Source: Vibrio aerogenes (GTDB lineage Bacteria; Pseudomonadota; Gammaproteobacteria; Enterobacterales; Vibrionaceae). Taken from it: a DNA stretch of 64,000 nt. Position numbers and translations under genes: made by a program. The DNA lies in the NCBI RefSeq assembly GCF_024346755.1, contig NZ_AP024861.1:62001-126000 (forward strand), given 5' to 3'. The notes beneath the pieces were generated by a model. The model saw only the letters and a program-made list of their open reading frames with translations. It did no database searches and was not told the DNA's origin. How positions within the stretch are numbered: the stretch's first letter is position 1; every line of letters begins with the position of its first letter. Of this stretch, positions 1 through 64,000 are shown in pieces.

Positions 1-1077
1 CATGGAAAAACAGAGCGTGATGTACAGAAAGCACTTCAATCATCGCGAAAAACTCTTGAGGATTTTAAGGCTCTGATTTCCCCGGCTGCGGAACCTTATC
101 TTGAAGTCATGGCACAGCAGTCGAGAAAACTCACCCGGCAGAGATTCGGTAACACGGTTAGTTTTTATATTCCGCTTTATTTATCAAACCTGTGTTCGAA
201 TGACTGCACTTATTGTGGTTTTTCTATGTCGAATCATATCAAACGTAAAACATTATCGCCGGATGATATTGATCGGGAAATTGTCGCGATTAAGCAGATG
301 GGATTTGATCATGTACTACTGGTAACGGGTGAACATACAAATAAAGTGGGAATGGATTATTTCCTGCAAGTATTGCCACAAATCAAGAAACACTTCAGCT
401 ATTTGAGCATGGAAGTTCAACCCTTAGAAACCGCATCTTATCAATCGCTGAAAAAAGCAGGTTTAGATGCAGTGATGGTGTATCAGGAAACTTATAATCC
501 ATCGACTTATGGTATTCATCATTTACGTGGTAATAAAACAGATTTTGAGTACCGGCTGTTAACTCCTGACCGATTAGGCAAAGCAGGGGTTGATAAAATT
601 GGCTTGGGGGCATTGATTGGGCTTGATGATTGGCGAACAGATATTTTTTATGTCGCAGCACATCTTGATTATCTTGAAAAGAAATATTGGCAATCACGTT
701 ACTCCGTTTCTTTTCCAAGACTGCGCCCTTGTGCCGGAGGAATTCAGCCAAAATCGATCATGTCAGATAAACAATTAGTTCAAACCATATGTGCATTCAG
801 ACTGTTTAAGCCAGAAGTTGATTTATCACTGTCGACGAGAGAATCTGCATCATTCAGAGATAATGTTGTTCCACTCGGTATTACAGCGGTGTCTGCCAAT
901 TCAAGTACTCAGCCAGGCGGATATGCTGACCATAATAGAGAGTTAGAACAGTTTAGTGTAGGTGATAACCGCTCTGTGTATGAAGTTGCTGAGGCAATGA
1001 AGCGTCGTGGATTAGAAACAGTTTGGCATGATTGGCACGAAGTGTATTCCGAACATGTTTCACGTGAAACAGTTTGA
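1..1077 (+). CDS. thiH: 2-iminoacetate synthase ThiH, 5'-truncated by the window edge
   Basis: Radical-SAM tyrosine lyase that makes dehydroglycine for the thiazole half of thiamine. The frame is open from base 1, so the true start lies outside the window; an ATG at 109 would begin too late. The radical-SAM cluster motif CSNDCTYCGF is visible, followed by the ThiH-type segments LLVTGEH, MEVQPL, VMVYQETY, DKIGLGALIGL, RYSVSFPRLRPC and TQPGGYADH, all close to E. coli ThiH. The 359 visible codons are nearly the full family length. It is the last gene of its operon, since a terminator follows. Its last codons contain a parS site. Known family function; assignment is secure. Confidence 0.97.
   Translation, partial: HGKTERDVQKALQSSRKTLEDFKALISPAAEPYLEVMAQQSRKLTRQRFGNTVSFYIPLYLSNLCSNDCTYCGFSMSNHIKRKTLSPDDIDREIVAIKQMGFDHVLLVTGEHTNKVGMDYFLQVLPQIKKHFSYLSMEVQPLETASYQSLKKAGLDAVMVYQETYNPSTYGIHHLRGNKTDFEYRLLTPDRLGKAGVDKIGLGALIGLDDWRTDIFYVAAHLDYLEKKYWQSRYSVSFPRLRPCAGGIQPKSIMSDKQLVQTICAFRLFKPEVDLSLSTRESASFRDNVVPLGITAVSANSSTQPGGYADHNRELEQFSVGDNRSVYEVAEAMKRRGLETVWHDWHEVYSEHVSRETV
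1056..1071. promoter_or_regulatory. parS: parS centromere site, perfect consensus
   Basis: TGTTTCACGTGAAACA, a perfect 16-bp palindrome, equals the consensus binding site of chromosomal ParB proteins. It lies inside the 3' coding end of thiH, so it must serve as both codons and partition site. Vibrio chromosome 1 parS sites are known to cluster near the origin. The match is seen directly; ParB binding is inferred. Confidence 0.85.
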
Positions 1078-1162
1078 GTTGAGAAATGTTGTGTTGAGAA
1101 ATACAGAAGAGGGAAGTATTGGTTTCTTTTGATAATCATCATTTGCCAAAAATCAGACAGAT

Positions 1163-1190
1163 AAAATAGAGCGATTTACGCTCTATTTTT
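1163..1190 (+). terminator. Rho-independent terminator after thiH
   Basis: Perfect 11-bp stem (AAAATAGAGCG / CGCTCTATTTT) with a 5-nt loop and a T run, about 85 nt after the thiH stop. The A-rich left arm means it could also work toward the convergent aminopeptidase gene. Confidence 0.85.
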
Positions 1191-1269
1191 ATACGCTATC
1201 TTTATGCATTATGTGATCAAATTTATTAAATGCAGTGAAATGCATAAATTCAATGGCCCAAGCCGTGAA

Positions 1270-3063
1270 TTATGAATCTCTCCCGATCGGTTGGGTTGCT
1301 TTTTCAAGCCAGGTAAAGACTTCACCATCAACCAGCGGAGAAATATCATCCCAGACTTTCTGATGATATTGGTTGAGCCAGGTGATTTCTGCATCAGTCA
1401 GTAGCTGTTGATCAATCACACGGAGATCGATTGGACACCGTGTTAGTGGCTCAAACCCAAACATATCTTGATCGCCATCGGTATGTACCCTGACAACGCG
1501 TTCAAGATTTTCAATCCGGATACCGAAATGACCCTCACGATAATATCCAGGCTCATTAGAAATAACCATCCCAGGCTGAAGCGCGGTATGATTGACTGCT
1601 TTACTGATTCGCTGTGGGCCTTCATGTACATTCAGGCAATGACCCACGCCATGTCCGGTTCCATGGTCAAAATCAAACCCGTACTGCCATAAATATTGTC
1701 TGGCCAGTGCATCGAGTTGGTGACCGGTTGTTCCATCAGGAAAACGTGCTGAAGCTAAAGCAATATGGCCTTTTAGTACAAGTGTGAATTGTTGTTTCAT
1801 GAATGGGGTCACCTGACCAATAGCCACAGTGCGGGTGATATCGGTGGTTCCATCAGTATATTGACCGCCGGAATCTACCAGATAAAGAGAATCAGCAGAT
1901 AGCTGACCAGGTGCGGGTTGATTATTATGATTATAGTGGCACATTGCGGCGTTACTTCCGGCTGCCGAGATTGTATCGAAACTTAAATCAATCAACGTGG
2001 GATCTTCAAAGCGGAAGTCTTGCAATGTATCGGATAAAGTTGCTTCATCATGCAAATGACCAGCATTCACTTCACTATCAAGCCATGAGAGAAACTTTGC
2101 CATTGCAATACCATCTCTGATATGACAAGCCTGCATGCCATTAATCTCACTCTGATTTTTCATGGCCTTCGTTAACAGACAAGGATCGGGTTTTTGTATC
2201 AGATGAACACCTAATTCGTTGAGTGTTATCTCAAACCATGCATTACTGTTATTATTATCGAGTAAAACCTGTTTACCCTTTAACTGATTTAATCCATCGA
2301 GCAGCGAGTCTGGTGAGTGTAGCCGGACACCGTCACCCACATGTTCAGCAAAACCATCAATGACTTGCTGCTGATGAATAAATAAATCAATGCTCGCATC
2401 TGCATGTAAAATCGCGTAGCAAAGAACAACCGGCAAACGGGAAATGTCAGAACCTCTGATGTTTAACAGCCAGCAGATAGACTCCGGAGAGGTGAGAATG
2501 GCCGAATCGATACCTGACGCGGCAAAGTCGCCTGAAATTTGTTGTCTCTTACTCAGGCTATCAATGCCAGTTGTTTCGGCTGGCATAAGCCATAAAGGTG
2601 AATACTCGGGTTGTGGCCGATCATGCCAGAGTTGATCAATTGGGTTATTTTCAAGCGCACAGAACTGAAAATAAACGCTATAGTTAAAGTTAGCGTGGCT
2701 CAGCCATGCCGCGCTATGAAGTTTGGGGTCGTATGCCACATTTCCAGACGCTGGTACATTTTCTTTAATCCAGTCCAGATAGGGTTCCTCTGTCAGGTGG
2801 TGGTATTCAAACAGGGTATCGGGAACTTGTTTCGTGACCTGAACCGTGTAGCGTCCATCGACAAAAATGGATGCATTCGTCTGGGTAATGATGGCGACAC
2901 CTGCTGAACCGGTAAATCCGGTAGCCCATTGTAAACGTTCATCATGCGCGGGAAGATATTCACCCAAATATTCGTTTTCATGGGGGATAATTAAGGCATC
3001 GAGTTGGTTTTCTTTCAGCCAATGTCTTAAATTTAAAATACGAGCTGATATTTGTTCTTGCAT
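1270..3063 (-). CDS. M24-family Xaa-Pro aminopeptidase (aminopeptidase P-like, three-domain)
   Basis: Cytosolic dinuclear-metal aminopeptidase that removes the N-terminal residue before proline. At 597 residues it matches the long three-domain form: two creatinase-like N-terminal domains, then the pita-bread catalytic fold. Catalytic features visible: DSGGQYTDGTTDITR with the two Asp ligands, HGTGHGVGHCLNVHEGP with His ligands, and NEPGYYREGHFGIRIEN with Glu ligands. It converges with thiH. It is distinct from the shorter proteobacterial PepP, so no symbol is given. Known for the family; the peptide substrate here is not known. Confidence 0.93.
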   Translation of the reverse strand: MQEQISARILNLRHWLKENQLDALIIPHENEYLGEYLPAHDERLQWATGFTGSAGVAIITQTNASIFVDGRYTVQVTKQVPDTLFEYHHLTEEPYLDWIKENVPASGNVAYDPKLHSAAWLSHANFNYSVYFQFCALENNPIDQLWHDRPQPEYSPLWLMPAETTGIDSLSKRQQISGDFAASGIDSAILTSPESICWLLNIRGSDISRLPVVLCYAILHADASIDLFIHQQQVIDGFAEHVGDGVRLHSPDSLLDGLNQLKGKQVLLDNNNSNAWFEITLNELGVHLIQKPDPCLLTKAMKNQSEINGMQACHIRDGIAMAKFLSWLDSEVNAGHLHDEATLSDTLQDFRFEDPTLIDLSFDTISAAGSNAAMCHYNHNNQPAPGQLSADSLYLVDSGGQYTDGTTDITRTVAIGQVTPFMKQQFTLVLKGHIALASARFPDGTTGHQLDALARQYLWQYGFDFDHGTGHGVGHCLNVHEGPQRISKAVNHTALQPGMVISNEPGYYREGHFGIRIENLERVVRVHTDGDQDMFGFEPLTRCPIDLRVIDQQLLTDAEITWLNQYHQKVWDDISPLVDGEVFTWLEKATQPIGRDS

Positions 3064-3178
3064 CTGTTGCTATCCTTAAATATTGCAGATGATGACGGAA
3101 TAGTAGAATAAGCTACGCTTTTTGAACACAACCTGCAATTTATTAGCGGTCACAATATTATTGTGTGGATTGTGCATT

Positions 3179-3240
3179 ACATATATACCCAATCAACTCT
3201 CGCATGAATATGCATCTTGGGGTCGTTTGGGTATATATAT
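3179..3240. repeat. Dispersed palindromic intergenic repeat, complete copy
   Basis: Terminal inverted arms ATATATACCCAA and TTGGGTATATATAT flank a core containing GCATCTTGGGGTC. Similar sequence recurs at 43183-43215 (GCATCTTGAGGTCATTCAGGTATA) and, cut down, at 57666-57691 (TTCAGGTCGTTTGGATATAT). All three lie in intergenic gaps, which suggests a small mobile or repeat-family element. Confidence 0.6.
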
Positions 3241-3365
3241 CTGATAATTAGTAAAATAGTCATTTCAGACTATTTGCGTACTGTTTATTTCTGTGTATAT
3301 TGGTCGCCCTGATCATGCACTTAGATAAATAAAATTATTGTCGTTTATTTTTGGAAATCATACAC

Positions 3366-3650
3366 ATGTCAATGACAACTTATGAGATGGCCCGCGTTCT
3401 GGAACAACTCGATGAATCACCAGAGAAAATTATGTTTGGAAAATTACTCAATGAATTGGGTAATCAAAGTAGTGAGCGCATTAAAAGTGCGGCAAAGCAA
3501 GTCCCTGTTCACGTCCTTCGGGATTTAGTCTATCAATTTGAACAGGTTATTGAATCCCGGAAGAGTGAACAAGTTGAATCAATGGCAAAAGATTTAGCGG
3601 CACAGGGAATATCTGCTGAAGAATTATTAAATTATCTGAATAATAAATAA
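3366..3650 (+). CDS. Small helical protein of unknown function
   Basis: Not recognised as a named family. The start is taken at ATG 3366, where GGAAAT lies about 8 nt upstream; a TTG at 3351 and a second ATG at 3372 are alternatives. The product is about 94 residues, predicted almost all alpha-helical, with heptad-like stretches (VLEQLDESPEKIMFGKLLNEL, then a long acidic/basic helix). It ends in QGISAEELLNYLNNK, which resembles linker or C-terminal motifs of H-NS-like and other small nucleoid-associated proteins, but no DNA-binding motif is evident. Single gene with a weak hairpin at 3661-3677 (ATCAGG/CCTGAT) after it. Function unknown. Confidence 0.75.
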   Translation: MSMTTYEMARVLEQLDESPEKIMFGKLLNELGNQSSERIKSAAKQVPVHVLRDLVYQFEQVIESRKSEQVESMAKDLAAQGISAEELLNYLNNK

Positions 3651-3706
3651 TTTATATATTATCAGGATAGGCCTGATATTTGTTTATCTGTATATAAACT
3701 AAATGC

Positions 3707-4171
3707 CTACGGTATCACGTTTCTATGTATTGGATTTTGCAACGAAATTAAAGTTTCGGTTGATTGAACTTCCTCAATCGATTGTAGTTTATCAATTAAA
3801 ACATGTTGTAATTCTTCAATAGAATGGCACATGAGCTTTGCAAAAATATTGTATGCACCTGTGGTGTAGTAGGCTTCGACCACTTCATCCAGCGCATCGA
3901 GCTTTTCCAGTGCAGAATGATAATCTTTTGCTGCATTCAGATTGATACCAATAAAACAGCAAACGTCATAACCAAGTTTTTTCGTATTGACGACGACCTC
4001 TGTTTTTTGAATGATATCAGCGGATTTCATTTTTTCGATCCGAACATGAATTGTGGCCGGACTTACGTTGAACTGCTTTGCCATTTCAGCATAAGGGGTG
4101 CGGGCATCATCCATTAAAATCTTAAGTATGGCGCGATCTAAATCGTCCATTTTTGCCGCAGTAGGATGCAT
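3707..4171 (-). CDS. asnC: AsnC, Lrp/AsnC-family transcriptional regulator
   Basis: Feast/famine regulator, known in E. coli to activate asnA in response to asparagine. An N-terminal winged HTH (DLDRAILKILMDDARTPYAEMAKQFNVSPATIHVRIEKM, residues ~9-47) is followed by a ligand-binding RAM/ACT-like domain with the AsnC-specific stretch LGYDVCCFIGI, AKDYHSALEKLDALDEVVEAYYTTG and STETLISLQNPI. Similarity to E. coli AsnC extends over the whole length. The start could be seven residues downstream (MDDLDR). The gene is divergent from rsmJ across a 142-bp gap that is the likely site of autoregulation. No asnA is in view. Confidence 0.93.
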   Translation of the reverse strand: MHPTAAKMDDLDRAILKILMDDARTPYAEMAKQFNVSPATIHVRIEKMKSADIIQKTEVVVNTKKLGYDVCCFIGINLNAAKDYHSALEKLDALDEVVEAYYTTGAYNIFAKLMCHSIEELQHVLIDKLQSIEEVQSTETLISLQNPIHRNVIP

Positions 4172-4313
4172 AATTATTCTCTTTTCAGGCTATTTTAGCT
4201 TTGTTATCGGAGTGACATTCTATCATTGCTGATGAGAAAAATAAGCACATACATTCAACTGAAGATAATTTTTGCTTATTCATAACCATGTTTAACGCTG
4301 GAGTCACTTTATT

Positions 4314-5105
4314 TTGCAATTACAGCTGATCAGTGAAATTGATGACAGACAACCTGAATTAATTGAAATTGCAAAACGCTGGCATCTTACTTTTGCAGAA
4401 CAAAGCCTGTTTGCCCTGGTCTTAACCGCTGAACGGCTGGAATTAAGGAAACTGGATGAACCAAAACTTGGGCCGGTTTATGTTGATTTTGTCGGTGGGG
4501 CTGTGGGTCACCGGAGGAAATTTGGTGGTGGTAAAGGACAGGCGATAGCAAAAGCTGTTGGCCTGAATAAAGGGGCTGTCCCTGTGGTTTTAGACGCAAC
4601 AGCTGGGTTAGGGCGGGATGCATTCGTGCTTGCTTCACTTGGCTGCAGGGTTCAGATGATCGAGCGGCACCCTGTTGTGGCTGCTTTACTTGAAGATGGC
4701 TTGCGTAGGGCCGGTAGTGATGAAGAAATTCAGGCATGGGTGAATGAACGTATGTCTTTGATTCATTGTTCCAGCCATACCGCTTTATATGATCACTATG
4801 CTGACGGGAATATCCCACGTCCGGATGTTGTTTATCTTGATCCTATGTATCCACATCCTCCTCAAAAAAAGAAAAGCGCGCTGGTAAAAAAAGAGATGCG
4901 TGTCTTCCAGAGCCTGGTTGGCGGCGATCAAGATGCCGACGCATTACTGGAGCCCGCTCTGATGCTTGCGAAAAAGCGTGTTGTTGTTAAAAGACCAGAT
5001 TATGCGCCATGGCTGGATAACCAGAAGCCGACAATGACGATTGAAACCAAAAAGAATCGCTTTGATGTCTATGTTAATGCTGCAATGAGTGCGGAACACG
5101 AATAA
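4314..5105 (+). CDS. rsmJ: 16S rRNA (guanine1516-N2)-methyltransferase RsmJ
   Basis: SAM-dependent methyltransferase that modifies G1516 of 16S rRNA. Family signatures: [32 protein letters not shown], the SAM-binding [18 protein letters not shown], the catalytic DPMYPHPP and the [16 protein letters not shown] block. The start is TTG at 4314: GGAG sits 10 nt upstream and no in-frame ATG fits the family N-terminus. Normal family length. Monocistronic in appearance. Confidence 0.95.
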
Positions 5106-5209
5106 CAATCTGATGATATGGCGGTAAAATAAGCCGGACGTGTATCTGGCAGGGCGATGATTTTTGTATATAATCAAAAATAAGAATTATTATTATTAGA
5201 GTTTACAAA

Positions 5210-5623
5210 ATGACGCAAAGACTCTGTAAGCTGAATCGCCGTGATATCCGGCTCTCTCCTGAAATGGTTTATCAGTATGTAAAAGAGCCAAAGTTCTTCT
5301 GTACAAGCTGTGCACGTTCTGCAAATCATCAGTCTAAGCTGTGCAAACCTGCAGCTTTACCTGCCGGAACTGTTAGTAAAGATGCTGGCAAGCAAAAGCC
5401 GGATGTTTCTGTTTCTCAATTCAAACCAATGAAAGCATCTGCGATCAAAAAAATTAAAAAAGCTCAGAAACGTTACAAGAAAGCGGTAAAAAAGCTCAAA
5501 AAAATCGAGAAGAAGCAGAAGAAATTATTAAAGCGTGCCCGGAAAGTAGATGCTGCGATGAAGGGTTTTGAAATCAAAAGCCAGCTTTGTAGTGAGTACT
5601 CACATATAAATCGGTTTCACTAA
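5210..5623 (+). CDS. Hypothetical Cys-motif and Lys-rich coiled-coil protein
   Basis: 137 residues, no named family recognised. The N-terminal half carries a CTSCARSANHQSKLC arrangement (CxxC plus further Cys) that could bind zinc. Residues ~75-115 are a very basic helix (KKIKKAQKRYKKAVKKLKK...) typical of nucleic-acid-binding coiled coils. It follows rsmJ by about 100 nt and ends in a strong hairpin. The basic tail suggests RNA or DNA association, but this is inference only. Confidence 0.75.
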   Translation: MTQRLCKLNRRDIRLSPEMVYQYVKEPKFFCTSCARSANHQSKLCKPAALPAGTVSKDAGKQKPDVSVSQFKPMKASAIKKIKKAQKRYKKAVKKLKKIEKKQKKLLKRARKVDAAMKGFEIKSQLCSEYSHINRFH

Positions 5624-5647
5624 CAGGGAAGTCATTAACTTCCCTGT
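5623..5647 (+). terminator. Hairpin terminator after the Lys-rich protein
   Basis: Perfect 10-bp stem ACAGGGAAGT / ACTTCCCTGT with a 5-nt loop, overlapping the stop codon. The T tract is weak. It lies between convergent genes and may serve both. Confidence 0.6.
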
Positions 5648-5678
5648 ATTGAGATGCCAAAACGGTATCGTTTTTCGG

Positions 5679-6554
5679 TTATTTTTTTAACGACTGCAGC
5701 CTTTTTTTCTTCACCCAAGTCTCATTAATCCACAATGAGAACATGATAATTGCTCCGCCAGAGACCAGACTGAAGAGATCTGCATCTCTGTTCCAAATGA
5801 AGATATTGACGATCAATCCTGCCGGGACTAATGCATTGTTCATAATTGCCAATGCGCCGGCATTGACCATGCATGCTCCCTTATTCCAGACGAAATATCC
5901 CAGCCCGGAAGCGATCAATCCCAGATAAACCAATATACCCCACTGTGTATATGTGGCCGGTAATTTATCCATATTGCCAAAGAGCAGAAAGGCAACCGAG
6001 GCAACAATCAGTGCGCCGATATAGAAATAACCAAAGATCGTGTGTTGTGGGAGGTCTGTCTGATAGTTTTCCATCAGACGTTTGTAAGCGACTTGTCCGA
6101 CAGCAAAGCAGAGGTTGGCTCCCTGAACCACAAAGAATCCAAGTACGAAATGTTCATTGACTCCGGTTCGTTTGATCACAACGGCACCGATGACGGCGAT
6201 TGCCGCAGTGACAAGATACCAGGGAGAAAAACGACCTTTGAGTAAGTCATAAATCAGTGTTACATAAATTGGTGTGAAAACGGTAAACAGCAACACTTCG
6301 GGAACGGAAAGTAATAAAAAGGACTTGTAGTAGAAACAGTACATCAGACCAAGCTGTACTCCGCCTGTCATCATCAACTTAATGATTAACGATGCCGGTA
6401 TACGCTTAAATTTTAAAAACGGAAGAAAGACGATACATGCCAGAGCAACACGTATCAGGACCGAAAACCACGAATCAACCTGACCGGCAAGATATACACC
6501 AATCAGGCTGAAAGAAAATGCCCAGAGAATCGTAATCGCTGAGAGATAAACCAT
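5679..6554 (-). CDS. DMT-superfamily (EamA) permease
   Basis: 291-residue inner-membrane protein with about ten hydrophobic helices in two EamA-like halves, the expected length for drug/metabolite transporters. The N-terminal MVYLSAITILWAFSFSLIGVY and the second-half segment GLGYFVWNKGACMVNAGALAIMNN are typical of the family. The C-terminus is short and basic. Substrate cannot be read from sequence; family members export amino acids, purines or other metabolites. Convergent with the Lys-rich protein gene. Confidence 0.88.
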   Translation of the reverse strand: MVYLSAITILWAFSFSLIGVYLAGQVDSWFSVLIRVALACIVFLPFLKFKRIPASLIIKLMMTGGVQLGLMYCFYYKSFLLLSVPEVLLFTVFTPIYVTLIYDLLKGRFSPWYLVTAAIAVIGAVVIKRTGVNEHFVLGFFVVQGANLCFAVGQVAYKRLMENYQTDLPQHTIFGYFYIGALIVASVAFLLFGNMDKLPATYTQWGILVYLGLIASGLGYFVWNKGACMVNAGALAIMNNALVPAGLIVNIFIWNRDADLFSLVSGGAIIMFSLWINETWVKKKRLQSLKK

Positions 6555-6614
6555 AATATTAACTTCAACATCATAAAAAGTGGTTTATCAGTTTAACCAA
6601 GAACTTTGCTGTCG

Positions 6615-7040
6615 TCAGTCTTTGAGTGGAATAACCAGCATGTCAACTGGCGAACAATTAATCAGCATCTTGGTTGAAGAAAGTAATTTGCTCCAGAAAT
6701 CCTGATGATGACCGCAGACAACAAGGTCAATTTCAAACTCGTTGATTGTTTCACAGATTTCGTGGCCCAAATCACCACTGCCAACAAGTGTATGAGATAC
6801 TGGATAGTCGGCATACTCTGATAATTCCTGAAGGTGTTTCCGGGAATTCTCCATTGAGAAATGCCGTGTTTCATTCAGGTTTACATCAATTAATCCGGTA
6901 TATAACTCGGCATAGTTGACGTCAATGTGGATAAAGGAGAGTTTGGTATTTAATGCTTTGGCAAGAGCGGAGGCTTTGTCGATCAAAATACGACTTTCTT
7001 CTGATAGATCAACAGTTACCAGAATATGTTTATAGGTCAT
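6615..7040 (-). CDS. uspA: Universal stress protein A
   Basis: Cytosolic UspA, about 141 residues. The sequence from MTYKHILVTVDLSEES through FIHIDVNYAELYTGLIDVNL, GSGDLGHEICETI and DLVVCGHHQDFWSKLLSS closely follows E. coli UspA. The start is set at 7040, where GGAGACAGCACC precedes ATG; the longer open frame to 7121 would add an untypical N-terminal tail. It is divergent from ftnA, with uspB beyond, a grouping usual in vibrios. Confidence 0.95.
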   Translation of the reverse strand: MTYKHILVTVDLSEESRILIDKASALAKALNTKLSFIHIDVNYAELYTGLIDVNLNETRHFSMENSRKHLQELSEYADYPVSHTLVGSGDLGHEICETINEFEIDLVVCGHHQDFWSKLLSSTKMLINCSPVDMLVIPLKD

Positions 7041-7198
7041 GGTGCTGTCTCCGTGTTTATCGGTTGAATTCACTGTAGCATTCACTGTTAAAAAAATGTG
7101 TCGAAGTGATCTCATATCCACTTCTTTGTTGAGAGATGGTAAGGTATTGAACAGACAATAGTTCAGTTCATTCGAAGAATAGTTCAGGAGAGTAATTT

Positions 7199-7729
7199 AT
7201 GTTATCAGATGGAATGGTAAAGCAATTAAATGACCAAATTAACCTCGAATTTTTTTCATCCAATCTATACTTACAGATGAGTGCTTGGTGTGAAGATAAA
7301 GGCTTTGAAGGGGCAGCTTCATTTCTGCGGCAACATGCAGATGAGGAAATGGGGCATATGCAGCGATTATTTACTTATGTAAGTGAGACCGGGGCTTTGC
7401 CTGTTCTAGGGTCAATTGCTGCGCCCAGACACGATTTTGAAAGCTTAGGTGAAGTCTTTCGTGAAACATATAAACATGAGCAGATGATCACACAAAAAAT
7501 TAACCAGTTGGCACACGTGGCTTTCACGTCTCAGGATTACTCAACCTTTAACTTTCTTCAGTGGTACGTTGCTGAGCAACACGAAGAAGAAAAGTTATTT
7601 AAAGGGATCTTAGATAAGTTAGAGCTGATTGGTGAAGATGGTAAAGGGTTGTTCTTCATCGATAAAGATTTAGCTGAATTGGTAACTAAAGGTTCGTCTT
7701 CTATCATGGATACTGAGGCAACAGTTTAA
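7199..7729 (+). CDS. ftnA: Ferritin FtnA
   Basis: 176-residue non-haem ferritin that oxidises and stores iron as a 24-mer in the cytosol. Ferroxidase ligands are visible as Glu in [19 protein letters not shown] with its Glu and His, and EQHEEEKLF. Full length, with the usual C-terminal helix region. A GGAG ribosome site precedes the ATG. Seventy bases on lies uspB, with its own GGGAGG site; the two may be co-transcribed. Confidence 0.95.
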
Positions 7730-7800
7730 AAGCGCTTCGGCATAACATTGAAAACTGATTGTCTTTTTCGCCGGTATCCTGAAGATGTAGGGAGGAAAAG

Positions 7801-8124
7801 ATGATCAGTGGAGATACCATTCTCATGGGATTAACTGTGGTAACAATATTTAATGTTGCCAGGTGTTTTACAGCGCTTCGTTCTTTAATCTATATCATGC
7901 GTGAAGCGCATCCTTTGTTGTATCAACAAGTCGATGGTCCGGGTTTTTTTACAACCCATGGCAATATGAATAAACAGGTTCGTCTCTATTCTTACCTGAA
8001 GGGTAAAGAATATCTTCATCATCACGATGAGGTGTTCACAGGCAAGTGTGACCGGGTCAGACAGCTGTTTATTCTTTGCTTCGCACTATTTGGTGTGGAT
8101 ATGTTGGCTGCTTTCATGCTTTAA
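7801..8124 (+). CDS. uspB: Universal stress protein B
   Basis: Small inner-membrane protein, 107 residues, with one hydrophobic helix at each end (residues ~5-25 and ~88-106) and a polar middle containing [14 protein letters not shown] and [14 protein letters not shown]. It matches the UspB family over its whole length. In E. coli it is RpoS-dependent and affects ethanol resistance. A strong GGGAGG site precedes the ATG and a terminator follows. Confidence 0.92.
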
Positions 8125-8211
8125 CTTGTTCCGCATTAAGATGAACTTATCTGTTGTATGCTTTGTTTGTGGTTCAATCTGTTTGTCGTTAAAATAGAAT
8201 TTCTCTGACTG

Positions 8212-8240
8212 AAGGATGTGCTTTAAGCGCATCCTTTTTT
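8212..8240 (+). terminator. Rho-independent terminator after uspB
   Basis: 10-bp stem AAGGATGTGC / GCGCATCCTT (one G-U pair), 5-nt loop, then a run of six T. Confidence 0.85.
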
Positions 8241-8270
8241 ATTACAGGTTAGGCTACAGGTAATGTGTGG

Positions 8271-9458
8271 ATGAATGAGATATATGATGTCGTTATCATT
8301 GGTGCTGGTGCTGCGGGGTTGATGTGTGCAGCGCAGGCCGGGAAGCGTGGCAGAAAGGTATTAGTGGTTGATCACGGCAAAAAACCGGGCAGAAAAATAC
8401 TGATTTCAGGCGGCGGTCGTTGCAACTTCACCAATTACGATGTTTCAGCCAGTCATTACCTGTGTCGTAATCCGCATTTTGTGAAATCTGCATTATCTCA
8501 GTATACCAACTGGGATTTTATCTCGTTAGTCAGTGAGTATGGTATTCCGTTTGAAGAGCGGGATCACGGGCAACTGTTTTGTCTGGATTCAGCAAAAGAT
8601 ATTGTGCACATGTTACTGAAAGAGTGCGAGAGCCCTTCAATTTCATTTCTTTATCAGGCTGACATTGAGAAAATTGAACAAAATAAGAGCAATTTCTCCT
8701 TACAAATCAATCAAAAAGATGTTTCATGTGAATCATTGGTGGTCGCAACGGGTGGGCTTTCTATGCCTAAATTAGGTGCGACACCGTTTGGCTATAAAAT
8801 TGCCGAACAATTTGGTCTGGATGTACAGCCAACGAGAGCTGGATTGGTGCCATTTACTTTGCATAAGGCTGATAAAGAGCAGTTAAGTGAATTATCTGGT
8901 ATTGCGGTGCCGGTGGTGTTAACCACAGCAGACGGCACATCTTTTAAAGAGTCTCTGCTTTTTACTCACCGTGGAGTTTCCGGTCCATCGGTGCTTCAGG
9001 TTTCATCATATTGGCATGCCGGAGAAGCCGTGAGCGTCAATCTGGTCCCCGATACTGAGATGGATGTTTATCTTGCTGAGGTGTCAGAGCAGCATCCGAA
9101 TCAAAGCCTGAAAAATACTTTAGCCCGTTTATTACCTAAACGTTTAGTCGAAGTTCTGATTGAGCGGGGCGGGCTTCCGGATAAGACATTGAGACAACTG
9201 AATGACAGAGATAAAGCAAACATAGTTCAGGCTCTCGAAAACTGGCAGCTGCTACCAAATGGAACGGAAGGTTACCGAACTGCGGAGGTCACATTGGGGG
9301 GCGTGGATACAGATCATCTTTCATCCAAAACGATGGCATGTAAAAACATTCCCGGATTGTTCTTTATTGGTGAAGTCATGGACGTGACGGGCTGGTTAGG
9401 CGGGTATAACTTCCAGTGGGCGTGGTCTTCAGGCTGGGTTGCCGGGCAGTGGGTGTAA
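8271..9458 (+). CDS. YhiN/HI0933-family FAD-dependent oxidoreductase
   Basis: About 395 residues, matching E. coli YhiN throughout. The N-terminal dinucleotide-binding motif is DVVIIGAGAAGLMCA; then KKPGRKILISGGGRCNFTN, LVVATGGLSMPKLGATPFGYKIAEQFGL and the C-terminal FFIGEVMDVTGWLGGYNFQWAWSSG. The start is set at ATG 8271; a GTG two codons upstream is possible. Cytosolic flavoprotein; biochemical role not established for the family, and nothing nearby points to one. Confidence 0.92.
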   Translation: MNEIYDVVIIGAGAAGLMCAAQAGKRGRKVLVVDHGKKPGRKILISGGGRCNFTNYDVSASHYLCRNPHFVKSALSQYTNWDFISLVSEYGIPFEERDHGQLFCLDSAKDIVHMLLKECESPSISFLYQADIEKIEQNKSNFSLQINQKDVSCESLVVATGGLSMPKLGATPFGYKIAEQFGLDVQPTRAGLVPFTLHKADKEQLSELSGIAVPVVLTTADGTSFKESLLFTHRGVSGPSVLQVSSYWHAGEAVSVNLVPDTEMDVYLAEVSEQHPNQSLKNTLARLLPKRLVEVLIERGGLPDKTLRQLNDRDKANIVQALENWQLLPNGTEGYRTAEVTLGGVDTDHLSSKTMACKNIPGLFFIGEVMDVTGWLGGYNFQWAWSSGWVAGQWV

Positions 9459-9505
9459 TGAAAGCCCGAATCACCAGATGATATCCTGTATATAAAAATC
9501 AGCAA

Positions 9506-10510
9506 TTACATCGCTTCCAGTACCGCCGCTGCCAGCCGGCGTGTGCTGTCTGTTGTGGTCGGGTCATTTTTCATTTGATTCAGTCCGGCTATTATATCTG
9601 AGTCAATTTCATCAGCACTTAGCTTAAACAAAGAGCTAATCGCAGCATTTCTTGTCATTTCGTCTGCGTCAGTCAGATAACTCCGGGCTGTTTCCTGAAT
9701 TTGATACGGTGCGCTGATCTCAGCGAGCCCATCTATCGCTGCAGCCTTTATTTGCTGGTGTGTATCAGACAGCAGCGCTTGTAATCTTTCCTCTACCAGA
9801 GGTTGTATGTTGCTGTCGGCCTGGTGGCCCAGTAGTGTGATGACTTGTCCAAGGAAAGCAGGGTCAGACTGATGATAAGTGGCCTCTACGAGTGCCTGAC
9901 TGAGTGTTGCAGGCAGATGATGAAGGGCCATCATATCCACGAGCTCAAGCCCGAGCTTTTGTGTCTGGCTATCGTTTTGACTGGTGAGCATGTCTGTCGC
10001 AAAGCGTATTGTTTCCTGACTATGATTATTTGCCAGAATATTCAGTAGTTTCCATTTCTCATCATAGGAATGACTGTTGCGGATGGCATTTTCCACTTGC
10101 AAGGCAAGAGCGTCATCTTTTTTGATCAGGAAGGATAAAGTTTGAAATGTATCCGAGGAAAAATCGTTGTCCGGACTGTTTTCTAATTGATTCAGTAACT
10201 GTCCCACATCAGTCGCTGCAAGCCTGGTGCTGTAATGTTCGCTCGTTGGTTGATAACAATTGTTTCCGGTGCATGTCTCTCCGGCTTCGGTCTTGTTCAT
10301 GTTACTGTTGTGAATGCTATCAACGGAAGTCGTTATCGTGTTGGTGCTTATCATTGCAGAGTTATCTGTATATCTGGTGCTCAATTCAGTTGGTGAAATA
10401 TCGGAATTGAACAGAAAAAGAATGTCAGAAATAAAATAACCAGATGCGATGCCAAATAAATATATCAGTATATTTTTCATGCTCAGAAACCCTTTCTTTC
10501 CATTTTTCAT
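9506..10510 (-). CDS. Membrane-anchored HEAT-like repeat protein, function unknown
   Basis: 334 residues. Residues ~10-32 (MKNILIYLFGIASGYFISDI) form a single N-terminal membrane anchor, followed by a Ser/Thr/Asn-rich linker with CTGNNC. From about residue 120 the protein is a string of paired helices; the clearest HEAT-like units are the last ones (IKAAAIDGLAEI and TRNAAISSLFKL). The topology suggests a periplasmic scaffold. The start may be 30 nt further in (10480). No family name recognised and no operon partner: it is convergent with the flavoprotein and divergent from the beta-helix gene. Confidence 0.75.
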   Translation of the reverse strand: MKNGKKGFLSMKNILIYLFGIASGYFISDILFLFNSDISPTELSTRYTDNSAMISTNTITTSVDSIHNSNMNKTEAGETCTGNNCYQPTSEHYSTRLAATDVGQLLNQLENSPDNDFSSDTFQTLSFLIKKDDALALQVENAIRNSHSYDEKWKLLNILANNHSQETIRFATDMLTSQNDSQTQKLGLELVDMMALHHLPATLSQALVEATYHQSDPAFLGQVITLLGHQADSNIQPLVEERLQALLSDTHQQIKAAAIDGLAEISAPYQIQETARSYLTDADEMTRNAAISSLFKLSADEIDSDIIAGLNQMKNDPTTTDSTRRLAAAVLEAM

Positions 10511-10741
10511 TTTCGCTCCGCTAACTGCTTATTTAATCAATTATATCAGTCATAAGAAGTGTTAATTCTATTTCTAACAGAAGACATTATTGATAAGCGT
10601 TTATTACTTTTATGAATGGTATGCTATCAGATGATTGAAATGTATACAGCAATCAATTAACTTGATTCTGGTGTTTTTATAACACTTGTAAATAGTAGGA
10701 ATAACATTATTTAAATAATATCAATTAAAATTGGAAATAAT

Positions 10742-11578
10742 ATGAAAAATACAAAGTTAAAGTTATCACTGACAACGATGGTACTGACATGTTCGCTGTT
10801 TTCAATATCCACGATAGCTGCGGATACCAGTACTATTTCCTCGAAACCTTCAGATACAGTCAAACTACGAACAGGAACCTATGATTTTGGTGGCAGGACG
10901 ATTGACGGCAGTGGGGTTGGAACAGGAAAGCCACTATTCTCCTGTAATAAACAGGCCAAGGTAACGATTAAAAATCTTACCGTAACTAATAACCCCCGTT
11001 ATGCCATGTTTATTCGTTCATGTGATAACCTGAAAATCTCTAATTTTACAATGAAGAACATGTCTAAAAGTAAAGGTGGAATCAGGTTTGATAAAGGATA
11101 TGCCAGTAAAAATGTCACAATCGGAACGATTAAGGCCAGTCATGTTGGTGGCCATGCACTGGAGCTTTGGGATGTCGATGGCTATTCAATCAGCAAGGTC
11201 AATGCCGACAATACCACAGGTTGTGGTGTACTTGTGAATCGCAGTAAAAATGGGACAATCGGAACAGTCACCGGTGATAAAAATGCGCAGGGTGGCGGTT
11301 ATGCGACACTGAGATTTGCCAATAATAACGGTAAAGTCACCGTGAATAAGGTGAAATCACGTAATTCCGGCCGGGGGTTCTTCAGCGTGAGTGGCAGCAG
11401 TAATGCGACTGTAAAGAGTGTAGATATTTCTGGTTCTACCAAAGAAGGTATTTATATTCAGGATGCTAAAAATACAAAAGTTCTTGGCGGAAAATCCAGA
11501 GGAAATCCAAATTGCCGGATCCGCGGCGGTAGCGGAAATTCCATTAAGGCCGATTGTGGTGGGAAAATAGCAAATTAA
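10742..11578 (+). CDS. Secreted right-handed beta-helix protein
   Basis: 278 residues. A Sec signal peptide is clear: basic MKNTKLK, a hydrophobic core and a probable cleavage after STIAA near residue 27. The rest has the periodic short-strand pattern of a parallel beta-helix, e.g. VTIKNLTVTNN, NLKISNFTMKN, KNVTIGTIKAS, GTIGTVTGDK and ATVKSVDISGS, one turn about every 20-25 residues. Two or three Cys pairs may form disulphides. The fold is shared with polysaccharide lyases and phage tail spikes, but no catalytic motif is recognised, so enzyme activity is not claimed. The upstream region is AT-rich. Confidence 0.75.
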   Translation: MKNTKLKLSLTTMVLTCSLFSISTIAADTSTISSKPSDTVKLRTGTYDFGGRTIDGSGVGTGKPLFSCNKQAKVTIKNLTVTNNPRYAMFIRSCDNLKISNFTMKNMSKSKGGIRFDKGYASKNVTIGTIKASHVGGHALELWDVDGYSISKVNADNTTGCGVLVNRSKNGTIGTVTGDKNAQGGGYATLRFANNNGKVTVNKVKSRNSGRGFFSVSGSSNATVKSVDISGSTKEGIYIQDAKNTKVLGGKSRGNPNCRIRGGSGNSIKADCGGKIAN

Positions 11579-11903
11579 AAAGCTTTTACTGTATATTAGT
11601 GAATGCGGAGCCGGAGAGCTCCGCTTACCTGACAGAATGATAAATTGAATTTCTCTTCCGGATCTTTATTTATAGACGCATAGTGAAGTACTTTGTTCGT
11701 CTGTCCACATTTCCTCTTCCCGGTATATTGATGATGATTCTGTTTTTCTGATGGTGATGTTGTTTATTATGCCTGAAATCCAGGTATGAATCTTTGGATT
11801 CACAGTCTCATGAATGACCGGAAATATACCGGTTCACTAATGCCTTAATATAAAGTTATGTGATTTATCAATAATATATTCTGAAGTTATAGGTTATCTT
11901 ATT
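11579..11903. other. Intergenic region with one hairpin
   Basis: No gene seen. A GC-rich stem GCGGAGC/GCTCCGC with a 6-nt loop at 11605-11624 probably ends the beta-helix transcript, though it lacks a T run. A smaller stem TGAATC/GATTCA lies at 11787-11802. The chemoreceptor promoter must lie in the AT-rich 3' part. Confidence 0.5.
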
Positions 11904-13886
11904 ATGTTTGGTTTTAAAAAAATGCTCTATTCTGGTTTTGGAGCACTAACCGTCTTGATGATATTTGTCGGGATTGCCTCTTACAATGCTTTGAATCATT
12001 CGTCTGATGGTTTTACAACTTATCGTGCTTTAGCCAGAACAACGAATTTGTCAGGAAGAATTCAGGCTAATCTTTTGCTCATGAGACTGAATGTGAAAGA
12101 CTACATTCTTTCTTCGGATCTCAAAGATAAAGCTGCTTACGCACAACACCTGAAAAAAACACAAGAATTTATTGAGGCAGCCAAGCAAGTGGTGAAAAAT
12201 CCTCAGCGTAAAGAATCTATTCTGAAAATTTCTCAGCTGCTTGATGAATACAATCAGGGTTTTTCTGAAATTGTGAAACTGAAAGCCTTGAGAAATCATC
12301 ATGTCAATGAAGTGATGAATGTAAAGGGGCCGGAGATCGAAAAAAATCTCAGCAAGGTTTTATTTACTGCAAAAGAAGACGGAGATGTGGAGGTCTCTTA
12401 TATTGCTTCTCTCGGATTGCGTCATTTACTTCTGGCCAGACTTTATGCCCTGAAATTTCTTGATACGAATCAGAAGGAAGCCGTTAAACGGGTCGATCAG
12501 GAGCTGGATGAGCTCTATAAAAGTTTTGCGGATCTTGACTATCGGTTACAGGCCGGTCAGCGGCGGACATTACTGGAAAAAGTGATGTCTGAAACAAAAG
12601 TTTACCGTCAGGCATTTAATCGTGTTGTGGATGCGGTTTTCCGGCGCAATGACATTATCAGGCAGACACTGGACCGGATAGGACCTGTTGCCGCGAATCA
12701 TATTGAAGATATTAAACTTTCGGTCAAGCAAGAGCAGGATACTCTGGGTCCTGAACTCCAAAAAGAAAACCGGATGGCAAATCGTGTTATTGAACTGATC
12801 GTGATGATTTCTGTTGTTGGGGGGCTTTTGATTGGCTTTGGAATTATCCGGATAACCTTCCGGCAGTTGGGAGGCGATCCGAAAGAGGTGTCAGAAATCG
12901 TCAGGCAAGTTTCAGCAGGAGATTTATCGGTCACTTTGAATGCAGGTGAAGAAGCCAAAGGAAGCCTTTATGAGTCGATTCAGGTGATGGTGACTGCACT
13001 GCAGAAAAAAGCGAAGCTTACTCAGCAAATCGCCTCCGGTGATTTGTCTCAGCAGGCTGATATTGTCTCAGAGAAAGATGCGTTGGGGCATTCACTGCAG
13101 GAGATGGTCACAAACCTGACAGCGCTTTTACGGCAGGTACAGGATTCCGGGGAGCAAATCTCAGTCGGTAGTCATCAGATTTCTCAGGCCAGCCAGTCAC
13201 TGGCGGAAGGCGCAGAAGATCAGAGCCGAAGTGTTGAACGTTTGTCTGCTTCGCTGGCTGAGTTATCATCTCAGACCAGTGTGAATGCTGGTTCTGCCGA
13301 AGAGGCCAGTCATCTGGCACTGTTAGCTAAAGACTCGGTCACAAAAGGTCAGGATCAGATGCGAACTCTTGTCACCGCCATGATGGAGATTAAAACCGCC
13401 ACGCACAGTATCACCGATTTTATTAATACAATTGATGAAATTGCAGAGCAAACCAATCTGTTAGCATTGAACGCAGCCATCGAAGCTGCCCGTGCTGGTG
13501 AACAGGGAAAAGGGTTTGCTGTGGTCGCTGATGAAGTGAGATTGCTGGCATCAAGAAGTACTGATGCGGCGCAGGAAACAGCAAAGCTGATTCAAATGGC
13601 TGCAGATAAGACATCCATTGGTGCGGAGATTGCAGAAAATACGTCTGAATCTTTGGGGGTTGTTTTTGATCAGATGAACAGTAGTGCCGATTTAATTGCT
13701 CAAATTGCTCAGGCAAGCAAGGAACAGTCGCTTGGCGTGGATGAAGCGCATCAGGCGGTTGCTTTAATCGAAGAAGTCACCCGGGGGAATGCTGCTGCCT
13801 CTGTTGAAGCGGCGGCCGCAGTGGATGAACTGGCTTCACAAACCAGAATGATGCGCGATATGCTGAAAAGATTCTCTTTCCATTAG
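11904..13886 (+). CDS. Methyl-accepting chemotaxis protein with HBM-type sensor
   Basis: 660-residue transmembrane chemoreceptor. First TM at residues ~12-30, a long all-helical periplasmic sensor (~35-285) with the size and pattern of a helical bimodular (HBM) domain, second TM ~295-318, HAMP to about 375, then the signalling hairpin. The hairpin tip [36 protein letters not shown] is diagnostic. HBM receptors bind small organic acids in characterised cases; the ligand here is not known. Monocistronic, like many Vibrio receptors. Confidence 0.92.
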
Positions 13887-13975
13887 AGCGTGTTTATCTT
13901 CCACAGGCTCCGGCAGGAACGGTAATGAAAGATAAACAAGCTCTAGCGTCAGGCCTGAGTGTAAAAGCCTGATGC
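13885..13975. repeat. Two stem-loops after the chemoreceptor gene
   Basis: AGAGCGTGTTTATCTT at 13885-13900 pairs with 13929-13944 (15 of 16 positions) around a 28-nt loop. A second stem, GCGTCAGGC with GCCTGATGC, is at 13946-13975. Together they probably stop transcription from the + strand; the first arm also looks like part of an intergenic repeat family. Confidence 0.5.
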
Positions 13976-14046
13976 TTCAGTAAATTATTTGGTATTGGGA
14001 AATAATACTTTTTTGAATAAAGTATTATTTCCTGATCCGTACCGAC

Positions 14047-14304
14047 TCAACCCTGAGTAGTCAGGAATGAAGCCATATAGCCATTGAGAAACAGGTGGCA
14101 GGCCCGTCCTTTCCCCTGAAATAAAACCATTGAATCATCATTTGCTGCAATTTCCGGTGCCGCCTTGGCGATACAATAATGATTCTCGCGGGAAAGCAGG
14201 GAAAGCTTTTCCTGCCGTGAATCAGAAGCCAGCTCATTAATACACTGTATTTGTGCTGAAATAACCGGTAAATAGCTATTCTTTGCGATATCTGTACCAT
14301 GCAT
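14047..14304 (-). CDS. Hypothetical 85-residue protein divergent from the repressor gene
   Basis: Unrecognised. The frame MHGTDIAKNSYLPVISAQIQ... ends LFLNGYMASFLTTQG; a second overlapping frame (14061-14300) is also open, and the choice rests on start position and more protein-like composition. Only a weak AAGAA-type ribosome site is visible. Its start faces the regulator at 14424 across a 119-bp gap with a palindromic operator, so it may be under that regulator's control, like the lytic-side gene of a phage switch. Function unknown. Confidence 0.45.
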   Translation of the reverse strand: MHGTDIAKNSYLPVISAQIQCINELASDSRQEKLSLLSRENHYCIAKAAPEIAANDDSMVLFQGKGRACHLFLNGYMASFLTTQG

Positions 14305-14363
14305 AACGTTGTTCTTTATAATTATTTAATAATACTTTGTGTTTCATTTTAATCCCTTCTCTT

Positions 14364-14382
14364 TTAAATGCAATGCATTTAA
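14364..14382. promoter_or_regulatory. 19-bp palindromic operator candidate
   Basis: TTAAATGCAATGCATTTAA is a perfect palindrome around one central base, in the divergent gap 42 bp upstream of the XRE regulator. Size and place suit binding by that regulator and autoregulation. Confidence 0.6.
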
Positions 14383-14423
14383 GTTAATATCTTTTGGTTG
14401 TATATTGATAGATAGGTAACTTT

Positions 14424-14975
14424 ATGAGGCATATCGGTGACAGGCTCAGGGAAACCATGAGAATGCGGGGAATCAGTGCGACACAATTGGCGCGCGAGCT
14501 GAATTTAGGGAAGGGCCACATCAGTAATATTATGACCGGCCGTATTCAGTCCCCTAAAAAGCATCTTCCTGCGATTGCTGATTATCTTCAGGTTTCTCAA
14601 TCATGGTTACTGACTGGTGAAGGAAGCTATGAAGAACTCCCGGTTGCTGTCTTTCCTGTATACGAAATGAAAGCTGGTATGAAGCAGCAGGCCGGGATGT
14701 GTAAAGTTCCTGGTATGTTTAGCAGTGATGAGAATTTTGGCGTTATTTCGGATTCTCTGCCGAGACATTGTCTGGTGATCGTTTCGTCGGAAAATACCGG
14801 AGATGGCCTTTATTTGGTTGAAGATGATCAGCACCGGCTGGTGATTGCCAGCCGGAATGATTTGGTGACCCGACTTGAATGGTCTTATCTGTCAGCAACA
14901 GAACCACATCAACCGTCAGTCATTGGCAAAATCGAAATGATAATCGATAAAGAGACGTATATATATGAAACTTAA
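14424..14975 (+). CDS. XRE-family, phage-repressor-like transcriptional regulator
   Basis: 183 residues. An N-terminal Cro/CI-type HTH (residues ~4-62: IGDRLRETMRMRGISATQLARELNLGKGHISNIMTGR, then the YLQVSQSWLLTGEG ending) is followed by a beta-rich C-terminal domain resembling the S24/LexA-like half of CI repressors. I could not identify the Ser-Lys autocleavage pair with certainty. Its 3' end overlaps the next gene by 11 bp, so regulator and transporter are translationally coupled. The palindrome at 14364-14382 is the likely operator. Not part of a visible prophage. Confidence 0.85.
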   Translation: MRHIGDRLRETMRMRGISATQLARELNLGKGHISNIMTGRIQSPKKHLPAIADYLQVSQSWLLTGEGSYEELPVAVFPVYEMKAGMKQQAGMCKVPGMFSSDENFGVISDSLPRHCLVIVSSENTGDGLYLVEDDQHRLVIASRNDLVTRLEWSYLSATEPHQPSVIGKIEMIIDKETYIYET

Positions 14976-15777
14976 AATAGTTAAACACACGTCTGACAGT
15001 ATTCTTTACGAGTCAGATAAGGGCGTCAGACTGCATGCATCAGCAGATGACTTACTGAAAAAAAACGTATTGCTGATGTTTGACAGCAAAGACAGGGCAT
15101 TAATTCGTGAATTGTCGACCGGGTATATTTCACAAAAAGACGAGTATGACTTTTTCTGGATCGGTGGTCTGTTTGCATTTTATCTGGTGTTTCTGTTACT
15201 GGCGATTCCGATGTCCCCTGATACGGTGCATATCTTTCACACCGCACAGCCTGCCGGGATCCTTATTTTCCCCTTAACTTTTATCATCCTGGACTCGGTC
15301 AATGAGATTTTTCAATATCGCTATGCAAGACAACTGACCTGCATGGCCGCTGTCGTCATGGTGATGGCGTCAGCACTGGTTTATATCACGCTGAATATCT
15401 TTACCTTATCTGATGCTTACCTGAGTGTATTTGGTAAATTGCCGAAGTTATATCTGGTCAACGCGTTATGTTTGTTACTGGCAGACCAGACGAACAATCT
15501 GATTTTCCGCTCTCTGCGCTACCGGTTAGCAAGGTGCCCGCTTTGGTTGCGTTGCATTGTGTCAACCAGTTGTGGCCAGATTACTTATACGATTGTGTGG
15601 ATTTCTCTATTCTTTGGTACATCGGTCAGTACCGGCCTGATTTCCCGGATTATCGATAACTACGGGTTCAAGATTGTATATGCGGCTTGTTTAATTCCGG
15701 TCACTTACGCCATTGTCGCTGTGTACCGGAGTCGTAAACCACAGCATCGGGAAGAAGCGGCATCAGCTTCGTCCTGA
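14965..15777 (+). CDS. VUT/YhhQ-family transporter with a soluble N-terminal extension
   Basis: 270 residues. The membrane part (from ~residue 62) has about six helices with the VUT pattern FPLTFIILDSVNEIFQYRYARQL, DQTNNLIFRSLR, CGQITYTIVWISLFFG and IIDNYGFKIVYAACLIPVTY, matching the family of YhhQ, which imports queuosine precursors (preQ0/preQ1). The first ~60 residues are a hydrophilic extension absent from E. coli YhhQ. Coupling to a repressor-like gene is unusual. Queuosine-precursor or related uptake is inferred from the family only; no preQ1 riboswitch is apparent. Confidence 0.8.
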   Translation: MKLKIVKHTSDSILYESDKGVRLHASADDLLKKNVLLMFDSKDRALIRELSTGYISQKDEYDFFWIGGLFAFYLVFLLLAIPMSPDTVHIFHTAQPAGILIFPLTFIILDSVNEIFQYRYARQLTCMAAVVMVMASALVYITLNIFTLSDAYLSVFGKLPKLYLVNALCLLLADQTNNLIFRSLRYRLARCPLWLRCIVSTSCGQITYTIVWISLFFGTSVSTGLISRIIDNYGFKIVYAACLIPVTYAIVAVYRSRKPQHREEAASASS

Positions 15778-15798
15778 GTGAATGAGGTGGATTGATTC

Positions 15799-15830
15799 AA
15801 AACCGGAGCTTTCATGGCTTCGGTTTTTTT
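15799..15830 (+). terminator. Rho-independent terminator
   Basis: 11-bp stem AAAACCGGAGC / GCTTCGGTTTT (one G-U) with a 7-nt loop and a run of seven T; ends the regulator-transporter operon. Confidence 0.88.
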
Positions 15831-15939
15831 ATGTACGATTTTTTTATGCACGATATAGAGACGAAGATGAATCTTGATCTGATGTGAGTCATGACTCAAT
15901 ATGTGTCTCATGTCATTGATAAAACGAAAGAAGAGACAG

Positions 15940-16782
15940 ATGCAGGAAGAATATTTGCAATACTATGCATCATTTGATGAAGACCAGCGGCTGACCCGCC
16001 AGCATATTACCCGAATCGAGTTTGATACCACACAATATGTTCTGGCGCCTTATGTTCAGCCGGACTCATCTCAGCGGGATTCCGGCCAGCCAAAAAGTCT
16101 GACAGAATTTGGTGCAGCAACCGGGCGATATGCTTTGTTTTATGCACAACAAGGGCTGGATGTCACGGCTGTCGAACTGGTGCCTGAGCTGGTCAGTCAG
16201 CTCCGCAAGAATGCCGCTGATGCGAAAGCAGAGCTGAACATCCATCAGGCGAATGCGACTGATGTCAGCTTTATCGCCGATGCTTCACAGGATGTCGTGT
16301 TGATCTTAGGGCCGCTGTATCACATTCAGCAGGCCAGTGATCGGGAGTCCGTGATGCGGGAAGCGTATCGGATCCTTAAACCCGGAGGCGTGGTTGCGAT
16401 TGCTTATATCAGCCGTTTCTTTGTCGCAGGTTTACTGGCGAAAATGTCTGCTTCTCTGGTGACGCCTGAGATTTTAAGTGAACTGAGGGAAACCGGCTTA
16501 GTCACGACACCAGAGGTCTACAGATTCTTCCGCACCGGTTATTTTGCCACACCGCAGGAAATTGAGGATTTAGCCACGCAGAGCGGGTTTCACATCAAGG
16601 ACCACCTCGCAACGGATGGTTGTGTGCGTTACATCGGCCAGCAAGTCAACGAACTCTCTGAAACACAGTATCAGGCCTGGCTGAAGTATCATTTATCAAC
16701 CTGTCGCGAGCCTTCGTTATTCGGGACCAGCAACCACGGGTTGGTGATCGCTGGTAAGTGTGACCAGGGTCAAAGACCCTAG
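15940..16782 (+). CDS. Class I SAM-dependent methyltransferase
   Basis: About 280 residues. Motif I is EFGAATGRYALFYAQQGLDVTAVELVPELV, with a later motif DVVLILGPLYHIQQASDRESVMREAYRILKPGGVVAIAYISR, typical of the Methyltransf_11/25 group. The start is set at ATG 15940 behind AGAAGAG; a start at 15901 would add 13 basic residues. Substrate unknown. The stop overlaps the 3' end of the convergent LRR gene by four bases. GAATGR replaces the usual DxGxGxG glycine loop. Confidence 0.82.
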   Translation: MQEEYLQYYASFDEDQRLTRQHITRIEFDTTQYVLAPYVQPDSSQRDSGQPKSLTEFGAATGRYALFYAQQGLDVTAVELVPELVSQLRKNAADAKAELNIHQANATDVSFIADASQDVVLILGPLYHIQQASDRESVMREAYRILKPGGVVAIAYISRFFVAGLLAKMSASLVTPEILSELRETGLVTTPEVYRFFRTGYFATPQEIEDLATQSGFHIKDHLATDGCVRYIGQQVNELSETQYQAWLKYHLSTCREPSLFGTSNHGLVIAGKCDQGQRP

Positions 16783-19700
16783 CTTTTAGGTTGTGTCATT
16801 TTCCGCAGTTTATTTGCAAGCTGTGTCCAGGCGTCTTCCGGATATTCCCAGCGATTGATGGGTTTTAAGCGCTGGTTTTCATCATCCATCGGGAAGAACT
16901 GAAACCGCCCCATCGGCGTTGGCGTGGCAGCCGTCTGATTATTGCGGGCTTCTTCCGGAATTACATTCCAGTGCTGAAAATCACACTGACTGATCAATAC
17001 CGGGAAAATATCTGCCTGACCTTCGGCCTTGCGGGTCAGGGCCATCGGCATCTCTACACCGTGCACATAGCTGGAGGCAATAAAACTCTGGCTGACCAGC
17101 ATGATAACAATATCCGCTTCTGCAAGGGCGTCGGTAATCGTTTTATGCCAGTCATCACCGGGGTTGATCAAGCCATCCTGCCAAATCTCGATCAGCCCGT
17201 CACGTTCAAGGTTAATCAGATAGGTTTGCAGTGTTTGGCGGTGCTGAATGTCTTCATGAGAATAAGAGATAAATACTTTTTTCACCTGGGATAACCTTCT
17301 GTGAGTAAAGGGAGCAAATGGGGTAATGGCTGTGTGTTCCGGCTGGTGTTGTGCCGCAGGTTCGATACGCACCACCGGCAGTCGGGGCTGGTGATGTTCA
17401 GCATTCGTCAGCGCTGTGGCAGAAATATAGGCTTCACCATCCAGCGAGAGATATAAATCTTTCGGGGGAGTCAGATAAACCTTCTGAAGGGTGTGTATCT
17501 GTTGCTCAAATGATGCTGCCAGGGTTTTTTCTTCTGATCCCAGAAGCGCCCCTAAATCTTCCTCACTCTCTTCGAAAAATTCAAAGCGTTTGGCATACCG
17601 TTTGAGCGACTGAATCATCAGCTCGCCTGTATCCGGCTGTTGCCGTTCCGGAGGGAGCGCCTTAAATGCGTTAAAACCTTGTATAAACGTTTTTAAGCCG
17701 GTCACTGGTGCATCATGATATAAACCGAGCATGACATAATAGATGTATTGCAGGTGCTCAAGCCGGGTTGCTGGATTGGGCTGGCTGAGATACACCTGAA
17801 CTTTAAGCTGCTCGCCAAAAATCAGCTGAATCAGTACCTTGCTGGCTACCCGATCCGTGCTGCCATGACCTAACGTAAACAGCAACTGATTACGCCAGAA
17901 TTTTTTCATATCCGGTAAATCACCAAAGTGACAGATCAACTGGTTAATCAACCCCAGCGGCAGATAACGCCGGAACCACAGACTGAACGCCAGTGAATCG
18001 GCCAGCCCCAGTGTCAGCAGCTGATAATCCGCATTCTGCGCTCCGGCCAGAGGCAGATAATTGGGCACAATATATTCCTCACCATCCGGATTATGCCGGT
18101 GAAGAAACAGCACTTTTTCTGCTTCCAGCACTTTCAGGATGTTTGGATGAAAATCTTTAAATGTGTTGACCGGCACCCGTCCCTGATGGTGTTTGATTGC
18201 GTTTTTATTGAGCACCTTTTCATGGACGTAGCGGGCAAAACCAATAGGGTTCAGCCAAACGGTTTCAGGATCAATGTTGGGGTAATAAAGCACTAACCCT
18301 TGCAAATGTAATTGGCTGAATTCAGCTTTGAGATTATCTAAGCTCTTAATGTCCGGGTGATAGTATTTTATCCAGCTTTTGACTTCCACAGGCAGGTGTT
18401 GCCTGTGATTTGTTTTACTGTGTTGCTCCAGTACTTTCCCCAGAAATCCCTGATACCACTTGGGGCCGGGAACCGTTTTGGTATGGGCTTTCACTAACGT
18501 ATCCAATTGCGCCCGGAAGTAACGCAGGCTGTGTTGATTGAGCGTGCTGTTTTTCTGTGGATTTAAGCCGACAAAGTGCTGATTTAGTGCCGGAGTCTCT
18601 TGTTGATGTTCGGGGGCAGTACATTCATCTGCATGGGTTTGTACCAGCAACAAGGGGGCTGGTGTTGGTTGTTCTTCTTCCGTGAAGGTTGGTTTCGGCT
18701 GGTTGTATTGCCAGTAGCCAAGCCAGTAATCCAGGCAAAAATGGCGGGTGGTAAGCTGGTTACTGTCTTCTGCGAGTTCGTTGCAGTTACAGCCTCGGTG
18801 CCATAACAGGCAGGTTACGGCTAACCGGCTGACAAATACCCGGTAAATGCCGTGGTAATAATCCTGTCCGCCAAAGTCATAGAATAGGGCCGATGGCAGT
18901 TGCACCTTCGCTTTATTTTTCTCCGGCTCTGCATCAGGTAACTGATAAGGCTGAATATTCAAAATATGGGTGGAATCAGATTCGTTTGGCAGTTCATGAT
19001 GGGTTAAGTAATGGACTAAGCTGGATTTCCCGGCGGCATGGTTGCCGAGGAACAGGACTTTAGCGGGGAGTTTAAGTGTTATATGCTCGTCATCTAACCG
19101 GGCCAGCAGGTTTTTGATGGTGTCTAAGTTGTTTTCAAAGAGGGCTAATTGAATGCCGTAGATTTCTTCCAGTGGATTACCATGCAGGTATAATTCGTCA
19201 AGTTGGTGAATGATGGGGCGAAGTGGCTCAAGGTCTTTAATTTGGCCATCGTCTACATCCAATCGTTTTAGTTGAGTCAGGTTCTCAATGCCTTGCAGGC
19301 TGGTGAGGTTGTCACAGCGACTTAAATCCAGTTGTTGTAGCTGAGGCAGTTTTTCAAGGCCTTGCAAGCTGGTGAGGTTGTTACAGCCTGTTAAATCCAG
19401 TTGTTTTAGCTGAGTCAGCTTTTCAATGCCTTTCAAGCTGGTGAGGTTCTTACTGAATCTCAAACTCAGCTGTTGTAGCTGAGACAGGTTTTCAATACCT
19501 TTCAGGCTGGTGAGGTTGTCACAGCGACTTAAATCCAGTTGTTGTAGCTGAGACAGATTTTCAATGCCTTGCAGGCTGGTGAGGTTTTCACAGCCTGTTA
19601 AATCCAGTTGTTGTAGCTGAGTCAGCTTTTCAATGCCTTTCAAGCTGGTGAGGTTCTTACTGAATCTCAAACTCAGCTGTTGTAGCTGAGACAGGTTTTC

Positions 19701-20516
19701 AATACCTTTCAGGCTGGTGAGGTTGTCACAGCGACTTAAATCCAGTTGTTGTAGCTGAGTCAGTTTTTCAATGCCTTGCAGGCTGGTGAGGTTGTCACAG
19801 CGACTTAAATCCAGTTGTTGTAGCTGAGTCAGTTTTTCAATGCCTCGCAGGCTGGTGAGTTTTTCACAGCCTGTTAAATCCAGTTGTTGTAGCTGAGTCA
19901 GTTTTTCAATGCTTTGCAGGCTGGTGAGTTTTTCACAGCCTGTTAAATCCAGTTGTTGTAGCTGAGTCAGTTTTTCAATGCCTTGCAGGCTGGTGAGGCT
20001 ATCACATTCACTTAAGCCCAGTTGTTGTAGCTGAGTCAGTTTTTCAATGCCTTGCAGGCTGGCGAGGTTTTCACAGCCATCTAAATCCAGTTGTTGCAAC
20101 TGAGTCAGTTTTTCAATACCTTGCAGGCTGGTGAGGTTTTCATAGCAACTTAAATGCAGTTGTTGTAGCTGAGTCAGTTTTTCAATGCCTTGCAGGCTGG
20201 TAAGTCTTTCACAGACACTTAAATACAGTTGTTGTAGCTGAGACAGATTTTCAATGCCTTGCAGGCTGGTGAGGTTTTCACAGAGACTTAAATCCAGTTG
20301 TTGTAGTTGAGTCAGATTTTCAATACCTTGCAGGCTGGCGAGAATATCGCAGTCACTTAAATCCAGTCGTCGTAGCTGATCAGATAAATCCTGAATTGAT
20401 TCTGGCAGTTGAGTCAAACTTAGCCCATATAAATCCAATGAGACAGAATTTTTCTTTTTTGCTATCTTTATCCGCCTGACGGCTTCCTGATAATCCTTTG
20501 AAATATCCGTTTCCAT
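16779..20516 (-). CDS. LRR-Roc-COR-TIR multidomain protein (ROCO family)
   Basis: About 1245 residues. Order: short N-terminal helix; 16 leucine-rich repeats of exactly 23 residues (~59-426, consensus LTSLQGIEKLTQLQQLDLSR); a degenerate LRR cap; a Roc GTPase with P-loop GNHAAGKSS (~491-499) and a DFGGQDYY switch; a long COR-like region; and a C-terminal TIR domain (~1079-1245) starting KKVFISYSHEDI. The TIR keeps SQSFIASSYVHGVEM, whose Glu (~1155) occupies the place of the catalytic Glu of NAD-cleaving TIR enzymes. The start is ATG 20516 with AGGGAT upstream. The architecture resembles STAND/NLR-like sensors and suggests a defence or signalling role; that is inference. Confidence 0.9.
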   Translation of the reverse strand: METDISKDYQEAVRRIKIAKKKNSVSLDLYGLSLTQLPESIQDLSDQLRRLDLSDCDILASLQGIENLTQLQQLDLSLCENLTSLQGIENLSQLQQLYLSVCERLTSLQGIEKLTQLQQLHLSCYENLTSLQGIEKLTQLQQLDLDGCENLASLQGIEKLTQLQQLGLSECDSLTSLQGIEKLTQLQQLDLTGCEKLTSLQSIEKLTQLQQLDLTGCEKLTSLRGIEKLTQLQQLDLSRCDNLTSLQGIEKLTQLQQLDLSRCDNLTSLKGIENLSQLQQLSLRFSKNLTSLKGIEKLTQLQQLDLTGCENLTSLQGIENLSQLQQLDLSRCDNLTSLKGIENLSQLQQLSLRFSKNLTSLKGIEKLTQLKQLDLTGCNNLTSLQGLEKLPQLQQLDLSRCDNLTSLQGIENLTQLKRLDVDDGQIKDLEPLRPIIHQLDELYLHGNPLEEIYGIQLALFENNLDTIKNLLARLDDEHITLKLPAKVLFLGNHAAGKSSLVHYLTHHELPNESDSTHILNIQPYQLPDAEPEKNKAKVQLPSALFYDFGGQDYYHGIYRVFVSRLAVTCLLWHRGCNCNELAEDSNQLTTRHFCLDYWLGYWQYNQPKPTFTEEEQPTPAPLLLVQTHADECTAPEHQQETPALNQHFVGLNPQKNSTLNQHSLRYFRAQLDTLVKAHTKTVPGPKWYQGFLGKVLEQHSKTNHRQHLPVEVKSWIKYYHPDIKSLDNLKAEFSQLHLQGLVLYYPNIDPETVWLNPIGFARYVHEKVLNKNAIKHHQGRVPVNTFKDFHPNILKVLEAEKVLFLHRHNPDGEEYIVPNYLPLAGAQNADYQLLTLGLADSLAFSLWFRRYLPLGLINQLICHFGDLPDMKKFWRNQLLFTLGHGSTDRVASKVLIQLIFGEQLKVQVYLSQPNPATRLEHLQYIYYVMLGLYHDAPVTGLKTFIQGFNAFKALPPERQQPDTGELMIQSLKRYAKRFEFFEESEEDLGALLGSEEKTLAASFEQQIHTLQKVYLTPPKDLYLSLDGEAYISATALTNAEHHQPRLPVVRIEPAAQHQPEHTAITPFAPFTHRRLSQVKKVFISYSHEDIQHRQTLQTYLINLERDGLIEIWQDGLINPGDDWHKTITDALAEADIVIMLVSQSFIASSYVHGVEMPMALTRKAEGQADIFPVLISQCDFQHWNVIPEEARNNQTAATPTPMGRFQFFPMDDENQRLKPINRWEYPEDAWTQLANKLRKMTQPKS
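19239..20342 (-). repeat. 16 tandem 69-bp repeats in the LRR region, with a 207-bp internal duplication
   Basis: Each unit encodes one 23-residue LRR. Neighbouring units are nearly identical at DNA level. A three-unit block starting at 19441 recurs at 19648, exactly 207 bp (3 x 69) away, including the unusual LRFSKN unit, so the array grew recently by unequal recombination. Period is fixed and in frame. Confidence 0.9.
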
Positions 20517-20810
20517 CCCGTATCCCTGACTGATTTTCTTTGGCAATACTTTACGGTTGAATATGCATCCGTGCAATCAGATATCTGATGCGTGAAGTCT
20601 ATGGGCTGTGGGCCGACAGATGATTGACGAACAAAAAGGCAACCTTGCACTGCCCGACATTCGGTGTGAAGGGTAAACCTAAAAGCTATTTGATAAAAAC
20701 ACCAACGATGATCGATTGATAACGCCTGTTTTAGGGCCCCTTTATCGCATCCTGTGACATACCGTTGTACTCAAAGAGCGCCGCTGCCTGAAATATCCAC
20801 ACCAAACAAA

Positions 20811-20839
20811 AACAGGCCCGGTACACCACCGGGCCTGTT
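20811..20839 (-). terminator. Terminator of the ABC-F gene
   Basis: Perfect 11-bp stem AACAGGCCCGG / CCGGGCCTGTT with a 7-nt loop; on the minus strand it is followed by a T run. It lies 30 nt after the ABC-F stop. The remaining ~290-bp gap up to the LRR gene start shows no other gene. Confidence 0.88.
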
Positions 20840-20868
20840 GCCATCATTGATATACCGGCAAGCCGGTA

Positions 20869-22599
20869 TTATAAACGTGCACTGATTGCTTCAATTTCAT
20901 CGCGCCACTGCTGCTGCAAAGCGGGTTTCTGACGCTTGGGTTTACGGTTCAGATCCGCTTCCAGCAGGCCTTCTAACTCGATGAGTCGTGTCAGTAAGCA
21001 CTCTTCATCTGTTATGACCATATCAGATGACACCTCCGGAGCCGGGGCTGATGCGAGAGTTTCGCTGACAGCACCTGTCACACCAGCGTGGCCGATGCGC
21101 TCATAGATGACTGCCGGATCATGATGTTCTTCCAGCTGACCATCCTGAATCAGCCAAAAACGATTACAGGCTTGTTCGATTAAGCTGCGATCATGGCTGA
21201 CTATCAGCGCGCCGCCCTCGTACTGATTGAGGGTTTCTATCAGTTCTTCTTTGCCTTCCAAATCCAGATGGTTGGTGGGCTCATCAAGAAACAGCAGATG
21301 GTAACGGGCCAGCGTCAGGCCGATAAACAGCAACCGGGCGCGCTCGCCGCCACTCAAACCGGCAACGGTTTGCTGGTGACGGTCATAACTGAACCCGGCA
21401 CTGATCAAGGCCCGTTTACGGATATCGTCATCGACCGGTGCAAACGGAATGAGTGCATCCGATAAACTGTCTGCATCATTAAGCTGAGCCTGCGCTTGAT
21501 CGTAATAACCGAGCCGACACTGCGGATGAAAACGAATCGTGCTGTTGATGTCATCCGTGAGTGCTGCCTGATAACAAGCAAACAGACGGGTCAGTAAGGT
21601 TGATTTACCGCTGCCATTCGCGCCGAGAATCGCGACACGTTCACCGCTTTTCACCTGCTGGTGCAAGGTCTCAAACAGGACCCGCTGAGAATCCGGCGGG
21701 CTGACACGAAGCTGACCGACTTCCAGTAAACGATTTGCTGGAAGTACATCACCACTGAGCATCAAACGCCATGGTGCGCCCTGGCTCAGCGAAGTTTGCG
21801 CTTCTTCCAGCCGGGCTTTACGCGCCTGCATGGTTTTCGCTTTGCGGGCTAAATCTTCGTTATCGTAGACTTTGCCCCATTCTGCCAGCCGTTTAGCACT
21901 GCGATCGATGCGATCGATTTCTTTCTGTTCTGCCTGATGGCGCAGCCTGTCGGTTTCATCCCGTTCAGTCAGAGCCGTCCGGGCCGCACTGCAGGGCAGG
22001 TCGAAACTATGCAGTGTTTGGTCACGCATGATCCAGGTTTTGCTGGTGACATGATCTAACAAGGTCTGATCGTGTGAGACCAGTACAAACGAGCCGCGCC
22101 ATTGTCGCAGAAACTGCTCCAGCCACAGCAGTGCCGGGAGATCGAGGTGGTTACTCGGTTCATCAAGCAGCAGTAAATCCGGCTCCGAAATCACGGCCCG
22201 GGCAAGCAACAGGCGCATATGCTGGCCGCCGCTTAAAGCGGAAACCGGCAGTTGCCAGTCTTCATCACTGAACCCAAGTTCGCTGAGCATCAGCTCCGCG
22301 CGCCAGAATTCATCCGTCTCTACCCGTTCAGCAAGGGCATCCAGCAATGTCAGATGGGCAACCGCTGCGGGCAGGTGTTGCTCGACATAAGCAAGATGAC
22401 AGTGGTGTGCTTTAGTGACGGTACCTGTAAAATCGTCCAGCCTGCCGCTGAGCACCTTCATTAAGGTACTTTTGCCGCAGCCATTGTGGCCGATTAAACC
22501 AATGCGATCGCCTTGATTCAGGGTAAATGTGATGTCTTGAAACAAAGAAACGGAAGCCAGAGAAACCGTCAGGGATTGTGCAGTTAAATAAGTACTCAT
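20869..22599 (-). CDS. ABC-F family ATPase
   Basis: 576 residues with two ABC domains and no membrane helices. First domain: Walker A GHNGCGKST, signature LSGGQ, Walker B LLLLDEPSNHLD. Second domain: GANGSGKST, LSGGE, LLFLDEPTNHLD. Between them is the helical linker of ABC-F proteins, which bind the ribosomal E site and regulate or rescue translation. The C-terminus is basic (NRKPKRQKPALQQQW). It fits the general housekeeping or antibiotic-protection ABC-F group but cannot be assigned to EttA, Uup or YheS. A small GGCGTT/AACGCC hairpin lies in its 5' leader near 22622-22635. Confidence 0.9.
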   Translation of the reverse strand: MSTYLTAQSLTVSLASVSLFQDITFTLNQGDRIGLIGHNGCGKSTLMKVLSGRLDDFTGTVTKAHHCHLAYVEQHLPAAVAHLTLLDALAERVETDEFWRAELMLSELGFSDEDWQLPVSALSGGQHMRLLLARAVISEPDLLLLDEPSNHLDLPALLWLEQFLRQWRGSFVLVSHDQTLLDHVTSKTWIMRDQTLHSFDLPCSAARTALTERDETDRLRHQAEQKEIDRIDRSAKRLAEWGKVYDNEDLARKAKTMQARKARLEEAQTSLSQGAPWRLMLSGDVLPANRLLEVGQLRVSPPDSQRVLFETLHQQVKSGERVAILGANGSGKSTLLTRLFACYQAALTDDINSTIRFHPQCRLGYYDQAQAQLNDADSLSDALIPFAPVDDDIRKRALISAGFSYDRHQQTVAGLSGGERARLLFIGLTLARYHLLFLDEPTNHLDLEGKEELIETLNQYEGGALIVSHDRSLIEQACNRFWLIQDGQLEEHHDPAVIYERIGHAGVTGAVSETLASAPAPEVSSDMVITDEECLLTRLIELEGLLEADLNRKPKRQKPALQQQWRDEIEAISARL

Positions 22600-22917
22600 A
22601 ATTAAAAACTCAAGAATTTGTGGCGTTAAAACGCCTTGCCTTAGCAGATGCCGGCAATAATCCTGAGCCTGAATGGCTTTACTTTTGGGGTGTTGATGTA
22701 AGTCCGCTCAAGCTGAGATTATCGCAGCGCGATGTCACAGATTCCTGAGCGGTTTTCTATACCAAAGTATTGTGCGTTGATTACACGCCACAAAAACATA
22801 TCCGATCTCCTTCTCTGTCAGTGGTACGGTGGATGTAGAATAATCGTGGTGTTGCTGATAAACAAGTGCTTTATTCTCAAGGGGTGGATATGCATGATCA
22901 AAAAGGAGTGTTGTCGG

Positions 22918-23236
22918 GTGAGTAAGATTGAGAGATGTGGGGCACTGTTATCAGAGCCGGAAGAAAGACAACGACTGATTGACTTTCTAAGGTTGCATTC
23001 ACCATTTAGTCAGTCTCAAGCCGCGCTGTTTACTATTGAATGCCTGACATCCTGCTCATTTAATGGCCGTAACCTGAATCATAATTTGAATTTGGTACAA
23101 ATGCTGGCAACACTGGCAGAGTCAGCAGGTTTCATTGTCGGAGGAAGAGTTGTTGGCGCTACGCCAGCATTTTGCACCGGAATACATTGCCGGGGCCCGT
23201 TATCCGGCGTCCAGACTCGCCGGGCTGAATGGGTAA
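22918..23236 (+). pseudogene. Possible frameshifted small gene
   Basis: From GTG 22918, preceded by AAGGAG, a frame reads MSKIERCGALLSEPEERQRL and stays protein-like to about 23120. The next frame then reads SLSEEELLALRQHFAPEYIA and ends at a stop after RLAGLNG near 23236. The original frame continues into composition that looks antisense to the DUF2076 gene. A single-base shift near 23110-23130 would join the halves. No family recognised; it could be two unrelated chance frames. Confidence 0.3.
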
Positions 23237-23261
23237 CCGGGGCGGAACACCGAGAGATAAT

Positions 23262-23292
23262 CAAAGAGAAGTACCAAAGGCACTTCTCTTTG
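23262..23292. terminator. Hairpin between convergent genes
   Basis: Perfect 11-bp stem CAAAGAGAAGT / ACTTCTCTTTG with a 9-nt loop. It lies 41 nt beyond the DUF2076 stop on the minus strand and after the possible small gene on the plus strand. T tracts are weak, so strength is uncertain. Confidence 0.6.
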
Positions 23293-23333
23293 AGAACATT
23301 CATTTGCTGTTTGTTGATCAGGACAATGATTGA

Positions 23334-24218
23334 TCAGGAAAAATCATCAAAGCCGCCACCGAAGTCGTCGAAGCCTCCGCTATCAAAACCGCCGAAATCG
23401 CTGTTATCAAAACCACTATCACCGAACCCGCTGTTATCAAAGAAACCGGAATTATCAGCGAAGCCACTATCATTTGCGAAAGTGCCGTTATCAACTCCCT
23501 GACTGGCAAAATCTGCATCATTCACATCAGAATTATCAAAGGAGGCATCCTGAAAATCATTATTGCCACCATCAGCAAATTGATCACTGGTGTTCTGCCC
23601 GAAGTCACTTTGATCGGTAAAACCGTCATTCATCGACTGAGATGGTTCCTCATTAATGATATTGACCACTTCCTGCGGGTGATGGTGGCTGAACATATCC
23701 ATCATCAGGTTGCCGAGTACCACACCACCAGCGACACCAGCTGCGGTTTGCAGCGCACCACCAAGAAAGCTGTTGCCCCGGCCAAATCCACCGGCCTGAC
23801 CATATTGCGCTTGTCCACCGTAGCCTTGTCTACCATGAGCTGGTCCACCATAACCTTGTCCGCCATAAGCATGCTGTTGTGCGTTGCCATAGGGCTGGCC
23901 GGTCTTTTGGTTTTGAAAACCGGAAGGTTGTGCCTGACTGCGGTTGCCACCAAACAGGCCGGAAAGGAAACCACCGCTCTGGTGCTGCTGTGCCTGCTGA
24001 AGCTGCGTTTCCAGCGCTTCAACCCGTGCATGGAGTTGCTTGATGGTGGCTTCCTGCATCACCATGGTCTGTGCCATGTAATACGGCGCTGATGGTTGCT
24101 GAATGAGATGTTTATCAATCAGGGATTGTGCTTCCTGATCCCGGCTGCCACCTTGTTTCTCTGCTTGTTGAAGCCGGGTAAAGAGATTATCAATCAGTTG
24201 TTGGGTATTTTGATCCAT
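23334..24218 (-). CDS. DUF2076 domain protein with low-complexity Gly/Phe/Asp tail
   Basis: 294 residues. The N-terminus (DQNTQQLIDNLFTRLQQAEK, PYYMAQTMVMQEATIKQL) is the DUF2076 signature, followed by a coiled coil (~60-80). Then comes a Gly/Gln/Tyr-rich segment, a hydrophobic Gly-rich stretch FLGGALQTAAGVAGGVVLGNLM ending at HHHPQE, and an acidic FDNSGFG/FGGFDSGG repeat tail. Some family members have been called periplasmic ligand-binding proteins, but no signal peptide is visible. The biased tail generates long false frames on the other strand. Function unknown. Confidence 0.88.
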   Translation of the reverse strand: MDQNTQQLIDNLFTRLQQAEKQGGSRDQEAQSLIDKHLIQQPSAPYYMAQTMVMQEATIKQLHARVEALETQLQQAQQHQSGGFLSGLFGGNRSQAQPSGFQNQKTGQPYGNAQQHAYGGQGYGGPAHGRQGYGGQAQYGQAGGFGRGNSFLGGALQTAAGVAGGVVLGNLMMDMFSHHHPQEVVNIINEEPSQSMNDGFTDQSDFGQNTSDQFADGGNNDFQDASFDNSDVNDADFASQGVDNGTFANDSGFADNSGFFDNSGFGDSGFDNSDFGGFDSGGFDDFGGGFDDFS

Positions 24219-24326
24219 AAACGCACCTCAATGATGAATGAGTCATAAGATCTTGGTCCGCAAAAGCATCAACAGGTTCATTTTTTATTGATTAAGATCT
24301 CATTTTTCCGGGAGAGCAATGATGCT

Positions 24327-24363
24327 GCCTGCGATTCATGATGGCAAGAAACGAATCGCAGGC
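24327..24363 (-). terminator. Hairpin after the decarboxylase operon
   Basis: Perfect 11-bp stem GCCTGCGATTC / GAATCGCAGGC with a 15-nt loop, directly after the subunit D stop on the minus strand. It has no T run. Confidence 0.6.
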
Positions 24364-24373
24364 AAGGTCTGGA

Positions 24374-24610
24374 CTAAACTTCAGCTTCACTCAGCAGTGG
24401 CGGAATCCGCGGGACTTCCGGGGCATTATCCATATCGGCCTGAGTGATTTTAAACGCATCCGGGTAATGTTCCCGGCTGGTTCGGCGCAGGGGTTCCGTG
24501 GAGCGCCAGGTATACAGGCAAAGCAGGCACTGGTGAACCGTCCAGACATCCGGAACCGGCGATTTTGCCAGTAAGTCTATATGTTCATGGCCACATCGGG
24601 GACAAATCAT
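24374..24610 (-). CDS. bsdD: Hydroxyarylic acid decarboxylase subunit D
   Basis: 78 residues with zinc-ribbon-like CPRCGHEH and CLLC pairs, then WRSTEPLRRTSREHYPDAFKI and a proline-rich end. This matches the small subunit D of non-oxidative 4-hydroxybenzoate/vanillate decarboxylases (BsdD/VdcD). Its ATG overlaps the stop of the large subunit by one base, so the two are coupled. Role in the complex is poorly defined in the family. Confidence 0.88.
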   Translation of the reverse strand: MICPRCGHEHIDLLAKSPVPDVWTVHQCLLCLYTWRSTEPLRRTSREHYPDAFKITQADMDNAPEVPRIPPLLSEAEV

Positions 24611-26046
24611 CAGTTTTTCTCCTTCTGTTGTGCAATCAGCGAAGTCAGGCGGTCAATCCATGCTTTGGTTTCCGGTAGATCTTTCACCGGCTGGCTGTAA
24701 TGCCCCCGGTTATCCGGTGCAACCGGGGTGGTTGCATCAATGACCAGTTTGTCAGTAATTCCGGCAGGGGATGAACCAGGATCCAGTTCCAGCACCGACA
24801 TATTCGGCAATTGCACCAGATCGCCGGCCGGGTTGACCTTGGATGACATTGCCCACATGACCTGTTGCAGATCAAACGGGTCGACATCTTCATCCACCAT
24901 TATGGCCATTTTGACGTAACCCAGCCCGTGTGGTGTGGTCATCGCACGTAGACCGACGGCTCTGGCAAAACCGCCATAACGTTTTTTGGTCGAGATAATA
25001 GCCAAAAGGCCGTGGGTATACATGGCATTGACCGCCTGAACTTCAGGAAATTCGGCCTTCAGTTGCTGATACAGGGGGACACAGGTTGCCGGACCGATCA
25101 GGTAGTCGATTTCAGTCCATGGCATGCCCAGATACAAAGATTCATAGATGGGGTCGGTCCGGTAAGAGACTTTATCAATCCGAACGACAGTCATATTTCT
25201 TCCGCCGGAATAATGACCGGTGAATTCACCGAACGGGCCTTCTATCTCCCTTTTTCTGCCTTCGATCACTCCTTCAAGAATGACTTCTGAGCCCCATGGC
25301 ACATCAAATCCGGTGAGTGGTGCTGTGGCAATCGGGTAGGGAGACTCGCGTAGTGCGCCTGCCATCTCATATTCTGACTGATCATATTTTAATGGCGTTG
25401 CGCCCATCAATGTAATCACAGGATCATTACCGAGTGTGATCACAATGGGTAAATCTTCTCCACGCTCCTCTGCTTTATGCAAGTGAATGGCAATGTCATG
25501 CATTGGCACGGGCTGTAAGCCAAGTTTACGTTTCCCTTTCACTTCCATCCGGTAAATGCCGACATTCTGTTTGCCGAAGTGGTCCGGATCTGTCGGGTCG
25601 CGGGAGACCACACAAGCTTTGTCGAGATAGAACCCGCCATCGCCGTCATTGAGCCGGAACAAAGGCAACAGATCGAACAGGTTGATATCTTCACCGTCGA
25701 CCTGATTTTCTGCCCAGGGTGGATTGTCACGACGCTCTGGTGCGATGGGGTAGAGATCCCAGCGGCGGATAAACTCATCCACCTGAGCTTTGACCGGCGT
25801 GGCGGGTGGCATGCCGATAGAGATCGCATGGTTCTGCCACGAGCCGATGGTATTCATGGCGACTCTGGCATTGGTGAACCCTTCAATATTATCAAACCAG
25901 AGTGCGGGGGAGCCTTCACCAATCCGGCCCGCTGCATTGGCTGCCGCGGCAATATCCGGCTCGGCCTGAACCTGTTCAGTTATCCGCAACAGTTGCCCCT
26001 GAGCTTCAAGCTCAGCGAGAAAACTGCGTAAATCATCAAATGCCAT
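24610..26046 (-). CDS. bsdC: UbiD-family hydroxyarylic acid decarboxylase subunit C
   Basis: 478 residues, the prenylated-FMN-dependent catalytic subunit that decarboxylates hydroxylated benzoates such as 4-hydroxybenzoate or vanillate. UbiD features seen: PEFGEFTGHYSGG-like segment (GPFGEFTGHYSGGRNM), SLYLGMPWTEIDYLIGP, IISTKKRYGGFARAV and VDEDVDPFDLQQVMWAMSSK. The start is at 26046 behind an AGGAGAAAC site. The usual neighbour subunit B (a UbiX-type prenyltransferase) is absent from the window; instead an LpdD-like gene lies nearby. The 24-bp palindrome upstream suggests MarR control by phenolic acids. Confidence 0.92.
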   Translation of the reverse strand: MAFDDLRSFLAELEAQGQLLRITEQVQAEPDIAAAANAAGRIGEGSPALWFDNIEGFTNARVAMNTIGSWQNHAISIGMPPATPVKAQVDEFIRRWDLYPIAPERRDNPPWAENQVDGEDINLFDLLPLFRLNDGDGGFYLDKACVVSRDPTDPDHFGKQNVGIYRMEVKGKRKLGLQPVPMHDIAIHLHKAEERGEDLPIVITLGNDPVITLMGATPLKYDQSEYEMAGALRESPYPIATAPLTGFDVPWGSEVILEGVIEGRKREIEGPFGEFTGHYSGGRNMTVVRIDKVSYRTDPIYESLYLGMPWTEIDYLIGPATCVPLYQQLKAEFPEVQAVNAMYTHGLLAIISTKKRYGGFARAVGLRAMTTPHGLGYVKMAIMVDEDVDPFDLQQVMWAMSSKVNPAGDLVQLPNMSVLELDPGSSPAGITDKLVIDATTPVAPDNRGHYSQPVKDLPETKAWIDRLTSLIAQQKEKN

Positions 26047-26142
26047 TTTGTTTCTCCTGTAAACAGCAAAACGAACTGATGGAATCGGAATCTATCCCCA
26101 AGCGGTATCACACTGAATTTGGTGTCCGGTGTCGTTTGAGGA

Positions 26143-26166
26143 TTATTGTTCGTATACGAACAATAA
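26143..26166. promoter_or_regulatory. 24-bp palindromic MarR-type operator
   Basis: Perfect inverted repeat centred at 26154/26155, with half-site TTATTGTTCGTA. It sits 97 bp upstream of bsdC and 110 bp upstream of marR, in the divergent gap. Length and symmetry fit a MarR dimer site controlling both directions. Confidence 0.8.
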
Positions 26167-26275
26167 GATTAAATGCAAAAGATTGAAGATACAATAGGGG
26201 GTATAAAACCAGTCAGCCACAGGTCGATGAACTGTGTTAAGGTATTGGCATTCAGTCAAGTGAGTGGAAGTGAAT

Positions 26276-26695
26276 ATGTCAGCGTTAGATCAGGTGCCTT
26301 TTCATCTGATGAGAAAAGTATTTCAGGCGCATACCGCGTTATGGCAACAGTCTTTACCTGAATTGACTAAACCCCAGTATGCCGTGATTCGGGCGGTGGC
26401 TGAGTGTCCGGGAATTGAACAGGTCAGCCTGACGGAAGCGGCAATCAGCACCAAGGCGACACTGGCGGACCTGCTGAGCAGACTGGAAAAGCGTGGATTG
26501 ATCGAACGCAGGCAACAGGAACATGATAAGCGGCGGCGGTTTGTCTATCTGACGCCGGACGGCGAGGCGTTACTGGCGTCTGTTGACCCGATCGCCCGGC
26601 AGGTTGATCAGCAGTTTTTATCCAGGCTGACAGACAGCGAGCAGCATACATTGTCGGGATTGCTGCATCAGATGGTTAATCCGCCTGAAGCCTGA
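26276..26695 (+). CDS. MarR-family transcriptional regulator
   Basis: 139 residues from ATG 26276, which has GGAAG 8 nt upstream; an upstream GTG would add four residues. The winged-helix core is clear: LTKPQYAVIRAVAE, VSLTEAAISTKATLADLLSRLEKRGLIERRQQEHDKRRRFVYLTPDGEALL. It is divergent from the decarboxylase operon and most likely represses it until a hydroxybenzoate binds. Its 3' end overlaps the convergent lpdD-like gene by 20 bp. Confidence 0.92.
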   Translation: MSALDQVPFHLMRKVFQAHTALWQQSLPELTKPQYAVIRAVAECPGIEQVSLTEAAISTKATLADLLSRLEKRGLIERRQQEHDKRRRFVYLTPDGEALLASVDPIARQVDQQFLSRLTDSEQHTLSGLLHQMVNPPEA

Positions 26696-27050
26696 TAATC
26701 AGTGCATTGGTCAGTTCCTGAATCAATGTGTCGATCTGTTTTATCTGTTTCAGTGTGGCATCATCGAGGTGAACGCCGCAGCTGACAATGGTCACGCTAC
26801 CGGTTGCCGCTGTGATTTGTCCGGCACTGCGATGGGCAATCAAATCTTCTTTATGTCCCATGACTGTGATAACAGAGGTTGTGGCGCTACGTTGGTTTTC
26901 ATCCTGCAAGCTGGCTCTGGGCTGGGCGACAGCCACTGCGCCGATATGAGGCTGATCACCGCCACAGATCACGACATTGACATCGTTGCCAACCTTGGTA
27001 GCTTTTAATTCAACCTGAATATTTTCTGCTGCGCGGGTGAGATGAATCAT
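26676..27050 (-). CDS. LpdD-like protein, probable accessory factor of the decarboxylase
   Basis: About 124 residues from the inner Met (MIHLTRAAENIQ); an open frame extends six residues upstream. The sequence VNVVICGGDQPHIGAVAVAQPR, SVITVMGHKEDLIAH and VSCGVHLDDATLKQI fits the LpdD family, found beside gallate/protocatechuate-type decarboxylases and proposed to handle prenylated flavin. It lies on the same strand as bsdCD but on the far side of marR, so it is transcribed separately or from the metY side. Functional link to BsdC is inferred from family and location. Confidence 0.75.
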   Translation of the reverse strand: MIHLTRAAENIQVELKATKVGNDVNVVICGGDQPHIGAVAVAQPRASLQDENQRSATTSVITVMGHKEDLIAHRSAGQITAATGSVTIVSCGVHLDDATLKQIKQIDTLIQELTNALIIRLQAD

Positions 27051-27077
27051 GGGTTCTCCTGAGGTCATTGATTTGGC

Positions 27078-27182
27078 TTATCATCGGGGATTTCATGGAA
27101 CAAACATATAAGGCATGGATGCCCTTGTCTCTGCGAACCGGGATGTCTTGAGCCGTTTGTGGCATGAAATCCCCGATGATAA
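27078..27182. repeat. 105-bp element bounded by 19-bp perfect inverted repeats
   Basis: TTATCATCGGGGATTTCAT (27078-27096) is repeated inverted at 27164-27182. Pairing continues inward with a 7-of-9 match (GGAACAAAC against GTTTGTGGC). The interior holds a small GGCAT/ATGCC stem. It fills the gap between metY and the lpdD-like gene. It could be a MITE-like insertion or a structured RNA in the metY-lpdD transcript. Confidence 0.75.
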
Positions 27183-27204
27183 TTTTCAAACTCAAACTTC
27201 AAAC

Positions 27205-28482
27205 TCAAACAGTGACGCTATCGAGTGCCTGGCTGATGTCTGCAATGATGTCGTCGATATTTTCTATGCCGACTGAAATACGAATCAGATCGCGGCTGAC
27301 ACCGGCTTTGGCCAGTTCTTCGTCATTCAGCTGGCGGTGCGTTGTACTGGCCGGATGGCAGGCGAGTGATTTGGCATCACCGATATTGACCAGTCGCAGC
27401 ACCATTTGCAGTGCATCGATAAACTGCGCCCCGGCTTCAAGGCTACCTTTGATGCCAAAGCTTAAAATCCCGGATGCTTTGCCGCTGGTAATCCGCTGGC
27501 ATACGATGTTATACGGGCTGTCGGGCAGGGCAGCATAGTTGACCCAGTTTACTTTCGGGTGGTCTTGCAGGAAGGCGGCGAGCTTTTCTGTATTCTCACA
27601 GTGACGTTCCATCCGCAGACAAAGCGTTTCCAGCCCTTGCAATAACAGGAATGAGCTGTTTGGCGACAAGGCAGCCCCGGTATTGCGCAGCGGAACCACG
27701 CGGCAACGGCCAATATAAGCCGCTTCTCCCATCGCTTCCGTATACACCACATCATGATAAGACGGATCAGGTTCATTCATCATCGGGAAGCGTTTTTTGT
27801 TCGCGACCCAGTCAAATTTACCGGAGTCGACGATCATGCCGCCGATGGTGGTGCCGTGGCCGCCGATATATTTGGTCAGAGAATGCACAACGATATGTGC
27901 GCCAAGTTCAATCGGACGACACAAAACCGGTGTCGCAACGGTGTTATCAACGATTAGTGGTACGCCATGTTTATCAGCGATCGCAGCCAGTGACTCTATA
28001 TCCACGATATTACCCGCCGGGTTACCAATCGATTCACAGAAGATGGCGCGGGTATTTTCATCAATAGCGGCATCAAAGCCAGCAAAGTCATCGGCAGAAA
28101 CCATGCGGGTTTCAATCCCTTGTCTGGGGAAAGTGTGGGCAAACAGGTTGTAAGTGCCGCCATAAAGCTGGCTGGTGCTGACAATATTAGAACCAACCTC
28201 ACAAATACATTGAAGTGCGTAGGTAATGGCAGCCATGCCGGAGGAAACCGCCAGCGCCGCAATCCCGCCTTCCATCGCCGCAACCCGCTGTTCCAGCACG
28301 TCCGTGGTTGGGTTCATGATACGGGTGTAGATATTACCGGGCACCTTGAGGTCAAATAAGTCGGCACCGTGTTGGGTGTCGTCAAAGGTATAAGAGGTTG
28401 TCTGGTAGACAGGCACTGCGGCGGCTTTGGTGGTTTCTTCAGATTTGTAGCCGTGATGGAGTGCAAGCGATTCGAGTTTCAT
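27205..28482 (-). CDS. metY: O-acetylhomoserine aminocarboxypropyltransferase / sulfhydrylase
   Basis: 425 residues, PLP enzyme of the Cys/Met metabolism family that makes homocysteine from O-acetylhomoserine and sulfide. Signatures: YTRIMNPTTDVLEQRVAAMEGG, SSGMAAITYAL, SQLYGGTYNLF, DNTVATPVLCRPIELGA and the PLP lysine in VHSLTKYIGGHG. Full length with the long MetY insert (SFLLLQGLETLCLRMERH). It sits alone, and I see no SAM riboswitch upstream. The upstream 28483-28600 stretch has no gene. Confidence 0.95.
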   Translation of the reverse strand: MKLESLALHHGYKSEETTKAAAVPVYQTTSYTFDDTQHGADLFDLKVPGNIYTRIMNPTTDVLEQRVAAMEGGIAALAVSSGMAAITYALQCICEVGSNIVSTSQLYGGTYNLFAHTFPRQGIETRMVSADDFAGFDAAIDENTRAIFCESIGNPAGNIVDIESLAAIADKHGVPLIVDNTVATPVLCRPIELGAHIVVHSLTKYIGGHGTTIGGMIVDSGKFDWVANKKRFPMMNEPDPSYHDVVYTEAMGEAAYIGRCRVVPLRNTGAALSPNSSFLLLQGLETLCLRMERHCENTEKLAAFLQDHPKVNWVNYAALPDSPYNIVCQRITSGKASGILSFGIKGSLEAGAQFIDALQMVLRLVNIGDAKSLACHPASTTHRQLNDEELAKAGVSRDLIRISVGIENIDDIIADISQALDSVTV

Positions 28483-28600
28483 AACCGTTCCTGTGTTGTA
28501 TGCGTTGTAAGTTTTGATTCCTTTTCAGTCACCTATGGTACAAGGAGGGAATTTTTTTGGGAATGGGGTGATGTTGTGGTTTTGAAAGTGTGAAGGAGAA

Positions 28601-28619
28601 AGAGCCGCGAAGCGGCTCT
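28601..28619 (-). terminator. Terminator of the type VI effector operon
   Basis: Perfect 8-bp stem AGAGCCGC / GCGGCTCT with a 3-nt loop; on the minus strand TTTCTCC follows. It lies just past the VasX-like stop. Confidence 0.75.
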
Positions 28620-28645
28620 CTTTTAGGTTGTGGAAGATTTGGCGC

Positions 28646-31600
28646 TTATTTATTATCCCGGGAATCGGCCCAGAAGTAATGTAGCCTTTCATCATTGGGA
28701 TTTATTATATTTATGGTTTTTAAATATTTTCTTATGTCTTGTCCTTTATATACATCATTAAATTTATCTAATGAAGGTTGAGGAAAAACAAAATTGTCAT
28801 AAGTGATTTGACATTTGACCTGTATATCTACTCGATGGTGTAAATATCGACTTTTTTTAAACTTTTTTTCCTTGTCTAATGTTGATTGAAATAATAATAT
28901 AATGCCATCATCAACTTTTATCTTAGTAATCGGTGTGATTGTTCTGGTTTTTTGTTTTTTCCATTTTTTATGCTTCCTATCAAATTCCTTCTGTTGGGCA
29001 AGATTATTACTTAAATCACTTTCGTCTATATGTCTGCTCTCTAATATCTCATGACATTCAATGTTGAAATTATTTTTATATAACTCATCATTCAAGAAAG
29101 ATGGCAAATCAGTTTTTATATGTGCAAAATGAGATGATTGTTCAAGTGTTTTTTTGTCTATTTTACTTGCTATTATCTGATTTGATACTGCATTTTTTAT
29201 GAAAGTAGTCAAATCATGTTTATTATTATTTGTGATTATTTTTTCTTTTTTTGCTTGATTTAATATATCATCAAACTTATCTGTTGACTCAATTGTTTTT
29301 ATTAACTCTGATATAATAATATTAATTGTTAAGACAGTATTTATAGGTAGAGATGCTACACTGGTAAGTTCACGTATTAAATTATTTATTTTGTTTTGTT
29401 TTGTTTTGTTTTTTATGATGGATATCAAATCTTCCATTTTGTTTTTTGTTTTTAATATATCATTTTTTAAAAAATATATGTACTCTGATTCTATTCTTAT
29501 TTTCATTATATTGTCTAATATTACATTGCAATACAAATCAGGTACGCTTTTAAATAACGAGTATGGTTGTTCTTCCTTTCTGTATTTACCAAATGCACCG
29601 TGTTTAATTAATTTTTCTAAATCAGTGTCTTTTTTAAATGAAGCGATTAACTGGCTTCCAATGAATATAGGTGCAAAAATAGAAATCCCAAGTGCGTTGG
29701 GCATTTTTAACATACCTAATAGAGCAAAACTTGAGATATAAGTTGTTATTGAAGCGTCATAATCATTATCTAACCATAACTTATGAGCATCGATCAAAAG
29801 TAAGGCACTTGTTAGAATACCAGCTTTTATATCTAGCTGTTCTGTAACTTCAGTTGCCACTTCACCTAATATGGAATAGCTAATTTTTGTTGTAACCAAC
29901 ATAATGTCTGTAATTGCACTTCCTACACAGAGGTATGTATATAAACTAGGGCTGTTAACGTAGTTTTTAATATTTTCTGTGGTGTTTTTTATTTCAACTA
30001 ATAATAAAATTAAATGAAATATAATTATTTTTTTTGATGAATATTCAATTCCATTTTTTATATTATCTAAATTGATATTAGATTTATTTAAATCTTCAAT
30101 TGTATCTATAGTTTCTTTATTGTTTTCAGATATAAAACCAATCATATTTTTATTGTTACGAATTAATTTATGTAATGTTGGACTATGACTGATATCTTCT
30201 ATAAGGAAACAACCATTTTTGTCGATACCCTTAAATGTATTTCCGGCCTTTATTAACTTAGCATAGACATTTGATACACCAGGGATATAAATGTATTTTC
30301 CTTTGTTTATATTGGAAATAGTAACGGATTCTAATTTTGGTAATGACTTGTTAATTATTTTGTATTGTTTTACTATATTATCTATACATTCGTTACTTTT
30401 GTATTCGATTATTTTTAATTTATTAGTGTCAATATTTTTTAATTTTTTAATGATATTGTTCATTGTAATGAATGCCGCATATTGCCCACATAAATAATCA
30501 CTAGGTGTGTTAATTAAAAATCTATAAATAACAAATAAAGTACTATCGTCAGGTATTTTGTTTTTGCTATCACATATGTAATCTAAATAGTCCAGGTTCA
30601 TAATTCCTGATCCGTCATTTATTTCTTTAAAACTACTATCTTTTTTATCTTTATTAGTTCTTATATTTGTTGTTTTATATATTAATGAGTCTTTAAATAA
30701 ATCAAATAGTAAGTTGAAATAATTATCGTTACTATCTCTAATTTTTGAAATGTATGCCCATTCGTAATCATTATATTGTTTGTAATGAAATTCTAAATAA
30801 TTTGGCTGTAGAGAAATAAGCTTGATTGATTCATTTATTAATTTATAAGCTATTAATACAGATTGATTTCCTGAGCTTGTAAGATCATGTATTACACATG
30901 TATTTTTGTCTGAATTTAAAAAATGTAGAAATCTATGTTGAATTTCTCCTATATTTAATGTTATTACGTCCTGCAATGAAACTTTGAAATTTCTATAAAT
31001 TTCACTATCTAAATCTAAGTCTAATAACGACATCAAATACTGATTTGAACTTAGATTTAATTTGTTTGCCATTAATTCATATATAATATAGTTAGACTGG
31101 AAGGTTAATAGCTTTTTTACGTTATTTTGATATAAAACTGCATTACTTAATAAATTATACCAATAGTTTAATTCAAATGATGAATCTTTTATAACTATAT
31201 ATCTATTCTTTCTTTTCTCTTTAATATGTTTGGTTAATGATTTTTTTATTTTTGGTTTTGATTTGTCTATAATTTCTATTCCTTTTTTTAATTGATCTGA
31301 AAAATATTTTTTTGTATTGTTGTTATTTTCTTCACGATTTTTAAATTCTTCGGTTGTTTTTGATGCAAAATAAAAGTCATAAATTGTTGGTGTATTATTA
31401 TCTTTCCATCTATAATCATCACTATAAAATAGTTCTATTAAATTGCGTTTAGCACAAATATACACTTCAGTATATTTGTCTCCGGAAAGATCTCGATTTA
31501 AAAACAGAGGCTCTGCCATATTCAGTTCAAAATTAATCTCTCTGGGTCTCATATCTGGAAGATTTGTAACATGTTTGATATGATTGGTATCAATTAAACC

Positions 31601-32485
31601 AATCCTTTTTTCTTGTTCATTTATATGTTCTTCAAGATAATTTAAACGTTCATTACTCCACTGTACTTCAGAAAAAGCAAATCCAATAGACACTTTATTA
31701 TCTTTATTATCTTTATTATCTTTATTATCTTTATTATCTTTATTATCTTTATTATCTTTATTATCTTTATTTTTTCTGGCTGGAAACCAAATTTCTTCCA
31801 GTTCAACACCGGTAACTTTTCTTTCTTTTTTATCTTCTATATCGGTATAAAACCTGCTATTATTCTTATAATCACGATAATTATATAAATGCACATCCCG
31901 GAAGCATGGTGTGCATTTCTCTATATGTTTTTTTTTGGTATTGTCTGTCCGCCTTTCTGAAATATCTTTTACTGAAACCTGAATTTCCCGCCAAAACCGA
32001 TTGTTATAGGTGATATAAATATATCCCTCGCGAATTGGAGCAATCCTGTCTTCATCTTTCAAACTTTCATCAAGGGAAGGAAGTAACGTCATTGGAACCA
32101 CTGACTGAATTACATAGTCCTGCTCACCATCAACTATATATTTATTGGAATGAACCTTATTGAATAATAATACTCTGATAGGGACCTTATGGCCGGGCTG
32201 TTGGATTTCCAGCCAAACATTTCTTGGTTTTTTCTCTTCAGACCAGTCCCAACTATAGACTGTTGTATCCTGAGTCCTGAGGCTTTGTTCCTTGTCTTCA
32301 AGGCGTTTGATTCTTTCTGCCGTTTCATCATAAATGCTTCTTTCAACGGCAAACTGCTCTGTAATATTGGTTGGTTCATAAAAAAGAATTTTCTGTTTAT
32401 CTTTACTGGCTGTTTTATGATCGATACCAGTAATTTCAAGATAAAATTTATGCCCGCATGTGACGTTGCTATCATTAGACCCCAT
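28646..32485 (-). CDS. VasX-like type VI secretion pore-forming effector
   Basis: 1279 residues. The N-terminal third resembles the VasX N-terminal region (e.g. IAPIREGYIYITYNNRFWREIQVS). The C-terminal half has several hydrophobic helices (LCVGSAITDIMLVTTKISYS, ILTSALLLID, FALLGMLKMPNALGISIFAPIFIG) fitting a colicin-like membrane-disrupting toxin. The start overlaps the DUF4123 adaptor by 11 bp, the usual adaptor-effector coupling. The gene is far more AT-rich than its neighbours, with Asn/Lys/Ile-rich codons, a sign of transfer. No separate immunity gene follows. Target-cell membrane permeabilisation is inferred from VasX. Confidence 0.8.
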   Translation of the reverse strand: MGSNDSNVTCGHKFYLEITGIDHKTASKDKQKILFYEPTNITEQFAVERSIYDETAERIKRLEDKEQSLRTQDTTVYSWDWSEEKKPRNVWLEIQQPGHKVPIRVLLFNKVHSNKYIVDGEQDYVIQSVVPMTLLPSLDESLKDEDRIAPIREGYIYITYNNRFWREIQVSVKDISERRTDNTKKKHIEKCTPCFRDVHLYNYRDYKNNSRFYTDIEDKKERKVTGVELEEIWFPARKNKDNKDNKDNKDNKDNKDNKDNKDNKVSIGFAFSEVQWSNERLNYLEEHINEQEKRIGLIDTNHIKHVTNLPDMRPREINFELNMAEPLFLNRDLSGDKYTEVYICAKRNLIELFYSDDYRWKDNNTPTIYDFYFASKTTEEFKNREENNNNTKKYFSDQLKKGIEIIDKSKPKIKKSLTKHIKEKRKNRYIVIKDSSFELNYWYNLLSNAVLYQNNVKKLLTFQSNYIIYELMANKLNLSSNQYLMSLLDLDLDSEIYRNFKVSLQDVITLNIGEIQHRFLHFLNSDKNTCVIHDLTSSGNQSVLIAYKLINESIKLISLQPNYLEFHYKQYNDYEWAYISKIRDSNDNYFNLLFDLFKDSLIYKTTNIRTNKDKKDSSFKEINDGSGIMNLDYLDYICDSKNKIPDDSTLFVIYRFLINTPSDYLCGQYAAFITMNNIIKKLKNIDTNKLKIIEYKSNECIDNIVKQYKIINKSLPKLESVTISNINKGKYIYIPGVSNVYAKLIKAGNTFKGIDKNGCFLIEDISHSPTLHKLIRNNKNMIGFISENNKETIDTIEDLNKSNINLDNIKNGIEYSSKKIIIFHLILLLVEIKNTTENIKNYVNSPSLYTYLCVGSAITDIMLVTTKISYSILGEVATEVTEQLDIKAGILTSALLLIDAHKLWLDNDYDASITTYISSFALLGMLKMPNALGISIFAPIFIGSQLIASFKKDTDLEKLIKHGAFGKYRKEEQPYSLFKSVPDLYCNVILDNIMKIRIESEYIYFLKNDILKTKNKMEDLISIIKNKTKQNKINNLIRELTSVASLPINTVLTINIIISELIKTIESTDKFDDILNQAKKEKIITNNNKHDLTTFIKNAVSNQIIASKIDKKTLEQSSHFAHIKTDLPSFLNDELYKNNFNIECHEILESRHIDESDLSNNLAQQKEFDRKHKKWKKQKTRTITPITKIKVDDGIILLFQSTLDKEKKFKKSRYLHHRVDIQVKCQITYDNFVFPQPSLDKFNDVYKGQDIRKYLKTINIINPNDERLHYFWADSRDNK
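31694..31765 (-). repeat. Eight 9-bp tandem repeats encoding (Asn-Lys-Asp)n
   Basis: Eight identical TTTATTATC units (plus strand) encode a run of eight NKD tripeptides at about residue 240-264 of the effector. Copy changes would stay in frame and alter linker length only. Confidence 0.95.
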
Positions 32486-33290
32486 GATGAACTCTCCTTA
32501 AAACAATTTGTTCCAGATGGATTATTTTTTCTTCTGCGGACAGGTGAGAGAAAAAGAGCTGGTCCGCTGCGGCGACTTGTGGCAGTTGTCCGTTTTGTTG
32601 TGCCAGTTGGCGTAAACGTACTATGAGTATGTCGTCCTGTATGTTGTGATGTTCTGTAAATTGGTTTACCGCTTGCTGGGCTGGCCAGTTGATGGGGCCA
32701 ATCTCACTTTCTTTGGCCCATTCCCTGATTTCCCGTTCTTCATTCATCAGGTAAAGTGCCTGTTCCTGATCCGGCAGCAACATCCACATACTTAAGTCTG
32801 GTGCGCTGGTGTAATCACCCACTTCACGCCATTGCTGCGCTTCACTGTGTTTTTGAGAATAAAAGCCGACTGAGTAAAATGCGCCCAGCCAGGCACTGGT
32901 GCTGCGGGCAGAAGAGTCGGTAAAAAAGTAGCTGGCAACTTCCGGCGTGTAATAATGGAATACACCTTTTCGCTCGCCATGATAGCCAATGAGCATCCGC
33001 CAACGCAGTTGTTCAGCAATAGTTTCAAAGGGCAGTGCAGCTGGTGCGGAAAAAAACAGGGTTTGTTGCAGGGGGAGTTGTTCGGTGAGTGGTTCGCTGC
33101 CACCATATTTCAGGGCGATCAGTAACGGACTTTCATCCTGTATTTTTTCCAGTGCGGTGTTGAGATAAATGGGTTCAACCTGATGGCTGTCAATGGCCTG
33201 ATAAACCAGCTGATGACTATCAGGAAAATAGTTCACCAGTGCATACCAGGCAACTGCCGTTCCCTGATGTTCATGTGTCAGTGTTAACAC
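32475..33290 (-). CDS. DUF4123 type VI effector chaperone/adaptor
   Basis: 271 residues. DUF4123 pattern: early WYALVNYF, SPLLIALKYGG, LRWRMLIGYHGERKGVFHYYTPEVASYFF and WMLLPDQEQALYL, then a Gln-rich helical tail. Such adaptors (VasW, Tap-1) load a specific effector onto VgrG. It lies directly upstream of, and overlaps, the VasX-like gene, which is therefore its likely client. Confidence 0.88.
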   Translation of the reverse strand: MLTLTHEHQGTAVAWYALVNYFPDSHQLVYQAIDSHQVEPIYLNTALEKIQDESPLLIALKYGGSEPLTEQLPLQQTLFFSAPAALPFETIAEQLRWRMLIGYHGERKGVFHYYTPEVASYFFTDSSARSTSAWLGAFYSVGFYSQKHSEAQQWREVGDYTSAPDLSMWMLLPDQEQALYLMNEEREIREWAKESEIGPINWPAQQAVNQFTEHHNIQDDILIVRLRQLAQQNGQLPQVAAADQLFFSHLSAEEKIIHLEQIVLRRVHHGV

Positions 33291-33364
33291 GGTTTGTCTC
33301 CGTTATTGTTTTTATCAGTATGAGTTTGTGAGCGATTCACAGTATCCACTCAGGTGATGTTGAA

Positions 33365-33784
33365 TCAGCGGTATTGCAGGCCGCCGTTTCTGCCTCGTAA
33401 AACTTCAAACACTTTATTTTTTTCAATACAGTTTGCGTTTGTTTTCATGTCATCGAAGCAGAGTAAGTCTGAGTCCTGATCGGTGCCGGTGTCTGCTTTG
33501 TATCCAGACCCGATGTCCCAAAATGTGACATGAAAATATCCATTTTTATCTGGGGCAGGGACTGAGTATTTACTGTGCAAAAATGTTTTATTTTTATTCC
33601 ACCAGGATATCTTTTCTGACTTGGTTACCGGGAAATTATTCACGATAACATCACTCCAGTTTTCATCCTGATGGATATCAATAATCTCTACTGGCCTGAG
33701 CCACAGATAGCTGGTGTAGATTAAGCCACATATAAATACAGCTAGTAGCAGATAGTATTGTTGATTCATGGAGTTAATTTTCAT
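33365..33784 (-). CDS. DUF943 family protein (intact paralogue)
   Basis: About 139 residues from ATG 33784. One N-terminal membrane helix (QQYYLLLAVFICGLIYTSYL) is followed by the DUF943 core LRPVEIIDIHQDENWSDVIVNNFP, SWWNKNKTFLHSKY, WDIGSGY and LLCFDDMKTNANCIEKNKVFEVLRG. Inner-membrane anchored with a periplasmic domain. DUF943 genes are common beside type VI effectors and suit immunity proteins; here they follow a DUF3289 gene. Very similar to its upstream neighbour, so a recent tandem duplication. Confidence 0.82.
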   Translation of the reverse strand: MKINSMNQQYYLLLAVFICGLIYTSYLWLRPVEIIDIHQDENWSDVIVNNFPVTKSEKISWWNKNKTFLHSKYSVPAPDKNGYFHVTFWDIGSGYKADTGTDQDSDLLCFDDMKTNANCIEKNKVFEVLRGRNGGLQYR

Positions 33785-33802
33785 TGACGTTCTCAATCTT
33801 TC

Positions 33803-34208
33803 CTACCGATATTGCAGGCCGCCGTTCCAGCCTCGTAAAACTTCAAACACCTTATTTTTTTCAATGCAATTTGCTTTTGTTTTCATGTCATTGAAGCAGA
33901 GTAAGTCTGAGTCCTGATCGGTGCCGGTGTCTTTTCTGTAGCCGGAACCAATATCCCAAAGTGAGATCACATAGTTTCCATAGGCGTCAGGGACAGGGAT
34001 CTCATATTTTTTCTGTAAAGATGATTTATTTTCTTCCCACCATTTGATCTTGTTCCTGAATCTCAAGGGAAAATTTTTGACAACAATATTTGTCCAGATA
34101 CCTTGTTGATGCACTCCCATGATTTCAACTGGTCTCAGCCACAAGTAGCTGGAATAGGCTAACCCACAAGAAAGAACGATAATTATTACCCATAATTTTT
34201 TTATTCAT
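33803..34208 (-). pseudogene. DUF943 paralogue with a frameshift in a 7-A tract after the start
   Basis: The DUF943 core (LRPVEIMGVHQQGIWTNIVVKNFP to FEVLRGWNGGLQYR) is intact. The ATG at 34208-34206 overlaps the upstream stop (TAATG), and the first codons run into seven A. With six A the reading would be MNKKLWVIIIVLSCGLAYSS and continue SYLWLRPVEI, mirroring the membrane helix of the neighbour. With seven A the start is out of frame, leaving only a TTG at 34144 that lacks the helix. It may be phase variable, rescued by slippage, decayed, or a sequencing error. Confidence 0.75.
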
Positions 34209-35395
34209 TAATGCTTACCGCTTATAGTAATTGTGGCATTCATTTCTGTAATAAAAGGCTTGAAATTGAAGCATTCCCAGCGTTGCAAGGTAAACCAGAT
34301 GCGGAAAAGACGTTGTAGTTTTACCGTTGGGGTTAGATCCCCATCATCCAGACCGAAATGATCTTGTACCCGGTAATGAATCGTTGCTGTAAATTGATTA
34401 TTATTTATTTCGAGCGACTGCAAGGTAATTTGTGCCGACCAAATATCATGCACACATATGACTAAACCATTCGTGTAATCTTTTAAATCGTCAAATCTGG
34501 GTAAAACTGAGCGACTTACTGATTTATGTATTTCTGATTTATTTGATGAGGGATAGTAATGTTTTTTCCAATCAATATAAGTTTCCAAAGTTGTTTGGAT
34601 TGCTTTCAATGAGCTACTATCCGAATCATCATTCTCAATTTGTTCTTTCAAAGCCTGATCTAAAAGAGATGAACTAAATGGTTCTCCGCTGTTTTGCTGC
34701 ATATGTGTGATCATCTCATCGATGACACTTTTATAGGCACCATGCCATGAGTAGACCGCGGATAAATCCCTGAATTCGTCAAACATGATGTCTGAGCGTT
34801 CTTTCAGACTGAGGAATCCCTCATCGCCGGGCGGTTGATACATTCCATACGGATTGGTTGTGAGGGGCGGGAATTTTTTCCCGGTATAGGCATTCACTTT
34901 AGCTGAGACGTCCGTCAATCCGAACTCCTCCTTCAATATCGGCTCAGATAAGTCACCATGATGCATATCTCTGGCATCATAGTCATCCATTTCTCTCCGA
35001 GTTTGATAGATCAGTGCAGGAACTTTGAGTGGTTCGGGTTTTGTTTGTTGTGATTGGGCCTGATTGCTGTCGTCTGTTGCTGACTGCGAAGATGCTGCGT
35101 TGGTGCTGGCAGATGTACCTCCACTGTTTCCATTCCCTTTATAATGTCCGCACGGGCAGTCACTCAGCGGACAGCTTTGGCTTCCCATGTCATATTGGCA
35201 AACCTGAGTAATCGGTGTGCCAACGATTTTATCATGGCGTAGTTGCAGGATGAACATGCCCCCTGTGTTGATACTCTTGGGTGTGTATGACTTGATGAGT
35301 GCTTCCATGCTGGTTTCGGTCGCTTCCAGTTGATATGGACTCTGCTCAGCTTTATTTTGATCACCCAGCTTTTTGGAAAGAATTGTCTCTACCAT
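34208..35395 (-). CDS. DUF3289 family putative type VI effector
   Basis: 395 residues. The C-terminal ~260 residues carry DUF3289 motifs: DDYDARDMHHGDLSEPILKEEFGL, SLKERSDIMFDEFRDL, MITHMQQNSGEPFSSSLLDQAL, DYTNGLVICVHDIWSAQITL, YRVQDHFGLDDGDL and FRIWFTLQRW. The N-terminal ~130 residues hold CPLSDCPCGHYKG and a Ser/Asn/Gln linker, possibly a VgrG-delivery segment. It starts 11 bp after vgrG. Biochemical activity of DUF3289 is not known to me; effector status is inferred from place and the following DUF943 genes. Confidence 0.8.
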   Translation of the reverse strand: MVETILSKKLGDQNKAEQSPYQLEATETSMEALIKSYTPKSINTGGMFILQLRHDKIVGTPITQVCQYDMGSQSCPLSDCPCGHYKGNGNSGGTSASTNAASSQSATDDSNQAQSQQTKPEPLKVPALIYQTRREMDDYDARDMHHGDLSEPILKEEFGLTDVSAKVNAYTGKKFPPLTTNPYGMYQPPGDEGFLSLKERSDIMFDEFRDLSAVYSWHGAYKSVIDEMITHMQQNSGEPFSSSLLDQALKEQIENDDSDSSSLKAIQTTLETYIDWKKHYYPSSNKSEIHKSVSRSVLPRFDDLKDYTNGLVICVHDIWSAQITLQSLEINNNQFTATIHYRVQDHFGLDDGDLTPTVKLQRLFRIWFTLQRWECFNFKPFITEMNATITISGKH

Positions 35396-35406
35396 ACATC
35401 CTCCGC

Positions 35407-37284
35407 TTAGTTCAGGTTAATTGCCGGTCCGACGACATGCACGCCTGCCGGGTCGAGCTTGACGAAAGTTCCGCCGACCTTGACGGTGATCTCCGTGCCC
35501 GCCTGTAAGACGACTGAATTACCGCCTTTGAGGTGGACTTCTGAGCCCGAGTCCAGCACCTGTTTGCCGGCAACTTTCTGGTGAATTGAATCCTGTGATT
35601 CGGTCAGTTTGTTTTGACCGACTTTGGTGCGTTGTTCACCTTCAATCACCTGATTTGTTTTATGCAGGACGTGGTCGTAGCGGTCGTTTTCAACCGTTTC
35701 ATGGCGGTCGTGTTTGATTTCTGTGGTCGCGTCGTTTTCAATCAGCACATTGAGGTCTTTTTGTGCGTGCAGGTTGATTTTCTCTTTGCCGGACTGATCT
35801 TCAAAGCTCAGTTCGTTATAGCCTTTTCCCTGATGAGTTTGCGTGCGTAGCACCGTTTTGGTTTTGTTTTCCGGCAGTTTGTAGGGCGGGGTATTGCTGG
35901 CGTGGTAGGTCCGGCCGGTGACAATCGGCTGGTCCGGGTCGCCGTGCAGGAATGAGACAATCACTTCATGCCCGACACGCGGTATGGTTTGCATGCCATA
36001 TTGACCGCCCGCCCAGCTATGAACGACCCGCACCCAACAGGAGCTGTTATCATCCGACCCATCATAACGATGCCATGGAAAATGCAGTTTCACACGGCTG
36101 TGTTCATCGGTGTAAATTTCTGAGCCTTCCGGACCGACCACTGTTGCGATACATGGCCCATCGACCAGCGGTTTCGGCTGCGGATGTGCCCGCCAGACTT
36201 TATCGCCGGGAACGAGAGTAAAGGTATTGGCGTATTCCGTTGCGCCCGTGCTGCCATCTTCCTCCAGTGCCTGTGGCTGTGTGCCGTGATGATGAACCTG
36301 TACTGCCAGCCATAAACGATTCATGCTGTTATCGTGGTGTTCGCTGATTTCAAACCGCTGCCCGGCCTGAATTTTGGTCTCATCACTTTGCCCGGTCACG
36401 GTGTGGACGGCGCGTCTTAAATATTCCAGCCGGATTTTGGCAAAGGCTTTGCCGGTGCTGTCATGATTGAAGCGGCCCGGATGGTCGAAATATGGATACA
36501 TTTCCAGCTGATTATCACAATCATCGGCATCCAGCTTTTGCTGAAAGTTGTAGTCAGGTTTGAGGAAGCTGTAATCTTCCAGCTGAATGCTGCTGAATTC
36601 TGAGCGGCTATGTTCAGTCATGGAAGAGATATAACCATCGGGATTTGCCCCACCAGAAAGATTGTTATAAATCGCATGGCCGCTGAGTTTCGGAAAGCCC
36701 TGATCATGGTCTGTGATCACCAGAATATGTTTGGTGTCTTCATGGCTGAAGGTGTACATCATCCCTTCTTCTGCGGCCAGCCGGTGAAAGAAAGCCAGAT
36801 CGCTTTCCCGGTATTGAACACAATATTCCCGAACTTCTGGTGTTCGCTTCAGGGAGAAACAGAAATCAGAAATGCCCATGTCGCTGAGCAAAGCCGTTAA
36901 GATTTCCTGTGCATCTTTTTGCTGGAAAATCCGGCAGTTCTGGCGCAGGGAAAGGCGTTCGAGCGAAGGGACTAAAGTGACGGAATAAAACGTATGGTTA
37001 AAGCCGGTATCGCCTTTGGTCAGTGCTCTGATAATGCCGTGAACTTTCTGCACGACTTTGCCGTTACGAATAATTTCAAGCAATGCTTTGCTGTCGATAA
37101 TTTTTTCAGGAGGCAGGCTGGTGGTGCTGCGACTGGCCAGATCGATGTGATAGCGGTAGCCAAAAAATGGATTGCCGTGGCTGTCAACCGAATCTGAAAC
37201 CGATTCATCGCCATGAAAAGAACGCACCACAAGTGTGTCGTCAACAATGCCATGAATGGTCAGCCGGAAATTCAGAGTTTTCAT
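35407..37284 (-). CDS. vgrG: Type VI secretion tip protein VgrG
   Basis: 625 residues, spike trimer at the tip of the type VI tube. The gp27/gp44-like part includes CVQYRESDLAFFHRLAAEEGMMYTF; the gp5-like OB fold and needle follow, with DEHSRVKLHFPWHRYDG, WVRVVHSWAGGQYGMQTIPRVGHEVIVSF and GDPDQPIVTGRTYH. It ends after the beta-helical needle (EVHLKGGNSVVLQAG, VGPAINLN), so there is no extra C-terminal effector domain. It heads the effector cassette and follows hcp. Confidence 0.96.
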   Translation of the reverse strand: MKTLNFRLTIHGIVDDTLVVRSFHGDESVSDSVDSHGNPFFGYRYHIDLASRSTTSLPPEKIIDSKALLEIIRNGKVVQKVHGIIRALTKGDTGFNHTFYSVTLVPSLERLSLRQNCRIFQQKDAQEILTALLSDMGISDFCFSLKRTPEVREYCVQYRESDLAFFHRLAAEEGMMYTFSHEDTKHILVITDHDQGFPKLSGHAIYNNLSGGANPDGYISSMTEHSRSEFSSIQLEDYSFLKPDYNFQQKLDADDCDNQLEMYPYFDHPGRFNHDSTGKAFAKIRLEYLRRAVHTVTGQSDETKIQAGQRFEISEHHDNSMNRLWLAVQVHHHGTQPQALEEDGSTGATEYANTFTLVPGDKVWRAHPQPKPLVDGPCIATVVGPEGSEIYTDEHSRVKLHFPWHRYDGSDDNSSCWVRVVHSWAGGQYGMQTIPRVGHEVIVSFLHGDPDQPIVTGRTYHASNTPPYKLPENKTKTVLRTQTHQGKGYNELSFEDQSGKEKINLHAQKDLNVLIENDATTEIKHDRHETVENDRYDHVLHKTNQVIEGEQRTKVGQNKLTESQDSIHQKVAGKQVLDSGSEVHLKGGNSVVLQAGTEITVKVGGTFVKLDPAGVHVVGPAINLN

Positions 37285-37438
37285 TATTATACCTGTAGGG
37301 GTTTAATTCCGGTTACAGCTGAAATACCAGATTGAAACAGGCAGACAAATTGCAGGAAGGGTGTTGAGGCGCTTTATTGTTATTTTGGGGCTGAAAAGCC
37401 GGTTGTTGATTCCCTGTTGCTTGCAGCTGTCTGGAAAT

Positions 37439-37462
37439 TATCGCTCACCAAAGTGAGCGATA
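37439..37462 (-). terminator. Hairpin between hcp and vgrG
   Basis: Perfect 10-bp stem TATCGCTCAC / GTGAGCGATA with a 4-nt loop, 15 nt after hcp. It probably lowers readthrough into vgrG so that Hcp is made in excess. No strong T run. Confidence 0.65.
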
Positions 37463-37477
37463 TGAGTCCGAAGCGAA

Positions 37478-37996
37478 TTAAGCTTCGATAGGCTTACGCC
37501 AGTCATCAGCACCTGAAGTACCACAGTTGTTGTGATCCCAGGTGATTTTACGGTAAGTCAGAGAAACCGTCACATTCTGAGTGTAGTCAGAATCTGCTGG
37601 ATTTTGACAGTGTGGCATTGCACAGTCGATGTCGATGATAGTTGCGTTTTCAAGTACAGTTGTGAAGAAGTTTTCCTGTTTACCTTCAATGGAAGTACGA
37701 TACCATTTCAGTGTAACACTGGTCATTTTTTCACCTGAAGTCAGTGCGTTATAAAGCAGAGGAACTGCTTTGTTCAGGTTCACTGTGAATTTGAATGGTT
37801 TGTGAACACGTTGACCCGCAGGCTGACCAGACTGAGGATCAGTTGGTACAGTCACAACGTGATCGAATTGCTGAACCAGCATTTCATCTTCATGACCTTC
37901 AACGTATGCGTCACCGATAGAATCTGCAGTACATGCACCTGAAGTAATTGAACCCTGAGTTTCGCCTTCAATCGCGATATAACATGGAGTTGGCAT
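37478..37996 (-). CDS. hcp: Type VI secretion tube protein Hcp
   Basis: 172 residues. From ATG 37996, with AAGGAAT upstream, it reads MPTPCYIAIEGETQGSITSG, then GHEDEMLVQQFDHVVTVP, HKPFKFTVNLNKAVPLLYNAL, VTLKWYR and the C-terminal SLTYRKITWDHNNCGTSG, all standard Hcp. The longer open frame upstream has no family support. It forms the hexameric rings of the tube. No structural type VI genes are in the window, so this is an auxiliary hcp-vgrG cluster that must use a main locus elsewhere. Confidence 0.96.
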   Translation of the reverse strand: MPTPCYIAIEGETQGSITSGACTADSIGDAYVEGHEDEMLVQQFDHVVTVPTDPQSGQPAGQRVHKPFKFTVNLNKAVPLLYNALTSGEKMTSVTLKWYRTSIEGKQENFFTTVLENATIIDIDCAMPHCQNPADSDYTQNVTVSLTYRKITWDHNNCGTSGADDWRKPIEA

Positions 37997-38128
37997 TTTA
38001 TTATTCCTTATTAACTTAAATATAAAATCTAAAAGCATTGATTTGCAATTAACATAAGTGCATGGGTTGTGCCAGTTTACTGTTTCTATTGAAAACAAAA
38101 GGTTGTGTTTATTGATTTGTAAATACAG

Positions 38129-38162
38129 GCAAGATCTTGCTCAGCAGCGAGCAAGATCTTGC
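38129..38162. promoter_or_regulatory. Paired 12-bp palindromes forming a 14-bp-stem hairpin upstream of hcp
   Basis: GCAAGATCTTGC occurs at 38129-38140 and 38151-38162, centres 22 bp apart (two helical turns), about 135 bp upstream of the hcp start. The unit also reads as one stem (14 bp, 6-nt loop). It could be a tandem operator for hcp or a factor-independent stop after the decarboxylase; no T run is seen. Confidence 0.55.
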
Positions 38163-38373
38163 CCAGCGAGCAAAAAGTTGCCCGGTGAATATGTGACCTG
38201 TGTCTGAAAGTGAATTTGGTGCATTCTCTTAATCGGTTGATTTGAGCTGGCTTATTGTGTGTTTTGTTAATGAAATGGCATGCCAGTCTCAGTGGCGGGC
38301 AAGAAAAAACGGCACTTGAATAAGAGCCGTATATTTTGTGTTCTTCCGGGGCTGGATTATTGCCGTCTCTGGC

Positions 38374-40053
38374 TCAAAATTGAGCACAGAACTTATCAAT
38401 ATCAGCCCTGGACGTGTAAGGATTTAAAAACACCGCTTTTTCACCCGGCAGGTATAAACAGTGATCATTTTTGTCGTAAGACGTTCTGGCAATCGATTCT
38501 ACCCAGTTGGTTTTCAGGTAGCATCCTTTTCTGCGATTAAAATGATTACGGTGATAGAGGGTGGTTTGAATTAAGTCATCCATACTTTGATGACCTTCAG
38601 TAATATGTTGCTCTGAACGGAACAGGTGGGTGCTGTCATCATTTTGCAGCGCCTGCTCAGGGTAGAGGCGGAATACTACCGAAGGGCCGTGATTTTCAGC
38701 ACATACGACTTTGCAACGGGGATGCTCATTGAGTTTGGCCCGCATATAATTTGCGTTTTGCAGCCCATGTGCAATGATCGTCTGATAGCCTTCAATCCCC
38801 ATGTGTTGCAGGGCTGAATAGGCTGCGAATACGCCGGTCGCGCCACGGGAGCACTCAATGGTTGACTGAAGATGCGTCTTTTTCTGGACCTCGTGTTCAA
38901 AGTAAGTGAAGTAACTGGCGTCTTGTTTGAGTGCCTCCATATCCTGCTTATTTTTGATCATCAACAAGCTGGCAGTGTAGGGCACATAACCCCATTTCTG
39001 AAAATCAACGGTAAATGAATCAGCATAACGAATTCCTTCTGTTAACGGTTTCAGGGCATTCAGACTGTTTAATGTGGCCTGATTAATCGACAGCGGGTTC
39101 TCATTCAAATCATAATGACGAAAAAACAGCAAACTCCAGCCGACAGCCGCATCGACATGAATGTGAGGTTTGCGGGTGATCTGATATTTCCGGCAGACAT
39201 CGTCCCGGAGCTGGCAGACTTGTTTGATATCGTCAATCGCAAATGTATCTGTGGTGCCAAAGGTCAGCATAATCGTTGGCACCTGAATTCCCTGCTTGTA
39301 GCATTCCTCCAGCCTGCGGCGCAGATCATTGATACAAATTTGATTCTGTTCATTGATATGGACCCGGATAACCTGATGATTCATATCCAGCCCAAGTAAG
39401 GTCAGATTGGTCATGTTGGAATAATGACCAGACTCTGAGTTCAACATACAGAGCTGTTTATTCTGCAGACCATTGACGATTGAGTCCGGGAAGGTTTTTC
39501 TCAAACCAAGCAGATAACCGTATAAATTACAGAACGTGCCGCCCTGAGTGAATAATCCGCCAGCCTGCGATGGGTCGTAACCCGCCAGTTGTGCAATTTG
39601 CCGGACAACCAGCTGCTCCAGATCGGTTGCTAATCCCGCGTATTCTTTATAAACAAGGTTTGGGTTCGTGATTGTTGCCAGTGTCGCTCCCTGTATCGCC
39701 GGATCGCACGGGGTTGAAATAACATTCTCAACCGCTTTCGGGTCCTGCCAGTCTTTGCAGCCGTGTGCAACAAATAATGCCAGTGGATCAAAGGGACGTT
39801 GGTCCGTGCACATATTGTGCGGGATATCGGTCCGGTGTTTGAGCTGGTGATGAAAATAATGCTGCTGCGATCCGGAAAAACTCTCCTTGTGGTGAATCAG
39901 GTTGTGAATATCCTGAGACTGGTAAACTGGCCAAATCTCAGGATCCCGGTTAAAAAACCGGGAGATAACGGTCTGATAATGATTCTGAAAATCGGGTCTG
40001 AGCTGATTTTCGCTTAAATCATTTGTGGTACATAACATGACTTCATTCATATG
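38374..40053 (-). CDS. Group II PLP-dependent decarboxylase (glutamate/aspartate/diaminobutyrate type)
   Basis: About 559 residues. Family features: QGGTFCNLYGYLLGLR, SESGHYSNMTNL, TFGTTDTFAIDDI, HVDAAVGWSLLFF and the PLP lysine in DSFTVDFQKWGYVPYTASLL. The start is set at ATG 40053, preceded by AGGTG; a GTG at 40086 is possible. Length and the long C-terminal domain resemble the PanP/GadB-like Vibrio decarboxylases that make beta-alanine from aspartate or decarboxylate glutamate. Substrate cannot be settled by eye. It stands alone, upstream of the hcp gene. Confidence 0.85.
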   Translation of the reverse strand, partial: HMNEVMLCTTNDLSENQLRPDFQNHYQTVISRFFNRDPEIWPVYQSQDIHNLIHHKESFSGSQQHYFHHQLKHRTDIPHNMCTDQRPFDPLALFVAHGCKDWQDPKAVENVISTPCDPAIQGATLATITNPNLVYKEYAGLATDLEQLVVRQIAQLAGYDPSQAGGLFTQGGTFCNLYGYLLGLRKTFPDSIVNGLQNKQLCMLNSESGHYSNMTNLTLLGLDMNHQVIRVHINEQNQICINDLRRRLEECYKQGIQVPTIMLTFGTTDTFAIDDIKQVCQLRDDVCRKYQITRKPHIHVDAAVGWSLLFFRHYDLNENPLSINQATLNSLNALKPLTEGIRYADSFTVDFQKWGYVPYTASLLMIKNKQDMEALKQDASYFTYFEHEVQKKTHLQSTIECSRGATGVFAAYSALQHMGIEGYQTIIAHGLQNANYMRAKLNEHPRCKVVCAENHGPSVVFRLYPEQALQNDDSTHLFRSEQHITEGHQSMDDLIQTTLYHRNHFNRRKGCYLKTNWVESIARTSYDKNDHCLYLPGEKAVFLNPYTSRADIDKFCAQF

Positions 40054-40112
40054 AACACCTAACCAATTATCATCAACGAATGTCACTCAAAGAATGAATG
40101 TAACTTAAAGAA

Positions 40113-42008
40113 TTAATGCAACTTAAAGTTAGCAACCAGCCTTTCGAGCTCATTGTTGGATTTACTTAATGATTCTGTGGCAGCTACCGTTTGTTTTCCG
40201 CTGACAACCAGTGAGTCAACGATATCCTGTATCGACAGCATATTCTGATTCAGTGTTTCAGCCACCTGGCTTTGTTCATTGGTCGCGGAAGAAATTTGTG
40301 TACTGACTTCATCAACCTGGGTGACCGACTCACTCATATGCTTCAGACTCACTGATACTTCGGAGGTTTTATCAGCGGTAGACTGACACTGCTCTTTTGT
40401 TGTGTTCATTGCTCTTACAACACTGTCTGTTCCTTCTAACAGCTTTGACAGCATGTCTGATATTTCGGTGGTACTTTGCTGGGTTCGTCCTGCCAGTGCC
40501 CTGACTTCATCTGCAACGACGGCAAAACCACGGCCTTGTTCTCCGGCTCTTGCTGCTTCTATGGCAGCATTCAGTGCCAGCAAATTCGTTTGCTCCGAAA
40601 TATCACCAATCACATTCAGCACATCGCTGATCTTATTGGCGTCATGATGCATTCTGGAAATCCGGGATGACATATCTTCAACTTCAGACACCAGAGATGT
40701 GACACTGGCAACTGCATCATTAACAATCAGCAGTGAAGACTGTGCTTCCTGATTCGCTTCATCAGTGAGCTCGTTGGATTGCAAAACATTATCCGCGACA
40801 GTCCGGGCACTTTGGCTCATTTCTGTTATGGCCGTAACAACCTGCTCGGTTTCACCGGAGTGCATCACCAGCTTTGACTCATTTTCCCGTGCGGTTTCTC
40901 CCAGCTGAACCAGGTTTGTCGAGATATTTTGACTGGCATCAGAGATTTGCAGCATCATATTTTGAAGATTCTCAATAAAATTGTTAAATCCCTGGCTGAT
41001 CATCGCTAAATCGTCTGTTCCGTCGACTTCAAGCCGGTTTGTCAGATCGCCGGTGCCATGAGAAAGTTCGATGACAGCTGATTTGAGTTTAATCAATGGC
41101 CTGAATGCATGATTCACGATCAGAAAAATCGCGCCAATGCTGATGAGGATAAGAATAATACTGGTGATAATCGCTTCATTCTGAGCGCTGTAAACCTCTT
41201 GCAGCGCTGTGTCTGTATCGATGAAAACCATCAGGGTCCAGTAATCCGAGTCAGTTAAATGTACCCGTTGAAAGTAGCCATCGAACTGACGCCCCAGATA
41301 AGGAAAGCTCAGATGTCCGGATTGCTTGACGCTGAATGCTCTTTCCATTTCAGCAAAATCAGGGCTGATTTGAGAAGGGGTTCTGCCGATATCGGATGGA
41401 TCATCACTGGCAAAAAAAACAGCATTTTGGTCCGTTAAAGTTGCTGCACCACCGGCAAAACGCATCTCACTGACTTTGGTAATGATATCTGAAAGCTGAA
41501 TCTCACCTAAAAGAACGCCAATCAGCCGTCCATTGTCCCTGACGGGCATGACTGCGCCGACGACTTTTTGATTCAGTGTTGGGTTCAGGTAGATATCAGT
41601 TAATTTCAACTGATAATCTTGCGATGCGTTCTGGAACCAGCGTTTGTTTCTGAGATCTGTAGTTTCCTTCTTTAAGGATGAAGTGAATGTCCGGCCATCG
41701 GTATAGACCATCGTCACATTGTCAATACCTGCGGTATCGGCAAGTACACTCACCAGTTCCTGACTTTCATTGTCAGGTAGCCGGGCATGAAATTGCTTCG
41801 CACCTTTGGATATTGCATTGAGCTGAAACCGGATAAAGTCTTCAAGTGATGTGACATGATAATCCAGTTTATTCTCGGTCATTTCTACCAGTGAATGTGT
41901 CATTTTCTGTTTCAATGACATGATATTCAGCGTACCGAGTACCGTAAGGGAGATGGCAACTAACAAGCCGGCGCCCAGATATATTCGAGTTTTAAAGCCC
42001 AGGTTCAT
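40113..42008 (-). CDS. Methyl-accepting chemotaxis protein with dCache sensor
   Basis: 631 residues. First TM ~10-30; the periplasmic dCache_1-like domain (~35-275) has a DGRTFTSS turn, [25 protein letters not shown] and GVLLGEIQL; the second TM (~280-300) is followed by HAMP. The signalling tip is [35 protein letters not shown]. dCache receptors usually bind amino acids or organic acids. A weaker terminator or spacer separates it from the decarboxylase. Confidence 0.93.
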
Positions 42009-42687
42009 ATGACCTCCAACTGATTCAAAATGTACGAGTAGTCTATGGGTTTAGTTTATTGTGTTACTACTCACTATAAAATTAGGTGATATGCCCTAAA
42101 TGTCAAAATGGTTTATATATAAAATTTAGGGCGGTGTACAATATTTTATCTAATAAACTCATGCATTTATTTTCATTTTTATATTTAAGGCATTCTTTTT
42201 TTTATTATTTGAATTTGGAGCCCAAATGAGAGCAGTGGTGTGTGAATAACCTATCAGTGAAGTAATATGTTATTAAAAAAGACAAGAACTTAATGAGTGA
42301 TACAAATGGATAACAAACCTTCAGTCCGGATACTTTCAACGTGTCTTTGAAGCCGAATCATAATTTCTATATTCTTTTTTTGTATAAATAATAACCAAAA
42401 ATAGATATTGTGAATATAAACATTATAAAATGAAAGGTTATTTGGCTTTAAACCAGCATATTATTCTGTTTCGGCTGATTGCATTTCTCTTTATTGCCGA
42501 TATGAAAAATTCGTTACAAATAACAATTTAAAAAATATAAGCAATTGAAAAATAATATAAAAATAACCATGCTAAAATTAATGTTATATTGGTGTTGAAG
42601 TTTTTACTCTAAAATTTGAAAAAGCCATTTGATGTGCTAGGTTTCATAATGGATGCAAGTAAAGATGTTTTGACAGGAGTTATCATT
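42009..42687. other. Long AT-rich intergenic region, no gene seen
   Basis: About 680 bp between the divergent chemoreceptor and a small unknown gene. Very AT-rich, with only short chance frames. No repeat, tRNA or clear terminator found. It presumably holds both promoters and is a likely H-NS-bound region. Confidence 0.5.
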
Positions 42688-43095
42688 ATGGAAGATAGTC
42701 AATTTCTTGAGGGAGGATGGAAATTTCCGCCTGTACGTTCCGGAGTTGCTCACCCGTTTCCGGAGGAAGACTGTGATGAACAGGATATTAACCAGTCCGT
42801 TGATACTGTATTACATTCATATTTGACTGAACGATGTATTCCGTTTTTAAATTGTGAATCCTACTATGCTTTTGATGATATCCGGGTCCGGAATGCAGTT
42901 TTAAAAGACGAAATAGCATTCTTTGTCCGGTGTGCTTTATTAAATTCTGAACCAAGAATCCATGTCAATGAAGTGCAGGTGATTTATTTTTCAGAGGCGG
43001 GTGCTATGGCCGATATCATGATTTGTTACACCATCAGGCAGACCAACAGCCAGCACCATCATCGATTCAGTTTTTCTTTTTCAGAACTGGCCTGA
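42688..43095 (+). CDS. Hypothetical protein, 135 residues
   Basis: No family recognised. The start is ATG 42688, which has CAGGAG 9 nt upstream; the longer frame from TTG 42616 lacks a comparable site. The product begins MEDSQFLEGGWKFPPVRSGV, is acidic, rich in Cys (CDEQ, RCIPFLNCES, RCALLN, ICY) and predicted mixed alpha/beta without signal peptide or membrane helix. Its last codons are part of a 20-bp tandem repeat. Neighbours give no clue to role. Confidence 0.65.
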   Translation: MEDSQFLEGGWKFPPVRSGVAHPFPEEDCDEQDINQSVDTVLHSYLTERCIPFLNCESYYAFDDIRVRNAVLKDEIAFFVRCALLNSEPRIHVNEVQVIYFSEAGAMADIMICYTIRQTNSQHHHRFSFSFSELA

Positions 43096-43137
43096 TATTT
43101 TCAGAACGGACCTGTTATTTTCAGCACGGACCTGATA
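43078..43137 (+). repeat. Three tandem 20-bp repeats across a gene's 3' end
   Basis: Units TTTTCAGAACTGGCCTGATA, TTTTCAGAACGGACCTGTTA and TTTTCAGCACGGACCTGATA follow without gaps. The first encodes the final FSELA-stop of the small gene, so the array grew out of its 3' end. Confidence 0.9.
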
Positions 43138-43182
43138 GCTCCTGCCATCTGTGTCTTGCTCAGAAACCCATCAATTCTTGCT

Positions 43183-43215
43183 GAACATGCATCTTGAGGT
43201 CATTCAGGTATAGCG
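43183..43215. repeat. Partial copy of the dispersed intergenic repeat
   Basis: GAACATGCATCTTGAGGTC followed by ATTCAGGTATA matches the core and right arm of the copy at 3179-3240. The left arm is missing. Confidence 0.5.
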
Positions 43216-43361
43216 TCATATAAATAACTGTCTGAAGCAGGTTGATATCGCCTGGATTGTGGCGACTCACACCGGGGCACTTCAGCTGTTTGTTTTATTA
43301 ATAAGAATAATATTAATAGAAGACTATAATTAATGCACAGACTCAGAAAGGAAGCAGATGA

Positions 43362-44345
43362 ATGTCAGGTCTTCATATGCTGAACCGTTATTTGGTGATT
43401 GCATTTCTGGTTTTCCCGTTCTTGTGTGGGCGCGCTTATGCTGATACCTATGGTTTGGTTGGAAAAAGTTTGAGTGATGCGGCACTCGTCGAAATCTGGC
43501 GGGGTTGCGAAGCGATGGCATCACGGAATGATGACCATTGTACTGCACTGGGTGCAACGGGAGATGGGCATCCGCGTTACCAAAAGCGTGTTTTAAGCGA
43601 AGCATTACAAAGTGACCGATTTAAAGGATTAGGCATTTCTGTCTCTCATTCTGACCTGATTGCGGAAGTATTAAAGACCAGTCCTCTGCCACTGATTACG
43701 ATTGATGTTCCTTTTAGTGACAAGGACAATCATTTAAGTATCGGGCATATTGGTGTAGATAATCTCGCTCTGGGAAAAGATCTGGCAAACGTCGTCAGGG
43801 AACTCCATCCCAAAGGCGGGAATATCTGCATTATGGCATCCTTTGGCTTGCACCGGGCACAAATGGAGGAGCGATTACTGGGGCTGAGGCGTGGATTAAG
43901 TGGAGAGAAGCTCGACAAAGGTGTTCGCCTCAATGGCCATCAGGGATGGCGTGAGGTTGCACGTTGCCCATGGAATAATGGCGAAAAAAGTGAGCGGGCG
44001 CTTACTCAGCTTGACTTCACCCTGAATCATCTGGATGTGGATGTTTTTGTTTCTATCGATAATTGGGTTATCGCTGATCCGAGAGCTTATCAAAAAGTTG
44101 TTGCACCTTACAAAGAGCGGATAGAAACGGGAAAAACTATCATGGTCTTATCCATTGGCGGGATGCGCTCAGAATACAGCAAGCTGCTCAGAACAAAGCT
44201 TGTTCACGGTTATCTGATGATCAATTACTTTCAGCTTGGGCAGGGAAGCTACACCTTAATGAAAGCCATGGCTTCCGGTGAATCCATCCCCCCCGTAACC
44301 TACATCAGAAATCATAAAACATATCTGGTGAAACCCGAAAATTAG
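43362..44345 (+). CDS. Periplasmic substrate-binding protein (sugar/autoinducer-binding type)
   Basis: 327 residues. A signal peptide (LNRYLVIAFLVFPFLCGRAYA) is cut near ADTYG. The mature part follows the type I periplasmic-binding fold of the Peripla_BP_4 group: TYGLVGKSLSDAALVEIWRGCEAMA, GLGISVSHSDLIAEVLKTSPLPLITIDVPF, HIGVDNLALGKDLANVV and GGNICIMASF. The start ATG 43362 has AGGAAG upstream. No ABC permease or ATPase adjoins, so it may feed a receptor kinase or chemoreceptor, as LuxP or TorT do. Ligand unknown. It ends ~230 bp before the peptide-operon promoter. Confidence 0.82.
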   Translation: MSGLHMLNRYLVIAFLVFPFLCGRAYADTYGLVGKSLSDAALVEIWRGCEAMASRNDDHCTALGATGDGHPRYQKRVLSEALQSDRFKGLGISVSHSDLIAEVLKTSPLPLITIDVPFSDKDNHLSIGHIGVDNLALGKDLANVVRELHPKGGNICIMASFGLHRAQMEERLLGLRRGLSGEKLDKGVRLNGHQGWREVARCPWNNGEKSERALTQLDFTLNHLDVDVFVSIDNWVIADPRAYQKVVAPYKERIETGKTIMVLSIGGMRSEYSKLLRTKLVHGYLMINYFQLGQGSYTLMKAMASGESIPPVTYIRNHKTYLVKPEN

Positions 44346-44572
44346 TCTGTGATTGCTGAGCTTATCACTCATATTGAGAATTTAAATTATTTATATTTTT
44401 GTTTTTAATTTCTTTTCTCATAATGTGTGACACATCTCTTAATTATATAATTATCTCTATATGTAATTGATTATTAATAAATATAACTAATGTGGTGTGT
44501 GTTTTTCTAAATACATGATAAAGATATTGTTATCATTATAATTCTGTTAAATTGTTTTAACATTTTATTTTC

Positions 44573-44601
44573 TTGACATTAACAATTTCTGATTGATAAA
44601 T
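44573..44601 (+). promoter_or_regulatory. Sigma-70 promoter of the peptide operon
   Basis: -35 TTGACA (44573-44578), a 17-bp spacer and -10 ATAAAT (44596-44601) in a very AT-rich region. A transcript starting near 44608 would have a ~87-nt leader before the precursor gene. Near-consensus, so expression could be strong. Confidence 0.7.
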
Positions 44602-44694
44602 TGATTTGTGCCTGTGATGCAATATCATGGCAAGACGGAAATGTTTTTTTATTTCTGTTAAATATAAAAAACAATATTCAAAAGGAAATTTATT

Positions 44695-44850
44695 ATGACT
44701 AAGTCTTTATTCTCAGTAAGCCGTAGTGTTCAAAAAAATGCAGCGAATGCAACTTTTTCAGTAAGCCGCAGTGTCCAGAAAAATGCAGCGAATGCAACTT
44801 TCTCTGTTGGCCGCAGTGTGCAAAAAAATGCATCAAATGCACATTTCTGA
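44695..44850 (+). CDS. Repeat-containing precursor peptide (candidate RiPP precursor), 51 residues
   Basis: ATG 44695 with AAGGAA 9 nt upstream. After MTKSL come three 15-residue units: FSVSRSVQKNAANAT, the same again, then FSVGRSVQKNASNAH and a final F. Units one and two differ at four bases, all synonymous; unit three has mostly synonymous changes too, so the peptide sequence is under selection. There is no Cys and almost no separate leader. It precedes a gene row with a DUF692/MNIO-like protein, exporter, flavoprotein and asparagine-synthetase homologue, as expected for a modified peptide. No known precursor family recognised. Function of the product unknown. Confidence 0.85.
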   Translation: MTKSLFSVSRSVQKNAANATFSVSRSVQKNAANATFSVGRSVQKNASNAHF

Positions 44851-44863
44851 TCTTTAAATTAAA

Positions 44864-44920
44864 CAGGTTCATATAAATGAATCTGTCCGGACAGATTGAA
44901 ATTATATTGATTCTGTCCGG
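44864..44920 (+). promoter_or_regulatory. Mutually exclusive hairpins after the precursor gene
   Basis: Stem A: CAGGTTCAT/ATGAATCTG (44864-44885). Stem B: perfect palindrome AATCTGTCCGGACAGATT (44880-44897), which overlaps A. Stem C: CCGGACAGA/TCTGTCCGG (44887-44920), which overlaps B. They lie between the precursor and the enzyme genes, so they may attenuate transcription or protect the short precursor mRNA. Confidence 0.7.
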
Positions 44921-45067
44921 ATGTTCTTACCCGCTTGTCGTTATTCAGATTATATAAATAAGAGTATCAACCTCTTAAATATAAGAATTACACAGATAAG
45001 GCAGTTGTTAGCCAGTAAAGAATATGCTGTGCAAAGCATCTGTCGGCGAAAAGGATAGATAAAGATC

Positions 45068-46006
45068 ATGCCATCTCAGTCCGCTATCGCGACCAATGAT
45101 CGCGAGTATGGTGATATTTACCACCAGGAAAGTTCCCGTACTGCCGGTTCGTATCCGGGTCAGCATTTTATCAGCAATCGGCGGCTCCGGATTCGTTCTG
45201 GTACTTCAGGTCTGAATGTTACCGATCATGCCGGAGACCTGAAAAAACCGGGGTATTTTCAGCAAGGCCAGCATTATCAGGACAATAAAACCGTTTTTGT
45301 CGAAGCCGTTGCACCGGATATCAACAGGATCCGCTACCGCTTCTATCAGGCGGTATCTGGTGTTCAGTGTTGTGATAAAACGAAGGAATGTTCGAATGCT
45401 GCCATTGCCGCATATCTTCACACCATTGAGTTCTGTAATGAACTAGATACCCGTTGTTACTGTGAACTCATCAATAGCCAGATAAACTCCCGGTGGTGGT
45501 TAAAAAAAGTATCAGATAATCATCAGGGTTGTCAGATTGAAATAGCGAAAAATATGACAGCAGATGTCATATATCATTATCAATACCTGACAGATGGCCT
45601 GAATTTATTATCACATAGATATTCTGCGGTAAAAATTGATAGTTTTAATCAATTGTTGATGGTTGATATTCATCTTTATATACAGAAAAAGCAGAGTATC
45701 GATTTATTGTGTGATGAAATGAAGCGTTTGTCATTGAAATATCCAGGATTTAAAGTGGTCGCTATTTCATTTAAGCAAAGTGAAATGAAATCTTTACTTT
45801 GTTTTAATGGTGAATTTCACCGTTCTTTTCCTGTCAGTAGTTTGTATTTGTTATGTTGCTACTTCAATTTTTACCATCCGGTAACGATGACGGGAGAATA
45901 TCAGTGTGCGAATTTAATGACCGGAGAAAAATTAATGTTTTCGGTGACAGAAATGGTGAGCGGTGAGCTGTTAATGGCGACCCGGGTTAATACACAAATA
46001 TTATAA
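45068..46006 (+). CDS. Unknown Cys-rich protein of the peptide operon
   Basis: 312 residues; no family recognised. The N-terminal ~90 residues are polar and Gly/Tyr-rich (SYPGQHFISNRRLRIRSGTSG). The middle has a dense Cys group (QCCDKTKEC, then FCNELDTRCYCEL) that might bind metal or form an Fe-S or zinc site; more Cys follow (LLCDE, LLCFNG, LLCCYF, YQCANL). No signal peptide or membrane helix. It starts ~215 bp after the precursor and ends 9 bp before the MNIO-like gene, so it is probably part of the modification machinery. Role unknown. Confidence 0.75.
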   Translation: MPSQSAIATNDREYGDIYHQESSRTAGSYPGQHFISNRRLRIRSGTSGLNVTDHAGDLKKPGYFQQGQHYQDNKTVFVEAVAPDINRIRYRFYQAVSGVQCCDKTKECSNAAIAAYLHTIEFCNELDTRCYCELINSQINSRWWLKKVSDNHQGCQIEIAKNMTADVIYHYQYLTDGLNLLSHRYSAVKIDSFNQLLMVDIHLYIQKKQSIDLLCDEMKRLSLKYPGFKVVAISFKQSEMKSLLCFNGEFHRSFPVSSLYLLCCYFNFYHPVTMTGEYQCANLMTGEKLMFSVTEMVSGELLMATRVNTQIL

Positions 46007-46015
46007 GGTGATCAA

Positions 46016-46843
46016 ATGCAGGGCGTTGGCTATTTTTTACATTTTCATCAGGATTACATTGATTTTGACCAGAAATTTGAAGCTTGTGGGGGACGTTCGG
46101 ATGCGTATGAAGTCCTGGCACTACATTTTAATACCGAAGTTGAAAATCTGGTTCGCTTTATTGGCCCTAAAAATAAGCCGGTCTGTTTACATACAGCGGT
46201 CATGGATCTGGGACAAGACAGTACGTCTGAACGTCCGGGGTTGAAGATGCTGCAGGAACAGGTTGCAGCTGTTCAGCCTTATTCTGTTACGGAGCATCAT
46301 GCGGTACTTAAATCTCCGGGGGGTGATGAATTCGGTATATTTTTCCCGCCCCCAGAGCTGCCCGCTCAGAAGCAGGTTATATCAGGACATTTAAAGGCGC
46401 TGGATCAGAATTTGAATACCAAAGTTTTGGTTGAAAACCCGATTTTTTCTTATGAGCTGAAAGGGAATCAGGCGAAACGACGGGTTGAATTTTTTAATGA
46501 AACAGTTCGTGAATCCGGCTGTAAGATGCATTTGAGTTTGTCGAATATTGCTTACAGTAATAGTTACGGTGCCAGAATCGATCCGGATGAGTATTTGGCG
46601 CACATTGACCTCAGTTTAGTCGAACAGATCCACCTGTATGTGAATAATCAGGCGCAGATGAAATCCGCCCCTAAATCTTATACAGAAAGTGAAAAGTGGT
46701 TGAAAACAAGTCTGGAACAGTTATTGAAACATCATGACGTGAAGCCGCTGATCTTTTTTGAACTGGAAGCCAGAACACCAGCACTGGCAGAGCCTGAATT
46801 CTTACGTGATTCGATGGACTGGGCGCGCAGTCTTCTTGCGTGA
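46016..46843 (+). CDS. Divergent DUF692/MNIO-like TIM-barrel protein
   Basis: 275 residues. The order of motifs follows multinuclear non-haem iron oxidases (DUF692): GVGYFLHFH, PVCLHTAVMDLG, YSVTEHHAV, KVLVENPIFSYEL, FFNETVRESGCKMHLSLSNIAYSN, VEQIHLYV and PLIFFELEA. Several normal metal-ligand positions differ: the usual LLDxNN reads LSLSNI, and the HLAGH...DTH region reads HLYVNN without a DTH. It may therefore hold fewer irons or be a non-catalytic scaffold. Known members oxidise Cys, Asp or Asn residues of precursor peptides. AAGGTGAT precedes the ATG. Confidence 0.65.
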   Translation: MQGVGYFLHFHQDYIDFDQKFEACGGRSDAYEVLALHFNTEVENLVRFIGPKNKPVCLHTAVMDLGQDSTSERPGLKMLQEQVAAVQPYSVTEHHAVLKSPGGDEFGIFFPPPELPAQKQVISGHLKALDQNLNTKVLVENPIFSYELKGNQAKRRVEFFNETVRESGCKMHLSLSNIAYSNSYGARIDPDEYLAHIDLSLVEQIHLYVNNQAQMKSAPKSYTESEKWLKTSLEQLLKHHDVKPLIFFELEARTPALAEPEFLRDSMDWARSLLA

Positions 46844-46878
46844 TCAGCAATAAAACAACGATTAAAGGAGAAAGAATC

Positions 46879-47685
46879 ATGTTAGCAGATGTACAAAATG
46901 TCATGGCTCGTCTGGTTAGGGATCATCGTTTTTGCCAGCAATTTTGTGAGCAGGGGATCGACTGTCTGGATGGTTATGCTTTAACCGAAGAAGAACTCAA
47001 CTATCTGGCGGATATTGAACCAGAGAGTATGACCGTATTGGGGGACTTTGTCGGTACAGAAAGAATTCACCGGCGAGAAGGTGAGTTTGGCTTATTTGTG
47101 ACGGAATTATCCCGTTATATGGATTATGAACCCCTGGCCCGGAAATTTTCTCAGCAGTATTGTCAGGGTTCTTTAGCGAAGCTGTTGGATGCCCGAAATT
47201 ACTATGAATTCTTTACCGGGATCCTGTTTCAATATGAGGTTCCGTCTTATCTCAGTGACCTTCTGTATTTTTGTTACCAGAACACCCGGATTTGCTGGGT
47301 CAACTATAACCCGCCAGCTGAACATTATATTGAACAGTGGCATGTGGAAGATAAAATCAGTTTGACTGATCACTATACGACGATCCTGGTTTCGCGTGAG
47401 TTTTGCCGTTTTATGGAAATCGATGGTTTTGCTCACGATGAATCTGAGAGTGAAGTGACTGTGACGCTGCTGTTAGTGAAGCATCCCGATATTCCCAAGA
47501 GTTCATCTTATGCTGTGGTTGAGCCGGATTCTCTGCTTGAGTTTTTACTGGAGCAGAAAGAAGCGACCGCACTGACATTGGTTGAACGGTTTGGAATGAA
47601 GCGGCTGAAAAGTGGGATCGGCTATATTAATCATAAAATCGAACAAGGGTTTATCCGCTATCTGCCTGCGGAGACTCACTCATGA
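46879..47685 (+). CDS. Putative MNIO partner / peptide-recognition protein
   Basis: 268 residues from ATG 46879, which has AAAGGAG upstream; the longer frame from GTG 46840 has no such site. The N-terminus (LADVQNVMARLVRDHRFCQQFCEQG, then GYALTEEELNYLADI) is helical and resembles the short domain found in MNIO partner proteins and Nif11-like leaders. The C-terminal part (~200-260: VVEPDSLLEFLLEQ, KSGIGYINHKIEQGFIRYL) has a winged-helix look that could be a leader-binding element. Its stop overlaps the MFS start by 4 bp. Partner role is inferred from position and N-terminal pattern. Confidence 0.55.
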   Translation: MLADVQNVMARLVRDHRFCQQFCEQGIDCLDGYALTEEELNYLADIEPESMTVLGDFVGTERIHRREGEFGLFVTELSRYMDYEPLARKFSQQYCQGSLAKLLDARNYYEFFTGILFQYEVPSYLSDLLYFCYQNTRICWVNYNPPAEHYIEQWHVEDKISLTDHYTTILVSREFCRFMEIDGFAHDESESEVTVTLLLVKHPDIPKSSSYAVVEPDSLLEFLLEQKEATALTLVERFGMKRLKSGIGYINHKIEQGFIRYLPAETHS

Positions 47686-48905
47686 ATATCCGGGATAAAA
47701 ATCTCAAAGCATTATTACCATCGGTGATGGTTTCATCGATGGGGGACTGGATTTTTCATGTCGCTTTATTGCTGTATCTGTTCCGGGGAACGCAGTCTGG
47801 AGTGATTGTCAGCCTGTTTATCCTGTCGTCTACGCTGCCTTCATTATTGCTATCCCCTTTGATTGTTAAAAAAATCAGCCATTTTGCGAATCGTACCACA
47901 CTGGTTAGTGCAGACTTATTGCGTATGGTTTTAGTCGCATCTCTGGTGTTATTTCAGGATGCAATGACAGCCGTATTTATTGTGAATGCCTTTCTTGGTG
48001 TAGTCAGTGTTGCCTTTCGTTCTGCGTATATCCGCAAGATTACCGATCTCTATGAACCAGACCAGCGTCATCAGGTGAATGCGCTGCTCAACAGTGGTTC
48101 TTACATTGCGATGGGATTGGGTTCCGTTGCCGGGGCCGCCCTGATCAGCCAGTGGTCATTAAGCGTATGTTTGTGGATTGATGCTGCCAGTTTTCTGCTC
48201 TCTGCCCTGTTTCTTTACAATTTACAAGCCGATGCTGAGGGCGGGGAAAAGGAGCAGAAGCAGTCGCCAACGCTCAAACTCATGCTTTCTGCTCTGGTAA
48301 CAGAAGTGAAAGGCAGCGTTGTGCTTTCTTCTGTATTAGCTTTTGGTTTGAGCTGGGGGATTGTTGGGGGCGCTTTCAGTGTGTTATTCCCGGTGTTGTT
48401 TATGACTCAGGCTGAAAGTTCCGGATTACTCAGTACTTTCTATACGGTTCAGGCACTGGCTTTGCTGGCCGGAAGCTTTATTGTTTACAAAACAAAGTTT
48501 AAGGAAAACGAGAACTATCTCTTCAGGCTGTTTCTCTTCGCCTATTTCTGTCAGGCTTTCTGCTTTTCCCTGGCATTATTCACTGACAATATTTATCTGA
48601 GCTTTATTGCAATTTATTTTATGAGGTTATGTGGCGGCATTATTATCCCGCTTGATACCACGCTGATTCAGAATAACAGCTCTGAGGAATCACTACCGCT
48701 GATCTACAACATTCATGGTTTGACTTATAACTCTTGTTATCAGTTTACCGTACTGGCCGTCGGCATCATGATTGATTCGCTACAGCTGAGTACAACCAAA
48801 GCGATTGCCGGCTGGACAGCAATTGTGACCATATCGACGATTTGTCTGGTTTCATTGGTTTTAAACAGCCGGCGTGGTGTGGCGAATACGACGGAGTCGG
48901 GTTGA
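47682..48905 (+). CDS. MFS transporter, probable exporter of the peptide product
   Basis: 407 residues with about 11-12 membrane helices. The N-terminal SVMVSSMGDWIFHVALLLYLFRG and the DLLRMVLVASLVLFQ segment are typical of MFS_3/enterobactin-exporter (EntS)-like proteins. It overlaps the previous gene by 4 bp and is followed after one base by the flavoprotein. In this operon its obvious role is export of, or self-resistance to, the modified peptide; inferred. Confidence 0.85.
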   Translation: MNIRDKNLKALLPSVMVSSMGDWIFHVALLLYLFRGTQSGVIVSLFILSSTLPSLLLSPLIVKKISHFANRTTLVSADLLRMVLVASLVLFQDAMTAVFIVNAFLGVVSVAFRSAYIRKITDLYEPDQRHQVNALLNSGSYIAMGLGSVAGAALISQWSLSVCLWIDAASFLLSALFLYNLQADAEGGEKEQKQSPTLKLMLSALVTEVKGSVVLSSVLAFGLSWGIVGGAFSVLFPVLFMTQAESSGLLSTFYTVQALALLAGSFIVYKTKFKENENYLFRLFLFAYFCQAFCFSLALFTDNIYLSFIAIYFMRLCGGIIIPLDTTLIQNNSSEESLPLIYNIHGLTYNSCYQFTVLAVGIMIDSLQLSTTKAIAGWTAIVTISTICLVSLVLNSRRGVANTTESG

Positions 48906-48906
48906 T

Positions 48907-50028
48907 ATGAATCGTGCAGAAAACATGTTAATTGAACTGGTCCGGCAAAATAGTGATACATCCTCATTGGCCCTGATTGATACTGTTCTTGGATGTACCC
49001 GGCTGGCGCATATTGATGCGATGCGTGATTATCCGGTCCAGGCTGTTGAAGATTTAAACCGTAAGGCCAGTGCTTCGCTGTTGTTAGTACCAGAGAGGCT
49101 GGGCGGCTCTGCCGCTGAACTGAAAACAGCGGCTGTATTGTTGCCCTGTCTGGCTTATCGTTCAGTGAATGTTGCCGCTTTGTATATGTTTCATTATCAG
49201 TGTACCGCCCGGATGAATACCTGTGCGAATGAGGCACTCTACCGGCAACAACTTGATGCTTTAGTTACTGATGCCGGCCTGATGTCCTCGGCATGGAGTG
49301 AAGGTGAGGCGAACCCGGCAATGGTCCATCGGGTGAACAACTCAGCCTGCCTGTATTTGTCCGGAGATAAGTATATTTCAACCGGTGTTGCTGAATCCTG
49401 TTTGACGCATGTGATCGTCCGGGATCCGGAATATGGGGGACAATCATTTGTCATTGTTCCACAGCCCGCTCAACAGCAGCAGATTCGTTTAAAACCTTTA
49501 TCTTTGATTAGTTTCAGGGCAGCACAGAACAGTGCGATTCATTTTGACAATCTGGCCATTGATCACCAGATGTTTCTCGGGGAGCGTGGCTGTGCAGACA
49601 TATTGCAAAAGCAAAACCATGAGAATGGTTTGAATCCTGGCTTGTTGGCTTTAGGGTTGCTGGCCAGATTCATTGACCTGCTGAAAAGTCAGTTCGATTA
49701 TATTTGTAAACAGTCTGCATACACACGGATAACTGCGAAATATCGACAGTTAGTCACTTCTCTGAGTCAGGCGTTGCAGTCCGGGAACTATTTCAGTCTG
49801 GCTTTTGGTCTGACATTCAAATACCGCGCAACGGCTTTGTTACGGGATAGTATTCTGGCTCTGAGTCCTTTCTTTGGTCCATCGGTTCTGATGGAGAATC
49901 ATCCCGTCAATGTCGTCATGCAACATGGTTTACTACTGCAATACATGGGGCCGGCAAATTACCAGATAGAGAGCCGGCTGGATGAGCAGTTATTTTCTGA
50001 TTGCAGTTTTGATGTGACGTTTCTGTAA
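48907..50028 (+). CDS. Acyl-CoA-dehydrogenase-like flavoprotein
   Basis: 373 residues from ATG 48907. The N-terminal helical domain includes ASLLLVPERLGGSAAEL; the beta domain includes YLSGDKYISTGVAESCLTHVIVRDPEYGG and FDNLAIDHQMFLGERGC; a C-terminal helical bundle follows. This is the ACAD fold, which binds FAD and removes two hydrogens. The usual catalytic Glu near the C-terminus is not evident to me. In RiPP and NRPS pathways such enzymes dehydrogenate or decarboxylate carrier- or peptide-bound residues; which one applies here is unknown. Confidence 0.78.
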   Translation: MNRAENMLIELVRQNSDTSSLALIDTVLGCTRLAHIDAMRDYPVQAVEDLNRKASASLLLVPERLGGSAAELKTAAVLLPCLAYRSVNVAALYMFHYQCTARMNTCANEALYRQQLDALVTDAGLMSSAWSEGEANPAMVHRVNNSACLYLSGDKYISTGVAESCLTHVIVRDPEYGGQSFVIVPQPAQQQQIRLKPLSLISFRAAQNSAIHFDNLAIDHQMFLGERGCADILQKQNHENGLNPGLLALGLLARFIDLLKSQFDYICKQSAYTRITAKYRQLVTSLSQALQSGNYFSLAFGLTFKYRATALLRDSILALSPFFGPSVLMENHPVNVVMQHGLLLQYMGPANYQIESRLDEQLFSDCSFDVTFL

Positions 50029-50042
50029 ACTGGAGGTTGTTT

Positions 50043-51755
50043 ATGTGCGGAATAGCAGGATACCTGCGACTGAATGCTGCCAGTCCGGCAGTCAGTCAGG
50101 CTCAGATTCAGATTTTACGGGAAAGCATTGCTGCCCGTGGTCCGGATGAAACGATGGAATGTATTGATGAACATCAGGGATTATTTTTCAGCAGACTTGC
50201 CATTACCGGCAGCCCGGGGAATGCAAGGCAACCCTTTCAGGACGGGAAAAGTTTTTTGTTATTTAACGGGGAAATTTATAACTACCGGGAACTGGCAGTC
50301 GCCGAATTGAATATGCCTCTGGCGGCGGATCGCTGCGATGGGGAGGTCATTTTACCCCTGTTTCACCGGTATGGGATGGCGGGAACGCTCTCCCGGCTAA
50401 ACGGGCCTTTTGCGCTGGCCTGGTTTCGCCCGGATGGGATGATGCTGGCAAGAGATTCTGTCGGGAAAAAGCCGCTCTATTATTTGTGTCAGGACGAGAC
50501 GTTGTTCTTCTCATCTGATATTACCGGATTAATGAAAATTAAGCATGAAATCGATCTTGATCCCTACGCGGTAGGTGATTATTTCATATTTAAATCAGCT
50601 GGTGTAAAAAGCAGCCTGATTAACGGCATTTCTGAAGTCCCTCCCGGATATTTCCTGTGGGTCAATCATGGACGCTACCAGCCGGAACTGTGCCGGTTTT
50701 TTGCAGAAACGGATGTGAATCCGGACAGTGAGATTACCCCGGAAGAGCTGATTACATCCCTGAACCAGTCAATTCAGCTCCGCTCTGTGAATGATAAACC
50801 CATTGCCTCTTTATTGAGTGGCGGGCTGGATTCTTCGATTATTAATTATCTGCTGCAACAGCAGGAGCAGACTTTCCGGGCGTATACGATCGGCAGTAAT
50901 GATGTGGACGACCCATTGGATGAAATCCCGCTGGCCACTGAATTTGCGGAAGATAACCGGATCAACCACCAGTCTTTGCTGCTGAAAACTGAAGCGGTTC
51001 CGGAGCTGTTGGAAGCTTCAGTGATTGCCATGGAACAACCGGTCCAGGATCCGATTATTGTCAACTCTCTGGCTTTGGCCCGGCATATAGGTCGGGAGCA
51101 CAGGGTGCTGTTAACAGGAGATGGTGCCGATGAGCTCTGGCTGGGGTACGATCGGTTCAGAACCTTTGCAGAATGTGGTGTTGAAGACTATCTGCAGGCA
51201 CTGTCTTTATTCCGGCCCGAGTCATTACACCTGCCAGATTATCATCCGGAGCATTACTTCGGTGTCTCTCCTTACGGCCGGGATCTGGCGTCCTTAGCCG
51301 AACTGGAGCGTTCGATCCGGTTTAAAAATTACCACCTGACCCGGATGGATCGGATATTTATGAAAAACGGACTGGAAACCCGCAGCCCGTTTTTAGATAC
51401 CAATCATATCCGGCTATGTGCCCGTTTGAGTGCAACCCGTAAGTTTTTTCAGGGGAAAGGGAAATGGGCACTCCGGTTAGCTTTTTCCGGAACGCTGGGA
51501 CAGCGTATTTGTTTTCGTAAAAAGCAGCCGTTTACTTTTCCGCTGCATTATTTTCGTCAGCCGGAATTTTTTGATTACTTTACCTCGCCACTCAATGACC
51601 GTCAGTCGATTGTCCATGACTATGTGGATTTAAGTGAACTGACCGGCAAAGTATCGAGGGGTGTTGGACTGAATGAATCCGATTACCACAAAATCTGGTC
51701 GGTGAAGGTATTTGAACTCTGGCATCGCCGGGTTTACAGAGGATGTTTATCATGA
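50043..51755 (+). CDS. Asparagine synthetase (glutamine-hydrolysing) homologue
   Basis: 570 residues from ATG 50043 behind GGAGG. An N-terminal class II glutaminase domain with nucleophile Cys2 (MCGIAGYLRL), ARGPDE, FNGEIYNY and RDSVGKKPLYY, then the synthetase domain with the PPi-loop SLLSGGLDSSIINYLL and LLTGDGADELWLGYDRF. All key motifs are present, so it can probably amidate an acid using glutamine. In a peptide operon it may amidate a side chain or C-terminus, or form a ring, rather than make free asparagine; inferred from context. Confidence 0.85.
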   Translation: MCGIAGYLRLNAASPAVSQAQIQILRESIAARGPDETMECIDEHQGLFFSRLAITGSPGNARQPFQDGKSFLLFNGEIYNYRELAVAELNMPLAADRCDGEVILPLFHRYGMAGTLSRLNGPFALAWFRPDGMMLARDSVGKKPLYYLCQDETLFFSSDITGLMKIKHEIDLDPYAVGDYFIFKSAGVKSSLINGISEVPPGYFLWVNHGRYQPELCRFFAETDVNPDSEITPEELITSLNQSIQLRSVNDKPIASLLSGGLDSSIINYLLQQQEQTFRAYTIGSNDVDDPLDEIPLATEFAEDNRINHQSLLLKTEAVPELLEASVIAMEQPVQDPIIVNSLALARHIGREHRVLLTGDGADELWLGYDRFRTFAECGVEDYLQALSLFRPESLHLPDYHPEHYFGVSPYGRDLASLAELERSIRFKNYHLTRMDRIFMKNGLETRSPFLDTNHIRLCARLSATRKFFQGKGKWALRLAFSGTLGQRICFRKKQPFTFPLHYFRQPEFFDYFTSPLNDRQSIVHDYVDLSELTGKVSRGVGLNESDYHKIWSVKVFELWHRRVYRGCLS

Positions 51756-52594
51756 ATGGATTCCGGTATCTGGATGAGGTTGCCACAATGGCTGTGCCTC
51801 ATATCTATTTTGCTCTCAATATTGAGGACAGTACGCCATCTGGCCTGGGGCATGGATTCACAGGCGTGAAGTTTGATCCGGATTATAAAAACCACAGCTG
51901 GCGGATGTATGGCTTGCAGGAAGGCATGTTTAACCTGCTTGAGATGTTCAGGCATCATCAGGTGCCTCTGGCGTTACTGATTAATTCTGATTTTGTGGAA
52001 AAGTATCCGGCGTTGGTTGTCCGGCTCAGGGAATATCAGAACGTTGAAGTGATTGGTCATGGTCAGACGAATACGGATTATTTTCACCAGCTGGATTTTG
52101 CTCAGCAGGTTGAGTACAGCCGACACGTCAAAGATGTTCTGGAATCCGGATTGAAGTTGCCGGTCAAAGGTTGGCTGTCACCCTGGATTAACGGGAATGA
52201 ACAAACGATTCCGGCACTCTTTGAAGCCGGTTATACGTACACACTGGATCGATCGGTCTCTGACTTTGTTGGTGAATTTCAACAAGGAGGCGCCCGGCTG
52301 GCTGCTGTCCCCTATAATATTGAGGTGAATGACACGCCATCTTTATGTGCTAAAAGTTTGTCTAACCAAGATTATTTTCAGTCAATTATCGACTATATCG
52401 ACGGTCTCAGGTTTCTTGCCCGGACCGATGCGGCGCCTGTCGCCGCATTTCCTTTGCACACGCCGGTCGCCGGTAGACCACATCGTCTGGTGTATCTTGA
52501 TTCCGTGCTGTCAAAGTTAAAACAGCGGGAATCTGATGGTGAACTGGTTCTTTCGACACCGGGTGCGATTTTATCCGGCTTCCGGCAGCAATAG
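51752..52594 (+). CDS. NodB-like polysaccharide-deacetylase-family hydrolase
   Basis: 280 residues from ATG 51752, overlapping the previous stop by 4 bp, with GAGGA upstream. The fold follows carbohydrate esterase 4 / PuuE-like proteins: YFALNIEDSTPSG, QEGMFNLLEMFRHHQVPLALLINSDFVEKYP, NVEVIGHGQTN, GWLSPWINGN and TLDRSVSDF. The catalytic DD/HxxxH set is altered (IEDS; GHGQTN lacks the second His), so chemistry is uncertain. Last gene of the peptide operon; might hydrolyse an amide of the product. No signal peptide. Confidence 0.72.
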   Translation: MNGFRYLDEVATMAVPHIYFALNIEDSTPSGLGHGFTGVKFDPDYKNHSWRMYGLQEGMFNLLEMFRHHQVPLALLINSDFVEKYPALVVRLREYQNVEVIGHGQTNTDYFHQLDFAQQVEYSRHVKDVLESGLKLPVKGWLSPWINGNEQTIPALFEAGYTYTLDRSVSDFVGEFQQGGARLAAVPYNIEVNDTPSLCAKSLSNQDYFQSIIDYIDGLRFLARTDAAPVAAFPLHTPVAGRPHRLVYLDSVLSKLKQRESDGELVLSTPGAILSGFRQQ

Positions 52595-52612
52595 CCAGTG
52601 ACAGAAGTCAGC

Positions 52613-52635
52613 CAGAGATGGGTTGACTTCTTTTT
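52613..52635 (+). terminator. Terminator of the peptide operon
   Basis: Perfect 8-bp stem AGAAGTCA / TGACTTCT with a 3-nt loop and TTTTC tail, 19 nt after the last gene. Confidence 0.72.
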
Positions 52636-52694
52636 CATCATCCTTTAGCATCCGCGCCAACTTTTCATCAACTTCACTGTGGAGGACACAAATT

Positions 52695-52785
52695 ATGCTG
52701 ACAATTTCGATTTCCTTTGCAGATCTTACCGACATCAAATAGCAGAACACTGCTTTCTCTGTTCTGCCTGTCCGGCAGATCTGCC
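52695..52785 (+). promoter_or_regulatory. Possible leader peptide and hairpins before rtcB2
   Basis: A 15-codon frame (MLTISISFADLTDIK, 52695-52742) has a strong GGAGG site 8 nt upstream. Its stop abuts a perfect 8-bp hairpin GCAGAACA/TGTTCTGC (52742-52767), and a perfect GGCAGATCTGCC palindrome follows at 52774-52785. This looks like a translated attenuator leader; no experimental support. Confidence 0.45.
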
Positions 52786-52916
52786 AATATCGATCCGATA
52801 ACTTTTTAAATTCAGATAAGTCTTCAGGGCTGTTTTGGTTCTGATTCCGTTTGTTTATCTGTGATTGTTTGAGTTTTCCGGATCACACATCTGAACTAAA
52901 TGTTTACAGGAAAAAG

Positions 52917-54080
52917 ATGATGGGCAATATCATCCGGACAATTTCTGAACGGGCCACCCTGATCGCATCAGAAGCGACGTGGATTGAAGGGCTGGCGATT
53001 GAACAACTGAACAAAACAGCACAACTGCCGGATATGGTGGCAGTCGCCGGTATGCCGGATTTACATCCGGGCCGGGGCTATCCGGTGGGCGCTGCATTTT
53101 TTAGCCGGAAGCGAATTTATCCGGCACTGGTGGGGAACGATATTGGCTGCGGCATGGGGTTATGGCAAACCAGCCTGAAGGTTAACAAATTTAACCCGGA
53201 AAAAATTGAAAAGCGGCTGAATGGCGTGACATCTCCTTTACCGGCATCGTGGCACCCCTATATTCAGTCCAGACAGCAGGCGCTGAATATCAACCCCGGC
53301 AGCTTTGATGTTTCACTGGGAACGATTGGCGGCGGGAATCACTTTTCGGAATTTCAACAGCTTGACGAAGTGTATTGTGAGGCGACCGTTGCGGCGCTGG
53401 GGATGAACCCGAAGCAGCTCCAGTTGCTGGTGCATTCCGGCTCGCGTGGTTTGGGGCAGCAAATACTGATGGCGCATATTCGCCGTTATAACCATGATGG
53501 GATAGCCGAGTCCGGTGCAGGATTTGCGGATTATTTACAGCAACATGATGAAGCGGTGCGCTGGGCAGTTCTGAACCGGGAACTCATTGCTTTGCGGTTT
53601 CTGGATGCGGTGCGGGGCGAGGCTGAACTGGTATTGGATGTGACACATAATCTGGTGTCTCCGGCACAATTCCAGGGTGTGTCCGGTTGGATTCACCGTA
53701 AAGGTGCGACACCGGCTGATCAGGGTGTTGTGGTCATTCCAGGTTCCCGCGGGGATTACACTTATCTGGTTAAACCGACGACCAATGAGGCCGGACTTCT
53801 TTCGTTGGCACATGGTGCCGGGAGAAAATGGAAACGGGGAGATTGTCAGAGCAGGCTCAGTCACAAATATCGTCAGAGCGACTTACAGCGAACCTCACTG
53901 GGCAGCCGGGTCGTCTGTAAAGACAAAACCCTGCTGTATGATGAAGCGCCACAGGCGTATAAGAAATGTGAATCGGTGATCAGTGATTTGGAAAATGCGG
54001 GTCTGATTACCCGGCTGGCACGGCTGAAGCCGGTCCTGACATTTAAAACGGATGGTGGAGACGGAGGAAAACAGCAATGA
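52917..54080 (+). CDS. rtcB2: RtcB-family RNA ligase, RtcB2 type
   Basis: About 387 residues. Starts at ATG 52917 or 52920, with CAGGA just upstream. RtcB signatures: VAGMPDLHPGRGYPVGAAFF, GNDIGCGMG, LGTIGGGNHFSEFQ, LLVHSGSRGLGQQ and the guanylylated-His region SLAHGAGRKWKRGDC. RtcB joins 2',3'-cyclic-phosphate (or 3'-phosphate) and 5'-OH RNA ends using GTP and Mn2+. This shorter form overlaps prfH by 4 bp; the RtcB2-PrfH pair is known to repair 16S rRNA broken in the decoding centre. Distinct from the canonical RtcB at 62847. Confidence 0.92.
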   Translation: MMGNIIRTISERATLIASEATWIEGLAIEQLNKTAQLPDMVAVAGMPDLHPGRGYPVGAAFFSRKRIYPALVGNDIGCGMGLWQTSLKVNKFNPEKIEKRLNGVTSPLPASWHPYIQSRQQALNINPGSFDVSLGTIGGGNHFSEFQQLDEVYCEATVAALGMNPKQLQLLVHSGSRGLGQQILMAHIRRYNHDGIAESGAGFADYLQQHDEAVRWAVLNRELIALRFLDAVRGEAELVLDVTHNLVSPAQFQGVSGWIHRKGATPADQGVVVIPGSRGDYTYLVKPTTNEAGLLSLAHGAGRKWKRGDCQSRLSHKYRQSDLQRTSLGSRVVCKDKTLLYDEAPQAYKKCESVISDLENAGLITRLARLKPVLTFKTDGGDGGKQQ

Positions 54081-54697
54081 TTTTACTGCAACTCTCCGCT
54101 GGCCGGGGGCCGCTGGAATGCTGTCTGGCCGTTGGTCTTGCACTACAACAACTGGAAATACAGTGCCATGAGTCTGGTGTACGCAGCCAGATTATCGAGA
54201 CGGAACCTGCCGGGAAAAATGGTTGTTTTCACTCCGTGCTGGTTGAACTGGCTGGGGATAACAGCCCGCACATTGCGAAAAACTGGCAGGGCAATATGCT
54301 GTGGATTGCTCCCAGCCCCTTCCGGCCAAAACATCCACGTAAAAACTGGTTTTTCAGTGGGCAGGTGTTTAGACCGGATGAACAACAATACCGGGAAAAT
54401 GAGATACGTTTTCAGACCTGCCGGGCTTCCGGAGCGGGTGGACAACATGTCAACACCACAGAGTCTGCGGTCCGGGCAATACATATTGCATCGGGTATCA
54501 GTGTTCGGGTTGAAACCGAACGAAGCCAGCATGCCAATAAACGATTGGCAAAATTATTACTGATGCAGAAATTACAGGTTGCCGAAGCGCAGAAGATAAA
54601 ACAGCAGTACAAAGCGCGCTGGCAGCAACACCATGCTCTGGAACGGGGTAACCCGGTCCGGACATTTGTAGGAAAAGATTTTCGTTTAAAGAAGTGA
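54077..54697 (+). CDS. prfH: Peptide chain release factor-like protein PrfH
   Basis: 206 residues, class I release-factor fold without a stop-codon recognition domain. The peptidyl-hydrolysis motif is present as SGAGGQHVNTTESAVRA (GGQ), followed by SVRVETERSQHANKRLAKLLL and a basic RF-type C-terminus. Start overlaps rtcB2 (ATGA), so the two are coupled. PrfH releases peptides from ribosomes stalled by cleavage of the decoding centre, so that RtcB2 can reseal the rRNA. Confidence 0.92.
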   Translation: MILLQLSAGRGPLECCLAVGLALQQLEIQCHESGVRSQIIETEPAGKNGCFHSVLVELAGDNSPHIAKNWQGNMLWIAPSPFRPKHPRKNWFFSGQVFRPDEQQYRENEIRFQTCRASGAGGQHVNTTESAVRAIHIASGISVRVETERSQHANKRLAKLLLMQKLQVAEAQKIKQQYKARWQQHHALERGNPVRTFVGKDFRLKK

Positions 54698-54767
54698 TAT
54701 CAGTTACATTCAATCATTGATTGGAAAATAAACTGAATCGGTATCAATTAAGAAACAAAACAAAAGA

Positions 54768-54783
54768 GGACAGCGTTATGTAA
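54768..54783 (+). promoter_or_regulatory. Start-stop element (ATG-TAA) with a good ribosome site
   Basis: GAGGA lies 8 nt before ATG at 54778, and the next codon is TAA. Ribosomes would initiate and meet a stop at once. It is in the 200-nt gap between prfH and the RNA ligase gene, which otherwise holds only an ATGCTGT/ACAGCAT hairpin at 54842-54866. It may tune downstream translation or sense release; speculative. Confidence 0.4.
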
Positions 54784-54896
54784 TTCCATCATCACACAGC
54801 GGTTGAAGGCGTTTGGCACCTGATGAACAGGCTGTCGCGTCATGCTGTGTTGATTCATGACAGCATTTAAAGATGAATCAATGAAAAGAGGAACAG

Positions 54897-55541
54897 ATGA
54901 TGAGAATGAAATACCCGAGAACACCCCATTTACCATGGTCCCGCGGGGCAACTGATGATGATGTGTTTCAGCGTCGGTTGAGTTGCTTCAGTGGAAAAGA
55001 AGTGATCGTCACAGAAAAAATGGACGGTGAAAATACCACAATTTATCCGGATTACATTCATGCCCGCTCGATGGATAGCTTGTTCCATCCTTCCCGGACC
55101 TGGGTGAAAGCATTGCAGGGCAGAATTGGCTGGCAAATTCCGGATGGCTGGCGGGTTTGCGGTGAAAATATGTATGCGAAACACTCAATTGCCTATCATG
55201 ACTTAGCGAGTTATTTTCTGGCTTTTTCCGTCTGGGATCAGAATAACCTGTGTCTGAGCTGGTCTGAGAGTGTTAAATTTTTTGAGCGGTTAGGTCTGAA
55301 AACACCACCGGTTTTGTATCAGGGCTTTTGGTGTGAAGCCACGATCCGTGAGATTCAGCAACGTCTGGATACCCAAACTCAGGAAGGTTATGTCGTCCGG
55401 CTGGCGGATGCATTTCATTATGATGATTTTAGCCAGAGTGTTGCAAAATGGGTCCGGCGCAATCATGTCTCGACCGGAGAACATTGGATGAAAGCGGAGA
55501 CAGTGCCGAACCTGCTGGCAGGAGATGAACGGGATGCGTGA
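54897..55541 (+). CDS. ATP-dependent RNA ligase (T4 Rnl / nucleotidyltransferase superfamily)
   Basis: 214 residues, a minimal ligase. Motif I with the adenylated Lys is VTEKMDGENTTIYPD, the RSMDSLFHPSR segment is typical of small bacterial RNA ligases, motif III is YFLAFSVWD, motif IV EGYVVRL and motif V VAKWVRR. Start ATG 54897 (or 54900) behind AGAGGAA. It joins 3'-OH and 5'-phosphate RNA ends. Its gene overlaps the kinase/HD gene, which would supply exactly those ends. Confidence 0.88.
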   Translation: MMRMKYPRTPHLPWSRGATDDDVFQRRLSCFSGKEVIVTEKMDGENTTIYPDYIHARSMDSLFHPSRTWVKALQGRIGWQIPDGWRVCGENMYAKHSIAYHDLASYFLAFSVWDQNNLCLSWSESVKFFERLGLKTPPVLYQGFWCEATIREIQQRLDTQTQEGYVVRLADAFHYDDFSQSVAKWVRRNHVSTGEHWMKAETVPNLLAGDERDA

Positions 55542-56838
55542 ACTGAAATTATGGCTTGATGCGCTGGCTGCCGGTGCGACGCCGGATTTTGAAGAATGTT
55601 TGTCCCGGCTGGGCGGTTTTTTCCCGTGGCTGGAACGTTTTGCTGATACACCGCAGGAGCCGGAATGGCACGGTGAAGGCAATGTTGCGATTCATACGTC
55701 GATGGTAATGGAAGCTTTATATCAGTTACTTGAAGGACCAGCGCAACATATTTGTGGCAGCAAGCGGCAAGCACTGATTCTGGCAGCATTACTGCATGAT
55801 ATCGCTAAACCTGTCACGACACGGATAAAGCTGATTCGTGGTGTGGAACGGCTTGCTGCAACAGGGCATGAGGAACAGGGAGCCAGTTATCTGGCTCCCC
55901 GGTTGATGGCTTTGCCGCTGGATTATCCGGTGGTGGCGATGATTCTTGGGCTGGTCGGGTTTCATCAGGTTCCCAAGTTGCTGGTGGTGAGAAATCAGGG
56001 CTACAGTTGTTACCTGCATCTGGCCCTGAATGTGGACCTGGAACTGATGTACTGGCTGGAGCGGGCAGATATGCAGGGGCGGGTGTGTGCCGATCAGGCA
56101 GAACAACTGGATATGCTGGCGCAGTTTGCCCTGTTTGCGCAAGAATATGGACTGTGGCAGGTTGCGAATCCGCGCACGCAGATTCTGCCGGCCGTTCAGG
56201 TGAAAAATACGCCACGCGAGCAAGTCTATCTCGATAACTATGCGGTGGCTGAACTGGCTGGTGCTGACATTGTGATGGCTGAAGAAGCCATCGCCCGGAC
56301 TTACCGGGCTGCATCTGTTTATGGACATCTGTATGTGATGTGCGGTATCAGCGGCAGTGGAAAATCAAGCTGGATACAAAAATATCTGGCTGATTATCAT
56401 CTCATTTCACTGGATGAAATCCGGGCGGAAGTTCATGGTGATCGCAGTTGCCAGAAGGATCCGGGACGGATTGTTCATTTAGCTCGGGACCGGCTGAAAG
56501 CGGCACTGGCGAAACGGCGAAATATCGTCTGGGATGCCACCAACCTCCGGCTGGATTACCGGAAAGTTTTATGTGATTTGGGACGGGATTACGGTGCGTT
56601 GGTGACATTGGTTGTGTTTCATCTTCAGATTCCCAACCTGAAAGCCAACGACAGAAGCCGCCGGTTTACTGTGGGAGGTGATGTGATTGATGAACAGGTA
56701 AACAGCCTGCAATGGCCGGCAATCACCGAAGCTCACCGGATGATCATCGTGGGTGATAAAGGCAGAACGCTGGCCCGCTTTGGCAGCTTTCAGACGGGAG
56801 AGCCCGGAGAACAAACAGAGGAAAAAAGCAGCGTGTGA
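55534..56838 (+). CDS. HD-Pnk: HD phosphoesterase fused to polynucleotide kinase
   Basis: 434 residues from ATG 55534 (GGAG 9 nt upstream; an ATG at 55525 is too close). The N-terminal HD domain has His54 in NVAIHTSMV and LHDIAKP (His88-Asp89). The C-terminal P-loop kinase starts VMCGISGSGKSSW (~268-280), then HLISLDEIRAEVHGD and VWDATNLRLDYRK. In the HD-Pnk family the HD half removes 2',3'-cyclic phosphates and the kinase phosphorylates 5'-OH ends. It thus heals ends for the adjacent RNA ligase. Overlaps that gene by 8 bp. Confidence 0.9.
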   Translation: MRELKLWLDALAAGATPDFEECLSRLGGFFPWLERFADTPQEPEWHGEGNVAIHTSMVMEALYQLLEGPAQHICGSKRQALILAALLHDIAKPVTTRIKLIRGVERLAATGHEEQGASYLAPRLMALPLDYPVVAMILGLVGFHQVPKLLVVRNQGYSCYLHLALNVDLELMYWLERADMQGRVCADQAEQLDMLAQFALFAQEYGLWQVANPRTQILPAVQVKNTPREQVYLDNYAVAELAGADIVMAEEAIARTYRAASVYGHLYVMCGISGSGKSSWIQKYLADYHLISLDEIRAEVHGDRSCQKDPGRIVHLARDRLKAALAKRRNIVWDATNLRLDYRKVLCDLGRDYGALVTLVVFHLQIPNLKANDRSRRFTVGGDVIDEQVNSLQWPAITEAHRMIIVGDKGRTLARFGSFQTGEPGEQTEEKSSV

Positions 56839-56853
56839 AAGCGCTGCTTTTTT
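56822..56853 (+). terminator. Terminator of the rtcB2-prfH-rnl-HD/Pnk operon
   Basis: Perfect 12-bp stem AAAAAAGCAGCG / CGCTGCTTTTTT with an 8-nt loop; the stop codon of HD-Pnk lies inside it. The A and T runs allow bidirectional action. Confidence 0.9.
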
Positions 56854-56895
56854 ATTGAATAGCTTTTTGATTGAACAAATTGCCGGTTCAATAGT

Positions 56896-56975
56896 TTGTT
56901 CATTAAACACCTTGTTCATTAAGCACTTTGTTCATTAAGCACTTTGTTTATTAAGCACTTTGTTCATTAAAAACT
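56896..56975. repeat. Five tandem 16-bp repeats
   Basis: Units of the form TTGTTCATTAAGCACT repeat five times without gaps, with small changes. Noncoding gap between convergent genes. Copy number probably varies between strains. Confidence 0.95.
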
Positions 56976-57019
56976 TTGCCCAAAAGAAACTGCTGACTGA
57001 ACTGAATAAGTGACTGGTT

Positions 57020-57628
57020 TTAACCGGCGGCAATCAGCTGTTTCAGATTGAGGATGGCAGCATAGCGATCACTCAAGGCCGCCATTGAAGCATGATGCAA
57101 CATATCAGCGTCGACAACCTGTCCGTTTTCATCCTTGAGTGAACGGGTTGCACAGGCATCGGCACAAACGATATTGGTGTATCCCAGCTCTGTTGCCCGG
57201 ATGGTGGTTGCTGTCACACACATATGGCTCATCAACCCTGCGATGACCAATTCTTTCCGGCCGGTCGATTTCAGCAGGTTTTCCAGCCCGGTATTAAAAA
57301 ATGAATTGGGCATCGACTTGATGACGATGGTTTCATTGTCTGCCGGACACAGCGGTTCGACAATTCCGGCCATTTCTGTTTGCGGATGAAATACCTTGCT
57401 GCCCGGCGCTGCATGGTGAACCACGTGAAACACCGGAACCTGTTGTTCACGGCAATAATTCAGCAGTTTTTGAGCTTGTTGAATGGCCTGCGTTCCGGCT
57501 TCACCCAGTGCCAGCATACCGCTGGTATACTCTTTCTGATAATCCACTAAGATTAAAGCGGTCTGATTCCAGTTGGCCGTTGTTTCAGCTATTCCGGCGA
57601 TAGTGCGTAATGTATTGAATTGACTCAT
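57020..57628 (-). CDS. Isochorismatase-family cysteine hydrolase
   Basis: 202 residues. Catalytic triad in family positions: Asp in ALILVDYQKEY, Lys in VIKSMPNSFF and Cys in MSHMCVTATTIRATELGY. Such enzymes hydrolyse nicotinamide, N-carbamoyl compounds, maleamate or isochorismate; substrate not determinable by eye. It is divergent from the LysR gene across a ~195-bp gap and is probably that regulator's target. Confidence 0.9.
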   Translation of the reverse strand: MSQFNTLRTIAGIAETTANWNQTALILVDYQKEYTSGMLALGEAGTQAIQQAQKLLNYCREQQVPVFHVVHHAAPGSKVFHPQTEMAGIVEPLCPADNETIVIKSMPNSFFNTGLENLLKSTGRKELVIAGLMSHMCVTATTIRATELGYTNIVCADACATRSLKDENGQVVDADMLHHASMAALSDRYAAILNLKQLIAAG

Positions 57629-57665
57629 TGTTTATTCACCCTAATGATAATTAACCGATATACTT

Positions 57666-57798
57666 ATATTCAGGTCGTTTGGATATATATAATTTATGCG
57701 GTGAATCAGCAGAAGTAATCAGGCGATTTTGCACAAGGGTTGTGCATTTTTGCGTGTGACCCGGCATTGTGTGACCCGACATTGTGTGATGCTGGAGA
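57666..57798. repeat. Divergent-promoter gap with repeat remnants
   Basis: 57666-57691 carries a truncated copy of the dispersed repeat (TTCAGGTCGTTTGGATATAT). GCACAA/TTGTGC (57731-57745) forms a hairpin followed by five T. Two 15-bp units GTGTGACCCGGCATT and GTGTGACCCGACATT follow at 57754-57783. The LysR binding site should also lie here, but no clear T-N11-A site stands out. Confidence 0.5.
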
Positions 57799-57824
57799 AG
57801 CGGACTGATTTGAATAGGTGACGT

Positions 57825-58697
57825 ATGGATAACATCAATTGGGATGATTTACGTTTTTTTATAGCGCTGGTTGAAACTGAAACCGTCAGTGCCGCGGCGA
57901 AACGGCTTGGCGTCAATTACGCCACGGTTTCCAGAAGAGTGGAAAGGCTTGAGTCTGCAATCCGGCAGAAGTTGTTTGACCGGACGCTGAGCGGGTATCA
58001 GCCCACGGTTGAAGGTCTGGTGCTTTATCACAAAACCAGTCATCTCCGGGAGCAGATTCAGGGGCTTGAATCTGACTTTTTTCCTGAACATCAGTTCCGT
58101 AAACCTGTTGTGGTTTCGATGGTGTCATTTTTGGCCGAATATCTGGTGATTGAGGGGCTTAAACCCTTATGTAAAAAGTCACCTGAGTTACGTTTGGAAG
58201 TCGATATCACCAGTCGTAATGTCAGTCTGATGAAGAAAGAGGCCGATATCGCTCTGCGTCTGAATCTTCCCGAAAGCGGGGAGTCACTATGCCGGAAAAT
58301 TGGCCAGCTGGATTATGTGTTATACAGCAACGCTTACTGGATGGAGCGACTGCTTTCCGGCCGGGAAGTTCATCTGGTGACTTATACCCGTGAGCTGGCC
58401 CATCTGCCGGAAGCCCGTTACCTTATTGAACGGTTTGGCCATCAGTCGGTCCGCTTTCAGTCTGATTCTGTGACGACCCAGAAAATTGCGGCTGAGCAGG
58501 GGTATGGCATCGCACTCCTGCCGAAAATCTGTATTCCACAGCAAGCTCATGCCTCATCAGTGCAGAAATGCATCCTCAGCCGGGATGTATGGATGCTGAG
58601 TGCAAAGCTTTCCTCCCAGTCAGCCCCTGTGCGGTTAGTGATGTCGGAACTGGCTCAGTTATTTGCTGACAGCCGGACGGATGAGGCGACGGAGTAG
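57825..58697 (+). CDS. LysR-family transcriptional regulator
   Basis: 290 residues. N-terminal winged HTH: NWDDLRFFIALVETETVSAAAKRLGVNYATVSRRVERLE. The C-terminal effector-binding domain is weakly conserved (VVVSMVSFLAEYLVIEGLKPL, DIALRLNLPE). AGGTGA precedes the ATG. It likely regulates the divergent isochorismatase-family gene. Convergent with rtcR, with 44 bp between the stops. Confidence 0.9.
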   Translation: MDNINWDDLRFFIALVETETVSAAAKRLGVNYATVSRRVERLESAIRQKLFDRTLSGYQPTVEGLVLYHKTSHLREQIQGLESDFFPEHQFRKPVVVSMVSFLAEYLVIEGLKPLCKKSPELRLEVDITSRNVSLMKKEADIALRLNLPESGESLCRKIGQLDYVLYSNAYWMERLLSGREVHLVTYTRELAHLPEARYLIERFGHQSVRFQSDSVTTQKIAAEQGYGIALLPKICIPQQAHASSVQKCILSRDVWMLSAKLSSQSAPVRLVMSELAQLFADSRTDEATE

Positions 58698-58741
58698 CTA
58701 TCATCGTTTTTCATCAGGCTACAACACCATTTTTCACCGGA

Positions 58742-60358
58742 CTATTGCGTTTCTGGTTGTTTTTGCCTGTGAATGTCGCGCCATTTGAGTCCGAACCGGG
58801 CCAGATATTTTTGCAGGCGGGTTGAATCATTAGCGGTCGTTTTTTGCTGACGACTGATATGAAATAGTTCCCGCCCGGCGGCAGCCATACTGGGTTGTTG
58901 CATACAGGTGCGAAGGACAGCATTGAGTTGATGGCGGTCAAATAAATCCATCTGCGCGATTACTTCTTCACTCAAAAACAGGGGTAAGACTTCACGATGC
59001 TGATGCGCATGGCCCGGTTGCCAGTCCGATTGCAAACGGGTAATTTCTTCTTCAACATCACCGACCGCGATCCGCGAAGAGTCTGCCAGCGTGCATAAGC
59101 GGGTGACAGATGCGCCCAGATCCCGGAAATTTCCCCGCCACAGCGCTTGTGGCGAGTGCGCAAATTTCAGATAAGTCAGGCGGGCCTCTTTATTGAAACG
59201 GATTTGATGACCATGCTGCTGGCTGAATTTATCCAGTTCAAAATCAATATTCGCTTCCAGATCTTCTTTCCGGTCTTTCAGCGCTGGCAATGTGTAGGTC
59301 CAGAGGTTAATCCGGGCGAGCAAATCGTCGCGGAACTTCCCCTGCGCTACCTGTGCTCTTAAGTCACGGTTGGTTCCGGCAATTAACTGGAAATTACTCT
59401 GGACATCCTTGTCACTACCGACCGGATGAAAGGTGTGGTTTTCAATCGCACGCAATAACATGGCTTGTTCTTCCAGCCCCAGTTCCCCGATTTCATCTAA
59501 AAACAGTAGCCCGTTGTTGGCTGCCCGGAGAAAGCCTTCCCGTGCCGATGCTGCACCGGTAAATGCGCCCTTGGTATGGCCGAACAGGGCTGCCATTGCA
59601 TTTTCGCCTTTCAGGGTCGCGCAGTTGACGACAACCAGCTGGCCGGAGAGCATGCTGCGCATTTTTTTAAGCTGGTAAATCCGGGTCGCCAGCTGGCTTT
59701 TTCCGGCACCTGTTGGTCCGGTCAGTAAAATCGGTGCTTTGGAGCGGATTGCAACTTTTTCAATCTGTACGATGAGTTGGTTAAACGCCTTGTTGCGGGT
59801 CGCGATGCCGCCTTTCAGAAACTCGGTTCCCTGCTGATGCTCGTGATCAAAACGGGTCGCAAGCTGGTCATATCTGGATAAATCCAGATCTATCATCTGA
59901 ACTTTCCCAATGCTGCGATCGGCTTTGTCTTGATCGGGAGACGTCTGGATTAACCGGCCGGGGAAATGACGGCTTTCTGTCAGCAGAAAGGTACAGATTT
60001 GTGCGACGTGTGTCCCTGTGGTGATGTGAAACAAATAGTCACATTCATCGATGTCGAATGTCTGACTGCGACAGAAGTCATAGAGCTTGGCGTACACTTC
60101 TTCGAAATCCCACGGGTCGTCAAAATTCATCGGTGTCAGATGAACTTTTGTTTGCGGGGAAACCAGTGCGATATCGTTTTTAACGTAATCAGCCAGCCGG
60201 TAGTTCGGGTCACCGTGTAAAAGATAGAGTTCATCAATGACCAGATCGGGTTGCTTGACCAGAGAGATATTCGGGCGCCATTTTGTCCAGCGAATTGAGC
60301 GCTTTATCGAATCCAGTGTGGTGCCAAGGAAGCTGACGGCAATCATTTTCTTTTTCAT
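58742..60358 (-). CDS. rtcR: RtcR, sigma-54-dependent activator of RNA repair genes
   Basis: 538 residues from ATG 60358 (MKKKMIAVSFLGTTLD); the open frame upstream is low-complexity and unlike the family. The N-terminal RtcR domain (~1-180), a CARF-like ligand-binding fold, has FLGTTLDS and DYLFHITTGTHVAQICTFLLTESR. The AAA+ domain has Walker A GPTGAGKSQ, the sigma-54 contact GAFTGA and Walker B LLFLDEIGEL; a C-terminal HTH ends the protein. RtcR is known to respond to damaged RNA ends, such as cyclic-phosphate tRNA fragments. It is divergent from the tRNA-like/slipin/rtcB operon. Confidence 0.95.
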   Translation of the reverse strand: MKKKMIAVSFLGTTLDSIKRSIRWTKWRPNISLVKQPDLVIDELYLLHGDPNYRLADYVKNDIALVSPQTKVHLTPMNFDDPWDFEEVYAKLYDFCRSQTFDIDECDYLFHITTGTHVAQICTFLLTESRHFPGRLIQTSPDQDKADRSIGKVQMIDLDLSRYDQLATRFDHEHQQGTEFLKGGIATRNKAFNQLIVQIEKVAIRSKAPILLTGPTGAGKSQLATRIYQLKKMRSMLSGQLVVVNCATLKGENAMAALFGHTKGAFTGAASAREGFLRAANNGLLFLDEIGELGLEEQAMLLRAIENHTFHPVGSDKDVQSNFQLIAGTNRDLRAQVAQGKFRDDLLARINLWTYTLPALKDRKEDLEANIDFELDKFSQQHGHQIRFNKEARLTYLKFAHSPQALWRGNFRDLGASVTRLCTLADSSRIAVGDVEEEITRLQSDWQPGHAHQHREVLPLFLSEEVIAQMDLFDRHQLNAVLRTCMQQPSMAAAGRELFHISRQQKTTANDSTRLQKYLARFGLKWRDIHRQKQPETQ

Positions 60359-60508
60359 CAGAATATTCTTTTGGATATTTTTATATCTATATTTCAATAT
60401 TTTTATGATTTTAGTGCAAGATGTTTTTTCGGTTTTATTGTGTGGTTTTGTTTTATTTGTTTTTAATTTCAATTAATTAGGTTTTATTTCTGATGAAAGT
60501 ATCCCGTT

Positions 60509-60523
60509 TGGCACGTTGCTTGA
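60509..60523 (+). promoter_or_regulatory. Sigma-54-type promoter of the rtcB operon
   Basis: TGGCACG-TTGC-TTGA: a perfect -24 element, correct spacing, and a -12 element ending GA instead of GC. It lies about 90 bp before the tRNA-like gene and 150 bp from the rtcR start, as expected for an RtcR-activated promoter. The imperfect -12 would lower basal firing. Confidence 0.7.
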
Positions 60524-60614
60524 AATAATAATTAGCGTGATGTGTTGATGGGTGTGTTTCTGAATAACACGCCGGTGCGTTTACGCTGTAATCACGTATA
60601 CCGACATCACGATT

Positions 60615-60690
60615 GTTTAAGTAGCTCAGTGGGTAGAGCAGTGACCTCATCAGTCATTTGTCGCGGGTTCAACTCCCGCCTTAAAAACCA
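60615..60690 (+). tRNA. tRNA-like gene with CAU anticodon and encoded CCA
   Basis: 76 nt fold into a full cloverleaf. Acceptor GTTTAAG/CTTAAAA (six pairs, G-A mismatch at 1-72); T8-A9; D-stem GCTC/GAGC; anticodon stem GTGAC/GTCAT with loop CTCATCA (anticodon CAT); variable TTGTC; T-stem GCGGG/CCCGC with loop TTCAACT; discriminator A; CCA encoded. The A/T-rich acceptor, mismatch and C37 are unusual for tRNA-Met. It stands inside the RtcR operon leader, so it may be a repair substrate, sensor decoy or Y-RNA-like module rather than a translating tRNA. Confidence 0.75.
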
Positions 60691-60708
60691 GGAATCTCAA
60701 AGGGAGAA

Positions 60709-60732
60709 GCGGGTTCAACTCCCGCACTTAAA
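60709..60732 (+). repeat. Second tRNA T-arm plus alternative 3' acceptor strand
   Basis: GCGGGTTCAACTCCCGC repeats the T-arm of the tRNA-like gene exactly, 46 bp downstream, and is followed by ACTTAAA. That strand pairs perfectly (7 bp) with TTTAAGT at the 5' end of the tRNA-like RNA, competing with the first acceptor 3' strand. Confidence 0.9.
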
Positions 60733-60798
60733 TAAATACGTTATTAAAACATGAGGAAAAGTTGTGATGACCGCTATGTGGTGTCGTTTGGCTGGCAC

Positions 60799-60917
60799 CA
60801 GTTTTCAGCAAGCCGGAAGCTCCCTGAAGACTGAACCGGCAGGACTACATCAACAATAAGTTATTCACCCTGATCCAGGCTGGCGCCTGCCGGAGAGCAG
60901 TTTGACTCTGGCAGGCG
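60799..60917 (+). ncRNA. Structured RNA segment between tRNA-like gene and slipin
   Basis: Stem 1: CAGTTTTCAG with CTGAAGACTG (60799-60833, one G-U). Stem 2: CGCCTGCC..AGAG with CTCT..GGCAGGCG (60884-60917). An alternative GCCGG/CCGGC pairing overlaps stem 1. With the tRNA-like module upstream this resembles a Y-RNA-like layout, but no Ro/Rsr gene is in view. Could also be only leader structure of the slipin mRNA. Confidence 0.4.
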
Positions 60918-60953
60918 ACCACCAAATCAACCTAAACCAGAAGGAACGAAACA

Positions 60954-62126
60954 ATGTCAGTAGTTCGTATGCAATTAAAAAAGAAAATTAAGGTCGCAGA
61001 AAATCAGCGGGTATTTGTTCTGAAAAATCAGCAATTGAAACAAGTACTGATACCGGGAAACTATTCGTTTTGGAATCTTGCTAACCAGCCTGAATTTATC
61101 AGTTTTGATATCAATCAGCTGTTTTACCGGGAACAGAACAGTAAGCGGTTATATGAACAATCTGAGGTGTTTCGGGCACATATTGATCATTACCAACTGA
61201 GTGAAGGTGAAGCAGGCATGCTTTATCTCGATGGCCGGTTAACTGGCATAGTCGCACCCGGAGAGTCGCTGTATGTGTGGAAAGATGCGGGAGATATCCG
61301 TCTGGATAGAATTCATATCACAAATACACTGGATGTGACATCTGAATTACAGGCGCTGTTCCGTCAGACGGGAGTGAATGCTGCCAACCGGTTAATTTGC
61401 AGCGTCAATACGGTGAAGACACAGCCAGCTGCTGAGCTGCGCGTACCACCGGCACACGTCGGTTTGTTGTATATCAACGGAGAACTGGCACGTCTGTTGT
61501 CTCCGGGAGACTACAGTTTCTGGCAATTTAACCGGACGATTGAAATGAAACTGTTCGATTGCCGGACGCAAATGCTGGAAATTTCCGGGCAGGAAATTTT
61601 GAGTAAAGATCGGGTGAGTTTGCGGCTGAATTTGAATGCCAGCTTTAAAGTGACCGATCCACAACTGGCTGCGGTGAGTCTGGCAAAGGTTGAAGATTAT
61701 GCATACAAAATGTTGCAGCTGGCATTGCGTGAAGCCGTGGGTACTAAAACGCTGGATGATTTGCTGCTGGATAAATTGTACATCAATGAAACCGTGAAAG
61801 CGTTGGTGGCTGAACAGTTAAAAGCTGTGGGTGTGACGTTGGAGAGTGTGGGTGTGAAAGACATTATCCTGCCCGGAGAGATGAAAGCGATTCTGAATCA
61901 GGTTGTCGAAGCGCAAAAAGCAGCAGAAGCAAACGTGATTAAGCGACGTGAAGAAACAGCAGCGACACGAAGTTTGCACAATACGGCAAAAGTGATGGAA
62001 AACAACCCGACATTATTGCGGTTGAAAGAACTGGAAGCTTTGGAAAAAGTCGCGGACAAAATTAATAACCTGAACGTTTATGGTGGACTGGAAGGCTTGA
62101 TGAATGGGGTTGTGAAAATGACCTGA
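60954..62126 (+). CDS. Slipin-family SPFH protein of the RNA-repair operon
   Basis: 390 residues. The first ~170 residues are an N-terminal half with two similar motifs (KVAENQRVFVLKNQQLKQVLIPGNYSFWNL and RVPPAHVGLLYINGELARLLSPGDYSFWQF). The SPFH/band 7 core follows (FDCRTQMLEISGQEILSKDRVSLRLNLNASFKVTD, YKMLQLALREAVGTKTLDDLL, GVKDIILPGEMKAILNQVVEAQKAAEANVIKRREETAATRS), with a coiled-coil tail. No clear membrane helix. AAGGAAC precedes the ATG. Slipins recur beside RtcR/RtcB in many bacteria; role in repair not established. Confidence 0.88.
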   Translation: MSVVRMQLKKKIKVAENQRVFVLKNQQLKQVLIPGNYSFWNLANQPEFISFDINQLFYREQNSKRLYEQSEVFRAHIDHYQLSEGEAGMLYLDGRLTGIVAPGESLYVWKDAGDIRLDRIHITNTLDVTSELQALFRQTGVNAANRLICSVNTVKTQPAAELRVPPAHVGLLYINGELARLLSPGDYSFWQFNRTIEMKLFDCRTQMLEISGQEILSKDRVSLRLNLNASFKVTDPQLAAVSLAKVEDYAYKMLQLALREAVGTKTLDDLLLDKLYINETVKALVAEQLKAVGVTLESVGVKDIILPGEMKAILNQVVEAQKAAEANVIKRREETAATRSLHNTAKVMENNPTLLRLKELEALEKVADKINNLNVYGGLEGLMNGVVKMT

Positions 62127-62274
62127 ACTCCGGCTGTCTGTCGTCAGGGCTGACAGCCGGTAAATTCATCCTTCTGTTCACCAGCGAAAAATAAAAGAAA
62201 ACAATAAGTTTCATGTCGTCTTTTCATGCCGTTTTTTCATAGAAAGATAAGACGACAACGCTAGGTAAAACAAC

Positions 62275-62769
62275 ATGAAGACAAAAACAATAACAGTAAA
62301 GAACAATCAAATTGCGCTGGTGATGCAAGCGCGGAAATTATTCAAGGTATTCACCCCCGGTACTTATGCGCTGCGGGAAATGAATGAAACGTCAGAGATT
62401 ATCACAATTGAGACTGACAAATTGTATACAGATGGCTGGCAGGCTGGGCTGCTGGCGAAACACCGGCAGGCACTATTGCCTTATATCGCGTCATACTCGC
62501 TACAGCACAATGAAATCGGATTGTTGTATGTGGATAACATGATGAGCCGGATTCTCAAACCGGGCCAACCCTGCTTTATCGGGAAAAGCATGGAGAACAT
62601 TCGTCTGGAACGGGTTCCTGTCCGTGAGGAGATTGACATCGACCCGGATGTTTTATGGCTGGTATATCAGGCCGGGATGAATGGTGCCGGGAAAGAGAAA
62701 CAGCAGCGGATGCATTGTCCTGATGGTGGCCTTGATCTGCTGGAAGCCCGCGTTAGTTTTTATATCTGA
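62275..62769 (+). CDS. Truncated slipin paralogue (N-terminal module only)
   Basis: 164 residues that align with the first ~135 residues of the preceding slipin: TITVKNNQIALVMQARKLFKVFTPGTYALREMN, LYTDGWQAGLLAKHRQALLPYIASYSLQHNEIGLLYVDNMMSRILKPGQPCFIGKSMENIRLERV. The SPFH core is absent and a short unrelated tail ends it. The frame and start are clean, so it is likely a genuine small gene rather than debris. It may form mixed oligomers with the slipin; inferred. Between slipin and rtcB in the same direction. Confidence 0.75.
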   Translation: MKTKTITVKNNQIALVMQARKLFKVFTPGTYALREMNETSEIITIETDKLYTDGWQAGLLAKHRQALLPYIASYSLQHNEIGLLYVDNMMSRILKPGQPCFIGKSMENIRLERVPVREEIDIDPDVLWLVYQAGMNGAGKEKQQRMHCPDGGLDLLEARVSFYI

Positions 62770-62846
62770 TTTCCCTGAGCAGACGATGTGCTGCCAATGA
62801 AAATGAAAAACCAATCAGGGGAAACAGGCAGAAAAGGATAAACAAT

Positions 62847-64000
62847 ATGTGTGAAAAGAATTTTAATTTAATTGAAAACGACAACAGAACACCAATCAAA
62901 GCATGGACGAAAGGTGTCCCTTTCGAAGATAAAGCACAACAACAACTGGAACGCATTGCGTCAATGAATCTGGTGCATTCTCATATCGCGGTGATGCCGG
63001 ATGTCCATATGGGGAAAGGGGCGACGATTGGTAGTGTCATTCCTTCGGTTGAAGCGGTGATTCCCGCCGCTGTCGGTGTGGATATTGGTTGTGGCATGGT
63101 GGCAACCAAAACCTCTCTGACGGCCAGCCAGCTGCCGGATAACCTTGTTGGTATCCGTCATGCTTTTGAAGCGGCGATTCCGCATGGAAGGACGGTTGGT
63201 CGCGGACGTCGTGACCGCGGGGCGTGGGGAAATATTCCCGGACTGGTGGCAGGAGAGTGGCAGAAACTGGAAGCCCGGTTTGAGCGCATTTGTGAAAAAC
63301 ATCCGGCCATCCGCAAAAGTAATCATGTGAACCATCTGGGAACGATGGGAACCGGGAATCATTTTCTGGAACTATGTCTGGATGAGCATGATGGTGTCTG
63401 GATTATGCTGCACTCCGGAAGCCGGGGCGTAGGGAACCGGATCGGGTCTTATTTTATCGAACTGGCAAAGAAAGAGATGGAACGACATCAGATTCATCTG
63501 CCGGATATGGACCTGGCGTATTTATCCGAAGGGAGTGAATATTTTGATGATTATGTTGAAGCCGTTGAATGGGCTCAGGATTTTGCCGCGAAGAACCGTG
63601 AAATTATGATGTTTAATGCGATTCATGCGCTGCGAAAAGAGATTCCGGTCGCGTTTGAAACCGCAGATCTGGCCGTGAATTGTCATCATAACTATATCTC
63701 CCGCGAGCATCATTTCGGAAAAGACTGTTATGTGACCCGCAAGGGTGCTGTCCGGGCTGAAAAAGGCGAGTTAGGTATTATTCCCGGAAGTATGGGAGCA
63801 CGTTCTTTCATCGTTCGCGGGTTGGGGAACCCGGAAAGCTTTAACAGTTGCAGTCACGGCGCCGGTCGTGTGATGTCGAGAACGAAAGCTAAAAAAGTTT
63901 TCAACATTCAGGATCAGATTGCGGCAACCGAAGGCGTGGAATGCAGAAAGGATGAAGCGGTGATTGATGAGATTCCCCATGCGTATAAAAACATCGATCA
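62847..64000 (+). CDS. rtcB: RNA-splicing ligase RtcB, 3'-truncated by the window edge
   Basis: 384 codons visible of a family length near 408; the frame is open to the last base. Signatures: PDVHMGKGATIGSVIPS, AAVGVDIGCGMVATKT, NHLGTMGTGNHFLELC, IMLHSGSRGVGN, NCHHNYISREHHFGKDC, GSMGARSFIVRGLGNP and the guanylylated-His motif SCSHGAGRVMSRTKA. It seals 2',3'-cyclic-phosphate and 5'-OH RNA ends. Start ATG 62847 behind AAAAGGATA. The cyclase rtcA may follow outside the window. Under RtcR/sigma-54 control by position. Confidence 0.96.
   Translation, partial: MCEKNFNLIENDNRTPIKAWTKGVPFEDKAQQQLERIASMNLVHSHIAVMPDVHMGKGATIGSVIPSVEAVIPAAVGVDIGCGMVATKTSLTASQLPDNLVGIRHAFEAAIPHGRTVGRGRRDRGAWGNIPGLVAGEWQKLEARFERICEKHPAIRKSNHVNHLGTMGTGNHFLELCLDEHDGVWIMLHSGSRGVGNRIGSYFIELAKKEMERHQIHLPDMDLAYLSEGSEYFDDYVEAVEWAQDFAAKNREIMMFNAIHALRKEIPVAFETADLAVNCHHNYISREHHFGKDCYVTRKGAVRAEKGELGIIPGSMGARSFIVRGLGNPESFNSCSHGAGRVMSRTKAKKVFNIQDQIAATEGVECRKDEAVIDEIPHAYKNID

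Follow-up and report, generated by a model that had tools for sequence, protein, structure and literature searches.

Described relatives of the operon

The nearest described system to the operon analysed here is that of the nitrilobacillins, in whose biosynthesis an MNIO, its partner protein and an asparagine-synthetase-like (AS-like) enzyme act together (PMC13060819, here and below as given in excerpts of that paper). The nitrilobacillin (pes) cluster encodes these proteins together, as does our operon, which lies in a stretch of 64,000 nucleotides from Vibrio aerogenes (the window) and in which the partner is a probable one. In both systems the target motif, putative in ours, is short and Cys-free, the MNIO lacks the Fe3 HxD motif, and the AS-like enzyme carries a catalytic Glu-Tyr pair common to amide- and nitrile-forming enzymes. 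On the other hand, the nitrilobacillin precursor has a single core and, C-terminally, the motif R(V/T)DN, whereas our operon has three putative cores and no R(V/T)DN. The pseudo-MNIO PesX, an alpha-ketoglutarate HExxH enzyme and M16 peptidases belong to the nitrilobacillin cluster only, as excerpted; our operon, unlike it, encodes a protein of predicted DapF fold, an acyl-CoA-dehydrogenase-like (ACAD-like) protein, a PuuE-like hydrolase and an MFS exporter, and no peptidase.

The aminopyruvatides (ApyH), the pearlins (TglH) and the biphenomycin-like peptides resemble our operon in having an MNIO with a partner (a probable one in ours) that lacks DUF2063, a trait of PME-type 2, and a precursor that lacks a signal peptide, but differ from it in their tailoring enzymes and precursors (excerpts of PMC12452194). 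Bufferin precursors, in the same excerpts, are Cys-rich and secreted; ours has no Cys. The preliminary description of this DNA knew of no described pathway with such a combination of genes, and we found none in the open-access literature, among the matches listed. It did not, however, name the nitrilobacillin cluster, a close precedent for the MNIO, the partner and the AS-like enzyme.

Layout and conservation of the operon

How is the locus arranged? Eight genes, all on the + strand, run from a promoter-like site (44573) to a terminator-like hairpin (52603-52631), each at the place at which it had been reported:

44573..44602, +, promoter-like site, TTGACA-18-TAAATT (motif scan), with the 13-mer TTGACATTAACAA in common with the Photorhabdus operon
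44695..44850, +, precursor peptide gene, 51 aa, three 15-residue repeats
44710..44754, +, repeat 1, FSVSRSVQKN + AANAT
44755..44799, +, repeat 2, FSVSRSVQKN + AANAT
44800..44844, +, repeat 3, FSVGRSVQKN + ASNAH, then a final F
44886..44921, +, inverted repeat in the precursor/X interval, without a T run after it
45068..46006, +, protein X, predicted DapF/PhzF/PrpF fold
46016..46843, +, MNIO (PF05114), altered iron-ligand set
46879..47685, +, probable MNIO partner protein, Os1348-like stretch at its N-terminus
47682..48905, +, MFS transporter, probable exporter
48907..50028, +, remote acyl-CoA-dehydrogenase-like protein
50043..51755, +, asparagine-synthetase-like glutamine amidotransferase
51752..52594, +, PuuE/NodB-like hydrolase
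52603..52638, +, terminator-like hairpin with a T tail

Of the several 4-bp overlaps claimed earlier, two are present among the six junctions from X to the hydrolase (partner/MFS and AS-like enzyme/hydrolase), counted with the partner gene starting at ATG 46879. This start most likely applies, rather than GTG 46840, because it is kept in Photorhabdus. The true start of X may lie downstream of 45068, since the Photorhabdus ortholog is 27 aa shorter. No Rfam family matched at the gathering threshold within 43000-54000, and no tRNA was found within 38000-60000.

By itself the promoter-like match at 44573 proves nothing, since the scanned stretch holds 17 sites of its type against the 16.8 expected from shuffles. 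Its 13-mer, TTGACATTAACAA, occurs once more, 5' of the Photorhabdus precursor gene. The interval between the precursor gene and X has an RNA folding z of -3.7 (44848-44960), and the matching Photorhabdus interval, of unrelated sequence, one of -3.1. The inverted repeat within it is a possible transcript-processing or attenuation hairpin.

Do the precursor and the enzyme genes co-occur elsewhere? Their failure to do so had been named beforehand as a result that would refute the RiPP reading, and it was not borne out: the full eight-gene order, with a conserved precursor, recurs in one further genome, that of Photorhabdus sp. CRCIA-P01 (locus L021). Identities between the paired proteins range from 34 to 72%; the MNIO is highest at 72%, and the other seven lie at 34-58%, X at 34% and the partner at 44%. 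A small precursor gene kept beside tailoring-enzyme genes, the mark of a RiPP cluster, is thus found at both loci. Conservation of the whole operon refers to these two genomes; Photorhabdus sp. RM323S (P0005), Candidatus Sororendozoicomonas aggregata (P0006) and a metagenome record (P0007) are represented by the MNIO protein alone.

When X and the partner were used as protein queries against about 5.8 billion proteins, only the window's own proteins were matched. This suggested an orphan operon, an idea ruled out by the Photorhabdus orthologs, which were reached through the MNIO search and which probably shared too few exact words with the two queries to be seen. No MNIO relative was found on viral contigs. 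Among plasmids there was no match to the partner, the ACAD-like protein or the Photorhabdus X, and the MNIO, the AS-like enzyme and the hydrolase had distant matches, the best listed being 32%, 31% and 34% identical. A Polaromonas plasmid carries a PuuE-like relative, whose neighbouring genes held no functional clue. PHROGs contained no family for X or the partner, PADLOC none for six of the operon's proteins. A search for RtcB, aimed at the insertion site in genomes without the operon, found it in one of 19 genomes of the window's genus, the window's own, and in three of 12 other genomes.

The precursor and the encoded proteins

The Cys-free repeat peptide gene of the preliminary description is there: 51 aa, without Cys, with three 45-nt units in tandem that start at 44710, 44755 and 44800. 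Units 2 and 3 are 91% and 80% identical to unit 1 in nucleotides, and all four codons that differ between units 1 and 2 are synonymous. The Photorhabdus precursor also has 51 aa and three 15-residue repeats; in a search of that whole genome with the window's precursor, the operon copy was the sole match (E 3.9e-10), a second row being the same locus on the opposite strand, with stops. Over the six repeats of the two species, eight of the ten columns of the decamer FSV[SAG]RSV[QD]KN are invariant, compared with none of the five positions of the pentapeptide linker, whose length is nonetheless five in all six. Between the species the decamers show 12 synonymous and 3 non-synonymous changes, the linkers 0 and 15, with no residue in common at any of the 15 linker positions compared. 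The C-termini are not conserved either (NASNAHF in the window, NILKSKI in Photorhabdus), and an enzyme that acts on the unprocessed C-terminus is therefore unlikely.

The MNIO scores 67.9 bits (window) and 63.1 bits against PF05114, well above the cut-off of 25, which bears out its DUF692/MNIO-like assignment. It falls far below the cut-off of each subfamily compared: 68.6 bits against 310 for BufB, the closest by score, 40.6 against 360 for HvfB, and 19.6 and 28.7 against 400 for ApyH. The Fe1/Fe2 ligands of TglH are H71, H107, E151, D184, H216 and E258 (excerpts of PMC10880893). With these positions mapped by motif, TglH itself lying outside the alignment, five of the six are kept in all five members of the MNIO clade. 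The bridging Asp, present in all 39 comparators, is replaced by Ser174 in each of these five, and the clade also lacks the Fe3 pair (D229 and H231 of TglH). Residues H59, H94, E140, H206, E249 and N177 are kept in all five members. With five of six ligands and the Asp replaced, we call the protein a member of the Pfam family and not a demonstrated iron enzyme. Exchange of an Asp for Ala made TglH insoluble (same excerpts); the window's MNIO lacks that Asp, which counts against the reading proposed below. The invariant His172 was considered as a stand-in ligand and dropped, since the DUF692 structure 3bww has a His there in addition to the Asp.

The partner is a probable MNIO partner protein. 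It has no Pfam match to DUF2063, the mark of PME-type 1, its profile found no PDB sequence below E 0.1, and its model is poor (pLDDT 46).

What is protein X? It had been described as an unknown Cys-rich protein. Cys-rich it is, with 12 Cys in 312 aa; 'unknown' gives way to a DapF-type fold, which we predict with moderate confidence for residues 36-310 (DapF/PhzF/PrpF). The model has a mean pLDDT of 58 and TM-scores of 0.36-0.52 among the matches listed. Profile searches of Pfam and NCBIfam gave no family match at the sequence level, and the profile of X matched no PDB sequence below E 0.1. In a visual comparison with the DapF of the same genome, the first catalytic Cys is kept (Cys108, in ECSNAA of the N-half), while the second is apparently replaced, in FPVSSL, so that X would not be a two-Cys epimerase. 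It thus shares the predicted fold and the N-half Cys motif with the DapF, PhzF, PrpF and proline racemase superfamily, but differs in the second Cys position and in being encoded in an MNIO operon. We found no RiPP tailoring enzyme of DapF fold in the open-access literature, among the matches listed.

The AS-like enzyme reaches 294.3 (window) and 290.7 bits against TIGR01536 (cut-off 267.1) and has the nucleophile Cys2, the ATP-binding motif SGGLDSS and the pair E364-Y369. The ACAD-like and NodB-like assignments made earlier hold as remote similarities but lie below the Pfam cut-offs. For the ACAD-like protein the scores are 24.0 against 33.3 bits (PF02770) and 13.0 against 22.9 (PF02771), and in Photorhabdus the orthologous protein lacks any acyl-CoA-dehydrogenase match in Pfam at E<=1. 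The hydrolase scores 17.9 against 23.1 bits for PF01522, and 41.8 and 54.6 against 424.6 for PuuE; with a PDB match to 3cl6 (E 2e-10), it is, as judged from its sequence, a PuuE relative and not an equivalog member.

Proposed pathway and its alternatives

From the observed gene content, order and conservation we infer that the operon encodes a multicore, Cys-free RiPP pathway (probability roughly 0.7), probably of a new class; the candidate status first proposed is supported. The 51-aa peptide is very probably the substrate of the operon's enzymes, with three ten-residue cores, FSV[SAG]RSV[QD]KN, and linkers of five disposable residues between them; that the decamer is the core, rather than the linker, seems probable. 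The partner would present the peptide to the MNIO for oxidation at a C-H bond in one of the conserved core residues. The Asp beta-hydroxylases PesH and PflD are active without the Fe3 ligand pair (PMC13060819); as this pair is missing here too, we regard a simple hydroxylation as most likely, by analogy and at about even odds. We suggest tentatively that X then removes an alpha-proton with a single base, either eliminating the new hydroxyl or isomerising, and does not carry out a two-base racemisation; as tentatively, the ACAD-like protein might carry out flavin redox chemistry at the C-C bond so produced. None of the eight genes encodes a protease, and one encoded outside the operon would cleave in the linkers. 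The AS-like enzyme could, at slightly under even odds, amidate the freed carboxylate with glutamine; that it carries the carboxylate on to a nitrile, like PesC, is an unlikely variant. The preliminary description had likewise suggested amidation plus flavin chemistry, the flavin part of which depends on a weak assignment. The PuuE-like hydrolase would perform a final C-N cleavage, and the MFS protein would export the product.

Might the peptide be built the other way round, with the decamer as a repeated enzyme recognition sequence and the variable pentapeptide as core and product? In some multicore RiPPs, such as the cyanobactins, recognition sequences are conserved and cores vary, and the fixed linker length would suit this layout. 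But linkers that differ at every compared position, and that have no common reactive residue, give dedicated enzymes no common target, and we think it unlikely. The peptide might instead be a scaffold, as in the pearlins (3-thiaglutamate), from which a small molecule is later cut off, making the product smaller than a decapeptide. The exporter belongs to the MFS, a family that moves small molecules more often than peptides, and DapF- and PuuE-type folds come mostly from small-molecule enzymes. Eight invariant residues across the whole decamer exceed, however, what a single attachment residue needs, and profile searches found no pearlin-type tRNA-dependent ligase among the eight genes; this layout, too, is improbable. 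Could the repeat ORF be translated merely as a regulatory leader, or stand by chance before an ordinary metabolic operon? That it is short, upstream and followed by hairpins in both genomes would agree with this, but its amino-acid sequence, length, repeat number and position are kept between genera while its codons diverge. Synteny nearly refutes the idea, to which we give very little credence.

The altered ligand set raises a further question: does the MNIO-like protein have a working iron cluster at all? If it had none, it could regulate the partner, as PesX does in the nitrilobacillin cluster (PMC13060819), leaving the chemistry to the AS-like enzyme, X and the flavoprotein; the Ser in place of the bridging Asp and the missing Fe3 Asp and His are in keeping with this. 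Yet no other protein of the operon is as well conserved between the two genomes, its six strictly kept residues include five ligands, and PesX, in the excerpts of that paper, accompanies a second, active MNIO, whereas our operon has a single MNIO gene. A pseudoenzyme is accordingly a poor prospect in our judgement, and we prefer a catalytic MNIO acting on a three-core peptide.

The fuller picture, to which we give somewhat less than an even chance, is of a new RiPP class in which a three-core, Cys-free precursor would be processed by an MNIO clade without the bridging Asp and the Fe3 pair, together with a DapF-fold enzyme of one-base mechanism, an AS-like enzyme and a flavoprotein. The product would be an alpha/beta-modified decapeptide (or something smaller), C-terminally amidated or nitrilated, made by chemistry undescribed for RiPPs. 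The cluster would be mobile between genera: the window's genus, Photorhabdus and, by the MNIO alone, an Endozoicomonadaceae symbiont genus.

What an MNIO does chemically is not yet predictable from its sequence, and the nitrilobacillin paper calls the role of Fe3 elusive (excerpts of PMC13060819). In a natural clade that strictly keeps five ligands but lacks the Fe3 pair and the bridging Asp, the purpose of each iron becomes directly testable. If X is indeed a tailoring enzyme of DapF fold, it would add a catalytic fold to the RiPP field, and the conserved decamer is a guide to which peptide to look for.

An operon shared with one Photorhabdus genome

Eight genes occupy 44695–52594 on the + strand of the window.

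Genes of the operon, in order
Gene 1, +, repeat ORF (precursor peptide), 51 codons
Gene 2, +, X, predicted DapF/PhzF/PrpF fold, 312 aa
Gene 3, +, MNIO/DUF692-family protein, 275 aa
Gene 4, +, probable MNIO partner, 268 aa
Gene 5, +, MFS transporter, 407 aa
Gene 6, +, remote acyl-CoA-dehydrogenase (ACAD)-like protein, 373 aa
Gene 7, +, asparagine-synthetase (AS)-like amidotransferase, 570 aa
Gene 8, +, PuuE/NodB-like protein, 280 aa

The preliminary description had grouped these genes into one candidate pathway, and their order is conserved at one other locus. A scan of genome contigs returned only L021, in Photorhabdus sp. CRCIA-P01, which carries all eight genes in identical order. Identities are 57% (precursor), 34% (X), 72% (MNIO), 44% (partner), 50% (MFS), 47% (ACAD-like), 49% (AS-like) and 58% (hydrolase). 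Protein searches with X and with the 268-aa partner each matched the query only. The MNIO search gave, apart from itself, three close orthologs: one at 72% identity in Photorhabdus sp. RM323S, one at 65% in Candidatus Sororendozoicomonas aggregata, and a metagenome protein at 66%. Sororendozoicomonas is reportedly associated with a coral (PMC10833068).

From X to the last gene the intergenic gaps are 9, 35, −4, 1, 14 and −4 bp, and 217 bp separate the precursor from X. RNA between these two genes folds better than its shuffles in the window (z −3.7) and in L021 (z −3.1), 1 of 200 shuffles being equally good in each case; the hairpin sequences are unrelated between the two. The operon has on its 5′ side a TTGACA-type site, whose promoter score by itself is no better than chance, and on its 3′ side a T-tailed hairpin. 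The two loci share an exact 13-mer, TTGACATTAACAA, which lies 122 nt before the precursor ATG in the window (at 44573) and 137 nt before it in L021 (at 8677); it may be a conserved site for a promoter or a regulator.

The probable core of the precursor

Which part of the repeat is the core? Both precursors are 51 aa long with three 15-residue units, and at E ≤ 1 each genome holds one copy; a further Photorhabdus match is this copy read on the opposite strand, with stops. Within the decamer (positions 1–10), F1, S2, V3, R5, S6, V7, K9 and N10 are invariant over all six units, position 4 being S, G or A and position 8 Q or D. Its codons differ between the two loci by 3, 3 and 6 synonymous and 1, 1 and 1 non-synonymous changes per unit, a pattern indicating selection at the amino-acid level. 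The linker (positions 11–15) has no invariant column, and its changes are 0 synonymous and 5, 5 and 5 non-synonymous. We consider the decamer to be the core, with a probability of about 0.7; the opposite layout, in which the linker would be the core, seems unlikely.

The enzymes and their nearest relatives

The window MNIO scores 67.9 bits for PF05114, far under the BufB, HvfB and ApyH equivalog cut-offs. In the pearlin MNIO TglH, PMC10880893 gives H71, H107, E151, D184, H216 and E258 as Fe1/Fe2 ligands and D184, N187, D229 and H231 as Fe3 ligands; we mapped these by motif alone. A clade of five MNIOs (window, L021 and the three orthologs) was compared with 39 MNIO-family ORFs, every one that passed thresholds of E ≤ 1e-3 and 200 aa on the loci from the single-sequence and class searches described below. 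Excluded were the loci of the own operon, of L021/L022 and of RtcB; the comparators are by appearance mostly of the common UPF0276/bufferin type, and PesH and PflD were not among the aligned sequences. The clade retains H59, H94, E140, N177, H206 and E249 (the last aligned past a clade-specific two-residue insertion), each invariant in 39/39 comparators. Its Ser174 stands in place of an Asp conserved in all 39 comparators, and the Fe3 Asp, found in 38 of the 39, is missing. The exchange D184A made TglH insoluble (PMC10880893), which counts against the window MNIO as an active enzyme. PesH, the MNIO of the nitrilobacillin (pes) cluster, and PflD, both Asp β-hydroxylases, likewise lack the Fe3 motif according to PMC13060819. 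A distant match, L035 (G742:C31:11615-12073), is an open frame of 568 aa, roughly double the normal size, that contains an MNIO domain and is a possible fusion.

The AS-like enzyme lies above the TIGR01536 cut-off and retains Cys2, SGGLDSS and E364–Y369. That pair fits amide as well as nitrile formation, because its counterpart in the PesC study, Glu363–Tyr368, is common to both enzyme types; the study also counts some 300 AS-like candidates, as yet uncharacterised, that occur in RiPP contexts (PMC13060819). The ACAD-like protein is a remote relative only; the closest PDB match of the hydrolase is PuuE (E 2e-10). The nitrilobacillin pathway is the nearest described relative of the operon. Among the open-access papers listed, screened by title and start of abstract, with most subscription papers outside this scope, none describes the gene combination or the MNIO clade.

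Rarity and surroundings

The operon is rare. Samples of the order (394 genomes) and the genus (227), both searched at E ≤ 1e-30, and of the class (369, E ≤ 1e-11) yielded a full-length ortholog in the window's own genome only; in the class sample, the 16 other genomes with matches align to part of the query (45–50.3 bits). The samples around L021, with 12 genomes from its genus and 392 from its family (E ≤ 1e-20), likewise yielded one in L021's genome only. There is overlap between all these samples. When 61 relatives were searched with a single sequence (E ≤ 0.001), 42 genomes matched, 41 of them only by parts of the protein, at 22–31% identity.

Neighbouring genes in the window
34208–37284, −, VgrG-like protein (Phage_GPD, Phage_base_V, Gp5 trimer domains) adjoining a DUF3289 protein; resembles type VI secretion effector loci
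43362–44345, +, just 5′ of the operon, periplasmic binding protein (Peripla_BP_4), presumably TorT-like
52851–56838, +, directly downstream, RNA-repair-like run of RtcB, RF-1-domain protein (which we take to be PrfH-like), RNA ligase and HD/AAA_33 protein

Only one genome in a sample of 19 from the genus showed RtcB, so the neighbourhood of the operon is patchy too. The flanking genes appear to differ between the window and L021. At 45.4% GC the window operon is not distinct from the window as a whole (44.5%). The Photorhabdus operon has 35% GC, against 44–46% in its flanks, which suggests that it entered Photorhabdus from outside.
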